Assembly (NCBI RefSeq): GCF_022759505.1
Contig: NZ_CP094289.1
Coordinates: 1,054,001-1,118,000 of the forward strand
Direction of reading: 5' to 3'
Source of the DNA: Georgenia sp. TF02-10
GTDB lineage: Bacteria > Actinomycetota > Actinomycetes > Actinomycetales > Actinomycetaceae
Length of the DNA stretch: 64,000 bases
Under the pieces are notes generated by a model. That model was not told where the DNA came from. It saw only the letters and a list, made by a program, of their open reading frames with translations, and ran no database searches. The number at the start of each line of letters is the position of its first letter. Position 1 is the first letter of the stretch. Below, in pieces: positions 1 through 64,000 of this stretch. A program made the position numbers and the translations under genes.

Positions 1-1302
1 GCCGTGGGTGCCGACGGCGCCGCCACCAAGGTCGGGTACCTGCGCTTCACGCCGGTGTCCGCCGGCCAGGCCCGCCTTGTGCTCGAGGTGCTCAGCGGCA
101 CCGCCGGCACGCTCAAGGTCCACGCCACCGGTTCCGGCTGGGACGAGGCGGACCTGGCCGCCGGCGGCGCGCCCGCCGTCGGTCCCGTGCTCGGCCAGAC
201 CGAGCTCACCGGCGGCTGGCAGCGGGTGACAATCCCGCTCGACGTCGACCTCGAGCCCGGGGCGCAGGTCTCGTTCGCCCTCACCCGCGACGACGGCGGG
301 ATCACCCGCGTCGCCGCCCGGGAGAACGGCGCCGGCCGGGCCGCGGTGCTCAGCGTCGTCCCGACGGGCGGTGCGGCCGCTGCGGCGGCCCCGGCAGCCC
401 CCGCCCCGGCAGCCCCGGCGGCACCCGGCGCGGATGCACGGGCAGCGGCCGCCGGCGCCGCGCAGGTCGTCCAGCAGGGCACCGGCGAGCTGCCGGTGTA
501 CGTCTCGCCCAGCCCGGACCGGGGCAACTCCACGCTCGAGGCCTTCGAGACCCGGCACGACGCCGGGTGGGGCACCGCCCTGTTCGCCTACTTCCCCGGC
601 GACATGCGGTGGAGCCAGGGGTGGGCCAACCTCGTCGCCCGGCACCCCGAGGGCCTGCCGGTGATCGCCTCGCCCAAGGGCGACGACCCCGCCAGCGTGC
701 GGGACTTCCTGGACCACCTGCCCCAGGCCTGGCGCGACAAGATGACCGTGGCCTACCACCAGGAGCCGGAGGAGGACTTCACGACCCCGGCGCAGCGCGC
801 CCAGTTCCGCGGGACCGTCGCCGCCATGGCGGACCTGGTCCGGCCCTACGGGGTGCGCAACGCGGTCCACCTGCAGGAGTGGACGATCGACCCGTACAAC
901 AAGAAGCCCTGGGGCGGGGAGCAGGCGCTCGCCGAGTTCTTCGACCCCGCCGACGTGGACTTCATCTCCTGGTCGCTGTACCCGCCCGAGGGCCGGTCCA
1001 TGCGAGCGGGCATCGACCGCATCGAGGCGTTCTCCGAGAAGTACGCCCCGGGCGTGCCGTGGGGCGTCACCGCCGCCGGCTCACCGGTCGACGGCTCTGC
1101 GCCGATCGGTGGGGCCGCCCGTGCCGAGCGCGCCAAGATCGTGCGGGAGGGCGCGGAGTACGTCGCCCAGGTCGGCGGCGAGTCGTTCGGGTGGTTCGAC
1201 TTCGACGAGTACCTCCCGGGCCAGGACAACCTCGCCGCCAAGGACCCGGCGCTGACGGCTGCGCTGCGGCACGCCGCCGACGTCCAGGTCGCCACGCAGT
1301 AA
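1..1302 (+). CDS. Secreted glycoside hydrolase-like protein (GH26-like), 5' end missing
   Basis: The reading frame is open from the first base, so the gene probably begins upstream of the window. Residues 1 to about 118 resemble a beta-sandwich carbohydrate-binding module of the kind that begins GADGAATKVGYLRF. An Ala/Pro linker follows (about 122–155). The C-terminal part (about 160–432) looks like a TIM-barrel glycosidase related to GH26: it carries YHQEPEED, which fits the acid/base glutamate of that clan, and ISWSLYP and GWFDFDEY further on. No convincing nucleophile glutamate is visible where GH26 enzymes have it (the sequence reads GVTAAGSP), so activity is uncertain. It may trim or bind the polysaccharide made by the genes downstream. 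Family assignment is from motif memory only. Confidence 0.7.
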   Translation, partial: AVGADGAATKVGYLRFTPVSAGQARLVLEVLSGTAGTLKVHATGSGWDEADLAAGGAPAVGPVLGQTELTGGWQRVTIPLDVDLEPGAQVSFALTRDDGGITRVAARENGAGRAAVLSVVPTGGAAAAAAPAAPAPAAPAAPGADARAAAAGAAQVVQQGTGELPVYVSPSPDRGNSTLEAFETRHDAGWGTALFAYFPGDMRWSQGWANLVARHPEGLPVIASPKGDDPASVRDFLDHLPQAWRDKMTVAYHQEPEEDFTTPAQRAQFRGTVAAMADLVRPYGVRNAVHLQEWTIDPYNKKPWGGEQALAEFFDPADVDFISWSLYPPEGRSMRAGIDRIEAFSEKYAPGVPWGVTAAGSPVDGSAPIGGAARAERAKIVREGAEYVAQVGGESFGWFDFDEYLPGQDNLAAKDPALTAALRHAADVQVATQ

Positions 1303-1382
1303 CCGCTTCCGGCACGGCCCGGCCGACCTGCCGGCGCGGCAGTCCTGACGTAGGTCGGGTCCCACCGTGCCGGCACCGATCC

Positions 1383-1421
1383 ATGGCCCCTTCCCCGCCT
1401 CGTGCGCGGGGGAGGGGCCAT
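1383..1421 (+). terminator. Strong hairpin, likely terminator of the GH-like gene
   Basis: A 16-bp stem (1383–1398 with 1406–1421, one G-T wobble) closes a 7-nt loop. It lies 80 bases after the stop codon at 1300–1302. No T-run follows, which is common in high-G+C actinomycetes. The rest of the 356-base gap (1303–1658) should hold the promoter of the next gene; no recognisable riboswitch or clear promoter box was seen. Confidence 0.6.
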
Positions 1422-1658
1422 CGCCGTCGGGGCCGTACCCGGTCTGGAGCCCCCACGCCCGTGGCACCCGACCGGCGCGCTCACGCGCCGTCTCCCCCTC
1501 TTGGTGAGGACTTCACCCTGCCGGGCAGCCGGGCATTCACCCGGTGATCATCCGGGCTCGTCAGCCTCCGCCGGGCCGCCCCGCTGCTTCCCTTGTCCCT
1601 CAGCGGGCTCCCCGGGGGGCGCCGTCGTCCTGGTGCCCCACTGGAGGGAGACGCGATC

Positions 1659-4600
1659 ATGCGTCGTCGTGCATTAGCAGCGTTGCTCTTCGTCCTCGCG
1701 CTCGTCGCCCCGACCGCGCTCGGGCAGTCCGCCGCCGGCGCGGCCGAGGTGGAGCACCAAGGCGTGGTCAGCGGCTCACCCGCCGCGTTCACCCCGCACG
1801 TCCTGGACGGCATCGTCTTCTCGGTGGCCGAGGTCGGCGAGACGATCGTCCTCGGCGGGTCCTTCACCCAGGTCCAGGCCGCCAACGGCGGCCCGGTGCT
1901 CACCCGCAACCGCCTGGTGGCGTTCAACAAGCGCACCGGGCAGATCAGCGCCACCTTCGCGCCGAACGTCAACAACAGCGTGCGGTCGGTGGTGCCCGCG
2001 GCGGACGGGCAGAGCGTCTACGTGGGTGGCCAGTTCGGCGCCGTGAACGGGGCGACCAGCACCCGGGTGGTCCGGCTGCGGCTGAGCGACGGCGCCCGGA
2101 TCGCCTCCTTCGCCCCGCCGAGCATCAGCGGCGTCGTCCACGACATGAAGCTCGTCGGCAGCCGCCTCTTCATCGGCGGGGAGTTCACCCGCATCGGCAA
2201 CCAGACCCGCACCGCGCTCGCCGAGCTCGACCCCGGCACCGGGGCGCTGCGCCCCGGGGTCAACCTCGCCTTCGCCGGCACCCATCGCGGCGGGACCACC
2301 CACGTGCACAAGTTCGACGTCAACTCCGCCGGCACCACCCTGGTGGCCACCGGGAACTTCGCCACGGTTAATGGCCAGGACCGGGTGCAGGTCGCGATGC
2401 TCGACCTCACCCCCGCGGGCGCGACGCTGGCGGCCTGGCACACCGACCGGTGGAAGCCGGAGTGCTACGCCTCCTTCGAGTACTACCTCAACGACCTGGA
2501 CTTCGCGCCCGACGGGTCCTACTTCATCCTCTCCTCGATGGGCGGCTACGGCAGCGGGCCGCCGACCCTGTGCGACACCATCTCCCGCTGGGAGACGGCC
2601 GCGCGCGGGTCGTCCCTGAACCCCACCTGGGTGAACTACACCGGCGGGGACAGCGTCTACGCGGTCGAGGCAGTCGGCGACGCCATCTACATCGGCGGCC
2701 ACCACCGCTGGGTCAACAACCCGTTCGGCCGCGACGCCCCCGGCGAGGGCGCCGTGGAGCGCGAGGGCATCGGGGTGCTCGACCCGGTCAACGGCATGCC
2801 GCTGTCCTGGGACCCCGGACGCACCCGCGGCCGCGGGGTCTTCGACCTGCTCGCCGTCCGCGACGGGCTCTGGGTGGGCTCGGACACCGACCGGATCGCC
2901 GGCTTCCAGTACCGCGGCCGCATCGCCTACTTCCCCCGCGCGGGCGGCACGATCATCCCCCGCCCGGAGGCCCCCGACCTGCCGGTGGACGTCATCCAGA
3001 CCGGGGCCGTCCAGAGCGCCGACGCGCGGTACCTGTACCGGGTCAACGCCGGTGCCGGGACCCTGCCCGCCATCGACAACGGCCCGGACTGGGTGGGCGA
3101 CACCGAGCCGCCCGGCAGCACCTACCGGAACACCGGCAACGCGGCGACGTGGACGCCGGTGCCCACCGTGACCCCGGAGGTGCCGGCCACCGCCCCGCGG
3201 GCGCTCTTCGCCAGCGAGCGGTGGGACTCCGGCGACGCCCCCGAGCTGCAGTGGAACTTCCCCGTCCCGGCCGGGCGGAACGTGCAGGTGCGGCTGTACC
3301 TGGCCAACTCCTGCGACTGCACCGCCACCCCCGGCTCGCGCGTCTTCGACGTCGCGCTGGAGAACAACGTCGTCCTGGACGACCTGGACCTGGTCGCCCA
3401 GGTCGGGCACCGGGTCGGCACCATGCGCGCCTTCGACGTGGTCAGCGACGGCACGGTCAACATCGAGCTCCGGCACGTGACCGAGAACCCGCTGATCAAC
3501 GGGATCGAGATCGTCGACCTGGACGCGCCGCCGCCCGGCACCGGGACCACCAACGCGGCCCAGGTGCGGCCGTTCGACGGCGACCAGGGCGGCGCCGCCC
3601 GGCCGCTCGCCGCCGGCAACGTGCCCTGGGACGGCGTGCGCGGCGGCTTCCTCGCCGACGGCCAGCTCTACCTGGCCGGCGCCGACGGCACCCTGACCCG
3701 CCGGCCGTTCCGCGACGGCACCGCCGGTCCCGCCACCACCCTGGACCTGCACGGCCTGGGCACGTTCGCCGCCGAGATGCAGTCCATGACCGGCCTGTTC
3801 TACACGCACGGCCGGATCTACTACACCCTCGCCGGCCAGAGCAGCCTCTTCATGCGCTACTTCGAGGTCGAGAGCGGCATCGTCGGCGCCCAGCGCTTCA
3901 CGCACAGCGGGAACCTGCCCGGCATGACCTGGAGCGCGGTGCGCGGGATGTTCCTCGCCGGCGACGGCGTCTTCTGGGCCGACGCCACGGGCAACCTGCA
4001 CCGCCTGGGCTGGACCGGGAACGTCGGTGACGGTCAGGTCACCGGCCCCGACCAGATCGTCAGCGGCCCGGGCAGCGACGGCGCCGACTGGCGCGGCCGG
4101 GCCCTGATCGCCCTGCCCGGCACCACCCCGCCGCCGCCACCCCCGGCGAACCAGCCCCCGGTGGCCGCGTTCACCCAGCAGTGCACCGGACTCACCTGCA
4201 CCTTCGACGGGTCCAGCTCCACCGACCCGGACGGCCGGGTGGTCGGGCACGCCTGGGACCTCGCCGGGCGCGCGGCCACCGGGGCCACCCAGACGCACAC
4301 CTTCCCGGCCGCCGGGGACTACCCGGTGCGGCTGACGGTGACCGACGACCGGGGCGCCACCAGCACCCTCACCCGCACCGTCACGGTGGCGCAGGAACCA
4401 CCGCCGCCGACGTCGGACCTGGCCTTCGTCGGGTCCAGCGCGACCCAGCCCACGGGATCGGCCACCCAGCACAGCGCCCAGGTGCCCGCCGCCGTGGCCG
4501 CCGGGGACCTGCTCGTCGCGACCTTCGCGACCAACGCGGCCGGCGGCACGGTGACCGGCCCGGCCGGCTGGACCCAGGCCGCCCAGACCTCGACGACGTC

Positions 4601-5378
4601 CATGTCCGGCGTCATCTGGACGAAGGCGGCGACGGCCGCCGACGCCGGCCGGACGATCACGGTCGGGACCTCCGGCTATCAGCGGGGCAACGTCGTCGTG
4701 GCCGCCTACCGCGGCGCCGACCTGGCCGGGGCGACCATCGCCATGGAGCCGGAGCGGACCTCCCGGGCGGCGCACACCACACCCACGCTGCCGGCCTCCC
4801 CGGGGGACTGGGTCGCCTCGTACTGGGCGGACAAGACCGCCAGCACAACCGGGTGGACCCCGCCGGGCGGGCTCGCCGTGCGGCAGACCGGCGCCGGGAC
4901 CGGGGCCGGCCACCTCAGCTGGCTGTACGCCGACAGCGGCGGCGGGGTGAGCGGCTCGACGGCCGGCGGCCTGACCGCCACCGCGACCTCGGCCACGGCG
5001 AACGCCGTCATGGCGACCATCGTGATCCGCCCCGCCAGCGCCGCGGCGGCGGCGGACGCCACCGCGCCGGCGGCCACGGACGCCGCCGAGGATGCGGCAC
5101 CGCCGGCCACCGGGGCGGCGACCGCCGATGCGGCACCACCGGCCAGCACGGACGCGGCACCGCCGGAGGCCGCGGCGACCGAGCCGGCGACGGACGGCGC
5201 CGCTGACGACGGCGGGCCGCCGGCCGCCGTCGTCCCGGAGCCCGCCGCGCCCACCGCACCGTCCGCGGCCCCATCGGCGCCCGCTCCGCATGCCCCCGCG
5301 GCGGGAGCCGGCGTGGAACCCCCCGTTGCTGGCTCAGGTGAGGAGCCCAGCCAGCCGGGCAGCGAGGCCATGCGGTGA
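1659..5378 (+). CDS. Large secreted multidomain protein: beta-propeller, malectin-like and PKD domains
   Basis: The ATG at 1659 follows the ribosome site GGAGGG and gives a clean signal peptide (MRRR, then a hydrophobic stretch ending near AAGAAE); an upstream in-frame start would not. The mature 1239-residue product has an N-terminal propeller (about 45–480) with recurring YVGGQF/IGGEF strands of the delta-60 type, a malectin-like domain (about 508–625), a second propeller-like part, a PKD domain (about 831–912, starting NQPPVAAF) and a C-terminal beta-rich domain (about 925–1125). An Ala/Pro/Glu-rich tail follows, with no LPXTG sorting signal. Such architectures usually bind surface sugars; here it may anchor or organise the exopolysaccharide. 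Its stop overlaps the start of the acyltransferase, so the two are probably coupled. Ligand and role are unknown. Confidence 0.88.
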   Translation: MRRRALAALLFVLALVAPTALGQSAAGAAEVEHQGVVSGSPAAFTPHVLDGIVFSVAEVGETIVLGGSFTQVQAANGGPVLTRNRLVAFNKRTGQISATFAPNVNNSVRSVVPAADGQSVYVGGQFGAVNGATSTRVVRLRLSDGARIASFAPPSISGVVHDMKLVGSRLFIGGEFTRIGNQTRTALAELDPGTGALRPGVNLAFAGTHRGGTTHVHKFDVNSAGTTLVATGNFATVNGQDRVQVAMLDLTPAGATLAAWHTDRWKPECYASFEYYLNDLDFAPDGSYFILSSMGGYGSGPPTLCDTISRWETAARGSSLNPTWVNYTGGDSVYAVEAVGDAIYIGGHHRWVNNPFGRDAPGEGAVEREGIGVLDPVNGMPLSWDPGRTRGRGVFDLLAVRDGLWVGSDTDRIAGFQYRGRIAYFPRAGGTIIPRPEAPDLPVDVIQTGAVQSADARYLYRVNAGAGTLPAIDNGPDWVGDTEPPGSTYRNTGNAATWTPVPTVTPEVPATAPRALFASERWDSGDAPELQWNFPVPAGRNVQVRLYLANSCDCTATPGSRVFDVALENNVVLDDLDLVAQVGHRVGTMRAFDVVSDGTVNIELRHVTENPLINGIEIVDLDAPPPGTGTTNAAQVRPFDGDQGGAARPLAAGNVPWDGVRGGFLADGQLYLAGADGTLTRRPFRDGTAGPATTLDLHGLGTFAAEMQSMTGLFYTHGRIYYTLAGQSSLFMRYFEVESGIVGAQRFTHSGNLPGMTWSAVRGMFLAGDGVFWADATGNLHRLGWTGNVGDGQVTGPDQIVSGPGSDGADWRGRALIALPGTTPPPPPPANQPPVAAFTQQCTGLTCTFDGSSSTDPDGRVVGHAWDLAGRAATGATQTHTFPAAGDYPVRLTVTDDRGATSTLTRTVTVAQEPPPPTSDLAFVGSSATQPTGSATQHSAQVPAAVAAGDLLVATFATNAAGGTVTGPAGWTQAAQTSTTSMSGVIWTKAATAADAGRTITVGTSGYQRGNVVVAAYRGADLAGATIAMEPERTSRAAHTTPTLPASPGDWVASYWADKTASTTGWTPPGGLAVRQTGAGTGAGHLSWLYADSGGGVSGSTAGGLTATATSATANAVMATIVIRPASAAAAADATAPAATDAAEDAAPPATGAATADAAPPASTDAAPPEAAATEPATDGAADDGGPPAAVVPEPAAPTAPSAAPSAPAPHAPAAGAGVEPPVAGSGEEPSQPGSEAMR

Positions 5379-6445
5379 TGCTCGTCGACGCGCTCGACAT
5401 GCGGAGCAACAGCCTCAACGCCCTCCGTCTCGGCCTGGCCCTGCTCGTCATCGTCAGCCACGCGCCGATGGTGGCGAGCGGCGGTGCCGCCTACCACTGG
5501 GGCGACCTGGAGATCGGCGGCTGGGCTGTCGCCGGGTTCTTCGCGATCTCCGGGTGGCTCATCACCACGAGCCGGATGCGCCTCGACCTGCCACGGTTCC
5601 TCTGGCGACGGTGTGCGCGGATCTACCCGGCCTTCTGGGTCGCGCTGCTCGTCACCGCCGCCGTCCTCGCGCCCCTCTCGACCCTCTGGCAGGGCAGCTG
5701 GGACCCGGTCAGCGCGGCCACGTACGTTGCCGCCAACTCAACCCTGCGGATCTCCCAACCAGGCATCGCGGACACCCTCCCGGCCGTGCCCTACCCGACC
5801 ACCTGGAACCTGTCGCTGTGGACCTTGTTCTGGGAGTTCCTGTGCTACTGCGCGGTGGGCCTGCTGCTGCTCTGGCGCTACGCGCGCCGGCACCGCTGGC
5901 CGACCCTCGCCCTCTTCGTGGTGGTCGCTCTCGTGCACGGGCTCACCCGTGCCCTCGACCTGCCGGTCTCCGACGGTGCTCAGGCCGGGCTGCGGCTCGG
6001 GTCGTTCTTCCTCGCCGGGGCCGTTCTCTGCCGCTACGCGGACCGCGTGCCGGCGGACTGGCGCCTGGCCGTCGGCGCGGGCGGCGCGCTCGGCGTGCTG
6101 CTGGCCACGGGGACGGTCGGGGCGTGGGGTGCGCTCCCGCTGGCGTACCTGGTGATCTACGGCGGCGCGCGCCTGCCCCTGCAGCGCGTCGGCGCCCGCA
6201 ACGACATCTCCTACGGCGTCTACGTCTACGCCTTCCCGGTGGCGCAGCTCCTCGGGCTCGTCGGCGCCGCGCGGCTCGGCGTCCCGCTCTACATCGCCGC
6301 GACGGTGGCCCTGACGCTCCCGCTCGCCTGGGCCTCGTGGACGTGGATCGAGCGGCCGGCGCAGGTGGCGGCCCGCCGCTACCGAACGGCGCGGCCGACG
6401 CTACGACCCGCCCCCGCAGCCGCGGACGCCGCCCGGCCCGGCTGA
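5378..6445 (+). CDS. Membrane acyltransferase, acyltransferase-3 (OafA) family
   Basis: An integral membrane protein of about 355 residues with some ten hydrophobic segments. The family's key histidine is in LLVIVSHAP near residue 28, followed by GFFAISGWLI and then RRCARIYPAFW, the arginine-rich signature after the second helix. Members of this family move acetyl or other acyl groups from the cytoplasmic side onto sugars of extracytoplasmic glycans. The ATG at 5378 overlaps the TGA of the preceding gene (TGATG); a GTG at 5375 is an alternative start. In this locus the likely substrate is the exopolysaccharide, which would make it an O-acetylase, but the acyl group and sugar position cannot be read from sequence. 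Confidence 0.85.
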   Translation: MLVDALDMRSNSLNALRLGLALLVIVSHAPMVASGGAAYHWGDLEIGGWAVAGFFAISGWLITTSRMRLDLPRFLWRRCARIYPAFWVALLVTAAVLAPLSTLWQGSWDPVSAATYVAANSTLRISQPGIADTLPAVPYPTTWNLSLWTLFWEFLCYCAVGLLLLWRYARRHRWPTLALFVVVALVHGLTRALDLPVSDGAQAGLRLGSFFLAGAVLCRYADRVPADWRLAVGAGGALGVLLATGTVGAWGALPLAYLVIYGGARLPLQRVGARNDISYGVYVYAFPVAQLLGLVGAARLGVPLYIAATVALTLPLAWASWTWIERPAQVAARRYRTARPTLRPAPAAADAARPG

Positions 6446-6522
6446 GCCGCCGGACCCGCGGCGGACGCCGCGGGGTAGGTTGAGGTGGTGAGAGCCACGA
6501 CCGTCCCCGGGAGCACCGCGGG

Positions 6523-8592
6523 ATGACCGCCGGCATGGGCGGGCCCGGCGGGTTCGGGCACAGCCTCCGCCAGGACGCCTCCGTCGCGGACCACCGGCTC
6601 ACCCCGGGCACCACCCGCCGCGTGCTCCGGTACGCCGCGCCGTACCGCTTCCAGATCACCTGGTTCCTCCTGCTCGTCGTCCTCGGCGCGCTGCTCGTCG
6701 TCGCGACCCCGCTGCTGCTGCAGCGCATCATCGACGACGGCGTCGCCACCGGCGACCGCCGGCTCGTGGTGATCCTCGCCGGCCTGGTCGCCCTGGTGGC
6801 CGTGGCCGAGGCGGCCCTGACCCTCCTGCAGCGCTGGTTCTCGGCCCGCATCGGCGAGGGGCTCATCTACGACCTGCGCACCGACGTCTTCGCCCACGTC
6901 CAGCGCCAGTCCATCGCCTTCTTCACCCGCAGCCAGACCGGCTCGCTCGTCACCCGGCTGAACTCCGACGTCATCGGCGCCCAGCGGGCCTTCACCTCGA
7001 CCCTGTCCGGGGTGGTGGCCAACCTCATCTCGGTGGCGGTCGTGCTCGTCACGATGGTCGCGCTGTCCTGGCAGATCACCCTGCTGGCGCTCGCGGTCGT
7101 CCCGTTCCTGCTGCTGCCCGCCCGCCGGGTGGGCCGCCGCCTCGCCGGCCTGAACCGGCGGGGGATGGAGCTCAACGCCGAGCTCGGCAACCGGATGACC
7201 GAGCGGTTCAACGTTGGCGGCGCTCTGCTCGTGAAGCTCTTCGGCACGCCCGCCCGCGAGGAGGCCGACTTCGCCGCCAAGGCCGCCGCCGTCCGCGACA
7301 TCGGCATCCGGACCGCGATGAGCAACCGGGTCTTCTTCGCCGCGCTCGGCGCCATGGCCTCCCTTGCCACCGCGCTGGTCTACGGCCTCGGCGGCGTGCT
7401 GGCGATCGACGGCGCCGTCACGGTCGGCACGCTGGTCGCCTTCGCCGGGCTGCTCGGGCGCCTGTACGGCCCGGTGACCGCGCTGAGCAACGTCCAGGTG
7501 GACGTGATGAGCGCCCTGGTCAGCTTCGAGCGGGTCTTCGAGGTGCTCGACCTGAAGCCGCTGGTCGTCGACGCCCCGGACGCCGTGGACCTGCCGGACG
7601 GGCCGCTGTCGGTCGAGCTCGACGACGTCCGCTTCGCCTACCCCAGCGGGGCCCGGGTCGCCCTGGCGTCCCTGGAGGGGCTGCCGCCCGCCGACGGCGG
7701 CGGCGGGGACGGTGCGGTCAGGACCGGCCGCGCGGGCCGCGGGGACGGGGGGATCCCCGACGGTACGGCCGCAGGGCGCGAGGACGGTGCGGTCAGGACC
7801 GGCCCCGCGGGCGGCGGGGACGGTGGGATCCCCGACGGCGTGGGCGCACGTCCCGGGGACGGTGCGGTCATCACCGCCGGCGCCGGGCTGCGGGGCGACG
7901 ATGAGGAGGTGCTCAAGGGCGTCTCCGTCCGGGTCGAGCCCGGCACGATGCTCGCCCTGGTCGGTCCGTCCGGCGCCGGCAAGACCACCCTGTCCAGCCT
8001 CGTCGCGCGGCTGTACGACCCCACCGCCGGCGCGGTGCGCATCGGCGGGCTGGATCTGCGGCAGGTCCGCCAGGCGAGCCTGCACGCCGCCGTCGGCGTG
8101 GTGACCCAGGACGCCCACCTCTTCCACGACACGGTGCGGGCCAACCTGACCTACGCCCGCCCCGAGGCCACTGACGAGGAGCTCTACGCGGCGTTGCGCG
8201 CCGCGCACGTCGAGCCGCTGGTCCGGCGCCTGCCGCAGGGGCTGGACACGGTGGTCGGGGACCGCGGGCACCGGCTGTCCGGCGGGGAGAAGCAGCGGGT
8301 GGCGATCGCCCGGCTGCTGCTGCGGGCCCCGCGCGTCGTCGTGCTGGACGAGGCGACGGCGCACCTGGACTCGGAGTCCGAGGCGGCGGTCCAGCTCGCG
8401 CTGGACTCGGCCATGGCCGGGCGCACCTCGATCGTCATCGCCCACCGGCTGTCCACCGTGCGCCGGGCCGACGCGATCGCGGTCCTGGACGCCGGCCGGG
8501 TGGTCGAGCGGGGCACCCATGCCGAGCTCCTCGCCCGCGGCGGGCTCTACGCCGAGCTGTACGAGACCCAGTTCACCCAGCAGGACGCCTGA
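6523..8592 (+). CDS. ABC exporter, fused membrane and ATPase domains, with a repeat insertion in the ATPase
   Basis: A 689-residue half-transporter of the MsbA/multidrug type. The six-helix membrane domain spans about residues 40–340. The nucleotide-binding domain has Walker A GPSGAGKTT (481–489), Q-loop TQDAHLF, signature LSGGE (585–589), Walker B VVVLDEAT and the H-loop AHRLST. Between the first strands of that domain (FAYPSG) and the Walker A strand lies an insertion of about 55 residues made of a 25-residue repeat (396–449), which normal family members lack. All catalytic motifs are intact, so the insert probably loops out. The substrate is unknown; the location suggests export linked to the cell envelope or polysaccharide, though general drug or lipid export is possible. 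The gene converges with the PssE–sulfotransferase gene 40 bases downstream. Confidence 0.9.
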   Translation: MTAGMGGPGGFGHSLRQDASVADHRLTPGTTRRVLRYAAPYRFQITWFLLLVVLGALLVVATPLLLQRIIDDGVATGDRRLVVILAGLVALVAVAEAALTLLQRWFSARIGEGLIYDLRTDVFAHVQRQSIAFFTRSQTGSLVTRLNSDVIGAQRAFTSTLSGVVANLISVAVVLVTMVALSWQITLLALAVVPFLLLPARRVGRRLAGLNRRGMELNAELGNRMTERFNVGGALLVKLFGTPAREEADFAAKAAAVRDIGIRTAMSNRVFFAALGAMASLATALVYGLGGVLAIDGAVTVGTLVAFAGLLGRLYGPVTALSNVQVDVMSALVSFERVFEVLDLKPLVVDAPDAVDLPDGPLSVELDDVRFAYPSGARVALASLEGLPPADGGGGDGAVRTGRAGRGDGGIPDGTAAGREDGAVRTGPAGGGDGGIPDGVGARPGDGAVITAGAGLRGDDEEVLKGVSVRVEPGTMLALVGPSGAGKTTLSSLVARLYDPTAGAVRIGGLDLRQVRQASLHAAVGVVTQDAHLFHDTVRANLTYARPEATDEELYAALRAAHVEPLVRRLPQGLDTVVGDRGHRLSGGEKQRVAIARLLLRAPRVVVLDEATAHLDSESEAAVQLALDSAMAGRTSIVIAHRLSTVRRADAIAVLDAGRVVERGTHAELLARGGLYAELYETQFTQQDA
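7708..7870 (+). repeat. 75-bp in-frame tandem repeat within the ABC exporter gene
   Basis: The word GACGGTGCGGTCA occurs at 7708, 7783 and 7858, exactly 75 bases apart, giving two full copies and the start of a third. Each copy encodes 25 residues starting DGAVRTG and containing GDGGIPDG. The period is a multiple of three, so the frame survives copy-number change. Confidence 0.9.
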
Positions 8593-8632
8593 CCCGGCAG
8601 GGGGCCCGAGCCGGAGCCAGGACCCGTGACCC

Positions 8633-10309
8633 TCAGGCCCGGGCGGGGCCCGGCGGTCGCCGTCGCAGGGCTCGGCCGCTGCCGGTCCGCCGCCGCCGAG
8701 CCCGGGCGTCCCACCAGCGCACCGGCAGGGTCAGCGCCTCGACGACGAGGCGGGGCCGGCGCGCCAGCCCGGTGCGCCAGCCGTCGTCCCGCCGGACCGG
8801 AATCGCACCGGTCCGGAACCGCATCGGATTCCCGGCGACGGTGTGGTGCGCGGTCAGCGACACCTCCTCGTCCCGGACGTGGGCCAGGTCCGCGGCGGAG
8901 GCGGTAATGCCGCAGAAGGCCAGCACCTCCGCCACCACCTCGCGGGGCCGGGCGACGAAGTCCTCGTAGTGGACCGTCAGCAGCGGCACGCCCAGCAGCG
9001 CCAGGCCCCGCATGAGCACCCGGTAGGACAGCCAGTCCAGCGCGACCCGCCCGGCCGAGTACTGCGGCATGAGCGTCTCCGCCCCGGTCACCTCCGGCCG
9101 CACGACCGCCTTGGACCAGGAGAACGCCACCCCGCGCGGGTCGCGCACCACGAGCACGCACCGCAGCCGCACCGACGCGTCCCGCAGCAGGTAGCCGTAG
9201 GCGGGGTGCTTGCTGGAGTCGACCAGCAGCCCGCCGCCGGCGGCCTCGTGCGCCCCCCGGTACAGGGCGTCGAGGTGGCGCAGCAGGCGCTGGCGCTTCA
9301 GCCGCCACGCGGGCCGCAGGCCCCCGCTGACCAGCGCCGGCAGGTTCCGGCCGCGGACGACGTCGGCCCGGTCGGCCACCCGGGCGGCGGCGTCCAGGCT
9401 CGGCCACCCGCCGAACGCCCGCCGGCCGACCTCCGTCCAGAACGGGCACCGGGAGAACGGCTGCCCGCAGCCGCAGAGCTGGTCCTGGTCCACCCCCCGC
9501 TCCCACAGGTGGAGCACCTCGCCGAGGCCGGTCACCCCGGGGACCTCGGCCAGGCACCGCTCGAGCAGCGTCGACCCGCTGCGCCCCGCGCCGCCGATCA
9601 TGAGCACCGGCGGCCCGCTCCCGGGGGTGCGGGACAGGATGCCGTCGGCCACCCGGGCGACGTTGGCGACGGCGCGGGCCACCTCCGCCTCGTGCCGCGG
9701 GTCCGGGCCGACGGCGGCCACGGCCGGGTCGGCGAGCACGGCGTCGAGGGCGCGGCCGAGGGCCGCCTCGTCCTCGGCGAGCAGCAGCCGGCCCTCCGCG
9801 GCCCAACGGCGGCTGAACGCCACCTGGTGGTCGTCGACGACCTCGTCCAGGCGAGCCAGCCGCGGCACCACGACCGGCAGGCGTCCTGCCGCGCGGCTCT
9901 CCACGACCGACATCGGTCCGCCCTGCACGACGACGGCGTCCGCGGCGGCCATCAGGCGCAGCAGCTCCTCGTGCGGGAGGAAGTCCACGCCCATGGCCGT
10001 GACCGGCGGCGCGGCCGGGCCGTGCTGGATAAGGCAGTCGACCGGGCGGGTCGCGGCCCACGCGTCCACCCACCGGACCAGCCGGTCGAACCGGTGATGG
10101 TCCGAGCCGACGGTCACCAGCACGAGCGGGCGGGTGCCGGGCAGCTGCGCCGTGTCCGTCGCCGGCGCGGCCGACGTGGCGGGGCCGGCCGCCGCACGCC
10201 CGCCCGAGGTCGCCGGCGTCGAGGCGGCCGCCGTCACTCCGTCGCCCGCCGCCGTCGAGGTAGCCGTCGTCGGCGCGGGCCGCGCCGGCCCTGGCTGACC
10301 AACGCTCAC
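8633..10309 (-). CDS. Fusion of PssE/Alg13-like glycosyltransferase subunit and PAPS-dependent sulfotransferase
   Basis: The GTG at 10309 overlaps the stop of the PssD gene (GTGA), giving 558 residues. After an Ala/Thr-rich leader, residues about 62–220 form an Alg13/PssE-like domain: LVLVTVGSD at the start, then FLPHEELLRLMAAADAVVV and QGGPMSVVES, the GT28-type donor-binding region. Residues about 232–500 are a sulfotransferase: the 5'-phosphosulfate loop GGAGRSGSTLLE (about 239–250), LVDSSKHP, and the 3'-phosphate motif VVRDPRGVAFSWSK (about 387–400). PssD and PssE together normally form a membrane-associated glycosyltransferase for capsular sugars. The fusion suggests that the sugar added by this pair, or the glycan just made, is sulfated by the same polypeptide. 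Both halves keep their main motifs. I do not know this fusion from described capsule systems; the claim of novelty is inference. Confidence 0.85.
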   Translation of the reverse strand: MSVGQPGPARPAPTTATSTAAGDGVTAAASTPATSGGRAAAGPATSAAPATDTAQLPGTRPLVLVTVGSDHHRFDRLVRWVDAWAATRPVDCLIQHGPAAPPVTAMGVDFLPHEELLRLMAAADAVVVQGGPMSVVESRAAGRLPVVVPRLARLDEVVDDHQVAFSRRWAAEGRLLLAEDEAALGRALDAVLADPAVAAVGPDPRHEAEVARAVANVARVADGILSRTPGSGPPVLMIGGAGRSGSTLLERCLAEVPGVTGLGEVLHLWERGVDQDQLCGCGQPFSRCPFWTEVGRRAFGGWPSLDAAARVADRADVVRGRNLPALVSGGLRPAWRLKRQRLLRHLDALYRGAHEAAGGGLLVDSSKHPAYGYLLRDASVRLRCVLVVRDPRGVAFSWSKAVVRPEVTGAETLMPQYSAGRVALDWLSYRVLMRGLALLGVPLLTVHYEDFVARPREVVAEVLAFCGITASAADLAHVRDEEVSLTAHHTVAGNPMRFRTGAIPVRRDDGWRTGLARRPRLVVEALTLPVRWWDARARRRRTGSGRALRRRPPGPARA

Positions 10310-10782
10310 AGCAGCGCCCCGACATACTCCGCGCCGGGGTAGCGGCGCAACTGCTCGGGCCACTGCACGCAGAACGCCGTGCTCAGCGGCCGGCACATCC
10401 GCCCCGTCATGGTCGCGGAGTCGACCCGGTCGAAGACCTCCAGGTACAGCGTCGGGATCCGCCGCCAGGCCGCGACGAGGAAGAACGGGGCGGCCACCCC
10501 GGCCCCGGTCGAGACGACCAGCGCCGGCCGCCGGTCGGCGAGGACCTTTCGCGCGAGCGCGAGGTTCCGGGCGGCGTTGGCGGCGTTCCGGGTGGTCGGG
10601 TGGTAGGCGTGCACGACGTCCTCACCGGCCAGGGCCGAGCGGGCGTCCGCCTTGTCGAACGTGACCCAGGTCCGCGGGTACCTCGACCACCAGGGGCGCA
10701 GCACCATGAGCTGGGCGAGGTGCCCGCCGGTCGAGGCGACCAGCAGCACCCGCTGCTCCCCCTCAGGGGCCGACGTCGTCAT
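10306..10782 (-). CDS. pssD: PssD-like (Alg14-like) glycosyltransferase membrane subunit
   Basis: A 158-residue protein of the usual length for PssD/Alg14. It opens with VLLVASTGGHLAQLM, the Rossmann-type glycine loop of the family, and continues with TWVTFDKAD, LVVSTGAGVAAPFF and ARNLALARKVL. Alg14-like subunits bind the membrane and recruit the Alg13-like catalytic partner, whose gene follows immediately with a 4-base overlap. The pair would add one sugar to a lipid-linked intermediate on the inner face of the membrane. It is transcribed away from the Wzz gene, with a 99-base divergent intergenic region (10783–10881) that must hold both promoters. The acceptor and donor sugars are not known. 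Confidence 0.85.
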   Translation of the reverse strand: MTTSAPEGEQRVLLVASTGGHLAQLMVLRPWWSRYPRTWVTFDKADARSALAGEDVVHAYHPTTRNAANAARNLALARKVLADRRPALVVSTGAGVAAPFFLVAAWRRIPTLYLEVFDRVDSATMTGRMCRPLSTAFCVQWPEQLRRYPGAEYVGALL

Positions 10783-10881
10783 GGCGGGCCTTTCGCGCGG
10801 TTCCCGATACGGGCGGCGGTGCTCCGTGTGACACTAGCGCTCACCTGGGCACCGGCGGCCCCGAACGAAGGAAGACGGTCG

Positions 10882-12660
10882 ATGGCTTCAGCGGGCACCT
10901 CTCGTCCGGACTTCTACCGCAACGCGCTGCGGCACCGGTGGCTCACGATCGTGCTGGCCGCCCTGCTCGGGGTCCTCGCCGGGGCGGCGGCCGTGCTGAC
11001 CGACAACCAGCAGTACCGCTCCACCGCGGTCGTCTTCCTCCAGCCGCTGGTCGGCAACCCCTACTCGCCGACCACCCCCGAGACGCGTCAGGAGCAGCTC
11101 GCCGCGCTCACCACGGAGGCCGGGCTCGTGCTCTCCGACGCCGTCGTGCGGCAGGCCCGCGAGGACGCCGCGGCGGACGGGACCGAGCTGGGCGAGGACG
11201 CCCCGCAGCGCACCACCACGGAGGTGCCCTCGAACTCTCAGGTGGTCCGGATCTCCTTCGCGGCGCCGGACCCGGTGGGGGCGCAGGTCGGCGCGCAGGC
11301 CCTCGCCGAGTCCTACCTGGAGTACCGGCAGGAGCGGGCCGCGGAGATCGTGGGGGAGCAGGTCGTCCGGCTCGACGAGCAGATCGACTCCCTGGAGGCG
11401 CTGCAGGAGGAGACCTCGACGGAGCTGGCCACGGCGCTCGGGACGTCCGATCCCGCCGCCCCCTCCGCCGACGTGGTGAACCTCCAGGAGCAGGTCCGGA
11501 TCTACGCCGGCCAGCTCGGCCAGCTCCGGATCGAGCGGTCCAACGCCGAGAGCACCGCCCTGACCGCCGGGGAGATCATCAGCCCGGCGGTGCAGCCGGA
11601 GGAGCCCGAGGGCATCCCGCCCCTGCTCATCGGGCTCGGCCTCGCGGTCAGCCTGCTCGTCGGCGGCCTGATCCTCGCCCTGGTCCAGGAGCACCTGGAC
11701 ACCCGGGTCCGGACCGCCGACGACCTTGCCGACCTCGACGTCCCGGTGCTCGGCCCGGTCCCCGCGTCCTCCACCACGGGCCGGGCGGACGAGGAGTACC
11801 AGGTGGTGCGCAACGCCCTGCGGCTGGGCACCGGAGCGCGGGAGGTTCGTTGCGTCGTCGGTGCGGGCCCCGACGTGGCGACCCTGGAGCCCGCGCTGGG
11901 CCTGGCGTCCGCCGCAGGGGCTGCCGGGCGGTCGGTCGTGCTGGTGCTCGCCGGCCCTGCCGTCCCGGCGGAGCTGTCCGGGCCGGGGCTGAGCGACGTG
12001 CTGGCCGGTGCGGTGACCGCCGACGCCGCCGTCCGTGGCGTCGGGCCGCAGGTCCAGGTCCTGCCGTCCGGGCCGGACCCCGAGGCGCTGGCGCACCCGG
12101 TCCAGCAGCCGGCGTTCGCCGAGCTCGTGCGGGGCCTGGCCGCGCGGCACGACCTCGTCCTGCTCGTCGGACCGAGCGCCCACTCCGCCACTGGCAGCGC
12201 CCTGGCCCGGGTCGCCGACGGCACCGTCGTGGTCGCCGCCACTGGGCTCACCCGGGAGCCCGAGGTCGTCGAGGCCGCCCGCCTGCTGACGGAGGTCGGG
12301 GCCCGCTGGGACGGCGTCCTGCTCGTCGCGCCGCCGCGGCGCAGCCGCCGCGGCGGCGCCCCGGCCGGCCCCCCGCTGACGGGCGCCCACGAGGGCGGCC
12401 CGGGCGGCGGCTGGCAGCCGGTGGGCGCTGCCGGCCCGGCCGGGGAGCGAGGCGCCGCCGGGGGCCTGCCGGGTGACGGTGAGCCGAGCCGGTCGGGGGA
12501 CCGGCCGGACGGCGCGGGGCCGAGCGCGGCCGGGGCCGAGCCGGGCGCCGCCGTGCCCCGCGCGGCGGGGGAGCGGCCGGACGTCGGCGGATCCGGCCCG
12601 GACGGCGGCGAGCCCGGCGCGGCGGAGACTTCTGCGGCCGGCACCGGCCACGGGCGTTGA
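10882..12660 (+). CDS. Wzz-type chain-length regulator with degenerate BY-kinase-like half
   Basis: The ATG at 10882 follows GAAGGAAGA. The first 270 residues are a Wzz/CpsC-type region: a membrane helix at about 21–40 (LTIVLAALLGVLAGAAAVL), a periplasmic part with coiled-coil heptads, and a second helix near 250–270 (LLIGLGLAVSLLVGGLILAL). The remaining 320 residues resemble the cytoplasmic ATPase half of bacterial tyrosine kinases, but the Walker A position reads VGAGPDVATLEPA with no GKS/T, so ATP binding is probably lost. The end is an Ala/Gly/Pro-rich tail without a tyrosine cluster. It heads the polysaccharide operon and would set chain length. The next gene starts inside its stop codon (TTGA). 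Confidence 0.82.
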   Translation: MASAGTSRPDFYRNALRHRWLTIVLAALLGVLAGAAAVLTDNQQYRSTAVVFLQPLVGNPYSPTTPETRQEQLAALTTEAGLVLSDAVVRQAREDAAADGTELGEDAPQRTTTEVPSNSQVVRISFAAPDPVGAQVGAQALAESYLEYRQERAAEIVGEQVVRLDEQIDSLEALQEETSTELATALGTSDPAAPSADVVNLQEQVRIYAGQLGQLRIERSNAESTALTAGEIISPAVQPEEPEGIPPLLIGLGLAVSLLVGGLILALVQEHLDTRVRTADDLADLDVPVLGPVPASSTTGRADEEYQVVRNALRLGTGAREVRCVVGAGPDVATLEPALGLASAAGAAGRSVVLVLAGPAVPAELSGPGLSDVLAGAVTADAAVRGVGPQVQVLPSGPDPEALAHPVQQPAFAELVRGLAARHDLVLLVGPSAHSATGSALARVADGTVVVAATGLTREPEVVEAARLLTEVGARWDGVLLVAPPRRSRRGGAPAGPPLTGAHEGGPGGGWQPVGAAGPAGERGAAGGLPGDGEPSRSGDRPDGAGPSAAGAEPGAAVPRAAGERPDVGGSGPDGGEPGAAETSAAGTGHGR

Positions 12661-14414
12661 CCCGGTCCGCCGGTCGTGGCGCCCGGCCCGGGGCTAGGCC
12701 CGATCGCCGCCGCGGGGCACGGGAGCTCGACGCGGCCGGGCGGGCGGCGATCCGCGGGATCGCCCGGGCGGGCAGCGCCAACCTCGCCGCGGCGGGGGTG
12801 GGCGCGGTCGCGAACCTGGCCATCGTCGTCGTCGTCACCCGCAGCGTGCCGGCGACGCTGGCCGGCTCGCTGTTCGCGGCCACCTCGGTCTTCCTGGTGG
12901 CGCTGTCCCTCGTCGAGGTAGGGGTCGACCAGGGGTTCGTGCGGTTCCACGCCCGGAACATCGCCCTGGGCCGGCAGTGGCGGAACGGTCCGATCCGGCG
13001 CTCCGGCTTCCGGCTGGTGCTCGCCGTGAGCGGGGTCGCCGCGCTGGTGGGCCTGGTCCTGGCCGAGCCCGTGGCCGGCCTCATCGCCGACGAGGAGACG
13101 AGCCGGGCGGCGGCGGACATGCTGCGCGTGCTCGCGCTCGCCCTGCCGGTGGCCGCGTGCTACGACCTCGTCCTGGCCGTCACCCGCGGACGGTCCCGGA
13201 TGCGGCCGACCATCCTGGTCGAACGCATCGGCCGGCCGGTGCTCCAGGTCGGGCTGCTCGCCGTGGCCGCCGCGGCGGCCGCACCGGCCCTCTGGCTGGC
13301 CGTGGCCTGGACGCTGCCCTACCTCCTCGGCCTGCTCGCCGGGGTCGCCGCCCTGCGCCGGAGCAGCGACGAGCCGGACGCGGCCGCGGCCGGCCCGGTG
13401 GACGGGGCCCCGGCACTGGTGGAACCGCCCGTCCCGGCCGCGGACGTGCCCATCCCGGCGGTGCCTGAGCCGCCCGCGGACGGCACCGCTGAGCCACCCA
13501 CCGACGACACCGCCCAGCCGCGCACCGCCCAGCCGCCCACCGACGGTGCCGCCGGCTCCGACCCGGGGGTCGCCCAGTTCTGGCGGTTCACCCTGCCCCG
13601 GGGCGCCGCCCGGTTCTTCCAGGTGGCCCTGCAGCGGGCGGACATCGCCATCGTGGCGGCGCTCGCGGGCCCGGCGGCCAGCGCGGTGTACACGGCGGCG
13701 ACCCGGTTCCTCGTGGTCGGCCAGCTCGCGACGCAGGCGCTGCAGCAGGTGAGCGAGCCCCAGCTGGCTCGGCTGATCGCGGTGGACAGCCGGGACGCGG
13801 TCCGGTCGGTGTACCACCAGCTCACCCTGTGGAGCGTGGCGCTGACCTGGCCGCTCTACCTCCTCGTCGCGGTCCTCGCCCCCGTGCTGCTGGAGCTGAT
13901 CTTCGGCGCCGGGTACGCCGCCGGCGGAGCCAGCCTGACGATCCTCGCCCTGACCATGCTGGTGGCCACCGCCATGGGACCGGTCGACGTCCTCCTGCTC
14001 ATGGGCGGGCGCAGCGTGCTGTCGCTGACCAACACGGGCACGGCGCTCGTCGTGGACGTCGTCGGCTGCCTCCTGCTCGTCCCCCGGCTCGGTGTCGCCG
14101 GCGCCGCCGTCTCCTGGGCGGCGGCGATCCTGGTCCGGAACCTCCTCGGTGCCGTCCAGGTCGCCCGGCACCTGCGGATCACCCCGCTGGCGACCACGGC
14201 GCTCGGCATGGGCGCCGCCTGCCTCGCGCTGTTCGGGCTCCTGCCGTGGGCCGCCGATGCGGCCTGGGGGAGCACCAACGCGGTGCTCGTCGCCGCCGGG
14301 GTCGGGGCGGCGGGCTACGCCGTGATCCTGTGGCGGATGTCCGACGCCCTCCGCCTGCGGACGATCCTGCAGCGCCCACGACCGGCGGACCGCCGCCCTG
14401 GCCCACGGTCGTGA
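12657..14414 (+). CDS. Wzx-type lipid-linked oligosaccharide flippase
   Basis: A 585-residue polytopic membrane protein of the MOP exporter superfamily. It has about 14 hydrophobic helices in two bundles, with the typical late motif of glycine-rich helices around FGAGYAAGGASLTILAL. A TTG start at 12657 overlaps the preceding stop (TTGA), which fits the overlap pattern of the whole operon. Between the bundles, residues about 235–305 form a Pro/Asp/Thr-rich, probably disordered cytoplasmic loop that most flippases lack. The role inferred is transfer of the lipid-linked repeat unit across the membrane, before polymerisation by the next gene product. The name rests on topology and position, since flippases diverge strongly in sequence. 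Confidence 0.82.
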   Translation: MTRSAGRGARPGARPDRRRGARELDAAGRAAIRGIARAGSANLAAAGVGAVANLAIVVVVTRSVPATLAGSLFAATSVFLVALSLVEVGVDQGFVRFHARNIALGRQWRNGPIRRSGFRLVLAVSGVAALVGLVLAEPVAGLIADEETSRAAADMLRVLALALPVAACYDLVLAVTRGRSRMRPTILVERIGRPVLQVGLLAVAAAAAAPALWLAVAWTLPYLLGLLAGVAALRRSSDEPDAAAAGPVDGAPALVEPPVPAADVPIPAVPEPPADGTAEPPTDDTAQPRTAQPPTDGAAGSDPGVAQFWRFTLPRGAARFFQVALQRADIAIVAALAGPAASAVYTAATRFLVVGQLATQALQQVSEPQLARLIAVDSRDAVRSVYHQLTLWSVALTWPLYLLVAVLAPVLLELIFGAGYAAGGASLTILALTMLVATAMGPVDVLLLMGGRSVLSLTNTGTALVVDVVGCLLLVPRLGVAGAAVSWAAAILVRNLLGAVQVARHLRITPLATTALGMGAACLALFGLLPWAADAAWGSTNAVLVAAGVGAAGYAVILWRMSDALRLRTILQRPRPADRRPGPRS

Positions 14415-14461
14415 CCAGGTCCGCTGGAGGCCGCGGAAACGTCCCGGCCGGAGGTCCGGCC

Positions 14462-16129
14462 GTGAAACACCCCGCCCCGCCGCGGGAGGTGGGTCACAAT
14501 GAGCCGGTCACTGCCAGGACGGCCCGGGAGGTTGGGTTGGCGCACGCCGTTCGCACGCCGGCCCCCGCCCTCGTGACGACCGTCCCCGAGACGACCCTGC
14601 CTCGGGCGTCCAGCACCCGGCACGCCGGCTCGTCCCGATCGCCGCGGACCAGGACGGCCGGCGGCTCCCGGCCCCGCAGCGTGCGCGTGCTCACCGTGTT
14701 CTTCGTCGGGTTCCCCCTGTGGTGGCTGGTCGGTCTTGGCCAGCTCGGCCACCTCCTCGTCGCGGTGGTGCTTGCCGGCTACCTGCTCAAGGCGCGGCGG
14801 GTGGCGGTGCCGGCGGGGTTCGGCCTCTGGCTGCTCTTCCTGGTGGTGCTCGCCGTCAGCGCCGTGACCATCTGGAGCCCGATCCCGGGGCTGGTCCCCG
14901 CCGTCGGCGGGGAGCGGATCCTCACCTACGGGTTCTGGGCGGCGTGGTTCCTCACGGCGATGATCTTCCTGCTCTACCTGGGCAACGTCCCCGAGGCCCA
15001 CCTGCCCACCCACCGCGTGGTGGACATGATGGCCTGGCTCTTCCTCATCACGGTGGCGGGCGGGTATGCCGGGCAGTTCCTCTGGCACGTCGACTTCCCG
15101 TCGCTGCTCGAGGTCGTGCTGCCCGCGTCGGTGCGGGACATCAACCTGCTCTCGATCATGATCCATCCCGGCCTGGCCCAGGTCCAGGACATCCTCGGCT
15201 TCGAGGCCCCCCGGCCCAAGGCGCCGTGGACCTACGCCAACGGCTGGGGGGCCAGCTACGGCCTGCTCCTGCCCTTCTTCGTCCTCGCCTTCACCGGGCC
15301 GCGGGCGAGCGTCGCCCGGCGGGTCGCGTTCGTGCCGCTGCTGCTGCTGGCCATCCCACCGGTGATCTTCACGCTCAACCGCGGGCTCTGGGCCGGGCTC
15401 GCGGTGATGGCCGGCTACGTCGCTATCCGGCTGGCCCTGCGGGGTCGCTTCCTCGTCCTGGCCCTCCTCGCCGGGCTGTCCGTGGCGGCGGGCGTGATCC
15501 TCGCCCGGACCCCGCTTGCCGAGATCATCCTCGCCCGCCTGGACAACCCGCACAGCAACCAGGGCCGGACGAACCTGGCGGTCACCGCGGTCCGCACCGT
15601 GCTGGAGCACTCCCCGCTGGTGGGCCTGGGAACCCCGCGCGCCCTCGAGGGCAACTTCTTCTCCGCCGCCGGCGGGGCGACCGAGAGCTGCCCGCAGTGC
15701 TCACCGCCCCAGCTCGGCACGCAGGGCTCGTTCTGGTTCCTCCTCTTCACCACCGGCCTGCTCGGTGCGGGGTTCTTCTGCGCGTTCCTCCTCCGGCGCT
15801 ACGCCAGCGGGATGCGGCAGGGGACGAGCCTGGGGATCGCGATGACCGCGACCGGGATCTACCTCGCGGTCGTCATCTGGGTGTACGACATCGTCGGGTC
15901 CTCCCTGGTCACCGTGATGATCGCCCTCGCCCTGCTGTGGCGGGCCGAGCGTGCGGGGACGGGCGCCCGAGACGGTACCGGGGGGAGCAGCCGCGACGGC
16001 CGCAGCAGCGCGGGCAGTATCGCCGACGGCGACGGCGACCGCGTCGGCGACGGTCATCCCGATGGCGGCGCTGCCGGTGCCGGCATCTGGCGGGAGCCTG
16101 CGGGCGTCGTTCGGGCAGGTCCGCGATGA
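14462..16129 (+). CDS. O-antigen ligase/polymerase-like (Wzy) membrane protein
   Basis: About 555 residues with some eleven membrane helices. The large external loop before the last helices contains HSNQGRTNL and HSPLVGLGTPR, the kind of loop found in the Wzy_C/O-antigen ligase family. The start chosen is GTG 14462, which has a perfect ribosome site (GGAGGT, 14450–14455). GTG 14489 and GTG 14573 are alternatives; the first helix begins only near base 14690. It would polymerise repeat units delivered by the flippase. The Ser/Asp/Gly-rich C-terminal tail ends in an ATGA overlap with the following kinase-like gene. Confidence 0.8.
   Translation: MKHPAPPREVGHNEPVTARTAREVGLAHAVRTPAPALVTTVPETTLPRASSTRHAGSSRSPRTRTAGGSRPRSVRVLTVFFVGFPLWWLVGLGQLGHLLVAVVLAGYLLKARRVAVPAGFGLWLLFLVVLAVSAVTIWSPIPGLVPAVGGERILTYGFWAAWFLTAMIFLLYLGNVPEAHLPTHRVVDMMAWLFLITVAGGYAGQFLWHVDFPSLLEVVLPASVRDINLLSIMIHPGLAQVQDILGFEAPRPKAPWTYANGWGASYGLLLPFFVLAFTGPRASVARRVAFVPLLLLAIPPVIFTLNRGLWAGLAVMAGYVAIRLALRGRFLVLALLAGLSVAAGVILARTPLAEIILARLDNPHSNQGRTNLAVTAVRTVLEHSPLVGLGTPRALEGNFFSAAGGATESCPQCSPPQLGTQGSFWFLLFTTGLLGAGFFCAFLLRRYASGMRQGTSLGIAMTATGIYLAVVIWVYDIVGSSLVTVMIALALLWRAERAGTGARDGTGGSSRDGRSSAGSIADGDGDRVGDGHPDGGAAGAGIWREPAGVVRAGPR
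14499..14576 (+). CDS. Possible 25-codon leader ORF overlapping the polymerase start
   Basis: An ATG at 14499 lies 8 bases after GGGAGGT (14484–14490) in a different frame from the polymerase. It runs 25 codons and stops at TGA 14574–14576, overlapping the alternative polymerase start GTG 14573 as GTGA. This could be a leader peptide that couples translation to the polymerase, or a chance ORF inside the polymerase gene. No homology is recognised. Confidence 0.2.
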   Translation: MSRSLPGRPGRLGWRTPFARRPPPS

Positions 16130-17478
16130 CGCCGAAGCAGCCGGCGCAGGTCGAGGACCTCCGCGCCACCGTGCAGGCACTCTTCCCTGGCGCCCCCGTC
16201 GCCTACGGCCGGCTGGCCGGCGACGCCGAGGGGTTCCGCCTCGTCCCCGGGCCCCGCCGCCCGCGCCTGCTGGTCGCCGCCGACGCCCCGCACGCCGCCG
16301 TCGGCGCCGTCGACCGACCGAGCGCGAACGACACGACCCGCCAGGCCGCCCTGCGCCGGGTGGCTGCCAAGGTCCTGCGGGCCCCGCACCTCGCCGCGGC
16401 CGTGATGCCCCGCGGCCTGGCCGTGGGCCGGTCGGCCGAGGAGTCGGTCAGCGACTACCTGGCGGAGGTCGTCGGCGGCGAGGTGCGGATCTCCTTGGCG
16501 ATCGGCTCCCGACGGGCGAACCGCAAGCCCGTCCTCAACGTCCACCGCGTCGACGGGACGGAGGTCGGCTACGCCAAGGTCGGGCTGACCGACCTGGCCA
16601 ACGAGCTGATCGACCACGAGGCCGCCGTCCTCGCCGACCTCGAGCGCGACCGGCCCGCCCGCTTCGTCGCGCCGCGGCTGCTCCACCACGGCCGGTGGCG
16701 CGGGTCGAGCGTGGTGCTGATGGAGAGCCTGCGCCCGGCCGGCCCGCCCGCGGCGCACGGCGTCCCGCTCGACGCCGTCGCCGAGCTGACCGCGCGCGGC
16801 GGCCTTGATCGGCAACGGCTGGCCGACACCGACTGGCTGACGCGGATCACCGCCGAGGGAGCGGGGCACGCCGGGAACGAGCACGCCGCGGCCGATAACG
16901 GCGGGGCCGCGGACGGCGGGTCCGGGCAGGTCGACGCCGAGCCCGAGCTCGTCGAGCTGGCGCGGCGCTACCGGGACCAGCTCGGCGACGTCGACCTGCC
17001 GGTGGGCCGGTGGCACGGCGACCTCGGCCCCTGGAACATGGCGTGGCAGGGGCGGACCCCGATGATCTGGGACTGGGAGCGCTGCGCGGCAGGCGTGCCC
17101 GCCGGCATCGACGCCGTCCACTTCACCTGCCACCAAGCCCTCCGGGCCGTCGGGGACCTGCCGCGCGCCCGAGCCGCGCTGACCGGCGCCGGCGCGGCGG
17201 CACTCCGTGGGGTCCTGGCCCGGCTGCCCGGCGGCGGGCCGCCGTCGGACCGGCTGGTGCAGGCCCTGGTGGCCGGCTACCTGCTGGCGATCGCGGCACG
17301 CTTCACCGCCGATGCCCGCCGCCCGGGCGGGGACGCGGTCGGGCGCCTCGCCCGCTGGCACCTCGGCGTGCTGCGCGACCGCCTCGACGAGGAACGAGAC
17401 CGGCGCGACGGGGAACGCGACCGGCGCGACGAGAAGCGAGAGCGGCGCGACGAGGAAGAGGTGCACAGATGGAGCTGA
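16126..17478 (+). CDS. Kinase-like phosphotransferase (APH/protein-kinase fold)
   Basis: A 450-residue protein starting in an ATGA overlap with the polymerase. The C-terminal half has the catalytic loop of the aminoglycoside phosphotransferase fold, WHGDLGPWN (H297, D299, N304), followed by the metal-binding aspartate in IWDWE (about 314–318). The N-terminal half is a divergent nucleotide lobe with VLNVHRVDG and YAKVG, the latter lysine being a candidate ATP ligand. Family members phosphorylate small molecules, sugars or lipid heads. In this operon, phosphorylation of a sugar, of the lipid carrier or of an envelope component is plausible, while antibiotic resistance is unlikely. The tail (from residue 421) is a 7-residue charged repeat, DEERDRR. 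Confidence 0.72.
   Translation: MTPKQPAQVEDLRATVQALFPGAPVAYGRLAGDAEGFRLVPGPRRPRLLVAADAPHAAVGAVDRPSANDTTRQAALRRVAAKVLRAPHLAAAVMPRGLAVGRSAEESVSDYLAEVVGGEVRISLAIGSRRANRKPVLNVHRVDGTEVGYAKVGLTDLANELIDHEAAVLADLERDRPARFVAPRLLHHGRWRGSSVVLMESLRPAGPPAAHGVPLDAVAELTARGGLDRQRLADTDWLTRITAEGAGHAGNEHAAADNGGAADGGSGQVDAEPELVELARRYRDQLGDVDLPVGRWHGDLGPWNMAWQGRTPMIWDWERCAAGVPAGIDAVHFTCHQALRAVGDLPRARAALTGAGAAALRGVLARLPGGGPPSDRLVQALVAGYLLAIAARFTADARRPGGDAVGRLARWHLGVLRDRLDEERDRRDGERDRRDEKRERRDEEEVHRWS
17386..17457 (+). repeat. 21-bp in-frame repeat encoding a charged tail
   Basis: About three and a half copies of a 21-base unit encode DEERDRR-like heptads at the end of the kinase-like protein, just before the next start codon at 17469. 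The heptads could form a short charged helix. Confidence 0.75.
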
Positions 17479-18329
17479 CGGTGCGGGTGCGGTCGGCCGC
17501 GCGGCGGGTGGTGCGGTCCGGGTACACGGTGCTGGGCGAGGCGACCGCGGACGCCCGGATGCGGCCGGGGTTCATCATCGCCGGTGCGCAGCGGTGCGGG
17601 ACCACCAGCCTCTTCCGGATGCTGGCGGCGCACCCCGACGTCCGGCCGCCGGCCTACACCAAGGGGATCCACTACTTCGACACCGCCGAGCGGTACCGGC
17701 GCGGGCCGCGCTTCTACGGCGCCCACTTCCCGCTCGCGCCCCGCGGCCGGGACCACCACCACCTGGTTACCGGGGAGGCGAGCCCCTACTACGTCTTCCA
17801 CCCGCTGGCCGCCGAGCGGATCGCCCGGGAGGTGCCCGACGCCCGGGTGATCGTGCTGCTCCGCGACCCGGTCGAGCGGGCGTTCTCCGCGCACAAGCAG
17901 GAGACCTGGCGGGGGTTCGAGACCCTCTCCTTCGAGGAGGCGCTGGCGGCGGAGCCGGACCGGCTCGCCGGCGAGGTCGAGCGCATGGTTGCCGACCCGG
18001 CGTACCAGTCTTTCGCCCACCAGCACTACGCCTATGTCGGACGGGGCCGGTACGCCGCCCAGCTCACCCGGATGTTCGACGCCGTCGGTCGGGACCAGGT
18101 CCTCGTGCTCGACGCCGACGACTTCTTCGCGGACCCGCAGCAGTACTGGTCCGAGGTGCTGGCCCACGTCGGGCTCCGGGATGTCCCGCTGGAGGCCGCC
18201 CCGAAGGCGAACGCCCGGCCGAGCTCGCCGATGCCGGCGACCGCCCGGGCGCGGCTGGAGGAGGCGTTCGCCGACTCCGACGAGGAGCTCACCCGGATCC
18301 TCGGGCGCGTGCCGAGCTGGCGACGATGA
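17469..18329 (+). CDS. PAPS-dependent sulfotransferase
   Basis: A 286-residue protein with both PAPS signatures: the 5'-phosphosulfate loop IIAGAQRCGTTSLF (about 35–48) and the 3'-phosphate motif VIVLLRDPVERAFSAH (about 127–142). EASPYY and KGIHYFD match the heparan/chondroitin-type and Stf0-like carbohydrate sulfotransferase group. It would move sulfate from PAPS to a hydroxyl of the polysaccharide or its precursor in the cytoplasm. The ATG at 17469 lies 10 bases inside the preceding gene, and the stop overlaps the next start (ATGA). With cysCDN and cysQ nearby, it is the second sulfotransferase domain of the locus. Confidence 0.93.
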   Translation: MELTVRVRSAARRVVRSGYTVLGEATADARMRPGFIIAGAQRCGTTSLFRMLAAHPDVRPPAYTKGIHYFDTAERYRRGPRFYGAHFPLAPRGRDHHHLVTGEASPYYVFHPLAAERIAREVPDARVIVLLRDPVERAFSAHKQETWRGFETLSFEEALAAEPDRLAGEVERMVADPAYQSFAHQHYAYVGRGRYAAQLTRMFDAVGRDQVLVLDADDFFADPQQYWSEVLAHVGLRDVPLEAAPKANARPSSPMPATARARLEEAFADSDEELTRILGRVPSWRR

Positions 18330-19315
18330 CGCCCGTCCCGGACCCACACCCGCCCGCCGGGGCGCCGCCCGGCGCGGAGCGGACGCTGGCCTCCTACGCC
18401 CTGTTCGTCCGCCGGCACCGCCGCCTGCTCGTGGCCGCCGCCCTGGTCGGCGTCGTCCTCGGCCTGCTCGTCCAGCTGAGCAAGCCCGAGCGGTTCACCT
18501 CCTCGGCCGACGTCGTGCTGGTCTCGACGACGACGCGCGGCGGCGGGAGCGGGGAGTACCGCGACACGACCATCGACTCCGCGCTCCAGCAGCTCCGCTC
18601 GCAGGAGGTGCTGGGCCGGGCGGCGGCGCGGATGGACTACCCCGGCGGGTCGGCCGGGCTGGGCCGGGACCTCATCGCCCGACCCGTCCCCAACTCGCGC
18701 ATCGTCCGGCTGTCCGTCTCCGCGCTCGCACCGGCGACGGCGGTCGAGGCCGTCACGAATGTGGTGGACAGTCTCCTCGAGGTCCGGCGCAGCGCGATCG
18801 AGGCCGAGACGCAGCGCCGCAAGCAGTCGGTCGGGGGTCAGCTCGCCGCCGTCAACCGCGAGCTCGACCGGCTGAACCTCGTCGTGGTCCAGGGTGAGGA
18901 CCCGGCCGGCAGCAACGACCGGACGGTCGGCGGCCGCTTCCTCATCGAGCAGCGCGGGTACCTGCGCGGCGAGCAGGCCGCGCTCGCGACGCTGCGGCCC
19001 GACCCCGGCTACGTCGCCCAGCCGCCTACCGTGCCGACCGACGGGGCCCGCACCGGGCTGGCGGTCACGATGGCGTCCACGCTGACCGTCGCCGTCGTCG
19101 CCGCGGTCACCCTGGCGGCCGCGCGCAGCTGGCTCCGCGGGCCCGCCGAGCGCCCGGGCAGCACGGGGCCGGACGCCGTCGGCCCGGCCGACGTCGGACC
19201 GGCCGCCGTCGGCTTGCAGGGCCCGGGGAACCCCGACCAGGGGAGCACCGACCCGCGGACCCACGACCCAGGGACGCCCCACCCAGGCACCCCCGACCCA
19301 GGAGGACCGAGATGA
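18326..19315 (+). CDS. Second Wzz-type polysaccharide chain-length determinant
   Basis: A 329-residue protein with an N-terminal cytoplasmic stretch, a first helix at about 35–51 (LLVAAALVGVVLGLLVQL), a periplasmic region with a helical segment rich in Arg/Glu/Gln (about 145–185), and a second helix near 245–262. There is no ATPase half; the tail is a Pro/Gly/Asp-rich repeat (DPGTPHPGTPDPG). Wzz-family proteins control chain length by interacting with the Wzy polymerase. Having two such proteins in one locus suggests either two modal lengths or a division of labour. The start and stop overlap both neighbours (ATGA). Confidence 0.82.
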   Translation: MTPVPDPHPPAGAPPGAERTLASYALFVRRHRRLLVAAALVGVVLGLLVQLSKPERFTSSADVVLVSTTTRGGGSGEYRDTTIDSALQQLRSQEVLGRAAARMDYPGGSAGLGRDLIARPVPNSRIVRLSVSALAPATAVEAVTNVVDSLLEVRRSAIEAETQRRKQSVGGQLAAVNRELDRLNLVVVQGEDPAGSNDRTVGGRFLIEQRGYLRGEQAALATLRPDPGYVAQPPTVPTDGARTGLAVTMASTLTVAVVAAVTLAAARSWLRGPAERPGSTGPDAVGPADVGPAAVGLQGPGNPDQGSTDPRTHDPGTPHPGTPDPGGPR

Positions 19316-20232
19316 GCGCCCCGGCGCCCGGGATCGACGTCATCATCGCGACCAAGGACCGCCGCGAGCTGCTGCTGAAGGCGGTGGACGGCATCCTCGC
19401 CCAGGACTACCCCGGGGAGATCCGGCTGACGATCGTCTTCGACCAGGTCCCGCCCGACCCGTCGCTCGAGCGCGCCGCCGCCAACCGGTCGGTCCGGGTG
19501 CTGCCGAACTCCCGGACGCCCGGGCTGGCTGGCGGCCGGAACACCGGCCTGCTCGCGGCCGACCGCCGGCTCGTGGCGTTCTGCGACGACGACGACGTCT
19601 GGCGGCCGGCGAAGGCCGCCGCCCAGGTGGCCCGGATGCGGGACGACGGCGCGCAGGGGTGCGTCACCGGCATCCTCGTGCACACCCAGGGCCGTCAGGT
19701 CCCGCGGGTCCCGGCGGTGCCCCGGGTTACCCCCGGCGCGCTGCACCAGGGTCGGCTCACCGGCGCCCACCCGTCGAGCTACCTCTTCGACCGGGCCTGG
19801 CTGCTCGGGTCGGTGGGGCTGGTGGACGAGGAGCTGCCGTCCGGCTACGGCGAGGACTTCGACCTGCTGCTGCGCTGCGCGCAGGCCGGCACGGTCACCG
19901 TGGTGCCCGAGCCGCTGGTCGACGTGCTGTGGCACCCCGGCTCCTTCTTCACCCAGCGCTGGCAGGGCATGGCCGACGGCCTGGGGTACCTGCTGGCCAA
20001 GCACCCCGGCCTGACCACCGACCGCAAGGGCTACGCCTGGATGGAGGGCCAGCGCGCGTTCGCACTGGCCGCCGGCGGGGGGCGGCGGGCGGAGGCGCTG
20101 CGCGCGGCGGCCCGCTCGCTGCGGCACAACGGTCGGGAGCCGCGCGGCGTGCTCGCCGCCGTCGTCGCGCTCGGCCTGGTCAGCCCGGAGCGGGTGATGC
20201 GGGTGCTCAACGCGCGCGGCCACGGGATCTAG
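19312..20232 (+). CDS. Family 2 glycosyltransferase
   Basis: 306 residues beginning DVIIATKDRRELLLKAV, a GT-A nucleotide-sugar fold. The acidic motif FCDDDDVW (about 83–90) supplies the metal-binding DxD, and GEDFDLLLR (about 180–188) is the typical catalytic ED region of GT2. It would add a sugar to the lipid-linked repeat unit at the inner membrane face. AGGAGGA lies before the ATG at 19312, which overlaps the previous stop. It is the last gene of the seven-gene overlapping run and converges with cysC. Donor and linkage are unknown. Confidence 0.9.
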   Translation: MSAPAPGIDVIIATKDRRELLLKAVDGILAQDYPGEIRLTIVFDQVPPDPSLERAAANRSVRVLPNSRTPGLAGGRNTGLLAADRRLVAFCDDDDVWRPAKAAAQVARMRDDGAQGCVTGILVHTQGRQVPRVPAVPRVTPGALHQGRLTGAHPSSYLFDRAWLLGSVGLVDEELPSGYGEDFDLLLRCAQAGTVTVVPEPLVDVLWHPGSFFTQRWQGMADGLGYLLAKHPGLTTDRKGYAWMEGQRAFALAAGGGRRAEALRAAARSLRHNGREPRGVLAAVVALGLVSPERVMRVLNARGHGI

Positions 20233-20240
20233 GCCTCCGG

Positions 20241-20256
20241 CGGCTGGCGCCAGCCG
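20241..20256. terminator. Palindrome between convergent GT2 and cysC genes
   Basis: A perfect 16-base palindrome (CGGCTGGCGCCAGCCG) fills the 36-base gap between two convergent stop codons. It can form a hairpin on either transcript and may act as a bidirectional terminator. Confidence 0.4.
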
Positions 20257-20268
20257 GCCTGCCCCGCC

Positions 20269-21567
20269 CTACCCGACGAGCACGTCCCGGCCGCGCAGCA
20301 GCGCGGCGACCTCCCCGAGCACCTCCGCCACCGGCCGGCCGGTGGTGTCCACCACCAGGTCGGCGTCGGCCGGCGGCTCGTAGGGGGAGCTGATGCCGGT
20401 GAAGTCCGGGACCTCCCCGCGCCGGGCCCGCGCGTACAGGCCCTTGCGGTCCCGCCGCTCGCACTCGGCCAGCGGCGTCGCCACGTGCACGAGGACGAAC
20501 GCCCCGCCCGCGTCCGCCACCATCGCCCGGACCTGCCGGCGGGTGCTGTCGAACGGCGCGATCGGGCTGCAGATCGCCAGGCCGCCGTGCCGGGCGATCT
20601 CGGCCGCCACCCACCCGATGCGGCGCACGTTCACCTCGCGGTCGGCCACCGAGAACGACAGGCCGGCGGAGAGGTTGCGGCGCACGACGTCGCCGTCGAG
20701 CAGCGACACCGTCCTCGCGCCCTCCTCCACCACCAGGTCGTGCAGCGCCCGCGCCAGCGTGGACTTGCCGCTCCCGGACAGCCCGGTGAACAGCACGACG
20801 GCGCCGCGGCGGGCCCCGCCGGCCCGGACCGCGGCGGCGACGGCGGCCGGGAGCGGGCCGCGGCCGGCGACCTCGAGCACCTCCCCGGGGGCGTAGGCGG
20901 CGAGCACCCGGCGGCGCAGGCGGGCGTTGGCCGGGCCCGCGCCGGCGGCGGGGAGGGGGACGGCGACGACCCGCGCGTCCGGCACCAGCTCGGCCGCGCG
21001 CACGGTGGCGCGGAGCAGGTCGGCGGTGGCGGCGGCGCCACCCGGACCGTGCCCGGCCAGGGCGAGGAGGACGACGGTGCGGCCGGCCCGGGCGGCGGTG
21101 ACGGCCGTGAGGTCCTCCTCGCTCAGCGGCCGGGCGACCGGCACGGTCAGCGCGTCCGCCGGGACCTGCGCCCGCACGGCGGCGGGGTCGAGGTAGAGCC
21201 GGTCGAACGGGCGGCTGCCGCGCCCGCCGAGGTGGCGCACGGTGCCGACGACGCCGACCCCGCCGGCGTGGTCGTAGGTCTGGGTCACGGTCACGACGGC
21301 GAGCGGGACCCCCTCGGCGTCGGTGAGCTCGACCGCCGCCGGCCCCGCGGCCGCCGTCGTCCCGGCGCCTCGCGCGGGCCCGGCGCCTCCCGCCGGCCCG
21401 ACCCCGGCCGCCGCGACGACGTCGGCCGGCAGGACCAGCACCGGCCCCTCGTCAGGGGCGGCGTACCCGGCGCCCGGACCGAGCGCCCCGGCCCGGAGCA
21501 GGTCGAGCACGTCCAGCTCCGGCGCGGACAGGGCGTGCCGGGGCAGCGGCGGCGCCGGGCTCGTCAT
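20269..21567 (-). CDS. cysC: Adenylyl-sulfate (APS) kinase with degenerate ATP-sulfurylase-like N-terminal domain
   Basis: The C-terminal part (about 255–432) is a complete APS kinase: P-loop GLSGSGKS (262–269), LLDGDVVRRNLS, REVNVRRIGW, KGLYARARRGE and DFTGISSPYE. It phosphorylates APS to PAPS, the donor for the two sulfotransferases. The first 250 residues begin LPRHALSAPELDVLDLLRAG and have LVLPADVVAA, as in the N-terminal PUA-like and catalytic parts of ATP sulfurylase. The active-site QTRNP and HxGH motifs are not evident, so ATP sulfurylase activity, supplied here by CysD/CysN, is probably lost. The ATG at 21567 is chosen because the upstream extension is low-complexity. It faces cysD across a 179-base region. 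Confidence 0.88.
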   Translation of the reverse strand: MTSPAPPLPRHALSAPELDVLDLLRAGALGPGAGYAAPDEGPVLVLPADVVAAAGVGPAGGAGPARGAGTTAAAGPAAVELTDAEGVPLAVVTVTQTYDHAGGVGVVGTVRHLGGRGSRPFDRLYLDPAAVRAQVPADALTVPVARPLSEEDLTAVTAARAGRTVVLLALAGHGPGGAAATADLLRATVRAAELVPDARVVAVPLPAAGAGPANARLRRRVLAAYAPGEVLEVAGRGPLPAAVAAAVRAGGARRGAVVLFTGLSGSGKSTLARALHDLVVEEGARTVSLLDGDVVRRNLSAGLSFSVADREVNVRRIGWVAAEIARHGGLAICSPIAPFDSTRRQVRAMVADAGGAFVLVHVATPLAECERRDRKGLYARARRGEVPDFTGISSPYEPPADADLVVDTTGRPVAEVLGEVAALLRGRDVLVG

Positions 21568-21592
21568 CCCGGCATTGTGCCAGCGCGGCGGT

Positions 21593-21718
21593 GCGGCCGG
21601 GACCGGCCTGCGACCGCGTGGTGCGGCCCGGGACCGGCCCCCGACCGCGGTCAAGCGGCCCGGGACCGGCCCGCGACCGCGGTGAAGCGGCCCGGGACCG
21701 GACCCAAGACCGCTAAGG
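21593..21718. repeat. 30–32-bp tandem repeat between cysC and cysD
   Basis: Four consecutive units begin at 21593, 21623, 21655 and 21687, each starting GCGGCC(C)GGGACCGG and ending near ACCGCGGT. They fill most of the divergent intergenic region. TAAGGT at 21714–21719, at the end of the array, could be the -10 box of the cysD operon. Confidence 0.8.
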
Positions 21719-21746
21719 TGACCGCGTTCACACGCGAAAGGGCCAC

Positions 21747-22661
21747 ATGTTGCGTACCCACGGCGACTACCGGCTGAGCCAGCTCGACGAGCTCGAGGCG
21801 GAGTCCATCCACATCTTCCGGGAGGTCGCCGCCGAGTTCGAGCGGCCGGTGCTCCTGTTCTCCGGGGGCAAGGACTCCATCACCATGCTGCGGCTCGCCG
21901 AGAAGGCGTTCTACCCGGCGAAGATCCCGTTCCCGGTGCTCCAGATCGACACCGGGCTGGACTTCCCGGAGGTGCTGCAGACCCGGGACCGCTGGGTGGA
22001 GCGGCTCGGGCTGCGCCTCCTCGTCGCCTCCGTGGAGGAGGCCATCCGCACCGGCGTCGTCGTCGACGACGGCCGGACCAGCCGGAACCGGCTGCAGACC
22101 GGGACCCTGCTGAACGCGATCGAGGAGCACGGCTTTACCGCGGCCTTCGGCGGCGGTCGCCGCGACGAGGAGAAGGCCCGGGCCAAGGAGCGGGTGTACT
22201 CCCACCGGGACGAGTTCGGCCAGTGGGACCCCAAGAACCAGCGCCCGGAGCTGTGGTCGCTGTACAACGGCCGGCTGCACGCCGGGGAGCACATGCGGAT
22301 CTTCCCGCTGTCGAACTGGACCGAGCTCGACGTGTGGCACTACATCGACCGGGAGGGCATCGACATCCCGTCGATCTACTTCGCCCACCCGCGGCGGGTG
22401 TTCCGCCGGGACGGGATGCTGCTGTCCGAGAGCCCGCTGAACGGCCTGCGCGACGGCGAGCGGGTCGAGGAGCGGACCGTGCGGTTCCGCACGGTCGGGG
22501 ACCTGACCCTGACCGGGTGCGTGGAGTCCACCGCGGCGACCGTCCCGGAGATCATCGCCGAGGTCGCCGTCGCCCGGGTCACCGAGCGCGGCGCGACCCG
22601 CGGGGACGACCGCTTCTCCGAGGCGGCCATGGAAGACCGCAAGCGAGAGGGCTACTTCTGA
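21747..22661 (+). CDS. cysD: Sulfate adenylyltransferase subunit 2
   Basis: 304 residues, the full CysD length. The PP-loop LFSGGKDSITMLRLA (about 37–51), DTGLDFPEV and the C-terminal RFRTVGDLTLTGCVES are family hallmarks. With CysN it makes APS from sulfate and ATP, driven by GTP hydrolysis. Its stop overlaps cysN by one base (TGATG), and cysQ follows in the same way, so cysD-cysN-cysQ form one operon. No sulfite or PAPS reductase gene is nearby, which points to sulfation rather than assimilation. Confidence 0.97.
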   Translation: MLRTHGDYRLSQLDELEAESIHIFREVAAEFERPVLLFSGGKDSITMLRLAEKAFYPAKIPFPVLQIDTGLDFPEVLQTRDRWVERLGLRLLVASVEEAIRTGVVVDDGRTSRNRLQTGTLLNAIEEHGFTAAFGGGRRDEEKARAKERVYSHRDEFGQWDPKNQRPELWSLYNGRLHAGEHMRIFPLSNWTELDVWHYIDREGIDIPSIYFAHPRRVFRRDGMLLSESPLNGLRDGERVEERTVRFRTVGDLTLTGCVESTAATVPEIIAEVAVARVTERGATRGDDRFSEAAMEDRKREGYF

Positions 22662-23911
22662 TGGACCTGCTCAGGCTCGCCACGGCCGGCTCGGTCGACG
22701 ACGGCAAGTCCACCCTCATCGGTCGGCTGCTGATGGACTCCAAGTCGATCTTCGAGGACCAGCTCGAGGCCGTCCGGGCGACGTCGGCCGCCCGGGGCTA
22801 CGACTACACCGACCTCGCCCTGCTCACCGACGGGCTGCGGTCCGAGCGCGAGCAGGGCATCACCATCGACGTCGCCTACCGGTACTTCGCCACGCCGGTC
22901 CGGAAGTTCATCATCGCGGACACCCCCGGGCACGTGCAGTACACCCGCAACATGGTCACCGGCGCCTCCACCGCCGACCTGGGCCTGGTGCTGGTCGACG
23001 CCCGGCAGGGCCTGACCGAGCAGTCCCGGCGGCACGCGGTGCTGCTCTCCCTGCTGCGGGTGCCGCACCTGGTGCTGGCGGTGAACAAGATGGACCTCGT
23101 CGACTTCGACGAGGGCGTCTTCCGGCGCATCTACGACGAGTTCACCGCCTTCGCGACCAAGCTCAACATCCCGGACCTGCAGGTGATCCCCATCTCCGCC
23201 CTGCAGGGCGACAACGTGGTCACCAGGTCCGAGCGGATGCCCTGGTACGACGGCGCCTCCCTCATGCACCACCTCGAGCACCTGCACGTCGCCTCCGACC
23301 GCGACCTCATCGACACCCGGCTGCCCGTGCAGTACGTCATCCGGCCGCACTCGGACGACCACCACGACTACCGCGGCTACGCCGGCCAGGTCGCCGGCGG
23401 GGTGCTCAAGCCCGGCGACGAGGTCCTCGTCCTGCCGTCCGGGCTGACCACCCGGGTGGCCGGGATCGACCTCTTCGACCGCGAGGTGGCCGAGGCCTTC
23501 CCGCCGATGTCCGTCACCGTCCGGCTCGAGGACGACCTGGACGTCTCCCGCGGGGACATGATCTGCCGGCCTCGCAACGCCCCGACCCCGGCGCAGAACA
23601 TCGACGCCACGGTGTTCTGGATGACCGGGGCGCCGCTGCGGGTGGGCCGCAAGCTCGCGATCAAGCACACCACCCGCACCGCCCGCACGGTGATCCGGGA
23701 GATCCAGTACCGCCTGGACGTCAACACCCTGCACCGGGACCTGGAGGCCACCGAGCTCGGCCTGAACGAGATCGGCCGGGTGCAGCTGCGCACCACGGTG
23801 CCGCTGCTGTGCGACACCTACGAGCAGAACCGCACCACCGGCTCCTTCATCCTCGTCGACGAGGCCACCGGCGGGACGGTCGGCGCGGGCACCATCCTCG
23901 GGGCGAGCTGA
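22661..23911 (+). CDS. cysN: Sulfate adenylyltransferase GTPase subunit 1
   Basis: 416 residues with an EF-Tu-like GTPase domain: G1 GSVDDGKST (10–18), the switch region REQGITIDVAYRYF, G3 DTPGHVQYTRNM, and G4 NKMDLV. Beta-barrel domains 2 and 3 follow. It activates CysD to make APS. Unlike the fused CysNC of mycobacteria it has no APS kinase domain; that function is in the separate cysC gene across the divergent region. One-base overlaps link it to cysD and cysQ. Confidence 0.97.
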   Translation: MDLLRLATAGSVDDGKSTLIGRLLMDSKSIFEDQLEAVRATSAARGYDYTDLALLTDGLRSEREQGITIDVAYRYFATPVRKFIIADTPGHVQYTRNMVTGASTADLGLVLVDARQGLTEQSRRHAVLLSLLRVPHLVLAVNKMDLVDFDEGVFRRIYDEFTAFATKLNIPDLQVIPISALQGDNVVTRSERMPWYDGASLMHHLEHLHVASDRDLIDTRLPVQYVIRPHSDDHHDYRGYAGQVAGGVLKPGDEVLVLPSGLTTRVAGIDLFDREVAEAFPPMSVTVRLEDDLDVSRGDMICRPRNAPTPAQNIDATVFWMTGAPLRVGRKLAIKHTTRTARTVIREIQYRLDVNTLHRDLEATELGLNEIGRVQLRTTVPLLCDTYEQNRTTGSFILVDEATGGTVGAGTILGAS

Positions 23912-24789
23912 TGGGCGCCGGGGACGGCGACGACGGCCGGCGCACGGCCGCTGACGACGGTGCCCGGGGCAGAGCCGCTGACGACGGCGCCCGGGGCGCG
24001 GCCGCTGACGACGGCACCCGGGGTGCCGCGTCCCGCGACGACGCCGCCATCAGCGCCGAGGTCGCCGCCGCGGCCAGCCGGTTCCTGCTGGACCTGCGGG
24101 GGGCCGACGACGCGCCGGAGGGCCGGGCGCTGGGCGCCGCCGGGGACCGCGGCGCCCAGCAGCTCATCGCCCGGCGGCTCGCGGCCGCCCGCCCGGGCGA
24201 GGCCGTGCTGTCCGAGGAGGCCGCCGACGACGCCACCCGGCTGGACCGGGACCGGGTCTGGATCGTCGACCCGCTGGATGGCACCCGTGAGTACGGCGAG
24301 GGCCGCGCGGACTGGGCGGTCCACGTCGCCCTGTGGGAGCGGGGCGGGCTCGCCGCCGGCGCGGTGGCCCTGCCCGGCCTGGGCCTGACGCTCGACACCG
24401 CCACGGTCACCCCGCCCTCGCCGTCGCCGCGGCCGCAGGTCGCCCTGGCGGTCTCCCGCAGCAGGGCGTCGGACCTGGTCCTGGCCGTCGCCGAGCGGCT
24501 CGGTGCGAGCCTGGTCCCGATGGGGTCGGCCGGGTACAAGGTGGCCGCTGTGGTGCGCGGGGAGGTGGACGCCTACCTGCACTCCGGCGGGCAGTACGAG
24601 TGGGACTCGGCGGCGCCGGTCGCCGTCGCCCGCGCCGCGGGGCTGCACGCCAGCCGGGTCGACGGCACGCCGCTGGCGTACAACCAGGCGAACCCCTACC
24701 TGCCCGACCTGCTGGTCTGCCGCGCCGAGCTCGCCGACCAGCTGCTGACGGCGGTCCGGGCGGCGTCGGCAGGCTCCGCCGCCCGCTGA
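23911..24789 (+). CDS. cysQ: 3'(2'),5'-bisphosphate nucleotidase (PAP phosphatase)
   Basis: 292 residues of the inositol monophosphatase superfamily. Metal ligands are seen in LSEEAADD (E102/E103), WIVDPLDGTREY (D120, D123) and WDSAAPVAVARAAG near the end. CysQ removes the 3'-phosphate of PAP, the by-product left when a sulfotransferase uses PAPS, and so relieves product inhibition. The first 40 residues are three 10-residue repeats (AADDGARGRA type), absent from ordinary CysQ and encoded by a 30-bp tandem repeat. The ATG at 23911 overlaps the cysN stop. This is the last gene before the convergent UDP-glucose dehydrogenase. Confidence 0.93.
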   Translation: MGAGDGDDGRRTAADDGARGRAADDGARGAAADDGTRGAASRDDAAISAEVAAAASRFLLDLRGADDAPEGRALGAAGDRGAQQLIARRLAAARPGEAVLSEEAADDATRLDRDRVWIVDPLDGTREYGEGRADWAVHVALWERGGLAAGAVALPGLGLTLDTATVTPPSPSPRPQVALAVSRSRASDLVLAVAERLGASLVPMGSAGYKVAAVVRGEVDAYLHSGGQYEWDSAAPVAVARAAGLHASRVDGTPLAYNQANPYLPDLLVCRAELADQLLTAVRAASAGSAAR

Positions 24790-24832
24790 CCTCGGGGCCC
24801 CGGCGGCTCCCGCCCCGTCACCGCGGCCGGGC

Positions 24833-24934
24833 TGTGCGAGAAGTAACACAAGCTCGGCGTGACCGGCCGCTGGAGCGGCGGGATTCCGCCAGATCGCATC
24901 ACGGCCGGCCCGAGATTGTGTTACTTCCTGCACA
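24833..24934. repeat. 102-bp element with 25-bp imperfect inverted terminal repeats
   Basis: The arms 24833–24857 and 24910–24934 match at 22 of 25 positions; their core is GAAGTAACACAA against TTGTGTTACTTC. The arms are AT-richer than the surroundings. The 52-base centre holds two small hairpins (around CCGCTGGAGCGG and GGCGGGATTCCGCC). It lies between the convergent cysQ and UDP-glucose dehydrogenase genes and could be a bidirectional terminator or a small repetitive (MITE/REP-like) element. No open reading frame is inside. Confidence 0.75.
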
Positions 24935-24955
24935 CGTCGTCGCCGGCCGGCCAGG

Positions 24956-26272
24956 TCAGGGCCGGCCGGCCGCCCGGTAGGTCCAGCCGGCGGCGCGCCA
25001 CGCGGCCGGGTCCAGCACGTTGCGGCCGTCGATCATCCGGCGGGCGGCGACCACGTCGCCGAAGGTCACCGGGTCCAGCTGGCGGTACTGCGCCCACTCG
25101 GTGGCCAGCAGGACGACGTCGGCGCCGGCCGCGGCCTCCTCGGGGGTGGCCGCGAACGCCAGGGTGGGCCAGGCCCGCTCGGCATTGGCGATGGCCGCCG
25201 GGTCGGTGACGCGCACGTGGGCGCCCTGGAGCTGGAGCTGGGCGGCGACGTTGAGGGCGGGGGAGTCCCGGACGTCGTCGGAGCTGGGCTTGAAGGCGGC
25301 GCCGAGGACGGCCACGGTGCGCCCCGCGACGGACCCGCCGCACACCTCCCGGGCCAGGTCCACCATCCGCACCCGGCGGCGCATGTTGATCGCGTCCACC
25401 TCGCGCAGGAAGCTCAGCGCCTGGTCCACGCCCAGCTCCCCGGCCCGGGCCATGAAGGCGCGGATGTCCTTGGGCAGGCAGCCGCCGCCGAAGCCCAGGC
25501 CGGCGCCGAGGAACTTCCGGCCGATGCGGTCGTCGTAGCCGATGGCGTCGGCCAGGGCGACGACGTCGGCGCCGGTCGCCTCGCACAGCTCGGCCATCGC
25601 GTTGATGAAGGAGATCTTGGTGGCCAGGAAGGAGTTGGCGGCGACCTTGACCAGCTCGGCGGTGGCGTAGTCGGCCACGACCTTGGGGATGCCCTCGGCC
25701 AGCGGCGTCGCGTACACCTCGTCCAGCGCCGCCCGGGCGTGGTCGGCGGCGGCGGGCTCGGCGGGCAGGCCGTAGACGAACCGGTCGGGGTGGATGGTGT
25801 CGTTCACGGCGTGCCCCTCGCGGAGGAACTCGGGGTTCCAGGCGACGACGGCGCCCGGGGCCCGGGCGGCGACCTGCTCGGCGATCCGGGCGGCGGTGCC
25901 CACCGGGACGGTCGACTTGCCGACCAGCACGTCGCCGTCGGCGAGGTGGGGGAGCAGGCCGGTGACCGCGGCGTCGACGTAGGTCAGGTCGGCCGCGTAG
26001 CTGCCGCGCTGCTGCGGGGTGCCCACGCAGAGGAAGTGCAGCTGGGCGCCGGCGGCGTCGGCGATGTTAGGGCTGAACCGCAGCCGGCCGCTCGCCACGC
26101 CCTCGCGGAGCGCCTCGGGCAGGCCGGGCTCGAAGAACGGGGCCTCCCCGGCGGCGAGCAGCTCCACCTTCGCCGCGTCGGTGTCGATGCCGACCACGTC
26201 GTGGCCGAGCAGCGCCATCGAGCTGGCGTGGACGGCGCCGAGGTAGCCGCAGCCGATCACCGAGACACGCAT
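24956..26272 (-). CDS. UDP-glucose 6-dehydrogenase
   Basis: 438 residues with the usual three parts: NAD-binding Rossmann fold MRVSVIGCGYLGAVHA, the central helices with WNPEFLREG, and the catalytic region GFGGGCLPKDI with cysteine 265. The C-terminal domain carries GAAFKPSSDDVRDSP. It oxidises UDP-glucose to UDP-glucuronate; a GDP-mannose dehydrogenase is the main alternative, as the families are close. AGGAGG precedes the ATG at 26272. Next to the polysaccharide genes it would provide glucuronic acid, making the product acidic in addition to sulfated. Confidence 0.93.
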   Translation of the reverse strand: MRVSVIGCGYLGAVHASSMALLGHDVVGIDTDAAKVELLAAGEAPFFEPGLPEALREGVASGRLRFSPNIADAAGAQLHFLCVGTPQQRGSYAADLTYVDAAVTGLLPHLADGDVLVGKSTVPVGTAARIAEQVAARAPGAVVAWNPEFLREGHAVNDTIHPDRFVYGLPAEPAAADHARAALDEVYATPLAEGIPKVVADYATAELVKVAANSFLATKISFINAMAELCEATGADVVALADAIGYDDRIGRKFLGAGLGFGGGCLPKDIRAFMARAGELGVDQALSFLREVDAINMRRRVRMVDLAREVCGGSVAGRTVAVLGAAFKPSSDDVRDSPALNVAAQLQLQGAHVRVTDPAAIANAERAWPTLAFAATPEEAAAGADVVLLATEWAQYRQLDPVTFGDVVAARRMIDGRNVLDPAAWRAAGWTYRAAGRP

Positions 26273-26474
26273 GGATCCTCCTGGTCAGTGGCGCCGGGGC
26301 GCTCGTCAATCTCGTCGAGGCAGCCGGGGCGCGGGACGCCGACGGCGGCCTCCTATGGTGGCACCGACCGGGCCCGCGTCGTGAACGGCCTGCCCGCGGC
26401 GCCTGGCCTGCCCGGGACCGGCTGCCCGGGAGCGTTCTCCTGGCCGCCCACCGGTCGCGAGCCCGGGGGCCCGA

Positions 26475-27674
26475 TCACCGTCCGGGCGCTCGCCGGGGGG
26501 CTCGGGAAGCACCGGCGGCCACGCCGGCCGCACCGGCGGTCACGCCGGCCGCGCCCAGGCGCAGCAGCCGCAGCGCTGTCGCCACCGCGTGCTCCAGGTT
26601 CTCCGGCCCGGCGCGCAGCACCTCCGCGGTGCCGCCGAGGGTGCGCAGGATCGGCACCACGGCCGCGAAGCCGTGGTCGAGCAGGGTGTCCGCGCTGGGG
26701 TCGACCCGCCCGGCGAACGCGATCACCGGGACCCCCGCCCGCCCGGCGACGGCGGCGACGCCGGCGGGGGTCTTGCCCCGGAGGGTCTGCGCGTCGACGG
26801 CCCCCTCGCCGGTGAGCACCAGGTCGGCGCCGTCGACGTGCCTGGCCAGCCCGGCAGCGTCGACGACGACCTCGACGCCCGGGCGCCGGGTCGCGCCGAG
26901 CGCGAGGAACGCTGCGCCGAGCCCGCCGGCCGCCCCGGCGCCCGGTAGGTCCCGGACGCGGCGCCCGGCGGCGGCCTCGAGGGCGTCGGCCAGCGCCCCG
27001 AGCGCCGTGTCGAGCATCGCGACCTGCTCCGGCGCCGCGCCCTTCTGCGGCCCGAACACCGCGCTGGCGCCCCTGGGTCCGAGCAGCGGGCTGGTGACGT
27101 CGCAGGCGAGCTCGACACTCACGCCGTGCAGCCGCGGGTCGAGGCCGGCCAGGTCCACCGCGGCGACCGCGGGCAGCGCCCGGGGGGCAGGGTCGACCGG
27201 GCGACCGGCGGCGTCGAGCAGACGGGCACCGAGCCCGACCAGCAGGCCGGCGCCCCCGTCGTTGGTGGCGGACCCGCCCAGCCCGACGACGATCCGGCGG
27301 GCGCCAGCGTCGAGCGCGGCACGCAGCAGCGGGGCCACGCCGGCGGAGGTCGCGGAGAGAACCTCCCGGTCCTCGGGCGCGACCAGGCCGATGCCGACCG
27401 CGGCGGCGACCTCGAGGATCGCGATGCCGTCGTCGGCCAGACCGATCGTGGCGGTGACCGGCCGCCCGAGGGCGTCGGTGGTGGCGACCTCGACGAGCCG
27501 GCCCCCGAGCGCGGCCACCAGGGCGTCGGTGGTGCCCTCGCCGCCGTCGGCCATCGGCACCTCGACGCAGGTGGCGTCGGGCAGGACGCGACGCACGCCG
27601 CGGGCCATCGCCGCGGCGGCCTCGGCGGCGGACATCGACTCCTTGAACGAGTCGGGGGCGAGCACGAGCTTCAT
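26475..27674 (-). CDS. garK: Glycerate 2-kinase (GarK/GlxK type)
   Basis: 399 residues. The start MKLVLAPDSFKESMSA, then VPMADGGEGTTDAL, VGLGGSATNDGGAG, FGPQKGA and LTGEGAVDAQTLRGKTP are the signatures of the type I glycerate kinases. It phosphorylates glycerate to 2-phosphoglycerate, feeding enolase. It is the last gene of the glucarate operon, 96 bases after gudD. The final 30 residues are an Ala/Gly/Arg-rich extension. Confidence 0.93.
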   Translation of the reverse strand: MKLVLAPDSFKESMSAAEAAAAMARGVRRVLPDATCVEVPMADGGEGTTDALVAALGGRLVEVATTDALGRPVTATIGLADDGIAILEVAAAVGIGLVAPEDREVLSATSAGVAPLLRAALDAGARRIVVGLGGSATNDGGAGLLVGLGARLLDAAGRPVDPAPRALPAVAAVDLAGLDPRLHGVSVELACDVTSPLLGPRGASAVFGPQKGAAPEQVAMLDTALGALADALEAAAGRRVRDLPGAGAAGGLGAAFLALGATRRPGVEVVVDAAGLARHVDGADLVLTGEGAVDAQTLRGKTPAGVAAVAGRAGVPVIAFAGRVDPSADTLLDHGFAAVVPILRTLGGTAEVLRAGPENLEHAVATALRLLRLGAAGVTAGAAGVAAGASRAPRRAPGR

Positions 27675-27770
27675 CGACGGGTCCCTTCTCGGCGGGGCGG
27701 AGCCTGCGCGCCCGCCCGGCCCGAGCCGAGGAGGCAGCGGGACGGGCGGGCGCAGGAGCGCTCGGGCGGG

Positions 27771-29099
27771 TCAGCGGACCAGCGCGGGTCGCTTGTGGTC
27801 GAACTCCCAGCCCGGAATCAGGTACTGCATCCCGACGGCGTCGTCGCGGGCGCCGAGGGCCTTCTCCAGGTAGAGGGCGTGCGCCTTCTCGACCTGGTCC
27901 ATGTCGATCTCGACGCCGAGGCCTGGCTTGTCGCCGATCACGATCTCGCCGCCGACGATCTGCGGCGGCTCGACCGTCAGCCGCTCGACGCCCTCCTGCC
28001 AGATCCAGTGCGTGTCGAGCGCGTTGTACTGGCCCGGGGCGGCGGCGCCGGCGTGGGCGACCATCGCCAGCGAGATGTCGAAGTGGTTGTTGGAGTGGCA
28101 GCCCCAGGTCAGGCCCATGGCGTGGCACAGCTGCGCGACGCGCACCGACCCGCGCATGGTCCAGAAGTGCGGGTCCGCCAGCGGGATGCTGACGGCCTGC
28201 AGGGCCAGGGCGTGAGACATCTCGCGCCAGTCGGTGGCGACCATGTTGGTGGCGGTGGGCAGGCCGGTGCGTCGGCGGAACTCCGCGAGCACCTCCCGGC
28301 CGGAGAACCCGCCCTCGGCGCCGCACGGGTCCTCGGCGTAGGCGAGCACGTCGACGAGCGGCCGGCACAGGCGCACGGCCTCCTCCAGCGACCACGCACC
28401 GTTCGGGTCGAGCGTGATCCGCGCGTCCGGGAACCGCTCCTTGAGCGCGCGGACGGCCAGCACCTCCTCCTCGCCCGAGAACACGCCGCCCTTGAGCTTG
28501 AAGTCCTCGAACCCGTACCGCGCGTAGGCGGCCTCGCCGAGCGCGACGATCTGCTCGGGCGTGACGGCCTCCTCGTGCCGCAGCCGGTGCCAGTCGACGT
28601 CGGAGTCCGGCTCGCGCAGGTACCCGAGGTCGGTCTTGTCCGGGTCGCCGACGTAGAACAGGTAGCCGAGCACCTTGACGGAGTCCCGCTGCTTGCCCTC
28701 GCCGAGCAGCGAGGCCACGGGGACCTCGAGGTGCTTGCCGAGCAGGTCGAGGTAGGCCGACTCGATGGCGGTGACCGCGTGCACGGTGGTGCGCAGGTCG
28801 AAGGTCTGCAGGCCGCGGCCGCCGGCGTCGCGCCCGGCGAACTCCTCGCCGATGCGCCGCAGCACGTTCGCGTGGTCACCGAGCGAGGAGCCGCGCACGA
28901 GCTCGAACGCCTCGGTGATCGTGCGGGTGATCTTCTCCCCGCCGGGGACCTCGCCGACGCCGGTGCGCCCGGCGGAGTCGGTGAGGACGACGACGTTGCG
29001 GGTGAAGTACGGCCCGTGCGCGCCGGAGAGGTTGAGCTCCATGCAGTCACGGCCGGCGACGGGGTAGACCGCCGCCTCGACGATGGTGGGGGTGGACAT
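27771..29099 (-). CDS. gudD: Glucarate dehydratase
   Basis: 442 residues of the enolase superfamily, the normal GudD length. The catalytic set is visible: KLK (201–203), D231 and N233 in LDPNGAW, E256 in AEDPC, N285 in NMVATDW, and the histidine in CHSNNHFD (about 335). It dehydrates D-glucarate (and probably L-idarate) to 5-keto-4-deoxy-D-glucarate. The start codon overlaps the garR stop by one base, so translation is coupled. Confidence 0.96.
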
Positions 29100-29995
29100 C
29101 AGGACGGCTCTCCTCGGGTGAGCTCGATGCCGGCGGCACGCTCGTAGGCGCGCAGCAGGGCGGAGTGGTCCTCGGTCTCGTGGTTGTGCGCCTTGAGCTG
29201 CGTCATCAGCTCGAAGACCGAGGCGGTCATGGGCATCGGCGCCCCGACCGCGTGCGAGGTGGACATGACGTTGGTCAGGTCCTTCAGGTGCAGGTTGATC
29301 CGGAAGCCGGGGGCGAACCGGTGGTCCAGCATGAGCGGGGCCTTGGCGTTCATGACGTTGGAGCCAGCCAGGCCGCCCTTGATCGCCTCGAAGACCTGCT
29401 CGGGGTCGACGCCCGCCTTCTGCGCGAGCACCAGGGCCTCGGCAACGACCGCGATGTTCACCGCGACGATGGCCTGGTTCGCCAGCTTGGCGATGTTGCC
29501 CGCGCCGATGCCGCCGACCCGCACGACGGACTTCCCCATCGCGGCCAGGACCGGCTGCACGACGTCGAACGCCTCCTGCGGCCCGCCGACCATGAAGGAC
29601 AGCGTCCCCTCGATGGCGAACGGCTCGCCGCCCGAGACGGGGGCATCGAGCATGACGACGCCCCGCTCGGCCAGCGCGGCGCTGACGTCCCGGGCGACCA
29701 GCGGGTCGATGGAGCTCATGTCCGCGTAGAGCAACCCGTCCCGGGCCGCCTCCAGGACGCCGGCCTCGCCGAGGACGACCTCCTGCACCTGCGGGGAGTT
29801 CGGCAGCATGGTGAGCACGAGGTCGACCTGCTCCGCGACCTCGCGCGGGGTGGCGGCCCGCGCGGCGCCGAGCGCGACGAGCTCGCCGACGTTGTCGGCG
29901 TTGTGGTCGAGGACGACCAGGTCGTGCCCGTCCGCGACGAGGTTCTTGGCCATGGGCTTGCCCATGATCCCGAGCCCGATGAATCCGATCTTCAT
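29099..29995 (-). CDS. garR: Tartronate semialdehyde reductase (2-hydroxy-3-oxopropionate reductase)
   Basis: 298 residues of the 3-hydroxyacid dehydrogenase family: Rossmann motif [16 protein letters not shown], substrate-binding [19 protein letters not shown], and catalytic lysine 170 in GNIAKLANQ. It reduces tartronate semialdehyde to glycerate. 3-Hydroxyisobutyrate dehydrogenase is the nearest alternative, but the neighbouring glucarate dehydratase and glycerate kinase settle the role. Confidence 0.93.
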
Positions 29996-30012
29996 GTGTG
30001 CTTCCTTCCGGT

Positions 30013-31335
30013 TCAGCCGATGACGAGGTTCATGAGGAGGACACCGCCCAGGCCGAGGAAGGCCAGCACGGTGGTGTAGGTGGTGCGGGACAGGAGGGCC
30101 TGGGGCACGGTGAGCCCGAAGTACTCCTTGAACATCCAGAAGCCGGGGTCATTGACGTGGCTGGCGGCGATCGAGCCGCACGCGGTGGCGAGCACCATCA
30201 GCTCGGGGGAGACGCCGGACGCGGCGACGAGCGGGGCGGCGACGCCGGCGGCGGTGACGACCGCCACGGTGGCCGAGCCGAGCGCGACCCGCAGGATCAC
30301 GGCGATCAGCCAGGCGAGCACGATCGGGGACAGGGCCCAGCCCGAGGTGACGTCGGCGATGCGGTCGGCGATGCCGGCCTCGACCAGGACCTGCTTGAAC
30401 GCGCCGCCGGCACCGATGACCATGAAGATCATCGCCATCGCCTTGGCGGACGAGGAGCAGGAGGCGGCCACCTCGCCGAGCGAGCGGCCGACGCGCGGCC
30501 CGAAGACCCAGCACGCCACGAGCAGCGTGATCAGCAGCGCGACCGGCGCGGCGCCGAGGAACTGCACGAGGGGCAGGAACGCGGCCTCGGGCGCGGCGAG
30601 CTCGACGACGGCTGCGCCGGCGATGACGACGACGGGCAGGAGGGCGACGAACAGCGACCAGCCGAGGCCGGGCATCTCGTCCTCCTCGAAGTCCTTGTCC
30701 GAGACCAGGCCCACGGGGATGGCCGGGTTCATCGCCCGGACGAAGGACAGCCGCGGCCACAGGAACGCGATCAGGGCTCCGGCGGGCACCGCGATGAGCA
30801 GGCCGTAGGCGAGGGTCAGGCCGACGGAGGCGCCGTAGGTGGCCGCGACGGCGGTCGGGCCGGGGTGCGGCGGCAGGAACGAGTGCATCGTGGACAGCGC
30901 GATGGACATCGGCAGGCCGACCCAGAGCAGGTTCTGCTTCGTGGCCCGCACGAGCGTGAACGCGACGGGCACGATGATGACGAACGCGACCTCGTAGAAC
31001 ATGGTCACGCCGACGAGCATCGCGGTGACGACCATCGCCGCCTGCACACCGCGGGCGCCGAAGGCGTCCACCATCTTCATAGCGATGCGCTGGGCGCCGC
31101 CGGCGTCACCCATGACCCGGCCGATCATCGCGCCGAGGCCGATGACGAGCAGCGTGCCGCCGAGCTGGCCGCCGACGCCCTCCTCGAGGATCTCGGGGAT
31201 GGACTCGACGGGGATGCCCTCCACCAGCGCGACCGCGACGGCCACGAGGAGCAGGGCGATGAAGCCGTTGAGCTTCAGCTTCGTCATGAGGAAGACGAGG
31301 ACGACGACCGCGACGGCGACGACGAGGAACTCCAT
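30013..31335 (-). CDS. GntP-family sugar-acid permease
   Basis: 440 residues with about 12–14 membrane helices. The ATG at 31335 begins [24 protein letters not shown], the usual N-terminus of gluconate permeases; the longer upstream frame is arginine/serine-rich shadow sequence. [16 protein letters not shown] is the conserved GntP loop. These proteins import gluconate-like acids by proton symport. In this operon the substrate is presumably glucarate or a related aldarate, although the GntP family more often handles gluconate. It lies 10 bases after the lyase gene. Confidence 0.88.
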
Positions 31336-31345
31336 GGCCGGGCCC

Positions 31346-32239
31346 TCAGTCCGTGGTCGCCGCGAGGGCGTCGGCGACCACGACGGCGAGCTCGGCGCGC
31401 ACCTGCTCGTCGATGTCCCGGGCCGGGGCGAGGCAGACGCCGGCGTCGACGCCGACCAGCCGCAGCCCCTCCTTGAGCACCACGGGGAACGTCGCCCGGT
31501 CGACGATGGCACGCAGCGGCGACAGCGCGGCCTGCAGGCGGGCGGCGCGCTCGAGGTCGCCGGCCCGGTACGCCTCGTAGATGCCGGCCACCAGGGCCGG
31601 TGCCACGTTGGCGGTCGAGGCGATCGCGCCGTCGGCGCCCTCGCGCAGGCCCTCGAGGATCATGTTGTCGCGGCCGACCAGCACCGCGAAGCCGGCGGGG
31701 CGCTCGGTGAGGAACCGGCGCAGGAGGTCCGGGTTCCCGCTCGAGTCCTTGATCCCGACGATGGTCTCGACCTTGGCCAGCTGGAGCACGGTCTCGACGT
31801 CGAGGTCGACGCCGGTGCGGCCCGGGTTGGTGTAGAGCACCACCGGCAGGTCGGTCGCCGCGGCGACCTCGGTGTAGTGCGTGAGGAGCTCGTGCTGCGT
31901 CGGCGTCATGAAGTACGGGGTGAGGACCGACAGGGCGGAGACCCCGCCGACCTCGGCCACCATGCGGGCGGTGCGCACGCAGTCGCGGGTGGTGATCTCG
32001 GAGGCGCCGGCGTAGACCGGGACCCGGCCGGCGACGTGCTCCACCGTGATCTCGACGACGCGACGCTTCTGCCGGTCGTCCAGGCCGTAGATCTCGCCGG
32101 AGCTGCCGAGGACGAAGACGCCGTGGACGCCGCCCGCGATGACGTGGTCGAGGAGGGCGCGCAGGCCGTCCTCGAGCAGCTCGCCGTGCGGGTCCAGGGG
32201 GGTGACGAGGGCCGGGACGGCACCTGCCGGTACGAACAT
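31346..32239 (-). CDS. DHDPS/N-acetylneuraminate lyase family protein, probable keto-deoxyglucarate aldolase
   Basis: 297 residues forming the class I aldolase barrel of the DHDPS family. The GxxGE loop is GSSGE (45–49), the proton-relay tyrosine is Y136 in LYTNPGRTG, and the Schiff-base lysine is K164 in VGIKDSSGN. It is first in the operon. In a glucarate pathway with GarR and glycerate kinase, the missing step is cleavage of 5-keto-4-deoxy-glucarate to pyruvate and tartronate semialdehyde. E. coli uses the unrelated class II GarL for this, so this enzyme may replace it. The alternative is KdgD, a dehydratase/decarboxylase of the same family, but then GarR and the kinase would have no substrate. 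Confidence 0.82.
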   Translation of the reverse strand: MFVPAGAVPALVTPLDPHGELLEDGLRALLDHVIAGGVHGVFVLGSSGEIYGLDDRQKRRVVEITVEHVAGRVPVYAGASEITTRDCVRTARMVAEVGGVSALSVLTPYFMTPTQHELLTHYTEVAAATDLPVVLYTNPGRTGVDLDVETVLQLAKVETIVGIKDSSGNPDLLRRFLTERPAGFAVLVGRDNMILEGLREGADGAIASTANVAPALVAGIYEAYRAGDLERAARLQAALSPLRAIVDRATFPVVLKEGLRLVGVDAGVCLAPARDIDEQVRAELAVVVADALAATTD

Positions 32240-32298
32240 CGATGTTCCTGTCTATGGAGGCCGTTCAAAGCTACGAACAGCGTTCACGTATGTGGACG
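32234..32298. promoter_or_regulatory. Cluster of GTTC/GAAC inverted repeats, likely IclR operators
   Basis: Three dyads lie between the divergent lyase and iclR genes. They are the perfect palindrome GAACATCGATGTTC (32234–32247), which includes the lyase start codon; GTTC-N8-GAAC (32263–32278); and CGTTCAC-N4-GTGGACG (32281–32298). Similar arms are used by IclR-family repressors. The arrangement would let the IclR protein control the operon and possibly itself. Confidence 0.55.
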
Positions 32299-32390
32299 CG
32301 GTAACGATAGCGGCCCGTCAGACGGGGGCGTCAAGGACCTTGGTCGGATACCCGCAGGGCGGCCGGTGGCCGCGGCGGGAGGTGCGGCAC

Positions 32391-33236
32391 GTGCCGGAAG
32401 ACCCCTCGCCGGCCGCCGCAGGCCGTACCCTGGGGGCCGTGGCAGCCCCGACCCCGAGAGAACTCGCCGCCGTGCCCGGCGACGCGCCCTCGTCGGCCGT
32501 GAAGTCCGCCGCCCGGACCCTGCAGCTGCTCGAGCTCCTCGCCGACCGCGGCGGCGTGCCCGCCCGCCTCGCCGAGCTCGCCGACGAGCTGGGGGCGCCG
32601 CGGTCCAGCGTGCACGCCCTGCTGCGCACGCTCAGCGGGTCGGGCTGGGTCCGGACCGACCCGACCGGCACGCTCTACGCGATCGGCCTGCGCTGCCTGC
32701 TGGTCGGTACCTCGATCCTCGACTCGGACCCGTACCTGCGCGTCGCCCGGCCCGTGCTCGCCGCGCTGCGCGACCGGCTGGGCGAGACGGTGCACCTGGC
32801 CCGCCTCGACGGCGACCGGGTCGTCTACCTCACCACTCACGAGTCGGGGCGCGAGCCGCGGCGGATAGCCCGCGTCGGGCGCGGGCTCCCCGCCCACGCG
32901 ACGAGCCTCGGGAAAGCGCTGCTCGCCGAGCGCGGCGACGCGCCCGCCGGGCCGCTGGCTGCCGTCACCCACCGCACGATCACCGCGCCGGCGGACCTCA
33001 CCACCGAGCTCGAGCGCACCCGCCGACGCGGCTACGCGATCGACAACGAGGAGAACACGCCCGGGTTGTGCTGCCTCGGCGTCGCCCTGCGCTACACCCG
33101 CCCCGTGCTCGACGCGATCAGCTGCTCGGTGCCGGTCGACCGGATGACCGAGGCGCGCGAGGCGGAGGTGGCCGCGGCCCTGCTCGAGGCGCGCGCGCAG
33201 ATCGAGGAGAGCGCACCCGTCCAGGGCGTCTTCTAG
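32391..33236 (+). CDS. IclR-family transcriptional regulator of the glucarate operon
   Basis: The GTG at 32391 is chosen because GGAGGT (32378–32383) lies 7 bases upstream; GTG 32439 is an alternative. The product has 281 residues: an N-terminal winged helix (SAVKSAARTLQLLELLAD, then SSVHALLRTLSGSGWV) and a C-terminal ligand-binding domain with LGKALLA and the late cysteine segment GLCCLGVALRY. IclR proteins often sense pathway acids and repress or activate adjacent catabolic genes. It is divergent to the glucarate operon, so glucarate or a breakdown product is the likely signal. Confidence 0.9.
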   Translation: MPEDPSPAAAGRTLGAVAAPTPRELAAVPGDAPSSAVKSAARTLQLLELLADRGGVPARLAELADELGAPRSSVHALLRTLSGSGWVRTDPTGTLYAIGLRCLLVGTSILDSDPYLRVARPVLAALRDRLGETVHLARLDGDRVVYLTTHESGREPRRIARVGRGLPAHATSLGKALLAERGDAPAGPLAAVTHRTITAPADLTTELERTRRRGYAIDNEENTPGLCCLGVALRYTRPVLDAISCSVPVDRMTEAREAEVAAALLEARAQIEESAPVQGVF

Positions 33237-33328
33237 CCGCCCCGCGCACCCCGTCTCGCGAGCGGCTCAGGTGCGTCTCGGCGCCGCCCGCCCCGACGCG
33301 CCCCCGGCGCCGTACACTGGATCGGCTA

Positions 33329-33353
33329 CCCCGCACTCCGCCCGGATGCGGGG
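33329..33353 (+). terminator. Hairpin between iclR and mfd
   Basis: A 7-bp perfect stem (CCCCGCA with TGCGGGG) closes an 11-base loop 93 bases after the iclR stop. It could end the iclR transcript or lie in the mfd leader; TACACT just upstream (33313–33318) is a possible -10 box. Confidence 0.4.
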
Positions 33354-33386
33354 CTCCTGTGCTGCCCGCGACCTCGCGAAGGACCC

Positions 33387-36300
33387 ATGAACCTCACCGG
33401 ACTGCTCCCGCCGCTGCGCACCGACCCGGCCGTCGCGGCCGCCGTCGACCTCGCCGCCGCACCGGTGCTCGCCCCGCAGGTGAGCATCACCGTCCCGCTC
33501 GGCGTGCGCGCGCCGCTGGTCGCCGAGATCGCCACCGGCGAGCCGGGCCGGCCCGTCCTCGTCGTCACCGCCACCGGCCGCGAGGCGGACGAGGCGGCCG
33601 GCGCCCTGCGGGCCTTCTTGCCGGATGACGACGTCGCCGTCTTCCCGGCCTGGGAGACCCTCCCGCACGAGCGGCTCTCCCCGCGCGCGGACACCGTCGG
33701 CCACCGGCTGGCCGTGCTGCGCCGCCTCGCCCACCCCGAGCCGGTCGGCCCGGCCGGCCCCGTCCGGGTCCTCGTCATGCCGGTCCGGGCCCTGCTCCAG
33801 CCGGTCGTCGCCGGGCTGGGCGAGCTGGCCCCGGTCGCCCTGGCCCCCGGCCAGCAGGCCGACCTGGAGCAGGTCGCCGCCGACCTGACCGCGGCCGCCT
33901 ACACCCGGGTGGACATGGTCGAGCGGCGCGGGGAGTTCGCCGTGCGCGGCGGGATCCTCGACGTCTTCCCGCCCACCGAGGACCACCCGGTGCGGGTGGA
34001 GTTCTGGGGCGACGAGGTGGAGGAGGTCCGCTGGTTCGCCGTCGCCGACCAGCGCTCCCTCGAGGTCGCCGACCGGGGCCTGTGGGCCCCGCCGTGCCGG
34101 GAGCTGCTGCTCACCGAGGACGTCCGGGCCCGCGCCCGGGACCTGGTCCCCGCCCTGCCCGGGGCCGCGGACCTGCTCGAGAAGCTCGGCCAGGGCATCG
34201 CGGTGGAGGGCATGGAGTCCCTCGCCCCGGTGCTCGTGGACCGCCTGCAGCCGGTCCTGGACCTGCTGCCCGAGCGCACCCTGGTCGCGCTGTCCGACCC
34301 CGAGCGGATCCGCCGCCGCGCGCACGACCTGGTCGCCACCACCGAGGAGTTCCTCGCCGCCGCCTGGGCCTCCGCCGCCCAGGGCGGGACCACCCCGCTG
34401 GACCTGCGGGCCGCGTCCTTCGCCCAGCTCGCCGAGGCCCGCGCCCTGGCCCTGACCCGCGGGATGGGCTGGTGGTCGCTGTCCGCGCTGCCCACCGACG
34501 CCGAGCTCGCCGCCGCCGCCCCTGCCGGTCCCGTGGCTCCCGCCGGCCCCGCCCCCGCCGGCCCCGCCGGCCCCGCGGCCAGTGCCGGACCCGCCGTCGT
34601 TGGCCCCGCCGGCCCCGCCACCGCCGGTCCCGGTCCCGACGGCGACGGCGACGGCGACGGCGACCACGCCGGCACCGCCGGCCCGCTGCGGGTGGCCGCC
34701 CGCGACGTCGAGCGCTACGGCGGCGACGTCGCCCGGGCGCTGACCGACCTGGCGCGCCTGGTCCACGACGGCTGGCGGATCGTGCTGACCACCGAGGGCC
34801 CCGGGCCGGCCCGCCGGATGTCCGAGCAGCTCGCCGGCGCGGACGTCCCGGCCCGGCTGGTCGCCGACGTCGCCGAGGAGCCGCCGGCCGCCGTCGTGCT
34901 GGTCACGACGGCGACCACCGGGCGCGGGTTCGTCGCCCCGGACCTGCGGCTCGCCCTGCTCACCGAGCCCGACCTGACCGGCCGGGCCGGCACCTCCACC
35001 CGGGACATGCGCAAGATGCCCTCCCGGCGCCGCGGCGTCGTCGACCCGCTGGCGCTGCGGCCGGGCGACTACGTGGTGCACGAGCAGCACGGGGTGGGCC
35101 GGTTCGTCGAGCTCGCCTCCCGCACCGTCGGCACCGGGGCGGACGCCACCACCCGGGAGTACCTGGTCATCGAGTACGCCGCGACCAAGCGCGGCCAGCC
35201 CGGGGACCGGCTCTTCGTCCCGACCGACTCCCTGGACCAGGTGACCAAGTACGTCGGCGGGGAGGCGCCGACGCTGAACAAGCTCGGCGGGTCGGACTGG
35301 GCCAAGACCAAGAGCCACGCCCGCCGGGCGGTGCGGCAGATCGCCGGGGAGCTCATCCGGCTCTACGCCGCCCGGATGTCCACCCAGGGCCACGCCTTCG
35401 CCCCGGACACCCCCTGGCAGCGCGAGCTCGAGGACGCCTTCCCCTACCGGGAGACCCCCGACCAGCTCGTCACCATCGATGAGGTCAAGGCGGACATGGA
35501 GAAGCCGACCCCGATGGACCGGCTGATCTCCGGCGACGTCGGCTACGGCAAGACCGAGATCGCCGTGCGGGCGGCGTTCAAGGCCGTCCAGGACGGCAAG
35601 CAGGTCGCCGTCCTGGTGCCCACCACCCTGCTCGTCCAGCAGCACCTGGACACCTTCACCGAGCGGTACGCCGGGTTCCCGGTCGCGGTCCGGGCGCTGT
35701 CCCGGTTCCAGTCCGACGCCGAGGCGGCGGCGGTGCGCGAGGGGGTGCGGGTCGGCAGCGTCGACGTCGTCATCGGCACCCACCGGCTGCTCACCGGGGA
35801 GGTGCGGTTCAAGGACCTGGGCCTGGTCATCATCGACGAGGAGCAGCGCTTCGGCGTGGAGCACAAGGAGACGCTCAAGCAGCTGCGGACCAACGTCGAC
35901 GTGCTGGCCATGTCCGCCACCCCCATCCCGCGGACCCTGGAGATGGCGGTCACCGGCATCCGGGAGATGTCCACCCTGGCCACCCCGCCGGAGGAGCGGC
36001 ACCCGGTGCTCACCTTCGTCGGGCCCTACGAGGAGAAGCAGGTGGCCGCCGCGGTCCGGCGCGAGCTGCTCCGCGAGGGCCAGGTCTTCTACGTGCACAA
36101 CCGGGTGCAGTCCATCGGCCGGGCGGCCGCCCGGCTCGCCGAGCTGGTGCCCGAGGCCCGGATCGGGGTCGCGCACGGGCAGATGGGCGAGCACCAGCTC
36201 GAGCAGGTCATCCAGGACTTCTGGCACCGCGAGCTCGACGTGCTGGTGTGCACCACCATCGTCGAGACCGGCCTGGACATCTCCAACGCCAACACCCTGC

Positions 36301-37124
36301 TGGTCGAGCGGGCCGACGCCTTCGGCCTGGCCCAGCTCCACCAGCTCCGCGGGCGGGTGGGCCGCGGCCGGGAGCGGGCGTACGCCTACTTCCTCTACCC
36401 CCCCGAGCGGCCGCTGACCGAGACCGCGCACGACCGGCTGGCCACCATCGCCGCGCACACCGACCTCGGCGCGGGCATCCAGGTGGCCATGAAGGACCTG
36501 GAGATCCGCGGCGCCGGCAACCTCCTCGGCGGGGAGCAGTCCGGGCACATCGCCGGGGTCGGGTTCGACCTGTACGTGCGGATGGTCGCCGACGCGGTCG
36601 CGGAGTTCCGGGGGGAGAAGGAGACGGAGAAGGCCGACGTGCGGATCGAGCTGCCGATCGACGCCCACGTCCCGCCGGAGTACATCGCGCACGAGCGGCT
36701 CCGGCTGGAGGCCTACGCCAAGATCGCCGCGGCCGCCGACGACGACGCGATCGTCGCCGTGCGGGAGGAGCTCACCGACCGGTACGGGCCGGTGCCCGAG
36801 CCGGTCGAGCGGCTCTTCGCCGTGGCGGCCCTGCGCGAGCGGGCCCGCGCCGTCGGGCTGACCGAGATCACCGGGCAGGGCAAGTACGTCCGGCTCGCCC
36901 CGGTCGAGCTGGCCGAGTCCGCCCAGCTCCGGCTCAAGCGGCTCTACCCCGGCACGGTCCTCAAGCCCGCGGTCCGCACGGTGCTGGTGCCCTACCCGCG
37001 CACGGCGAAGCTGGGCGGGAAGCCGCTGACCGACCTGGCGCTGCTGCGGTGGGTGGGGGACCTCATCGGCGCCGTGCTGGAGGACCGGGTGGCGACGGCG
37101 GCCGCGGTGGCCGTGCCGTCCTGA
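33387..37124 (+). CDS. mfd: Transcription-repair coupling factor
   Basis: 1245 residues. The N-terminal UvrB-like modules, the RNA polymerase-interacting domain ([13 protein letters not shown], about 560–572), and an SF2 translocase with Walker [10 protein letters not shown] (716–724), DEEQRFG (817–823), [12 protein letters not shown] and the [12 protein letters not shown] motif VI are all present, followed by the TRCF domain. Mfd removes stalled RNA polymerase and recruits UvrA. Residues about 376–432 hold an Ala/Pro/Gly-rich insert with a run of GD repeats, not part of the normal protein. It heads the conserved mfd–lipoprotein–eno–DivIC–DUF501 cluster. Confidence 0.98.
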
Positions 37125-37213
37125 CCCGCCGGGCCGTGGGCTGACCGGTTGACGACGGCGGCCGCGGTGGCCGTACCGTCCTGACCGGTCGGGCCGTGGT
37201 TGACCGGACCGGG
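37094..37213. repeat. 60-bp tandem duplication of the mfd 3' end
   Basis: Bases 37094–37153 are repeated with few changes at 37154–37213, offset exactly 60. The first copy contains the last codons and the stop of mfd; the second copy is noncoding. The rest of the 283-base gap to 37408 shows no gene. Confidence 0.9.
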
Positions 37214-37407
37214 GTGCCCCAGCGCCGTGGCGCGCGGCGGGCCAGGGCACCTGACGCGGCCGGTTCGGGCCGCCGTCGTCCGCCACCGCGGCGCCGCCGG
37301 CCGCCGGCGTCCCCGCCGGTGCTCCCCGGACCCGCCCGCGCGCCCTACCATGGGCGCTGGTCCTGCACACCCCGGGCACCGGCCCGGGCGACCTTGGAGG
37401 TACATCG

Positions 37408-37959
37408 GTGGTTCCCCAGCGGCCCGCACGCCCGGCCCTCGCCGCCCTCGCCGTCGCCGGCCTCCTGGCCGGCTGCGCGGCGCAGCCCGGCACCGCCGCG
37501 TCCATCAACGGGGTGCGGGTGAGCGAGGACGACCTCGCCGACGCGCACGGGGACTACGTCGCGCTGACCAACCAGCCCACCGAGCCCGCCGTCGTCCTGA
37601 ACACCATGCTCGCCGCGGAGGTGCTCCCCGGCATCGCCGCCGAGCACGACGTGGTCCTGTCCGACGACGACGTGGTCTCCCTCCTCGACCGGCAGGCCGA
37701 GGCCGCCGGCACCACCGCCCCCGAGGACGGCTACAGCGACGCCTTCGTTGACCTGGGCCGCTACCTCTTCCTCGTCCCCAGCCTGCAGAACGCCCAGCAG
37801 GGCCAGGCGGTGCTCGAGGAGTTCTCCACCGCGATGGCCGACGCCGACATCGAGGTCAACCCGCGCTACGGCACCGTCGACGAGACCGGGATCATCAGCC
37901 CGCTCAGCCCGGACTGGATCGCCCAGCCCGAGGGTGCGGACCCCGGGCTGGACCGCTGA
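37408..37959 (+). CDS. SurA-N-like lipoprotein
   Basis: 183 residues, GTG start 6 bases after GGAGGTACATC-type sequence. The signal peptide ends in a lipobox LLAGC at about residue 24, so the mature protein is anchored outside the membrane. The rest (SINGVRVSEDDLADA and a helical region) resembles the N-terminal, non-catalytic part of SurA/PrsA-type chaperones; no PPIase domain is present. Related actinobacterial lipoproteins sit in this same place between mfd and eno. Function is not known. Confidence 0.85.
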   Translation: MVPQRPARPALAALAVAGLLAGCAAQPGTAASINGVRVSEDDLADAHGDYVALTNQPTEPAVVLNTMLAAEVLPGIAAEHDVVLSDDDVVSLLDRQAEAAGTTAPEDGYSDAFVDLGRYLFLVPSLQNAQQGQAVLEEFSTAMADADIEVNPRYGTVDETGIISPLSPDWIAQPEGADPGLDR

Positions 37960-38142
37960 CACCGAGGGCCGATCTCCCGGACGGGACCGCTGAGCCGGAG
38001 GGGCCGAGCCCTCGGCCTGACCGCCCGGCGGGACGGTCCGCACCGCCACCGCTGGAGGGCCGAGCAGCCCGGGCGGATGGTCCCGCGCTGGCCCCGGCGC
38101 CCCGTACTACGGTTGAGCCTGTTTGCACACCCTCATCGTTAG

Positions 38143-39438
<1,296 letters not shown>

Positions 39439-39793
39439 GCCCGGCCGGACCCGGCCCCGCTGCGGCGCCTGCTGCGGCGGGGCCGGCCCCGCCTGGGGTC
39501 GGCCGGGTGCCGGTGAACCGACGGTCCGCTGCTCGACCGGCTCCGAAGGACCGGGAGGTCCGGTGCGCATGCCGCACCGGGCCTCTGCCGTGCCCGGGCC
39601 GCCGCCGGGCGGGCGTCCCGTGCCCCGTGCCGCACCGCCGTCCCTCGCCCCGAGGGTCCGCCGCAGCCCGGTTCTGCAGCACTGGGACGTCCTGGCACCG
39701 CGCCCCCGCCGCCTCGCGCTGCGCCGGGCCGGTCTCGCGACTCACGCCCGGGCGTTCCCGGGATCGCCCGGCGCATGGGGGACGATGGAGGCC

Positions 39794-40495
39794 ATGAGCA
39801 CCCGACGTCCGGCCGCGCCCCGGGGCGCCGCGGGCGCGCGCGGTGCGAACCGTGGCCGGGGCGCCGCCGAGCGGCCCGCCCCGCCGCGCGCCAAGGCCGC
39901 GCCCCGCCCCACGGCGTCGGCCGGAGCAACGGCCGCCCGCCCGGCCGGCCGACAGGCCCCGCGCCGGGGCGTCACCCTCGGGGCGCCGCGGGCCGACGGG
40001 CGCCCCCGGCCCACCATCAGCCTGCGGGCGCTCGGGCTGCTCATCGTCGCGCTCGTCGCCTTCACCGTGCTGGCCCCCACCCTGCGGTACGCCGTCGCCC
40101 AGCAGGAGCAGCTCCGCACCCTCAACGCCCAGGTGAGTGACGCGCGGGAGCGCACCGCCGCCCTGGAGCACGAGCTCGAGCGCTGGCAGGACCCCGCCTA
40201 CGTGCAGGCCCAGGCCCGGGACCGGCTCGGGTACGTGATGCCGGGGGAGACGCCCTACGTCGTCGTGGACCCGGAGACCGTCACCGGCGGGGAGAGCCCC
40301 GCCGAGGCCGAGGCGGCCGAGCGGGCCGCCGCCCGCGCCGCCGCCACCCCCTGGTACGTCCGCGTCTGGGACTCCGTTCAGGTGGCGGGAGAGTCGGCCA
40401 CCGGCGAGGAGGACCCGTCCGGGTTGACCACGCCCACCGAGGACGCACTGACCCCCACCGGCGCCCCCACCGGTCCGCCCCCGGAGACGCCGTGA
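39794..40495 (+). CDS. Septum formation initiator (DivIC/FtsB family)
   Basis: 233 residues. A long basic Ala/Arg/Pro-rich cytoplasmic segment (1–75) precedes one membrane helix (about 77–97, ALGLLIVALVAFTVLAPTL) and a periplasmic coiled coil (QQEQLRTLNAQVSDARERTAALEHEL, shown in parts: QQEQLRTLNAQ and RTAALEHEL). The family motif DPAYVQAQARDRLGYVMPGE follows. It is a divisome protein that pairs with FtsL. ATG 39794 is preferred over ATG 39785, as GGAGG lies just before it. The stop overlaps the DUF501 gene. Confidence 0.9.
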   Translation: MSTRRPAAPRGAAGARGANRGRGAAERPAPPRAKAAPRPTASAGATAARPAGRQAPRRGVTLGAPRADGRPRPTISLRALGLLIVALVAFTVLAPTLRYAVAQQEQLRTLNAQVSDARERTAALEHELERWQDPAYVQAQARDRLGYVMPGETPYVVVDPETVTGGESPAEAEAAERAAARAAATPWYVRVWDSVQVAGESATGEEDPSGLTTPTEDALTPTGAPTGPPPETP

Positions 40496-40989
40496 CCAGC
40501 GGGTCCGCCGTCTCGGAGCAGGACCTGGCGGTCCTGACCGAGCAGCTGGGCCGGGAGCCGCGCGGGGTGGTCGCCGTGGCCGCGCGCTGCCGGTGCGGTC
40601 GCCCCACCGTGGTGCGCACCGCGCCCCGGCTGCCCGACGGCACCCCCTTCCCCACCTCCTACTACCTCACCCACCCGGCCGCGGTCCGGGCGGTGAGCAC
40701 CCTGGAGGCCGGTGGGGTGATGGCGGAGATGAACGAGCGCCTCGCCGCCGACGCCGGGCTGCGCGCCGCCTACGCCGCCGCCCACGAGGACTACCTCGCC
40801 CGCCGCGCCGAGCTGGGGCACGTGCCGGAGATCGACGGGGTCTCCGCCGGCGGCATGCCCACCCGGGTGAAGTGCCTGCACGCGCTGCTGGCGCACACCC
40901 TCGCCGTCGGGCCCGGCGTCAACCCGTTCGGGGACGAGACCCTGGCGCTGCTGGCCGGCCGGTGGTCCCCGGACCGCTGCGCCTGCTGA
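40492..40989 (+). CDS. DUF501 domain protein
   Basis: 165 residues with the DUF501 features: LGREPRGVVAVAARC near the start, GTPFPTSYYLTHP, and GMPTRVKCLHALLAHTLA. Cysteines at CRCGRP and CAC at the end may bind metal. The family has no firm function and is found in actinobacteria between the DivIC gene and the Ppx/GppA gene, as here. Translation is coupled to DivIC through a GTGA overlap. Confidence 0.93.
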   Translation: MTSGSAVSEQDLAVLTEQLGREPRGVVAVAARCRCGRPTVVRTAPRLPDGTPFPTSYYLTHPAAVRAVSTLEAGGVMAEMNERLAADAGLRAAYAAAHEDYLARRAELGHVPEIDGVSAGGMPTRVKCLHALLAHTLAVGPGVNPFGDETLALLAGRWSPDRCAC

Positions 40990-41036
40990 GCTGGCCGCCT
41001 GTCCCGCCGGTGGCTCCGGAGCCGGCCCCTGAGAAG

Positions 41037-41054
41037 CCGCAGGGAGCACTGCGG
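41037..41054 (+). terminator. Hairpin after DUF501
   Basis: CCGCAG and CTGCGG form a 6-bp perfect stem around a 6-base loop, 48 bases after the stop codon. It is a plausible end of the eno–DUF501 transcript. A second small stem lies at 41176–41192. Confidence 0.4.
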
Positions 41055-41189
41055 GCCGCGGAAGGTGAACGGCTCTGCGTGGCGGTGGCCGGTTCGGCGC
41101 CCGTAGCTGACGCGCGGACCCAAGGTGAGACGTGTGCACAGGGCCTGGACCGCCCGAACAGGATCACCGCCGGAGTGAAGGAGTTCCCT

Positions 41190-41960
41190 TCATGCTGACA
41201 TCAACCCCAGAAGTTCTCACTGTATATGTGTTCGAGACTGTGGCCCTCGTTAGTCTCTGCGGAAGAGCATCTGAGCCTCGACAAATCCCTCGATGATTCC
41301 AAAGTTGCCCGTTATAGAATTATTCTGGCTTGTCTGCATCCAGACGTGGTCGATGTTCTCAAGGCGCCAACCGGATCTCTCGAGTTGCTCGATAAGCCAA
41401 GAGGGGTTGAACCTGGAGATTTTAGTGGTCCACTTCCCGCCGGTGCCAGCACCTCCGCCGCTGGTGTGTGCGATGAGTACCGCACATGCATACACATGGA
41501 CACCCTCTGCTCGCAGTACCTCGGCGTCTCGGAGAATGGGCTCCGCTTCATCTGCTGGGACAAGTTTGACCCTTGCGCGCTCTTCTCTCGCCCTCCCGTG
41601 CTCTTCCTTGGCCTTTGCGCGCTCGTCGCGACGTGAACGCTTGTCACCTCTCCTCATCTGATTGTCCCATTTCGCCGCTTGCTTGTCCCAGCTCATCATG
41701 AAGCCAGTGTACCGCTGAAGCGTCCTCCAGGCCCGACTTGGGGTACACGACAATTCGGTACCGTCCTCGGTTGAGTCTGATTATGGACAACGTCGACAGA
41801 AAGGGGTGTGCTTAGGAATGAACTTCAGAACCAGCGACGTGCGGCATGACGCGGGAGGCCAGGAATGCACTCCCGACTGGCAGTGGCCACCCCGAGTTCA
41901 CTGACCCGAGTCCGGATTAAAATACCCTCACGTAACTCGGGAGGCCCGCTCTTGCAGCCG
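41190..41960. other. Low-G+C insert between DUF501 and ppx
   Basis: The composition drops sharply; by hand count 41281–41340 has 25 G+C of 60, against more than 70% in the neighbours. It holds one likely gene on the minus strand. The remainder, 41712–42049, shows no convincing gene, only a 28-codon ORF at 41819 without support and an AT-rich stretch near 41918–41928. DUF501 and ppx are usually adjacent, so this is probably foreign DNA. Confidence 0.7.
41250..41699 (-). CDS. Hypothetical protein of foreign composition
   Basis: 149 residues from ATG 41699. TACACT at 41711–41706 on the same strand, just upstream of the ATG, suggests a leaderless transcript; a longer start at 41753 is possible. 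Residues 1–50 are highly charged and probably coiled (RRGDKRSRRDERAKAKEE). The C-terminal part has WLIEQLERSGWRLENIDHVW and ends GFVEAQMLFRR, a pattern I associate with small actinobacterial proteins that read GWRLE… then …LFRR, but I cannot name a family. Codon use is unlike the neighbours. No function is proposed. Confidence 0.6.
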   Translation of the reverse strand: MMSWDKQAAKWDNQMRRGDKRSRRDERAKAKEEHGRAREERARVKLVPADEAEPILRDAEVLRAEGVHVYACAVLIAHTSGGGAGTGGKWTTKISRFNPSWLIEQLERSGWRLENIDHVWMQTSQNNSITGNFGIIEGFVEAQMLFRRD

Positions 41961-42049
41961 CTCGGGCGTCCGGAGGACCGCGTCGGCGCCCGTTGCCCAC
42001 CCGGTGAACGGCGCGCCGCGGCGGACGCCGGCCGTGGCAGGGTGAGCAC

Positions 42050-43000
42050 GTGACCCGGGTGGCAGCGATCGACTGCGGTACCAACTCCATCCGCCTGCTC
42101 ATCGCCGACGTGGACGGTCCGGCCGGCCCGGTGCGCGACGTGCTGCGCCGGACGGAGATCGTCCGGCTGGGCCAGGGCGTGGACCGCACCGGTCGCCTGG
42201 ACCCGGCGGCGCTGGCCCGCACCCTCGCCGCCGCCGGCGCCTACGCCAAGCAGTGCGCCGCGCACGGGGTCGACCGGGTCCGGTTCGTCGCCACCTCCGC
42301 CACCCGGGACGCGGAGAACCGGCAGGACTTCGTCGACGGTGTCCGCGCAGCCCTCGGCGTCGAGCCGGAGGTGGTCTCCGGGGAGGAGGAGGCGGCGCTG
42401 AGCTTCGCCGGGGCGGCCAGCACGCTGACCGCCGCCGGGCTCGCCGGCCCGCACCTCGTCGTCGACATCGGCGGCGGCTCGACCGAGCTCGTGCTTGGGC
42501 AGGGCACGCCGCACGCCGCCGTCTCGGTCGACGTCGGCTGCGTCCGGATCGCCGAGCGCCACCTCGCCACCGACCCGCCGACCGCCGCCGAGGAGGAGGC
42601 CGCCCGGGCCGACGTGCGCCACGCGCTCGACGCCGCGGCCGCCGTCGTCCCGCTCGGGCTGACCCGCACGCTCGTCGGGCTCGCCGGGTCGGTCACCACG
42701 GTCACCGCCCACGCCCTGGACCTGCCGGAGTACGACCCGGCCCGGATCGACGGCGCCGTGCTGCCGGTGCCGGCGGTGCTGGCGTCGTGCCGGGCCCTGC
42801 TCCACGCCACCCGCGCCGAGCGGGCGGCGATGCCGTTCATGCACCCGGGCCGGGTGGACGTCATCGGCGCCGGCGCCCTGGTCTGGTCGGAGATCATCAC
42901 CCGGGTGCAGGCCGAGGCCACCGCCGCCGGCGGCGGGCTGAGCACGGTGGTGACCAGCGAGCACGACATCCTGGACGGCATCGCCCTGTCCGTGGCGTGA
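42050..43000 (+). CDS. Ppx/GppA exopolyphosphatase-family phosphatase
   Basis: 316 residues of the ASKHA fold. The phosphate-1 loop AIDCGTNSIRLLIAD, SATRDAENR, SGEEEAALSF and the second phosphate loop VVDIGGGSTELVLG are intact. It degrades polyphosphate or pppGpp; the short, two-domain form is the common actinobacterial paralogue, some of which are more active on short polyphosphate. The GTG at 42050 is used. It converges with nhaA. Confidence 0.93.
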   Translation: MTRVAAIDCGTNSIRLLIADVDGPAGPVRDVLRRTEIVRLGQGVDRTGRLDPAALARTLAAAGAYAKQCAAHGVDRVRFVATSATRDAENRQDFVDGVRAALGVEPEVVSGEEEAALSFAGAASTLTAAGLAGPHLVVDIGGGSTELVLGQGTPHAAVSVDVGCVRIAERHLATDPPTAAEEEAARADVRHALDAAAAVVPLGLTRTLVGLAGSVTTVTAHALDLPEYDPARIDGAVLPVPAVLASCRALLHATRAERAAMPFMHPGRVDVIGAGALVWSEIITRVQAEATAAGGGLSTVVTSEHDILDGIALSVA

Positions 43001-43040
43001 CCCGGCACCCCCGCACCCGGTGACGTGAGCGACTGTCCGG

Positions 43041-43100
43041 CACCCGGTCAGCGCCTCCGGCCCCAGTCAGCGCCCCCGGACCCCAGTCAGCGGCCCCGCA
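43041..43100. repeat. 20-bp tandem repeat between ppx and nhaA
   Basis: Three exact-length 20-base units (43041, 43061, 43081) of the form CCCCAGTCAGCGCCCCCGGA fill the gap between convergent genes. They are not separated by spacers and carry no CRISPR features. Confidence 0.8.
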
Positions 43101-43116
43101 CCCGGCCGGTGACCCC

Positions 43117-44538
43117 TCAGCCCGCCGGCAGGTGGGCGCTGCCGAGGTGCTCGAGGCGCCGCCAGGCCCGGATCCGCAGGGCGACGGCGCCGAGGACCGC
43201 GGAGATCAGCGAGCCGAGGATGACCCCGACCCGGGCATGGTCGACCTCCGGGCTGCCGGCGTCGAATGACAGGGTGGCGATGAGCAGGGAGACGGTGAAC
43301 CCGATGCCGGCGAGCAGGCCCACGGGGACGAGGTCGGCGAGCCGCACGCCCTCCCCGAGCCGCAGCCGGGTCACGGCCAGCAGCACGGCCACCCCGCCCC
43401 AGATGCCGAGCAGCTTGCCCAGCGGCAGGGCGAGGTAGACCCCGATCGCCACCGGGTCGGTGAGCACCCCGCCCAGCCCACCGGAGTCGACGACGGAGAC
43501 GCCGGCGGCGAAGAAGGCGAAGATCGGCAGGACGACCCCGGCGGACCAGGGCTGCAGGGCCGCGGTGAGGCGGTGGGTGAGGGAGGACCGCTCCCCAGCG
43601 CCGGCCAGGGCCGGCACGGTCAGACCCATCAGCACCCCGGCGACGGTGGCGTGCACCCCGGAGGCATGCATGAGCGCCCAGGCCACCACGGCGACCGGGA
43701 CGAGCAGCCACCAGCGGGTGACCCGCGGCTGCACGAGCAGCGCGAAGAGGGCGATCAGGGCCAGCGACGCGCCGAGAAGGAGGAAGTGGATCTGCTCGGT
43801 GTAGAACACCGCGATCACGGTGATGCCGAGCAGGTCGTCGACGACGGCGAGGGTGAGCAGGAAGGTCCGCACCGCCGGCGGGAACCCCCGGCCGAAGATG
43901 CCCAGGACGGCGACGGCGAACGCGATGTCCGTGGCGACCGGGATCGCCCAGCCGGCGTAGGTGCCCGAGCCGCTGACCGCCTGCACGAGGGTGTTGACCA
44001 GCGCCGGGCCGGCCATGCCCAGCACGGCAGCGATCATCGGCACCAGCGCCAGGCGGATGTCGCGCAGGGAGCCGGTGACGAACTCGGTCTTCAGCTCCAG
44101 CCCGACCACGAAGAAGAACAGCGCGAGCAGCCCGTCGGAGGCCCACGAGCCGACCGGCAGGGCCAGGTGCAGGCTCTCCGGGCCGATCACGTGGTCGGCG
44201 ATGGTGTGGTAGGTAGCCCGCCAGGGGGAGTTGGCCCAGACCAGGGCGACGGCGGCGCCGGCCAGGAGCACCATGCCGGCGAACGTCTCGTTGCCAAGGT
44301 TCTTCCGGTACCTGCTCAGCAGGCCGCGCCGGGCGGGGCCGCCCGGGGTCGACCCGCGCCGCGGCGACCGGTCCCGGGAGGAGCCGCTCGTGGGGGGCTG
44401 GCTCTTGCGGGACCCGCCCGTCCGGGACGTCCCGGCCCGCGGGTACCCGCTCCGGGGCGTCTCGGCCTGCGGCGACCTGCCCGGCGTCGACCCGCGCGCG
44501 GGCCCCCCGGCCCCGGTTGCTCCGGGTTCCTCGCTCAT
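43117..44538 (-). CDS. nhaA: Na+/H+ antiporter NhaA
   Basis: 473 residues. After a long Ser/Arg/Gly-rich cytoplasmic N-terminus (about 75 residues), twelve helices follow. GLELKTEF, PVATDIAFAVAVL (the ion-binding aspartate) and LTLAVVDDLLGI (the double aspartate) are the NhaA signatures. It exports sodium in exchange for protons at alkaline pH. The ATG at 44538 has GAGGAG upstream. The basic N-terminal extension is longer than in E. coli NhaA. Confidence 0.96.
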   Translation of the reverse strand: MSEEPGATGAGGPARGSTPGRSPQAETPRSGYPRAGTSRTGGSRKSQPPTSGSSRDRSPRRGSTPGGPARRGLLSRYRKNLGNETFAGMVLLAGAAVALVWANSPWRATYHTIADHVIGPESLHLALPVGSWASDGLLALFFFVVGLELKTEFVTGSLRDIRLALVPMIAAVLGMAGPALVNTLVQAVSGSGTYAGWAIPVATDIAFAVAVLGIFGRGFPPAVRTFLLTLAVVDDLLGITVIAVFYTEQIHFLLLGASLALIALFALLVQPRVTRWWLLVPVAVVAWALMHASGVHATVAGVLMGLTVPALAGAGERSSLTHRLTAALQPWSAGVVLPIFAFFAAGVSVVDSGGLGGVLTDPVAIGVYLALPLGKLLGIWGGVAVLLAVTRLRLGEGVRLADLVPVGLLAGIGFTVSLLIATLSFDAGSPEVDHARVGVILGSLISAVLGAVALRIRAWRRLEHLGSAHLPAG

Positions 44539-44715
44539 CCGCCGCGCTCCTCGCCGCGGGCTCGTCCGCACACGGACCTGGCTGTCGACCGCTCGAGCAT
44601 CGGCCCAGGATAGGACCCGCCCCGGCGCGGCCGGCCCACCGCCGCGGGAGCGGCGGAGGTCCGCGGCCCGCGGCGGCCGGCGTCGGGAGCGGGCGGTGGG
44701 GCAGGATTGGCGCAC

Positions 44716-44792
44716 GCCCCCATAGCCCAATCGGCAGAGGCAGCCGGCTTAAACCCGGCCCAGTGCGGGTTCGAGTCCCGCTGGGGGCACCA
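44716..44792 (+). tRNA. tRNA with anticodon UAA (reads UUA, Leu), class I structure, CCA encoded
   Basis: A complete 77-base cloverleaf: acceptor stem GCCCCCA/TGGGGGC, D-arm with GG in the loop, anticodon stem GCCGG/CCGGC with loop CTTAAAC, a 5-base variable loop (CCAGT), T-arm GCGGG-TTCGAGT-CCCGC, discriminator A and CCA. The anticodon is TAA, which reads UUA. Normal bacterial tRNA-Leu is class II with a long variable arm; here it is short, so the charging identity is uncertain. Confidence 0.85.
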
Positions 44793-44804
44793 GAGCGTGG
44801 TCGT

Positions 44805-44939
44805 TCAAGCGACGTTCCCGGTTTCGACGAGGTACGGCAGGTCGGGGCACATCTCCTGGAGGCGGTAGGTGGCACCGATACCAGAGATCCCCCCACCGAT
44901 GATGAAGACGTCGACTTCGGTGGGCTGGTCGTTGGTCAC
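44805..44939 (-). pseudogene. Truncated flavin monooxygenase (N-terminal stump)
   Basis: From GTG 44939, 44 codons read VTNDQPTEVDVFIIGGGISG, then IGATYRLQEMCPDLPYLV, the FAD-binding start of Baeyer-Villiger-type monooxygenases of about 500 residues. The match ends after YLV and a stop follows at once, 12 bases from the tRNA 3' end. The stump lies 18 bases after the short-chain dehydrogenase gene, which suggests that both came from one operon, cut by a deletion or insertion ending at the tRNA. Confidence 0.75.
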
Positions 44940-44957
44940 GAGGGTTGCCTTCCGCTG

Positions 44958-45776
44958 TCAGCGCGGGATGACGCCTTGGCGGCGAAGCTCGAGGCGAACG
45001 ATGTGGGTGTTGGCGGTCGGGAGGATGCGGGCGAGGAGGTCGTGGACCTTGCCGTCGCTGATGACGATGCGTCCCTTGTTCTTCTGGACACCCTTCAAGA
45101 TCACCTTGGCGGCGTCGGCGGCCGAGATGCCCTTCTGGAGGTTCTCGTGGAACTTCATGCTCGTCTCGGTCTGGTAGTCCGAGTTTACGGTGATGTTCGT
45201 TGCGACACGGCCTGGATGGACGGTATGCACGGTGACGTTCTTGATTCCGCGGAGTCGGTGCTCGGCACGCAGCGAGTCGGTGAACCCCCGCACGGCGAAC
45301 TTCGTCGTGCAGTAGGGGATCATGTATGGCAGCGCGAGGATGCCCTGCGCGCTGGAGATGTTGATGATGGCAGCCTCGGGTCGCTGGCGAATCGACGGGT
45401 ACGCCTTCTGCGTGGTGTGGACGACGCCCCAGTAGTTGATGTCGGTGATGCGGTCGAAGTCTGCGGCGGTGAGCTCGTCGAAGGTGCGGTCGCCGAGTGC
45501 GATCCCGGCGTTGTTGAACAACAGATCTATTTGACCGAACCGATCGAGCACGGCGTCGATGAATCCGTCGATGGCGGTGCGGTCGCTCATGTCGACCTTG
45601 AGCGCGAGGTACGGGACGCCGAGGGCGGCGATCTCCTCTTCGGTGCTCTCGAGCTTCGCGATGTCGCAGAACGCGACGTGTGCACCAGCCCTGGCCAGCT
45701 CCACGACCAGTGCGTGCCCGATCCCGCTCCCGCCGCCGCCGGTGACGACCGCGACCTTGCCCGCGAAGCTCTTCAT
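44958..45776 (-). CDS. Short-chain dehydrogenase/reductase
   Basis: 272 residues of the classical SDR family: cofactor loop VVTGGGGSGIGHAL, CDIAKLE as the region that selects the cofactor, NNAGIAL, catalytic serine in ISSAQGI and YCTTK as the active-site YxxxK. The ATG at 45776 follows GAGGAGG by about 8 bases; the longer frame upstream is not supported. It probably oxidises an alcohol or reduces a ketone. The neighbouring monooxygenase stump resembles pairs that degrade cyclic ketones or modify fatty acids, but the substrate is unknown. Base composition is a little lower than the core genes. Confidence 0.92.
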   Translation of the reverse strand: MKSFAGKVAVVTGGGGSGIGHALVVELARAGAHVAFCDIAKLESTEEEIAALGVPYLALKVDMSDRTAIDGFIDAVLDRFGQIDLLFNNAGIALGDRTFDELTAADFDRITDINYWGVVHTTQKAYPSIRQRPEAAIINISSAQGILALPYMIPYCTTKFAVRGFTDSLRAEHRLRGIKNVTVHTVHPGRVATNITVNSDYQTETSMKFHENLQKGISAADAAKVILKGVQKNKGRIVISDGKVHDLLARILPTANTHIVRLELRRQGVIPR

Positions 45777-45887
45777 CCTGGTCCTCCTCGATCTGATGAT
45801 GGTGCGCATCACATTACAGGCTCTGCGCAGATGAGGGTGGAGCACGGTGAGGACCGGACCGGGGCGGACCCGGCGCGTCGCTGCACG

Positions 45888-46199
45888 GGTAGAGGTCGAG
45901 GCCTCCCGGCGATGGGGTTCCTACACCGACCCAGCCAGGAGACCTCGACGTTGTCCGACGCTACCTTCGACCGCCCGGACCTGACCACGTTCGCCGGCCT
46001 GGACGACCTCGGCCTGGAGGTCATCGGGCAGCGCCTGGAGGCCGAGCGTGCGGTGCTGGCCTGCCGGTGGTGGCCGATGAGGGCGACGGCTGGTGCAAGC
46101 GCTGCGGGTGCGAGGGCATCCCGCCGGACACGATCGTCCGGCGCCTGTCCCACGAGCCGCTGGGCTGGCGCCCCACCGTGCTCATGATCAGGCTCCGGT
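45888..46199 (+). mobile_element. ISL3-family insertion sequence remnant, frameshifted and truncated
   Basis: The left end begins near 45888. A hairpin (GTCGAGGCCTCC, 45895–45906, with GGAGACCTCGAC, 45938–45949) lies before a TTG start at 45951. The transposase begins LSDATFDRPDLTTFAGLDDL and reaches LACR, then continues in another frame (ADEGDGWCKRCGCEGIP) after loss of one base near 46060. The zinc-finger part ends near 46199, so about three quarters of the gene and the right end are missing. Confidence 0.8.
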
Positions 46200-46354
46200 C
46201 AGGCGGGCAGGCTCACAGCCCACCACCGCCAACCAGCGGTCACAGCACGGCGGCCCCAGGGCCGTCGTCGTCCCGCTGGCCGGAGCCCCGAAACCACGGG
46301 CGACCACCCACACGACTCCTCGGGCTGCGGCGCAGCCCCGTTAGGATGTTCCCT

Positions 46355-47017
46355 ATGACGACCGAATCGCCGGAACCGGCGAACGGGGGCCGGGTCTACG
46401 GTGGCGAGGCGCCCGCCGATCGGGCGGCACGCCGCCGCCGTCAACTCATGGACGCGGGCCTGGAACTGTTCGGAACGGTCGGGTTCCGAAAGACGACCGT
46501 GCGTCAGCTCTGTGGCCAGGCGCGGGTAGCCGACCGCTACTTCTACGAAGAGTTCAATGGCACCGAGGACCTGCTCCTGGCGGTGTACGACGAATGCCAT
46601 CACCGACTCCGGCAGGCTGTCGCGGACGCGTGGGCCGGCGTGCCGCCGACTGAACCGGCACACATCGCCGTCGCCGCAGGACTCGACAGCTTTTTGGCGT
46701 ACGTCGAGCAACACCCCCCGCTGGCGCGACTCGTCTGGTTCGAAATCCTTGGCGTCAGTCGAGCCGTAGAGAGCCGCCACATCCAGCGGCTGTCAGAGTT
46801 CGGTGAGCTAATCGGTCGGCTCGTCGAGACCCGCGGAGGGACAATCGTGGCTGTCGGCGCGGCGCGTTCCGTTCTTCTCACCGCTGTAGCCGGCGGCGTC
46901 AGCCAGGTCACGATGGCCTGGATCGACGAGAACTTTGCTACTGCTCGAGACGAGCTCGTCAGTTCCCTGGTCCCGTACGTCGTGGGGGCGTCGACGTTTG
47001 CTCCCGCGACGGCGTGA
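46355..47017 (+). CDS. TetR-family transcriptional regulator
   Basis: 220 residues. The helix-turn-helix is RRRQLMDAGLELFGTVGFRKTTVRQLCGQARVADRYFYEEF, seen here as DAGLELFGTVGFRKTTVRQL followed by CGQARVADRYFYEEF (about 30–68). The C-terminal ligand domain is helical. ATG 46355 is used with AGGA upstream; ATG 46346 is also in frame. It starts 156 bases after the ISL3 remnant. Its natural target could be the short-chain dehydrogenase/monooxygenase genes on the other side of that remnant, which is a guess from position. Confidence 0.9.
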   Translation: MTTESPEPANGGRVYGGEAPADRAARRRRQLMDAGLELFGTVGFRKTTVRQLCGQARVADRYFYEEFNGTEDLLLAVYDECHHRLRQAVADAWAGVPPTEPAHIAVAAGLDSFLAYVEQHPPLARLVWFEILGVSRAVESRHIQRLSEFGELIGRLVETRGGTIVAVGAARSVLLTAVAGGVSQVTMAWIDENFATARDELVSSLVPYVVGASTFAPATA

Positions 47018-47062
47018 GCTTGGACGTCTGGACCGTCGGGGTTGCGGTCGCGACCGGTCGAC

Positions 47063-47115
47063 GCCGTCGTCGCGGGGTCGGCGGGGTCGCCGTCGTCGCG
47101 GGGGTCGGCGGGGTC
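47063..47115. repeat. 26–27-bp tandem repeat before the GH43 gene
   Basis: Two adjacent units (47063–47088 and 47089–47115) of GCCGTCGTCGCGGGGTCGGC plus GGGGTC, with the start of a third at 47116. They lie in the gap between the TetR gene and GH43. Confidence 0.75.
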
Positions 47116-47202
47116 GCCGTCGTCACCCTCGCCGCCGCCAAGACCGGGTGCCGGGGACCCGGCGCCCATACGCTGAGGCCCACGCCGACAGGAGGTCGCA
47201 GC

Positions 47203-48141
47203 ATGCTCGAGCCCGTCCACGACGGCTACCTCGCGGACCCGTTCGTCCTGCGGCTGCCGGACGGCACCTACGCCGCCTACGGCTCCGGGCCGCCGCCCGC
47301 CGAGGCGCACCCCGGTGCGCGGGCGTTCGACGCGCTCTGGTCGGCGACCCTGGAGTCCTGGGAGCCGCGCGGGCCGGTGCTGGAGCGGCTGCCGGCCGAC
47401 CTGGGGGAGGACTACTGGGCCCCCGAGGTCGCCGTCGCCGAGGGCGGCTACTGGATGTACTACTCCGTCGGGCACGGCGACCACGGCCACCACCTGCGGG
47501 TCGCCCGCGGGGACGGCCCGTTCGGCCCCTTCCGGGACCTGGGCCGCAACCTCACGCCGGAAGAGAGCTTCGCGATCGACGCCCACCCCTTCCGCGACGA
47601 CGACGGCCGCTGGTACCTCTTCTTCGCCCGGGACATCCTCGACGCCGAGCGCCCCGGCACCCACCTCGCCGTCGCCCCCATGACGTCGATGACCGAGCTC
47701 GGCCCGACCACCGCGGTCCTGGCGCCGAACGCCGACTGGCAGGTCTTCCAGCACGACCGGCAGATGTACGGTCGCCGGTACACCTGGCACACCCTCGAGG
47801 GGCCCTCGGTCGTCCGCCGGCACGGGCGGTACTGGCTCACCTACTCCGGCGGGGCCTGGACCGGGCCCGCCTACGCGGTCTCCTGGGCCACCGCCGACCA
47901 CCCCCTCGGGCCCTGGCGGCACGCCCCGGCCGGCACCGCGCCGCTCCTGCGCACCCGGCCCGGGCTGGTCGGCCCGGGCCACAACAGCCTCACCACCGCT
48001 CCCGACGGCAGCGACGTCATCGCCTTCCACGCCTGGGACGCCGCCGGCGGCAAGCGGCAGATGTACCTCGAGCGGCTGGTGATCTCGCCGCGCGGGCTGT
48101 CGGTCCCGGCGCTGGCCGGGGCGCCCAGCCCCCAGCACTGA
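47203..48141 (+). CDS. Glycoside hydrolase family 43 protein
   Basis: 312 residues with the five-bladed propeller of GH43. The general base aspartate is in LADPFVLRL (about residue 12), the pKa-modulating aspartate in AIDAHPF, and the acid glutamate in HTLEGPSVV. There is no signal peptide, so it acts in the cytoplasm, probably on short arabino- or xylo-oligosaccharides that have been imported. GGAGGT (47191–47196) precedes the ATG. Confidence 0.92.
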   Translation: MLEPVHDGYLADPFVLRLPDGTYAAYGSGPPPAEAHPGARAFDALWSATLESWEPRGPVLERLPADLGEDYWAPEVAVAEGGYWMYYSVGHGDHGHHLRVARGDGPFGPFRDLGRNLTPEESFAIDAHPFRDDDGRWYLFFARDILDAERPGTHLAVAPMTSMTELGPTTAVLAPNADWQVFQHDRQMYGRRYTWHTLEGPSVVRRHGRYWLTYSGGAWTGPAYAVSWATADHPLGPWRHAPAGTAPLLRTRPGLVGPGHNSLTTAPDGSDVIAFHAWDAAGGKRQMYLERLVISPRGLSVPALAGAPSPQH

Positions 48142-48214
48142 CGGCAGCGGCGGGTCGGCAGCGCCGTCCCGAGGGCGCCCGTGACCAGGCCCACCTCCAC
48201 CTCCGGGTGTGCCA

Positions 48215-48232
48215 CTAGGACCTCGGTCCTAG
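48215..48232. promoter_or_regulatory. Perfect palindrome before NDH-2, DevR/DosR-like box
   Basis: CTAGGACC-TC-GGTCCTAG ends one base before the ATG at 48234. The AGGACC-N2-GGTCCT core has the spacing of the DevR/DosR box (GGGACT-N2-AGTCCC). It is a likely operator for redox or hypoxia control; the regulator is not in the window. Confidence 0.5.
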
Positions 48233-48233
48233 C

Positions 48234-49766
48234 ATGAGAGCCATGGCCGTGAACCCGCGTTCCGTCGCCCTGCCGTCCGTCGTCGCCGCCGCCCTCGCCG
48301 GCGCCGGTGCCCTGGCGGTGCGCGCCCGCCGCGACGCCCAGGACGACCGCGACGACCGCCCTGTCCAGCCCGGCGGCACCCCGCGGATCCTCATCGTCGG
48401 CGGCGGCTACATCGGCCTCTACACCGCGTTCAGCCTGCGCAAGCAGCTGGGCCGCGACGCCGCCGAGATCGCCGTCGTCGACCCGCGCCCGTACATGACC
48501 TACCACCCCTTCCTCCCCGAGGCAGCGGCCGGGTCCATCGAGCCGCGCCACGTGGTGACCTCCCTGCGCCGCGAGCTCCGCGGCGCGACGGTCCTCACCG
48601 GCAACGTCACCGAGGTCCGCCACGCCGAGCGCAAGGCGGTCATCACCCCGCTCGTCGAGGACGAGGAGCCCTACGAGGTGACCTACGACCACCTCGTCAT
48701 CGGGGTCGGCTCCGTGCCCCGCACGCTGCCCATCCCCGGCCTGGCCGAGTTCGCGAACGGCTTCAAGCAGATTGAGGAGGCCACCGCGCTGCGGAACCAG
48801 GTCCTCAACCGGATGGCCGTGGCCGCCTCGAGCTGGGACCCCGAGCTGCGGCGCCGCATGCTGACGTTCGTCTTCGTCGGCGGCGGGTTCGCCGGCGTCG
48901 AGGCCATCGGCGAGGTCGAGGACATGGCCCGGACCGCCACCAAGGAGTTCGACTCCATCGAGGAGGAGGACCTCCGCTTCGTCCTGGTCGAGGGCACCGG
49001 GCGGATCCTGCCCGAGCTGGGGGAGGAGCTGGGCGGCTACGCGATCGAGCAGCTCCGCGCCCGCGGCGTCGACATCCGGCTCAACACCTTCCTCAACTCC
49101 TGCGTGGACGGGCACATCGAGCTCTCCTCCGGCGAGAAGTTCGAGGCGGACACCGTGGTGTGGACCGCCGGGGTCAAGGCCAACCCGATGCTCGCCGACA
49201 CCGACCTCCCGCTGGACGAGCGCGGCCGGGTCCGGACCAACGCGATGCTGCAGGTCGTCGACGAGAACGGGGACGTCGTCCCCAACGCCTGGGCCGCCGG
49301 GGACTGCGCGGCGGTCCCGGACCTCACCGCCGCCGCCCCCGGGGCCACCACCGCCCCGACGGCGCAGCACGCCGTCCGCCAGGGCCGCCAGCTCGGCACC
49401 AACCTGGTCCGCGTCCTGCGCGGGCAGGCGCCGGAGGAGTACCGGCACGAGAACATCGGCACGGTCGCCTCCCTCGGCCTGTACAAGGGGGTCGCGCAGA
49501 TCCAGGGCCACAAGTTCCGCGGGCCGCTCGCCTGGTTCATGCACCGCACCTACCACGTGCTGGCCATGCCCTCCTTCGAGCGCAAAGTCCGCATCCTCGC
49601 GGACTGGACCGAGGCCCTGTTCTTCCGCCGCGAGCTGGTCGCGCTGGACGCCCTGCAGAACCCGCGGGCGGCCTTCACGGCGGCCGCGGCCTCGGGCAAG
49701 AAGCCGGCGCCGTCGCACGACAAGGCCTCCATCCCCGGCGGGAAGCAGCCCTCCGGCAACCAGTGA
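48234..49766 (+). CDS. Type II NADH:quinone oxidoreductase
   Basis: 510 residues (or 507 from ATG 48243). A membrane-anchoring or signal-like N-terminus (about 10–30) precedes the FAD site ILIVGGGYIGLYTAFSL; the second nucleotide loop is FVFVGGGFAGVEAIGEV for NADH, followed by AAGDCAAVPD and the quinone-site region TAQHAVRQG. A C-terminal amphipathic part binds the membrane. It passes electrons from NADH to menaquinone without pumping protons. No ribosome site is obvious, so the transcript could be leaderless; the palindrome at 48215–48232 lies just upstream. Confidence 0.94.
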   Translation: MRAMAVNPRSVALPSVVAAALAGAGALAVRARRDAQDDRDDRPVQPGGTPRILIVGGGYIGLYTAFSLRKQLGRDAAEIAVVDPRPYMTYHPFLPEAAAGSIEPRHVVTSLRRELRGATVLTGNVTEVRHAERKAVITPLVEDEEPYEVTYDHLVIGVGSVPRTLPIPGLAEFANGFKQIEEATALRNQVLNRMAVAASSWDPELRRRMLTFVFVGGGFAGVEAIGEVEDMARTATKEFDSIEEEDLRFVLVEGTGRILPELGEELGGYAIEQLRARGVDIRLNTFLNSCVDGHIELSSGEKFEADTVVWTAGVKANPMLADTDLPLDERGRVRTNAMLQVVDENGDVVPNAWAAGDCAAVPDLTAAAPGATTAPTAQHAVRQGRQLGTNLVRVLRGQAPEEYRHENIGTVASLGLYKGVAQIQGHKFRGPLAWFMHRTYHVLAMPSFERKVRILADWTEALFFRRELVALDALQNPRAAFTAAAASGKKPAPSHDKASIPGGKQPSGNQ

Positions 49767-49832
49767 CCCGGCCGGCCGGCCCCGTCGGCGGGAGCTCTGG
49801 CCCTGCGTCCCGGGGCGGGGCACAATGGCACC

Positions 49833-49916
49833 GGGCGGGCAGGTCGACCTCGTTGTCCAGCCACGTGCTGTGACCTGACCGAGCCGCAAGGCCAATTGAT
49901 GGCGGCCTGCCCGCCC
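49833..49916. terminator. Long-range inverted repeat between convergent genes
   Basis: GGGCGGGCAGG (49833–49843) and CCTGCCCGCCC (49906–49916) match perfectly over 11 bases with 62 bases between. They lie between NDH-2 and the ABC permease and may shape a bidirectional terminator. Nothing else was seen in 49767–49979. Confidence 0.35.
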
Positions 49917-49979
49917 CGCCGCCCGCCGTCGTCCGCCGGGTCGACGCTCCAGGTGCGCGACCTCAGGCGTCCCGCTGGC

Positions 49980-50831
49980 TCAGGCGTCGCGCCGGCGCAG
50001 CAGCACCGCCCCGGCGACCAGCGCCAGGACCGCGTAGCCGCCCAGCACCGCCACGCCTTGCCACGGGCTGAGCCCGTCCCCGATGGCGAGCATCTCGCTG
50101 ACCGCGACGAACGCGGTGGCGGCCGGCAGCGGGAGGTAGGCGAGGGCGTCCTGCACCCAGTCCAGCGAGATGAACTGCAGGATCATCGGCAGCAGGAGCA
50201 GCGCGCCGAGGACCGCGGTGATGGTGCCGGCGCTGTGCCGCAGGACCGCGCCCAGCCCCAGGGCGAACAGCGCGACGGCGACGAGGAAGTACACCGTGCC
50301 GCCGAAGACCTGCCAGGTGTCCGGGTCGTCCATCGCGGGGACCAGGTCGTGCTCGGCCAGCATCGGCGCCGTCACCAGCGCCGAGACGGCGATGCCGACG
50401 GCGGCCACCACCACGGTGAGCCCGACCAGGATGATCGCCTTGGCGGCGAGCACCGGCAGCCGGGTGGGCACCGCGGCGAGGGTGGAGCGGATCATGCCGG
50501 TGCTGTACTCACCGGTCATCGCCAGCGCCCCCAGCACGGCCACGGTCACCATGGCGAACTGGTAGCCCCCGGTGATCACCTCGGCCCCGTGGATGCTCAC
50601 CGGCCCGCCCCCGCCGAACTCGGGGTCCATCAGCACCTCCAGCGAGGCGGCCTGGGCCAGGGCGAACAGGGCCATGACGACGACGGTCACGGCGAGGGTC
50701 CACCACGTCGAGCGCAGCGAGAGCAGCTTGATCCACTCCCCGCGCAGCACCCCGAGGAAGGTCAGGCGCGGCGCGGGCCCGGCCGCCGCGCGGCGGCCGG
50801 CGGGCGGGGCGGCGGTGGTGGCGGTGCTCAT
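49980..50831 (-). CDS. ABC transporter permease
   Basis: 283 residues with six membrane helices of the ABC-2 type. After a short Ala/Pro-rich start it has LRGEWIKLLSLRSTWWTLAV, the usual first amphipathic segment, then MTGEYSTGMIRSTLAAVP, the conserved loop of this group. It pairs with the ATPase encoded immediately upstream with an ATGA overlap. Such two-gene systems often export peptides, antibiotics or lipids; the substrate is unknown. Confidence 0.92.
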   Translation of the reverse strand: MSTATTAAPPAGRRAAAGPAPRLTFLGVLRGEWIKLLSLRSTWWTLAVTVVVMALFALAQAASLEVLMDPEFGGGGPVSIHGAEVITGGYQFAMVTVAVLGALAMTGEYSTGMIRSTLAAVPTRLPVLAAKAIILVGLTVVVAAVGIAVSALVTAPMLAEHDLVPAMDDPDTWQVFGGTVYFLVAVALFALGLGAVLRHSAGTITAVLGALLLLPMILQFISLDWVQDALAYLPLPAATAFVAVSEMLAIGDGLSPWQGVAVLGGYAVLALVAGAVLLRRRDA

Positions 50832-51754
50832 CGGCTGGCCTCCTCGGCGGCGGGGGCGGACTGGTACTCCACGGCGTCCTGGGTCAGGGCCAGGTAGGCG
50901 TCCTCCAGGCTGCCGCGGGTCGGGGTCAGCTCGTGCAGGACGAGGCCGGCGGCGGCCGCCGCCTCCCCGACCTGCTCGGCGCCCAGGCCGCTGACCTGGA
51001 GCAGCCCCGGCTCGGGACCGGCCACGGTGGCGCCGCGGGCGGTGAGGAGCTCGGCGAGGTCGGTGGCCTGCGGGGAGCGGACCCGCACCGCGCTGGCCTG
51101 CACCGCGTCGATCACGTCCTGCACCGGCCCGGCCGTGATGATCCGGCCCCTGCCGATGACGAGGAGCTGGTCGGCGGTCTGCGCCATCTCGCTCATCAGG
51201 TGGGAGGAGAGGAAGACGGTGCGGCCGGACTCGGCGAGGTAGCGCACCAGCTGGCGCACCCACTTCACGCCCTCGGGGTCCAGGCCGTTGACCGGCTCGT
51301 CCAGGATGAGGGTGCGCGGGTCGCCGAGCATGGCCGCGGCGATGCCCAGCCGCTGGCCCATCCCGAGCGAGAACCCGCCCACCCGCTTGCCGGCGACGTC
51401 GCCCAGCCCGGTCATCTCGATGACCTCGTCCACCCGCCGTCGGGAGATGTTGTGGGTGGCCGCCATGGTGCGCAGGTGGGACCGCGCGGTCCGCCCGGGG
51501 TGCACGGCCTTGGCGTCGAGCAGCACCCCGACCTCCCGCAGCGGCGAGCGGTGCTCGCTGTACGGCCGGCCGTTGACCGTCACCGTCCCGGCCGTGGGCC
51601 GGTCCAGCCCGACGATCATCCGCATGGTGGTGGACTTCCCCGCCCCGTTCGGCCCGAGGAACCCGGTGACGCTGCCGGGCCGGACGGTGAAGCTGACGCC
51701 GTCGACGGCGACCTTCTCGCCGTACCGCTTGGTCAGGGCGTCTGCCTCGATCAT
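50828..51754 (-). CDS. ABC transporter ATP-binding protein
   Basis: 308 residues. Walker A GPNGAGKST, Q-loop region VGVLLDAKAVHPGRT, signature FSLGMGQRLGIA, Walker B LILDEPVNGLDPEG and SSHL switch. The VHPGRTARSHL segment and the C-terminal 80-residue domain (SPQATDLAELL) are typical of the antibiotic-resistance DrrA/BcrA-like ATPases. It energises the permease that follows in an overlapping gene. Confidence 0.95.
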   Translation of the reverse strand: MIEADALTKRYGEKVAVDGVSFTVRPGSVTGFLGPNGAGKSTTMRMIVGLDRPTAGTVTVNGRPYSEHRSPLREVGVLLDAKAVHPGRTARSHLRTMAATHNISRRRVDEVIEMTGLGDVAGKRVGGFSLGMGQRLGIAAAMLGDPRTLILDEPVNGLDPEGVKWVRQLVRYLAESGRTVFLSSHLMSEMAQTADQLLVIGRGRIITAGPVQDVIDAVQASAVRVRSPQATDLAELLTARGATVAGPEPGLLQVSGLGAEQVGEAAAAAGLVLHELTPTRGSLEDAYLALTQDAVEYQSAPAAEEASR

Positions 51755-51874
51755 GTCCGGGCCTCTCCAGAGCTGCTGTCAGGGGTCCACGGGCCGCACC
51801 GGTCCCCGGCGGGACCGGGCGCCGTCGGCCCGGCGCCCGGGCGTGCGGCCCGGTGCGTAGCCTGTCATCCCCGA

Positions 51875-51973
51875 CCGTCCGCGGTCACGTCCATACCCCG
51901 CCCGGTCACCCACGCGCCCCGCCCGGTCGCCCATGCCCGGCCCTCTTCGCCCCATGCCTGCCCGTCACCCCAT
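51875..51973. repeat. Degenerate 18–21-bp tandem repeat before the BI-1 gene
   Basis: Five units of about 20 bases (consensus CCCGCCCGGTCACCCATGC) lie in the 404-base gap 51755–52158. Only the promoter of the next gene can be expected in the rest; a GGAGGCACA-type ribosome site ends the gap. Confidence 0.7.
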
Positions 51974-52158
51974 GCCCCGCCTGTGCCCCTGGAAAGCACC
52001 TGGCCCCGAGCCACCAGCGGCCGAGGACGGGCGGGAACACCCGGGCCGGGCCGGCCGTTTGTCCGGTCAGCACCAGCTGTCGGCGTCTCCCGCACCCTAG
52101 GATGGGCGTCAGGCCAGCGACACCAGCGCGTCACCGGGCGCCGCGACCAGGAGGCACA

Positions 52159-53043
52159 GTGAGCAACCCCGTCTTTGAGAAGAGCCCGTACTTCGGGCAG
52201 AACGCCCAGCGCACGCCCGCCGGCTACCCGGCCTACCCGGGGTACGTTCCCGACGGCGGCCGGCCCGCCGCCCGTCAGCCGGCACCGAGCCAGCCCGGCC
52301 TGGCCGCCGGGGAGGTGGCGGACCTCGAGCGCGCGTACCGCCAGCCGCCCGCCGCGCCCGCCGACACCGGCCGGATGACCTACGACGACGTCATCGTCAA
52401 GACCGGCCTGGTCCTCGCCGTCATCGTGCTCGCCGGCGCGGCCCACTGGGTCGCCGGTCCGAACGTGGCGCTGACCATGGGTGGCGCGCTCGTCGGCCTG
52501 GTCCTGGGCCTGGTCAACTCCTTCAAGCGGGAGCCGAGCAAGGGCCTGATCCTCGCCTACGCCGCGGCCGAGGGCGTCTTCCTCGGCGGCATCTCCGCGG
52601 TCTTCAACGCCCAGTGGGAGGGCATCGTCCTCCAGGCGGTGATCGGCACGGCCGCCACGTTCGCCGCGGCGCTGTTCCTGTTCAAGTCCGGCACCGTCCG
52701 GGTCACCCCGAAGCTGACCCGCATCGTGCTCGTCGCCCTCGTCGGGTACGCGCTGTTCTCGCTGGTGAACGTGGTCCTCATGCTCACCGGCGCGTCCGCC
52801 GACCCGTGGGGGCTGCGCACGGGCGTGGAGCTGATGGGGATCCCGCTGGGCGTGTTCATCGGTGTCTTCGCCGTCGGGCTGGCTGCGGTCTGCCTGATCA
52901 TGGACTTCGACGCCATCAAGCGCGGCGTGGACGCCGGCGTCCCCGGCCGCTTCGCCTGGTCCGCGGCGTTCGGGCTGGCGGTGACCCTGGTGTGGCTGTA
53001 CCTGGAGTTCCTGCGCCTGCTCGCCATCCTGCGCGAGGAGTGA
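52159..53043 (+). CDS. Bax inhibitor-1/YccA family membrane protein
   Basis: 294 residues. The first 75 are a Pro/Ala/Tyr-rich cytoplasmic segment; seven helices follow. The C-terminal half carries the BI-1 features DFDAIKRGVDAGVP and the conserved acidic pair near LILAYAAAEGVFLGGIS. The family forms pH-sensitive calcium leak channels in some bacteria; here the role is not known. GTG 52159 is used, with GAGG upstream. Confidence 0.93.
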   Translation: MSNPVFEKSPYFGQNAQRTPAGYPAYPGYVPDGGRPAARQPAPSQPGLAAGEVADLERAYRQPPAAPADTGRMTYDDVIVKTGLVLAVIVLAGAAHWVAGPNVALTMGGALVGLVLGLVNSFKREPSKGLILAYAAAEGVFLGGISAVFNAQWEGIVLQAVIGTAATFAAALFLFKSGTVRVTPKLTRIVLVALVGYALFSLVNVVLMLTGASADPWGLRTGVELMGIPLGVFIGVFAVGLAAVCLIMDFDAIKRGVDAGVPGRFAWSAAFGLAVTLVWLYLEFLRLLAILREE

Positions 53044-53050
53044 GCGCGCG

Positions 53051-53085
53051 GCCGGCGACCCTCGCAGCCGCCGGTCGCTGCCGGC
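53051..53085. terminator. Hairpin between BI-1 and the glyoxalase-like gene
   Basis: GCCGGCGACC and GGTCGCTGCCGGC pair with a two-base bulge and a 12-base loop, between convergent stop codons. Confidence 0.45.
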
Positions 53086-53106
53086 CCGACCCTGTGCGTC
53101 ACCGCG

Positions 53107-53637
53107 TCAGTCGGTGACCTCGCAGAAGCGCAGGATGTTCCCGAAGGGGTCGGTCACCTCGACCGTGGGCCCTCCAGGAGCGTCGCGGTCGATGCCGGGG
53201 CGCAGGCGGGGGTGCGGCCGTCCAGAGATGTCGGCATGGAAGGCGGCAGCACTGGCAACGGGTACCCACACCGCGGCGCCCGGCGTGCCGTCGCCGTGGT
53301 GCTCGGACAGGTCCACCACGGTCTCGTCGCGGCGGATGCGCAGGTACAGGGGCATGCCGGGCTCGAAGCGGTGCTCCCACTCGACGGCGAACCGGAGGTA
53401 GTCCAGGTAGAACTCCCGGGCCAGTGCTTCGTCGTGGATGCGGAGCACCGGAACCGCTGGTCCCGAGGCCGCGTGCGGGGTGGACAGCATGGCCGACGCG
53501 GTGTTCCAGTCGGTGAAGCCGAGCTGCTGGGAGACGATCTCCAGCGCGCGGCTGTGGCTGATCGAGATGTCGGTCGCGGCGAGACTGCGGCGAAGCGCTC
53601 GTGCAGCGGTCTTGGCGTCGCTCAGGGACAGATTCAT
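53107..53637 (-). CDS. Glyoxalase/bleomycin-resistance-like protein
   Basis: 176 residues from ATG 53637. The N-terminal 50 residues (SDAKTAARALRRSLAATD, then SHSRALEIVSQQLGFTDWNT) are the helical region that precedes some actinobacterial glyoxalase-superfamily proteins. The VOC domain begins PVLRIHDEALAREFYLDYLRF and ends VEVTDPFGNILRF. Such proteins bind or modify small molecules and some give resistance to bleomycin-like drugs. It follows msrA on the same strand but behind a strong terminator. Confidence 0.88.
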   Translation of the reverse strand: MNLSLSDAKTAARALRRSLAATDISISHSRALEIVSQQLGFTDWNTASAMLSTPHAASGPAVPVLRIHDEALAREFYLDYLRFAVEWEHRFEPGMPLYLRIRRDETVVDLSEHHGDGTPGAAVWVPVASAAAFHADISGRPHPRLRPGIDRDAPGGPTVEVTDPFGNILRFCEVTD

Positions 53638-53826
53638 CGGTTCTGCGCTCTCTCGGTGCCAAAGGCCTGGTCGGTGCCCGCGTTGCCGTCCGGGCACCGT
53701 GACAGTCACGAGAACCTCTGACAGAAGAACCGTCGATGCATTCACCGAGACCGAGAACCTCGGCGCGGGCGGCAGGCCCATCGAGTAGCCCTGCGGTCAG
53801 GATACGAGCACTCGCGCGAGGACGAC

Positions 53827-53856
53827 GAACGGGGGCGTACCGATCGGCCCCCGTTC
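53827..53856 (-). terminator. Strong hairpin after msrA
   Basis: A perfect 10-bp stem (GAACGGGGGC with GCCCCCGTTC) closes a 10-base loop, 75 bases beyond the msrA stop on the minus strand. The next gene on this strand should therefore have its own promoter in 53638–53826. Confidence 0.7.
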
Positions 53857-53931
53857 TCCACGCCTGACGGGCTCCGCCTCTGGCTGGGCCACGCCTCGTC
53901 CGGACGGGCTACGGCCCCGTCCTCGCCGGGG

Positions 53932-54636
53932 CTACGCCCGCGGCGCGACGATGTCCTGCTGGGCGGGCAGCTGGTCCTGCCGCACCAGCCCGACCGGGCA
54001 GGTCATCCCGTTCGGGCCGTGGTTGCAGTACCCGCCCGGGTTCTTGTGGAGGTACTGCTGGTGGTAGGCCTCCGCGTAGTAGAACGCCCCGGCCTCCGCG
54101 TAGGGGCGCAGCTCGGTGGTGATGGCGCCGTGGCCGTGCTCGGTGAGCACCTGCTGGAAGGCCTCCTTGGTGGCGCGCGCCGCGGCCTCCTGGCCCGGCG
54201 TCGTCCAGTAGATGGCCGACCGGTACTGGGTGCCGACGTCGTTGCCCTGCCGGTTCGCCGTGGTCGGGTCGTGGTTCTCCCAGAACGCCTTCAGCAGCAG
54301 CTCGGGGTTGGTCTGGGCGGGGTCGTACACGACCTGGACGGCCTCGGTGTGCCCGGTCCGACCGGTGCACACCTCCTCGTAGGTCGGGTGCGGCGTGTAC
54401 CCGCCGACGTAGCCGGCCGCCGTCGAGATGACGCCGGGGAGGCGCCAGAAGATCCGCTCCGCCCCCCAGAAGCAGCCCATCGCCACGTACATCACCTCGG
54501 AACCGTCCGGCCACGGGCCCTGCAGCGGCGTGCCCAGGACCTCGTGGCGGGTCGGGACCGGGAACGGCAACGTCGGCCGGCCGGGCAGTGCCGCCTCGGG
54601 GGTCACCATCTGGGTGCTGCGGCCAAGTCCGAACAT
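53932..54636 (-). CDS. msrA: Peptide methionine (S)-S-oxide reductase
   Basis: 234 residues. The catalytic motif [10 protein letters not shown] (about 54–63) has the active-site cysteine; [22 protein letters not shown] and EAVQVVYDP follow (given in parts), and the C-terminal cysteines are in [16 protein letters not shown]. It repairs oxidised methionine in proteins using thioredoxin. The ATG at 54636 is preceded by GAGGAGG. Most of the 400 bases upstream (54637–55042) is a repeat array. Confidence 0.97.
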
Positions 54637-54816
54637 CGTTCCTCCTCGTCTCGGGACGCGAGCCGGGGCTCGCCCCATAGTCAACAGCTGTGCACCGCCG
54701 GTTCTTCCGGCCGGTGGGCAGGCGTCGGTGTTGCCGTGACGGGACGACGGCGGTCGCGTCGTCGGCGCACAACCGCACGGGTGCACGGGCCCGCCGGGCA
54801 CGAGCCGCCGGGCCGT

Positions 54817-54928
54817 GTCGTGGGCGCTGGGACGGCGTTGTGACGGGCGTCGGGAGCGCCGGGACTGTGTCCGGAGCGACGGGACGGCGTCGTGAACGCC
54901 GGAACAGGGTCGTGAACGCCGGGGCGGT
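54817..54928. repeat. 20-bp-register tandem repeat between msrA and the PH-like gene
   Basis: Units starting GTCGTGAACGCCGG or close variants begin at 54817, 54837, 54889 and 54909; a 32-base diverged stretch separates the second and third. They fill the middle of the divergent 406-base gap 54637–55042. Confidence 0.7.
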
Positions 54929-55042
54929 GCAGGCCCCGCCGCGGCTGCGGAAGCTGACGCCTGCCGGCGCGTCGGCCATGGTGGAGGGGTGGGCCAGGCC
55001 AGGGCCGGTGCCGCTGAGAGCGAGTTGTGAGCGGGGGATCTG

Positions 55043-55582
55043 ATGCAAGCGACATACCGCAGGCGGCTGAGCCCGTCGCTCAACCTGCTCATGCTGCTGC
55101 CCCTGCCTGCCTATCTGCTCTTCATGGGTGTCGTCGCCTCCGGCCGCGGGAACGGTGATCCCGTCGTCGGCACCGTCGTCATAGGTCTGCTCACGCTCCT
55201 GCCAGTTGGCTTCGCCTTCCTCTCCAGTGCCTTCATCCGCGTCTCTGCTGACACCGTGCGCGTCGGGTTCTCGCCGATGGCACGGAGCAAGTTCCGGCGT
55301 GCCGACGTCGAGCACGTCGAGCTCATCCCGCTCGTCGACGCGTTCGAGTCCTACGGCGGGTGGGGCATCAAGGGCTCCGCGAGATCACCGAAGGGGCTCC
55401 TCTACTCGGCCGGCGGTTCGGCGGCGATCAGCCTCACGCTGCACGACGGCCGGCGCTACCTCGTGGGCTGTGACGCCGACGACGGCGACGTCCGGCGCGT
55501 GCTCGAGGTCCTGGCGCCGAGCCCGACGGACGCGGGGGAGGAGGATCCCTCGAGCTCGACGGTCGGAGGCAGATCCGTCTAG
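55043..55582 (+). CDS. Small membrane protein with PH-like domain
   Basis: 179 residues. Two helices (about 12–32 and 42–62) are followed by a beta-rich domain: [36 protein letters not shown] and [20 protein letters not shown], a layout seen in bacterial PH-domain (bPH) membrane proteins. No function is assigned. It stands alone between msrA and the transporter. Confidence 0.82.
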
Positions 55583-55774
55583 CGGCGCCAGCCGAACCTG
55601 CCCCCACCGGCCGGCGACCGCCGTCGTCCGGCGCCTCCGCTGTGCTCCGGCCGACGGCGGCGGCCACCGGCGAGTCCAGACGCACCGCGGGCACCGCGCG
55701 GGCAGCCGCCCGTACGCTGCCCCCGGGGCAACCGCCCGTACGCTACAGGCTGGACCGCGGCGAACGAGGAGACC

Positions 55775-57211
55775 ATGGCTGACCACAACGTCACCTGGCG
55801 CACGCGCCTGGCCTCGGCCCGGGCGCGGGCCGACCGTACGGGTCCCTCGCGGGCCCGGGAGGTAGCGACCCCGACCCGTGCGGTGACCCGGCAGGCCGGG
55901 AGCCGGACCGACCCGGCCGAGGCCGTGCCCTGGTCGATGCGCGCCACCGCCGCCTGGTCCTGGCGGATCCTGGTGATCGCGCTGGCCGCCGTGGCCGTCG
56001 GGTACGTCATCGTGACCTTCAAGACGATCGTCGTCGCCCTTCTGGTCGCCCTCCTCCTCGCCGTGCTCCTGGACCCGGTCGGCCGCTGGCTGCGCCGCTA
56101 CCTGCGCTTCCCCCGCGCGGCGGCCGCCGCCTCGGCGATCCTGCTCACCCTGGCCCTCGTCGTCGGGCTGATCACCCTCGCCGGGCGGTCGATCTTCGTC
56201 GGCTTCGGCGCCCTCGCGGACCGCGCGGTTGCCGGCTTCGACCAGCTGCGCACCTGGCTCAGCGACGGCCCGCTCGGCATCGACGACGCGCAGATCGAGA
56301 CCTGGCTCGGCCAGCTCACCGACCAGATCCAGGCGAACTCCGGGACCCTCGTCAGCGGCGTCGCGAACGTCACCGGCTCCGTCACCTCCGTGCTCACCGG
56401 CGCCGTCATCGCCCTGTTCTGCCTCTTCTTCTTCCTCAAGGAAGGCCGCCGCATCTGGCAGTGGGTCGTCCGGCTCACGCCCGTCCGGGCCCGGGACCGG
56501 GTCAACGAGGCCGGCATCCGGGCCTGGCTGACGCTCGGCGGCTACACCCGCACCCAGATCCTGGTGGCCTTCGTCGACGCCGTCGGGATCGCCGGCGGTG
56601 CGGCCATCCTCGGCGTGCCGCTCGCCCTGCCGCTCGGTGTGCTGGTGTTCCTCGGCTCGTTCGTGCCCATCGTCGGTGCCCTGATCACCGGCAGCATCGC
56701 GGTCCTGGTGGCCCTGGTGGACCAGGGCCTGGTGACCGCGCTGATCATGCTGGGCGTGGTCCTGCTCGTGCAGCAGCTCGAGGGCAACGTGCTGCAGCCC
56801 TGGCTCATGGGCAACGCGGTCTCCCTGCACCCGATCGCCGTGCTGCTCGTGGTGACCGCCGGCACCGGGGTGGTCGGCGTCCTCGGCGCGCTCCTCGCGG
56901 TGCCGATCGCCGCCGTCGTCAACACCGTGCTGCTCTACCTGCACGGCCACGACAAGTTCCCCGCCATCGCCGAGGACCTGAACCGCCCGGGCGGCCCGCC
57001 GGGTGAGCTCTCCGCAGCGATCGAGGACTCCTACGCCCATATCGCCGACGACGAGGACGCGCCGGTCGAGCACGAGGACGCCGCCCGGTTCGACGGCGCG
57101 CCGGGGCAGGTCGGCGCCCCCAGGCAGGGCGGGGCACCCGGATCGGGCGGCACGCCGGGGCCGGGCGGCACGCCGGGGCCGGGTGGGACGCCCGGGCAGG
57201 GGCGGCCGTGA
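55775..57211 (+). CDS. AI-2E (PerM/YdiK) family transporter
   Basis: 478 residues with about seven to eight helices in the family pattern. A positively charged start precedes VALLVALLLAVLLDPVGRWL; the C-terminal half has FVPIVGALITGSIAVLVAL and LEGNVLQPWLMGNAVSLHP, the strongest family motif. Members move autoinducer-2 or act as sodium/proton antiporters; the substrate here is unknown. The tail is a GGTPGP repeat, again an in-frame expansion. The stop overlaps the ilvA start by 4 bases. Confidence 0.93.
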   Translation: MADHNVTWRTRLASARARADRTGPSRAREVATPTRAVTRQAGSRTDPAEAVPWSMRATAAWSWRILVIALAAVAVGYVIVTFKTIVVALLVALLLAVLLDPVGRWLRRYLRFPRAAAAASAILLTLALVVGLITLAGRSIFVGFGALADRAVAGFDQLRTWLSDGPLGIDDAQIETWLGQLTDQIQANSGTLVSGVANVTGSVTSVLTGAVIALFCLFFFLKEGRRIWQWVVRLTPVRARDRVNEAGIRAWLTLGGYTRTQILVAFVDAVGIAGGAAILGVPLALPLGVLVFLGSFVPIVGALITGSIAVLVALVDQGLVTALIMLGVVLLVQQLEGNVLQPWLMGNAVSLHPIAVLLVVTAGTGVVGVLGALLAVPIAAVVNTVLLYLHGHDKFPAIAEDLNRPGGPPGELSAAIEDSYAHIADDEDAPVEHEDAARFDGAPGQVGAPRQGGAPGSGGTPGPGGTPGPGGTPGQGRP

Positions 57212-58467
57212 CGGCCACGCCGCGGCAGCGGGGGGAGGCGCCACCGGCGGGGGCCGGCGACCCGGCCTTCGACCGGCCGGCCTTCGTCGAGGCCGCGCGC
57301 GTCCTGGAGCCCGTGGTCCACCGGACCCCCGTGGAGGCCTCCACCACCCTGGCCCGGCGGGCCGGGACCCCGGTGTGGCTGAAGGCGGAGAACCTTCAGC
57401 GCACCGGCTCGTTCAAGATCCGCGGGGCGTACCTGCGGATGTCCCGGCTCAGCGCCGCGGAGCAGGCCCGGGGGGTGGTGGCCGCCTCGGCCGGGAACCA
57501 CGCCCAGGGCGTCGCGCTGGCCGCCCGGGAGCTGGGCCTGTCCGCGAAGATCTTCATGCCGGCGGACGCGGCGCTGCCGAAGGTCGCCGCCACCCGGCAG
57601 TACGGCGCCGAGGTGGTGCTCACCGGCGCCACCCTGGGCGAGGCGCTGGCCGCCGCCACCGCCGAGGTCGGCGCCAGCGGGCGCGTCCTCATCCACCCCT
57701 ACGACCACCCCGACATCGTCACCGGGCAGGGGACCATCGGGCTGGAGATCCTCGAGCAGGTGCCCGGCGTGCGGACCATCCTCGTCCCCACCGGCGGGGG
57801 CGGGCTGCTGGCCGGGGTCGCCGCCGCCGTGCACGCCGTGGACCCCGACGTGGCCGTGGTGGGCGTGCAGGCCGCCGGCGCGGCGGCGTACCCGCCCTCG
57901 CTCGCCGTCGGGCACCCGGTGGCGCTGGAGCGGCTGAGCACGATGGCCGACGGCATCGCCGTCCCGCTGCCCGGCACGGTGCCCTTCGCCCTCATCGCCG
58001 AGCACGTGCGCGAGGTGCGCACGGTCGGGGAGGAAGAGCTGTCGCGGGCGGTGCTGCACGTGGTGGAGCGGGCCAAGCTGGTCGTCGAGCCCTCCGGCGC
58101 GGCCGGCGTGGCGGCCCTGCTGGCCGACCCCGGCGCGTTCCCGGGCCCGGTGGCCGTGGTGCTCACCGGCGGCAACGTCGACCCGCTGGTGCTGCTGCGG
58201 ATCATCCGGCACGGGATGTCCTCGGCCGGGCGCTACCTGCAGATGCGGGTGCTCGTCCAGGACGCCCCGGGCAGGCTCGCGGCCCTGCTGGCCGAGCTCG
58301 CGGCGGTCGGCGGCAACGTCGTCAGCGTCGAGCACAGCCGCACCGGCGCCGGCCTCGGGGTGGACGAGGTGGAGATCGCCGTGGAGCTGGAGACCAAGGG
58401 GCCGGAGCACTGCGAGGCCGTGCTCACCGCCCTGCGGGAGCAGGGGTACACGGTCCTGCGGCCGTAG
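57208..58467 (+). CDS. ilvA: Threonine ammonia-lyase
   Basis: 419 residues. The PLP lysine is in NLQRTGSFKIRGA, the phosphate-binding glycine loop is VPTGGGGLLAGVA, and SAGNHAQGVA is intact. A single ACT domain follows (MRVLVQDAPGRLAALLAELA), so this is the short form, which is often catabolic or weakly regulated. It makes 2-oxobutyrate for isoleucine. The GTG start overlaps the transporter gene (GTGA). Confidence 0.96.
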   Translation: MTATPRQRGEAPPAGAGDPAFDRPAFVEAARVLEPVVHRTPVEASTTLARRAGTPVWLKAENLQRTGSFKIRGAYLRMSRLSAAEQARGVVAASAGNHAQGVALAARELGLSAKIFMPADAALPKVAATRQYGAEVVLTGATLGEALAAATAEVGASGRVLIHPYDHPDIVTGQGTIGLEILEQVPGVRTILVPTGGGGLLAGVAAAVHAVDPDVAVVGVQAAGAAAYPPSLAVGHPVALERLSTMADGIAVPLPGTVPFALIAEHVREVRTVGEEELSRAVLHVVERAKLVVEPSGAAGVAALLADPGAFPGPVAVVLTGGNVDPLVLLRIIRHGMSSAGRYLQMRVLVQDAPGRLAALLAELAAVGGNVVSVEHSRTGAGLGVDEVEIAVELETKGPEHCEAVLTALREQGYTVLRP

Positions 58468-58711
58468 TGCGCCAGGGCGCAGCGGCGCGGTGGCGCGAGC
58501 CCCGGCCCCGGAGGCTAGCGGCCGCGGCCGGCCGCTCCTGGCGGCGACCGGCCGGCGGGCCGCCGCTTAGGGGCCAACGGTTGGCTGCCGCCGCTGCTAC
58601 CGACGGCTACCGGCAGGCCGGCCGCCCCTGCTGCCGCCGGCTACCAGCCGCCGTCGGGCGGCGGGGCCGGTCCCAGCCCCGCCCTCCGACGGTCCTTGCC
58701 ACCCCGCTGGG

Positions 58712-59203
58712 TCAGCCCCGGAAGGGCTTGACCTCGCCGACCTTGACCTCGATCTGCGCGCCGTTGGGCGCGGTGTAGGTGGCGGTGTCGCCGGACTTCT
58801 TGCCCACCAGCGCCGCGCCGAGGGGCGAGCTCTCCGAGTAGACATCGATATCCACGTCCGAGGCGCTCTCCCGGGAGCCGAGCAGGAAGGTCCGCTCGCG
58901 GCCGGCGATGGTCGCGGTGACGACCATGCCGGACTCGATGATGCCGTCGTCCGGCGGCGGCTCGCCGACGTGGGCGTTGCGGAGCAGCTCGGTCAGCTGC
59001 AGGATCCGAGCCTCTTGCTTGCCCTGCTCCTCGCGGGCGGCGTGGTACCCGCCGTTCTCCTTGAGGTCGCCCTCCTGGCGGGCAGCATCGATCTTCTCCG
59101 CGATCTCGGCGCGGCCCGGGCCGGACAGGTACTCCAGCTCGGCCTTCAGGCGGTTGTACGCCTCCTGCGTGAGCCAGGTGGTACCCGGCTGAGTCTGCGT
59201 CAC
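58712..59203 (-). CDS. greA: Transcription elongation factor GreA
   Basis: 163 residues: N-terminal coiled coil (WLTQEAYNRLKAELEYL, then GDLKENGGYHAAREEQG, whose acidic tip residues enter RNA polymerase) and the C-terminal FKBP-like domain with SPLGAALVGKKSGDTATYTAP. It rescues backtracked polymerase by transcript cleavage. The GTG at 59203 has GGAGGAGG just upstream. The 244 bases to ilvA (58468–58711) show only a weak hairpin at 58647–58662. Confidence 0.97.
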   Translation of the reverse strand: MTQTQPGTTWLTQEAYNRLKAELEYLSGPGRAEIAEKIDAARQEGDLKENGGYHAAREEQGKQEARILQLTELLRNAHVGEPPPDDGIIESGMVVTATIAGRERTFLLGSRESASDVDIDVYSESSPLGAALVGKKSGDTATYTAPNGAQIEVKVGEVKPFRG

Positions 59204-59378
59204 GTGTCCTCCTCCACAAATGGTTCAGCCCCGGCGCGCGAGCACGCGGCCGAGGCCAGGAAGAACTCACCGTCCGCCCAGGCGCTCGCACCGCTGTGCC
59301 GCTTCCGGGGCGGCGGGTCAGACCGGCAGTGTATCAAAGTGGCGCCGTCCGGACGGGGACGACGAGACTCACCTAAGT

Positions 59379-60711
59379 TGCTCGCGAAACGGGTCGCGTG
59401 CCTCAGATGGGTTCTGCTCGCGAACCGTGGCCGCGGTGGTGGGCTGGCCGGATGGGTCGGTTGTCGATGGGTGCCAGGCGTGAGATCACCAAGCGGTACA
59501 CGGCGAGCTACGCCGCGGCGGGGAAGAAGGACAAGGGCCGCATGCTCGATGAGCTGTGCGGGGCCACCGGGTGGTCGCGGGCCAACGCCCGCCGCGCGCT
59601 GGCCGCGGCCCGGGTCCGGAAGGGCCCGGCCCGGGCGGTGGTGCGCAAGCCGCGGGGGCGGGGGTACTCCTACGACGCGCTGAAGGTCCTGATCGAGGTC
59701 TGGACCCTGTGCGGGCAGCCGTGCGGGAAGTACCTGAAGGTGATCCTGGCCGAGTCCCTGGACGTGCTGCAGGCCCACGGCGAGCTGACAGCGGTGGCCG
59801 ACCGGCTCACCGAGGAGGTCCGCGCCGAGGTGCTCGCGATGAGCCCGGCCACGATCGACCGCTACCTGGCCCCGACCCGGGCCGCCCGCTACCCGGGCGC
59901 CAAGGCCGCCACCAGGCCGTCGTCGACGCTGCGCAGCGAGCTGGCGGTGCGCCGCTCCACCGACGAGGCCGAGACCCGGCCCGGGTTCTTCGAGGTCGAC
60001 CTGGTCGCCCACTGCGGGCACTCCCTGGCCGGGGAGCACGCCTGGACCCTGACCGGCACCGACGTGGTCACCGGGTGGACCACCAACCTGGCGATCAAGA
60101 ACCGGGCGCACCGGTGGGTGGTGGCCGCCATCGACCTCCTCGCCGACACCCTGCCCTACCCCCTGGTCGGGCTGGACTCCGACAACGGCGGAGAGTTCAT
60201 CAACCACCAGCTGGTGGCCTGGTGCGCCCAGCGGGCGGTGTTCATGACCCGGTCCCGGCCGCACACCTCCAACGACAACGCGCACGTGGAGCAGAAGAAC
60301 GGCGACATCGTGCGCAGGAACGCCTTCCGCTACCGCTACGACACCCCCGCCGAGCTCGAGCTGCTGGGCGACTTGTGGGAGCTGGTCAACCTGCGCAAGA
60401 ACTACCTGCTCCCGACCAAGAAGGTCACCGGCTGGCGCGAGACCCCCGCGGGGCGGCACGTGCGCACCTACGACGCCCCCCGCACCCCCTACCAGCGGGT
60501 CCTGGACTCCGGGGTGCTGACCGCCGAGCAGGCCGCCGAGCTGACCGCCGTGCGGGCCGAGCTCAACCCGGCCGACCTGACCCGCCGGATCACCGCCATC
60601 CAGGCCCAGCTCGAACGCCACGCCCGAGCCAAGACCCTCGCCCGCCGCGACGCCTCCTGACCGCCTACGCGAGCAGACCCAGCTGAGGCACGCGGTCCCG
60701 TTTCGCGAGCA
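59379..60711 (+). mobile_element. Complete insertion sequence of about 1.33 kb with DDE transposase
   Basis: Imperfect inverted ends of about 44 bases bound the element: left TGCTCGCGAAACGGG (from 59379) to CTGCTCGCG (59422), right CGCGAGCAG (from 60668) to CCCGTTTCGCGAGCA (60711). Both ends share GCGTGCCTCAG-type inner blocks. No clear target duplication was found. The transposase fills the interior. It is intact and may be recently active. Confidence 0.85.
59452..60660 (+). CDS. DDE transposase with integrase core
   Basis: 402 residues from ATG 59452; GTG 59398 within the left end is an alternative. An N-terminal helical DNA-binding part (EITKRYTASYAAAGKKDKGR, GWSRANARRAL) precedes an rve-type core. 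The catalytic residues are D in FFEVDLVAHC, D in GLDSDNGGEFIN and E in NAHVEQKNG. The type with a MGRLSM-like start and KRY repeat resembles ISNCY/IS1202-like elements, but I do not fix the family. It moves the element in which it lies. Confidence 0.9.
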   Translation: MGRLSMGARREITKRYTASYAAAGKKDKGRMLDELCGATGWSRANARRALAAARVRKGPARAVVRKPRGRGYSYDALKVLIEVWTLCGQPCGKYLKVILAESLDVLQAHGELTAVADRLTEEVRAEVLAMSPATIDRYLAPTRAARYPGAKAATRPSSTLRSELAVRRSTDEAETRPGFFEVDLVAHCGHSLAGEHAWTLTGTDVVTGWTTNLAIKNRAHRWVVAAIDLLADTLPYPLVGLDSDNGGEFINHQLVAWCAQRAVFMTRSRPHTSNDNAHVEQKNGDIVRRNAFRYRYDTPAELELLGDLWELVNLRKNYLLPTKKVTGWRETPAGRHVRTYDAPRTPYQRVLDSGVLTAEQAAELTAVRAELNPADLTRRITAIQAQLERHARAKTLARRDAS

Positions 60712-60867
60712 CCTTGACATGAGGCACCACGGGGAACGGTGGGGATGCAAGCCCGGGAGCGGCGAGGATGCAAGCGCGGGAGCGGTGCGGATGCGGGCCG
60801 GCGGCGGAGGGATCCGGGCCGGAGCGCGGCACCGGCCGCGACCTCCCCGGGGCGGGGGCCGCCGTCG

Positions 60868-61305
60868 TCAGCCGTCGACGACCGAGCAGCCGTCCACGTG
60901 CGCCGCGCTAGCCCGCTCGGTCGTCCGCACCTCGGTCTCGTGCGAGGTCATCCGGCTCGGCGCCGGGCCGAGCGTGACCTCCCGGAAGCCCACCTGGGCG
61001 AACGAGTCGTTGACCGCGACCACCCGGCAGGTGACCGTGGTCCCCGGGTCGGTGATGACGTTGAAGCGGACGCTGACCGCGTCGTCGCCCTGCACCGTGT
61101 AGCCCACGTGCTCCGCGGTCGCCGTCGGCCTGCCGAGGCCGGCGGCCAGGATCGCCACCAGCGCGATGAGGAGGACGACGAGCCCGGCGACGGCGATCCG
61201 GCCGGGCCGGCCACGGCGGGCCCCGCCGTAGCGGGCAGCCATGATCGCCGGGTCGACCCCGCTCCCGGAGGGGGCGGGAGGCCCGGGACGGGGGGTCGTC
61301 GGCAC
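60868..61305 (-). CDS. DUF4307 membrane protein
   Basis: 145 residues from GTG 61305, chosen since GGAAGG lies 7 bases upstream; ATG 61326 is an alternative. A Pro-rich start leads to ARRGRPGRIAVAGL, one membrane helix (VVLLIALVAILAAGL) and an extracellular beta domain with ITDPGTTVTCRVVAVN and SFAQVGFREV. DUF4307 is a small actinobacterial family normally next to mca and greA; its role is unknown. The insertion sequence now lies 157 bases beyond its stop, separating it from greA. Confidence 0.9.
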   Translation of the reverse strand: MPTTPRPGPPAPSGSGVDPAIMAARYGGARRGRPGRIAVAGLVVLLIALVAILAAGLGRPTATAEHVGYTVQGDDAVSVRFNVITDPGTTVTCRVVAVNDSFAQVGFREVTLGPAPSRMTSHETEVRTTERASAAHVDGCSVVDG

Positions 61306-61504
61306 GGTCGGTCCTTCCTTCGTCATCGGCGGGGCGCGGGTGCCCGGCCAGGCGTGCCCGGCTGGCGTGCCGGCCGCGGCGGGAGCGCCGGGGTCGGCGG
61401 GCGTCGCCATCTCCGCGGGGATGCGCCACCATTGTCCCCGACCGGCCGTCGTCGGCGCGCCACCGTCGGGCTCAGAGCCCAAGGGGCGGTCCGCGGCTGA
61501 CGCG

Positions 61505-61626
61505 GCCGACCCGACCGGCGACCGGCCGACCCGACCGGCGACCGGCCCGACCCGACCGCCGACCGGCCGACCCGACCGCCGACCGGCCTGACCCGACCGC
61601 CGACCGGCCGACCCGACCGCCGACCG
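61505..61626. repeat. 20–21-bp tandem repeat, six copies, between DUF4307 and mca
   Basis: Six units of GCCGACCCGACCGGCGACCG or one-base variants, starting at 61505, 61525, 61545, 61566, 61586 and 61607. They occupy a third of the 375-base divergent gap (61306–61680) that must hold both promoters. Confidence 0.9.
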
Positions 61627-61680
61627 CAACCGGACCGATGGGCCGACCGGCCCCCGTGCCCACCAGGGAGGAACTGACTA

Positions 61681-62664
61681 GTGACCGACGAACCGCTGCG
61701 GCTGATGGCCGTCCACGCCCACCCCGACGACGAGTCGAGCAAGGGGGCGGCGACCTCGGCCAGGTACGCGGCCGAGGGGAAGCGGGTCCGGGTGGTGACG
61801 TGCACCGGCGGGGAGCGGGGCGACATCCTCAACCCCAAGCTCGAGGGGAATCCCGAGATCCTGCGGGACATGCCCGAGTACCGCCGCCGGGAGATGGCCG
61901 CCGCGGCCCGGGCCCTCGGCATCGAGCAGGTGTGGCTCGGGTTCGTCGACTCCGGCCTGCCCGAGGGGGACCCGCTGCCGCCGCTGCCCGAGGGCTGCTT
62001 CGCGCTGGAGCCGCTGGAGGTGCCGGTGGGTGCACTGGTCCGGCAGGTCCGCGAGTTCCGCCCGCACGTGATGACCTGCTACGACGAGAACGGTGGCTAT
62101 CCCCACCCTGACCACGTCATGGCGCACAAGGTCGCCGTCGCCGCCTACGAGGCAGCGGCGGACCCGGCCGCCTACCCCGAGGCGGGCGAGCCGTGGGCGG
62201 TGCAGAAGCTGTACTACGACATCTCCTTCTCCCTGGCCCGCATCGAGGCCATTCATGCCGCCATGGAGGAGCGCGGCCTGACCTCCCCGTTCGCGGAGTG
62301 GTTCGAGACCCGGCACGACCGGCCCAGCCGGCAGGCGACGGTGCGCGTCGAGTGCGCCGCCTACTTCCCCCAGCGGGACGCCGCGCTGCGCGCCCACGCC
62401 ACCCAGATCGACCCCGACGGGTTCTTCTTCCAGGTCCCGCGCGACCTGGAGGCGGAGGTCTGGCCGTTCGAGGAGTTCGAGCTCGCCCGGGCACGCATCC
62501 CGGTGGCCGACGGGATCGAGGACGACCTCTTCGCCGGGGTGCACCCGGAGGGGATCTCGCTGCCCGGCGCCGGGGCGGCCGCGGACGGGGCGAGGCCGGC
62601 GGCCGAGGGCGGTCGGGACGCCCAGCGCCCGGCGCCGGCCGAGCCTGGCACAGTGGAACCATGA
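61681..62664 (+). CDS. mca: Mycothiol S-conjugate amidase
   Basis: 327 residues of the LmbE-like zinc deacetylase family. Metal ligands are in [13 protein letters not shown] and [12 protein letters not shown]. EGFxxR-like RGDILNPK, and the region ESAYFPQRD-type [15 protein letters not shown], match Mca rather than MshB. It cleaves mycothiol conjugates of toxins to mercapturic acids for export, showing that the organism makes mycothiol. GTG 61681 follows GGAGG. The stop overlaps the next gene (ATGA). Confidence 0.94.
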
Positions 62665-63035
62665 CCCTCGCGCTGCTGCTCGCCGCCACCCCCAGCCCCA
62701 CTCCGACCCCGGAGCAGGAGCTGTGGGAGGTCAGCCCCGGCATCGAGGGCTTCTTCTACGGCTTCTTCGTTCTCGCGGTGGCGGCCATCCTGCTGTCCTG
62801 GTCCATGGTCCGGCACATGCGCAAGATCCAGCACAACCAGCGCGTGCGCGATCGCGCCGAGGGCGGTGCGGCTGCCGACGGTGCAGGTGACGGGGTGACT
62901 GGCGACGGCGGTGCGACCGGCGCCGGCGCGGCCGATGCCGCCGCAGCCGGGGACCGGGCGACCGGCGACGGCGCGACCGGCGAAGGTGCGGCGGGCGATG
63001 GGAAAACCGGCCACGGTGCATCCCCGCGCCGGTAG
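62661..63035 (+). CDS. Small membrane protein after mca
   Basis: 124 residues. A short outside segment with PTPTPEQ leads to one helix (about 30–50, [19 protein letters not shown]), then a basic stretch [16 protein letters not shown] and a repetitive Gly/Asp/Ala-rich tail (GDGATGEGA). Proteins of this shape follow mca in related actinomycetes. Translation is coupled to mca. Function is unknown. Confidence 0.82.
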
Positions 63036-63194
63036 ACGAGGCTGCTGGCGCTGCTTCGGCTGAGCCGCATACCAAAGTCCGCGGAGCAGCTGTCGGGGGA
63101 CCACGGGCTTGACCTGGAGCCGGATCCGCCGGAGGTGGCCCACGCCGCCATCTTCCTGCGAGCTCCCGGACTGAGGTCCTTACTAGGCCGACTT

Positions 63195-63225
63195 GTGTAC
63201 TCCAAATCCCTGTTGTGGAGTACAC
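63195..63225. promoter_or_regulatory. Inverted repeat over the toxin start, likely TA operator
   Basis: GTGTACTCCA (63195–63204) and TGGAGTACAC (63216–63225) match perfectly over 10 bases around an 11-base spacer. The right arm covers the GTG start of the toxin-like gene, as expected for self-repression by the antitoxin. Nothing was recognised in 63036–63194. Confidence 0.6.
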
Positions 63226-63521
63226 TAACCGAGTGGCGATCGGTGGACCGACAGCGCCGACAAGCATGGCGTCGACCACCAGGACGCGCTGCATGCCGTA
63301 CTGCACTACTACCTGCATCTTCGCGAGTTCGACGAGCCCCGGCGGGCCGGCGCTGGGCGACCGGACCTGTTCATCGGCCCGCCCCGCCAACCAGGCGGGC
63401 CGTTGCTCGAGGTGATGGCCGAGATGGTGCCCCGCGGGATGTGGTGATCTTCCACGTCATGCCGGCCCGACGGAAGTTCCTGGCCCTGCTCGATGCCGAA
63501 GGAGAGAACGATGAGGAGTGA
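63215..63521 (+). pseudogene. Toxin-like gene with two frameshifts
   Basis: Three frames together give VEYTNRVAI, then RWTDSADKHGVDHQDALHAV and YYLHLREFDEPRRAGAGR, DLFIGPPRQPGG, LLEVMAEMVP and finally RDVVIFHVMPARRKFLALLD. One base is missing near 63241 and another near 63432 (CCCC run). With both restored, one ORF of about 100 codons would end at 63521, overlapping the antitoxin start by 11 bases. The order and operator suit a type II toxin; I recall similar small actinobacterial proteins ending VFHVMPAR…, but cannot name a family. Confidence 0.65.
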
Positions 63522-63864
63522 GAAGGACTACGAGGCCCTGGCCGCCTGGGCTGAGAGCGACGAGGCGCTCCAGCTGGGACCTGATACGAAGATCGACCGG
63601 GGCAGCACCGAGGGCCGCGCACGGGTACGGGCGATGCTCGAGGAGGCTGCCGGTGGCCGCGCGGGCCTCGAGCGCGCCTTGGGCGGCAGGCCTCCCCTGG
63701 ACCCCAGCGCCCGGCCTGGGGAGCACTCCCCAGCACGAAAGGTCCGCCTGCCCAAGGACATGAATGACGCCCTGGCCGCTCGAGCGCGGGCTGAGGGCCG
63801 GCGCGTCTCCGATGTCATCCGCGCCGCCTTGGCCGAGTACCTCAGCAACCAGAAGGCCAGCTGA
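63511..63864 (+). CDS. Ribbon-helix-helix antitoxin-like protein
   Basis: 117 residues from ATG 63511, with AAGGAGAG upstream. The N-terminal half is acidic (SEKDYEALAAWAESDEALQL), and the C-terminal 40 residues form a ribbon-helix-helix: KVRLPKDMNDALAARARAEG then RRVSDVIRAALAEYLSN. It would bind the operator at 63195–63225 and neutralise the toxin-like protein. The remaining bases 63865–64000 show no recognisable gene. Confidence 0.85.
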   Translation: MRSEKDYEALAAWAESDEALQLGPDTKIDRGSTEGRARVRAMLEEAAGGRAGLERALGGRPPLDPSARPGEHSPARKVRLPKDMNDALAARARAEGRRVSDVIRAALAEYLSNQKAS

Positions 63865-64000
63865 CACACCGCCGTCGATCGATCCCGCGATCTCGGCCAA
63901 AGGAAGGCGGTGAGGGCGTCATCCCTCGGGTAGGTGCGGCCGTCCCGGCAGCGGCTCCGGCAACCAGAGCGCCGGCGCTACCGCCCAGCCGCGCTACCCG

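Follow-up and report, generated by a model that had tools for sequence, protein, structure and literature searches.

A PssE-like glycosyltransferase domain fused to a sulfotransferase in a putative sulfated-polysaccharide gene cluster of Georgenia and other actinobacteria

We analyzed a stretch of 64,000 nucleotides from Georgenia sp. TF02-10 (hereafter the window; assembly GCF_022759505.1, contig NZ_CP094289.1, positions 1,054,001 to 1,118,000), and all coordinates below are those of the window. At 8633..10309 on the minus strand lies a gene encoding a 558-residue protein, the first half of which resembles PssE and the second half a sulfotransferase, and its GTG start overlaps the stop codon of pssD by 4 bp (GTGA). 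The initial annotation had located this span correctly but had left out the strand; the plus strand of 8633-10309 gives a reading unrelated to the fusion protein, and the motifs quoted there (VTVGSD, QGGPMSVVES, GGAGRSGST and RDPRGVAFSWS) are all present in the 558-residue minus-strand product. The list of open reading frames also offers an alternative start (8633..10396), but we prefer the GTG at 10309 because the order pssD then fusion, with a 4-bp GTGA/ATGA overlap, is kept in 16 of 16 fused loci including the window. The GC content of the region is ~75% and many long antisense frames are listed; since long frames come cheaply at such a composition, the open frame alone proves little, and the fusion is credible on account of 15 further loci, 86 invariant residues and a confident two-domain model. 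In that model (AlphaFold2, 37 sequences), the mean pLDDT is 85.6 and exceeds 90 across most of both halves, so that each half folds confidently and neither is absent, while residues 1-50 are of low complexity, disordered, and mostly missing from the homologues. The proposed assignment of a GT28 C-terminal domain and a sulfotransferase domain likewise stands, as Pfam Glyco_tran_28_C and Sulfotransfer_3 both score above their curated cut-offs. The fusion of a PssE-like half with a sulfotransferase is thus confirmed as real.

The PssE/Alg13-type half (residues ~63-200, 9710..10123, minus strand) corresponds to the C-terminal part of a GT-B glycosyltransferase, which binds the UDP-sugar donor. Glyco_tran_28_C (PF04101) covers residues 63-175 (E 2.4e-6). 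The NCBIfam model for PssE matched this half with E 1.7e-11 and 44 bits against an equivalog cut-off of 120 bits, and the WelK model, through its C-terminal half, with 52 bits against 400; because these scores are far under the equivalog cut-offs, we call this half PssE-like rather than a certified PssE. Foldseek placed it with the UDP-sugar-binding domains of UDP-glucuronosyltransferases and with other GT-B enzymes, and a profile of the fused family matched the C-terminal sequence of MurG. Residues G68, D70, H72, G130-G131-P132 and H161-Q162 are invariant in the 15 full-length fused proteins.

The adjoining gene (10306..10782, minus strand, 158 aa) encodes a PssD/Alg14-type protein, the acceptor-side half, which resembles the N-terminal part of MurG. 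It scored above the cut-off of Pfam Alg14 and, with 104 bits (E 7.5e-30), just below the 110-bit cut-off of NCBIfam PssD; the partner gene is therefore immediately upstream, as had been claimed. Its model matched the N-terminal half of MurG (fold E 2e-8) and, since the fused-family profile matches the C-terminal half, PssD and the PssE half together look like one MurG-type enzyme split over two chains. The donor-binding and acceptor-side halves are similarly distributed over two proteins in eukaryotic Alg13-Alg14. Eukaryotic Alg14 carries a membrane anchor, whereas the PssD model begins at the first beta strand and has no N-terminal transmembrane helix, and a sulfotransferase is attached only in the system described here. 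The suggested tethering of the sulfotransferase to the membrane through PssD is possible on this model, although any membrane contact would then be peripheral, as in MurG.

The second half (residues ~230-541, 8687..9622, minus strand) is, by sequence, a predicted PAPS-dependent sulfotransferase (PF13469/PF00685). Sulfotransfer_3 matched it with E 5e-13 and 50.2 bits against a cut-off of 27, and Sulfotransfer_1 also scored above its curated cut-off. It carries the 5'-PSB loop GGAGRSGST, E264, K367, the 3'-PB motif RDPRGVAFSWS and the motif HTVAGNPMRF. Aligning the 15 full-length fused proteins showed 86 invariant positions over both halves. Among those of the sulfotransferase half are the 5'-phosphosulfate loop (G240, G242-R243-S244-G245 and T247), E264, K367-H368, R389-D390 and the HTVAGNPMRF motif. 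In the profile alignment, G263-E264 lines up with the GE of the TPST2 segment that was matched, and E264 is the candidate catalytic base by analogy with that family. The nearest folds found by Foldseek were TPST2 and other tyrosylprotein sulfotransferases, followed by Stf1 of M. tuberculosis and the sulfotransferase domain of olefin synthase, and the TM-scores to the closest solved structures, those of protein-tyrosine sulfotransferases, are modest. We also noted three invariant cysteines in this half, C279, C281 and C288 (CGCG...C, window ~9446-9475, minus strand).

The genes around the fusion look built for a sulfated surface polysaccharide. Divergent from pssD, a gene for a Wzz/tyrosine-kinase-like chain-length protein (10882..12660) opens a group on the plus strand that contains a Wzx-type flippase (12657..14414 from the start of the open reading frame, a later start at 12798 being possible); a candidate Wzy polymerase or O-antigen-ligase-like membrane protein (14681..16129), suggested by a weak NCBIfam RfaL match and by syntenic homologues; a conserved cluster protein with no Pfam match and with homologues in most loci (16126..17478), which, by position only, may correspond to the kinase-like protein WpsI of Actinoplanes; a second, heparan-type sulfotransferase (17469..18329; PF13469/PF00685; motif RPGFIIAGAQRCGTTSL); and a GT2 glycosyltransferase (19312..20232), the homologue of which stands directly behind the PssE-sulfotransferase gene in many other loci. 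A UDP-glucose 6-dehydrogenase type enzyme, which would supply UDP-glucuronate, is encoded at 24956..26272 on the minus strand; it was not found at the other loci and was rejected as a conserved neighbour. No phosphoglycosyltransferase was found within the cluster in the window, and the three in the genome lie elsewhere. In other genera, too, homologues of several of the cluster genes are found near the sulfotransferase gene.

The cluster also encodes sulfate activation: an APS kinase (CysC; 20269..21567, minus strand), the small and large subunits of ATP sulfurylase, CysD (21747..22661) and CysN (22661..23911), and an inositol-monophosphatase-family protein (PF00459; 23911..24789) that is CysQ-like, a role as PAP phosphatase being suggested by its position; the last three are on the plus strand. 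The APS kinase has ~250 extra N-terminal residues without a Pfam match, and direct repeats with a 27-bp unit, a multiple of three, occupy 23928-24035 at the start of the CysQ-like gene. Family searches of the genome, which is estimated to be 98% complete, found one APS kinase and one PF01507 protein, namely the cluster gene and the cluster CysD, and two Sulfotransfer_3 matches, both of them cluster genes. Neither a sulfite reductase (NIR_SIR domain) nor a PAPS reductase, that is, a second PF01507 protein, was found in these searches, and at that completeness the absence of both enzymes is likely rather than certain. Because they were not found, the PAPS made here probably serves sulfation and not cysteine synthesis, and the presence of sulfate-activation genes and a second sulfotransferase in the cluster, none of which the initial annotation mentioned, makes the sulfation reading a strong one.

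The initial annotation had looked to homologues with the same domain order for support, and a scan of contigs that recovered 68 loci showed a single frame running across both halves in 15 further actinobacterial loci from several families, all behind pssD. These are from two Sporichthyaceae MAGs, one Frankiaceae MAG, six Catellatospora, one Cellulomonas, one Jiangellales MAG and four other actinobacterial MAGs, and one of them (L025) has a frame break near the C-terminus. The linker is conserved in length: in the 15 aligned proteins, the invariant glycines on either side of it are separated by 61-80 residues. In four other loci (L035, L040, L046 and L054), pssE and the sulfotransferase gene are separate and overlap by 4 bp (ATGA/GTGA) at the very point where the fusion joins them, and in L052 and L055 they are ~125-145 bp apart with the starts as called. 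Such separate overlapping genes are what one would expect if the window had two neighbours joined by an assembly or sequencing error, but the chance of this is negligible: the 15 homologous fusions, which keep one frame over the junction and a linker of conserved length in several families, contradict it as a general explanation. In a class-wide search, both halves shared an open frame in 8 of 395 genomes, one of them the genome of the window; the other seven are apparently the same as those in the 68-locus scan and are not counted as extra. The sulfotransferase alone was found in many more genomes, a PssE-like gene often lying no more than a few kilobases away on that contig, and no second full-length fusion was found among 213 genomes of the window's own family.

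In trees built for the sulfotransferase half and for PssE plus PssD, the window lies near L013 and L014, and unfused rows are scattered among fused ones. Although the trees were quick and have some long branches, the AU test rejected all fused rows as one clade both for the sulfotransferase half (p-AU 3e-32) and for PssE plus PssD (p-AU 2e-4), ruling out a single origin and implying that fusion or fission happened more than once; the counts do not tell fusion from fission. Other gene arrangements were also seen. In L055 (8671-10611) and L062 (7944-9920), Pfam shows the sulfotransferase fused to GT2, normally the following gene, and homology alone makes the same probable for L064 (7803-9917). 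In L075 (8058-9998), and probably in L076 and L078, a phosphoglycosyltransferase (Bac_transf) domain is what PssE is fused to. In two Pseudokineococcus loci (L033:13211-16905 and L034:13112-16905), the genes cysQ, cysD, cysN, pssD and pssE follow one another in the same direction and overlap slightly, which ties PssDE to sulfate activation. In six loci from Geodermatophilaceae, where the sulfotransferase stands alone, there is a WecG/TagA-type GT26 and no PssDE; such a GT26 was not found in any PssDE locus examined, and this exclusion could be the effect of a single lineage.

The fusion, both folds, the conservation of the motifs, the gene context and the status of the cluster's APS kinase and CysD as the only ones found in the genome are directly established; catalysis, the acceptor, the order of steps and the identity of the sugar are inferred. 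We favor, with a probability of roughly 70%, a mechanism in which a lipid-linked repeat unit receives an early sugar from PssD and the fusion protein and is sulfated by the attached domain before it is exported through Wzx/Wzy. A priming phosphoglycosyltransferase, one of the three encoded elsewhere in the genome, would start the unit; the PssE half with PssD would then transfer an early, probably the second, sugar onto the polyprenyl-diphosphate-linked unit at the cytoplasmic face of the membrane, and the sulfotransferase would sulfate the intermediate while the complex holds it. The GT2 enzyme and the second sulfotransferase would complete the unit, and Wzx, Wzy and Wzz would export and polymerize it into a sulfated exopolysaccharide, with PAPS supplied by CysD, CysN and the APS kinase of the cluster and PAP cleared by the CysQ-like phosphatase. 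The early position of the sugar is suggested by analogy with rhizobial PssDE, which adds GlcA as the second sugar to Glc-PP-undecaprenol (PMC7589315). This precedent, the weak WelK match and the adjoining UDP-glucose dehydrogenase make glucuronate the leading guess, an uncertain one because the other loci yielded no such dehydrogenase. The split operons, which overlap at the fusion junction, together with the sulfotransferase-GT2 fusions elsewhere tie PssE, the sulfotransferase and GT2 to consecutive steps. The earlier idea that a single protein could add a sugar and sulfate it is plausible as to the combined role, but the sugar step would need PssD too. Fusion is not required for sulfation, since most relatives of the sulfotransferase are unfused and some clusters lack PssDE.

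The same sulfotransferase-GT2 fusions also bear on a different reading, in which both domains work but at different steps, the fusion merely setting stoichiometry or recruiting the sulfotransferase, and the target is a sugar added by another enzyme, such as GT2, or a later intermediate. In keeping with this, the sulfotransferase is joined to GT2 and not to PssE in L055, L062 and probably L064, and most genomes encode it as a free protein, among them some whose clusters have a WecG/TagA-type GT26 but no PssDE. We nevertheless consider it unlikely: pssE and the sulfotransferase gene are adjacent or fused across many lineages, the fused proteins arose or split more than once, and the two halves group alike (the window with L013 and L014, L019 with L049). 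Far less probable still is a non-polysaccharide target such as protein tyrosine or a small lipid. The tyrosylprotein sulfotransferases, Stf1 and olefin synthase domain among the nearest folds would fit such a target, but the likeness to tyrosylprotein sulfotransferases reflects a shared catalytic scaffold, and the flippase, glycosyltransferases and chain-length protein place the gene in a polysaccharide cluster. A wider claim extends the favored mechanism, namely that one complex physically couples glycosylation and sulfation on the lipid-linked unit and belongs to a pathway that is widespread in actinobacteria and for the most part undescribed, with dedicated sulfate activation and a polysaccharide possibly containing glucuronate; we put this tentatively, at slightly under even odds.

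By gene content, the closest published counterpart is the wps-1 cluster of Actinoplanes missouriensis. A 2026 paper proposed that its product is a sulfated polysaccharide required for the formation of sporangia, a process that all single-gene deletions in the cluster but one disturb (PMC13390465). As published, wps-1 contains Wzx, Wzy and Wzz, a GT2, two sulfotransferases of different families and a kinase-like protein, and the window has Wzx, Wzy (on weak evidence), Wzz, GT2 and two sulfotransferases of this set. However, WpsB is described as a separate sulfotransferase without a glycosyltransferase domain, the second glycosyltransferase of wps-1 is, like that of the Geodermatophilaceae loci, a GT26 (WecG/TagA) and not PssDE, and the text of the paper mentions neither PssE nor a fusion (PMC13390465). 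PssD-PssE of Rhizobium leguminosarum is likewise a split MurG-like enzyme encoded by overlapping neighbor genes (PMC7589315, PMC9961541), but neither it nor the fused sphingan enzymes WelK/SpsK have an attached sulfotransferase, and sequence similarity is low. The synechan cluster of Synechocystis, another bacterial locus for a sulfated exopolysaccharide, likewise contains sulfotransferases and glycosyltransferases; it is cyanobacterial and is likened here by gene content, not sequence (PMC8205485). In the open-access papers covered by our search, we found no description of a PssE- or glycosyltransferase-sulfotransferase fusion. The enzyme families themselves are known; what we describe is a real, conserved and repeatedly formed fusion in a predicted sulfated-polysaccharide cluster.

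Sulfated surface polysaccharides are a kind of polymer thought rare in bacteria, reported, according to the Actinoplanes paper, from cyanobacteria only before that work (PMC13390465). The cluster, together with the failure to find a sulfite reductase, yields a clear, testable prediction: such polymers should be produced by other actinobacteria as well. The fusion, for its part, suggests the lipid-linked unit, before export, as the stage at which sulfate is attached. The enzymes are also candidates for the production of defined sulfated glycans. Elsewhere in the window, a large protein (1683-5378) that matches Malectin, PKD and beta-propeller domains has homologues near the cluster in several other genera, and direct repeats with a 75-bp unit, a multiple of three, lie inside an ABC transporter gene (7703-7897).
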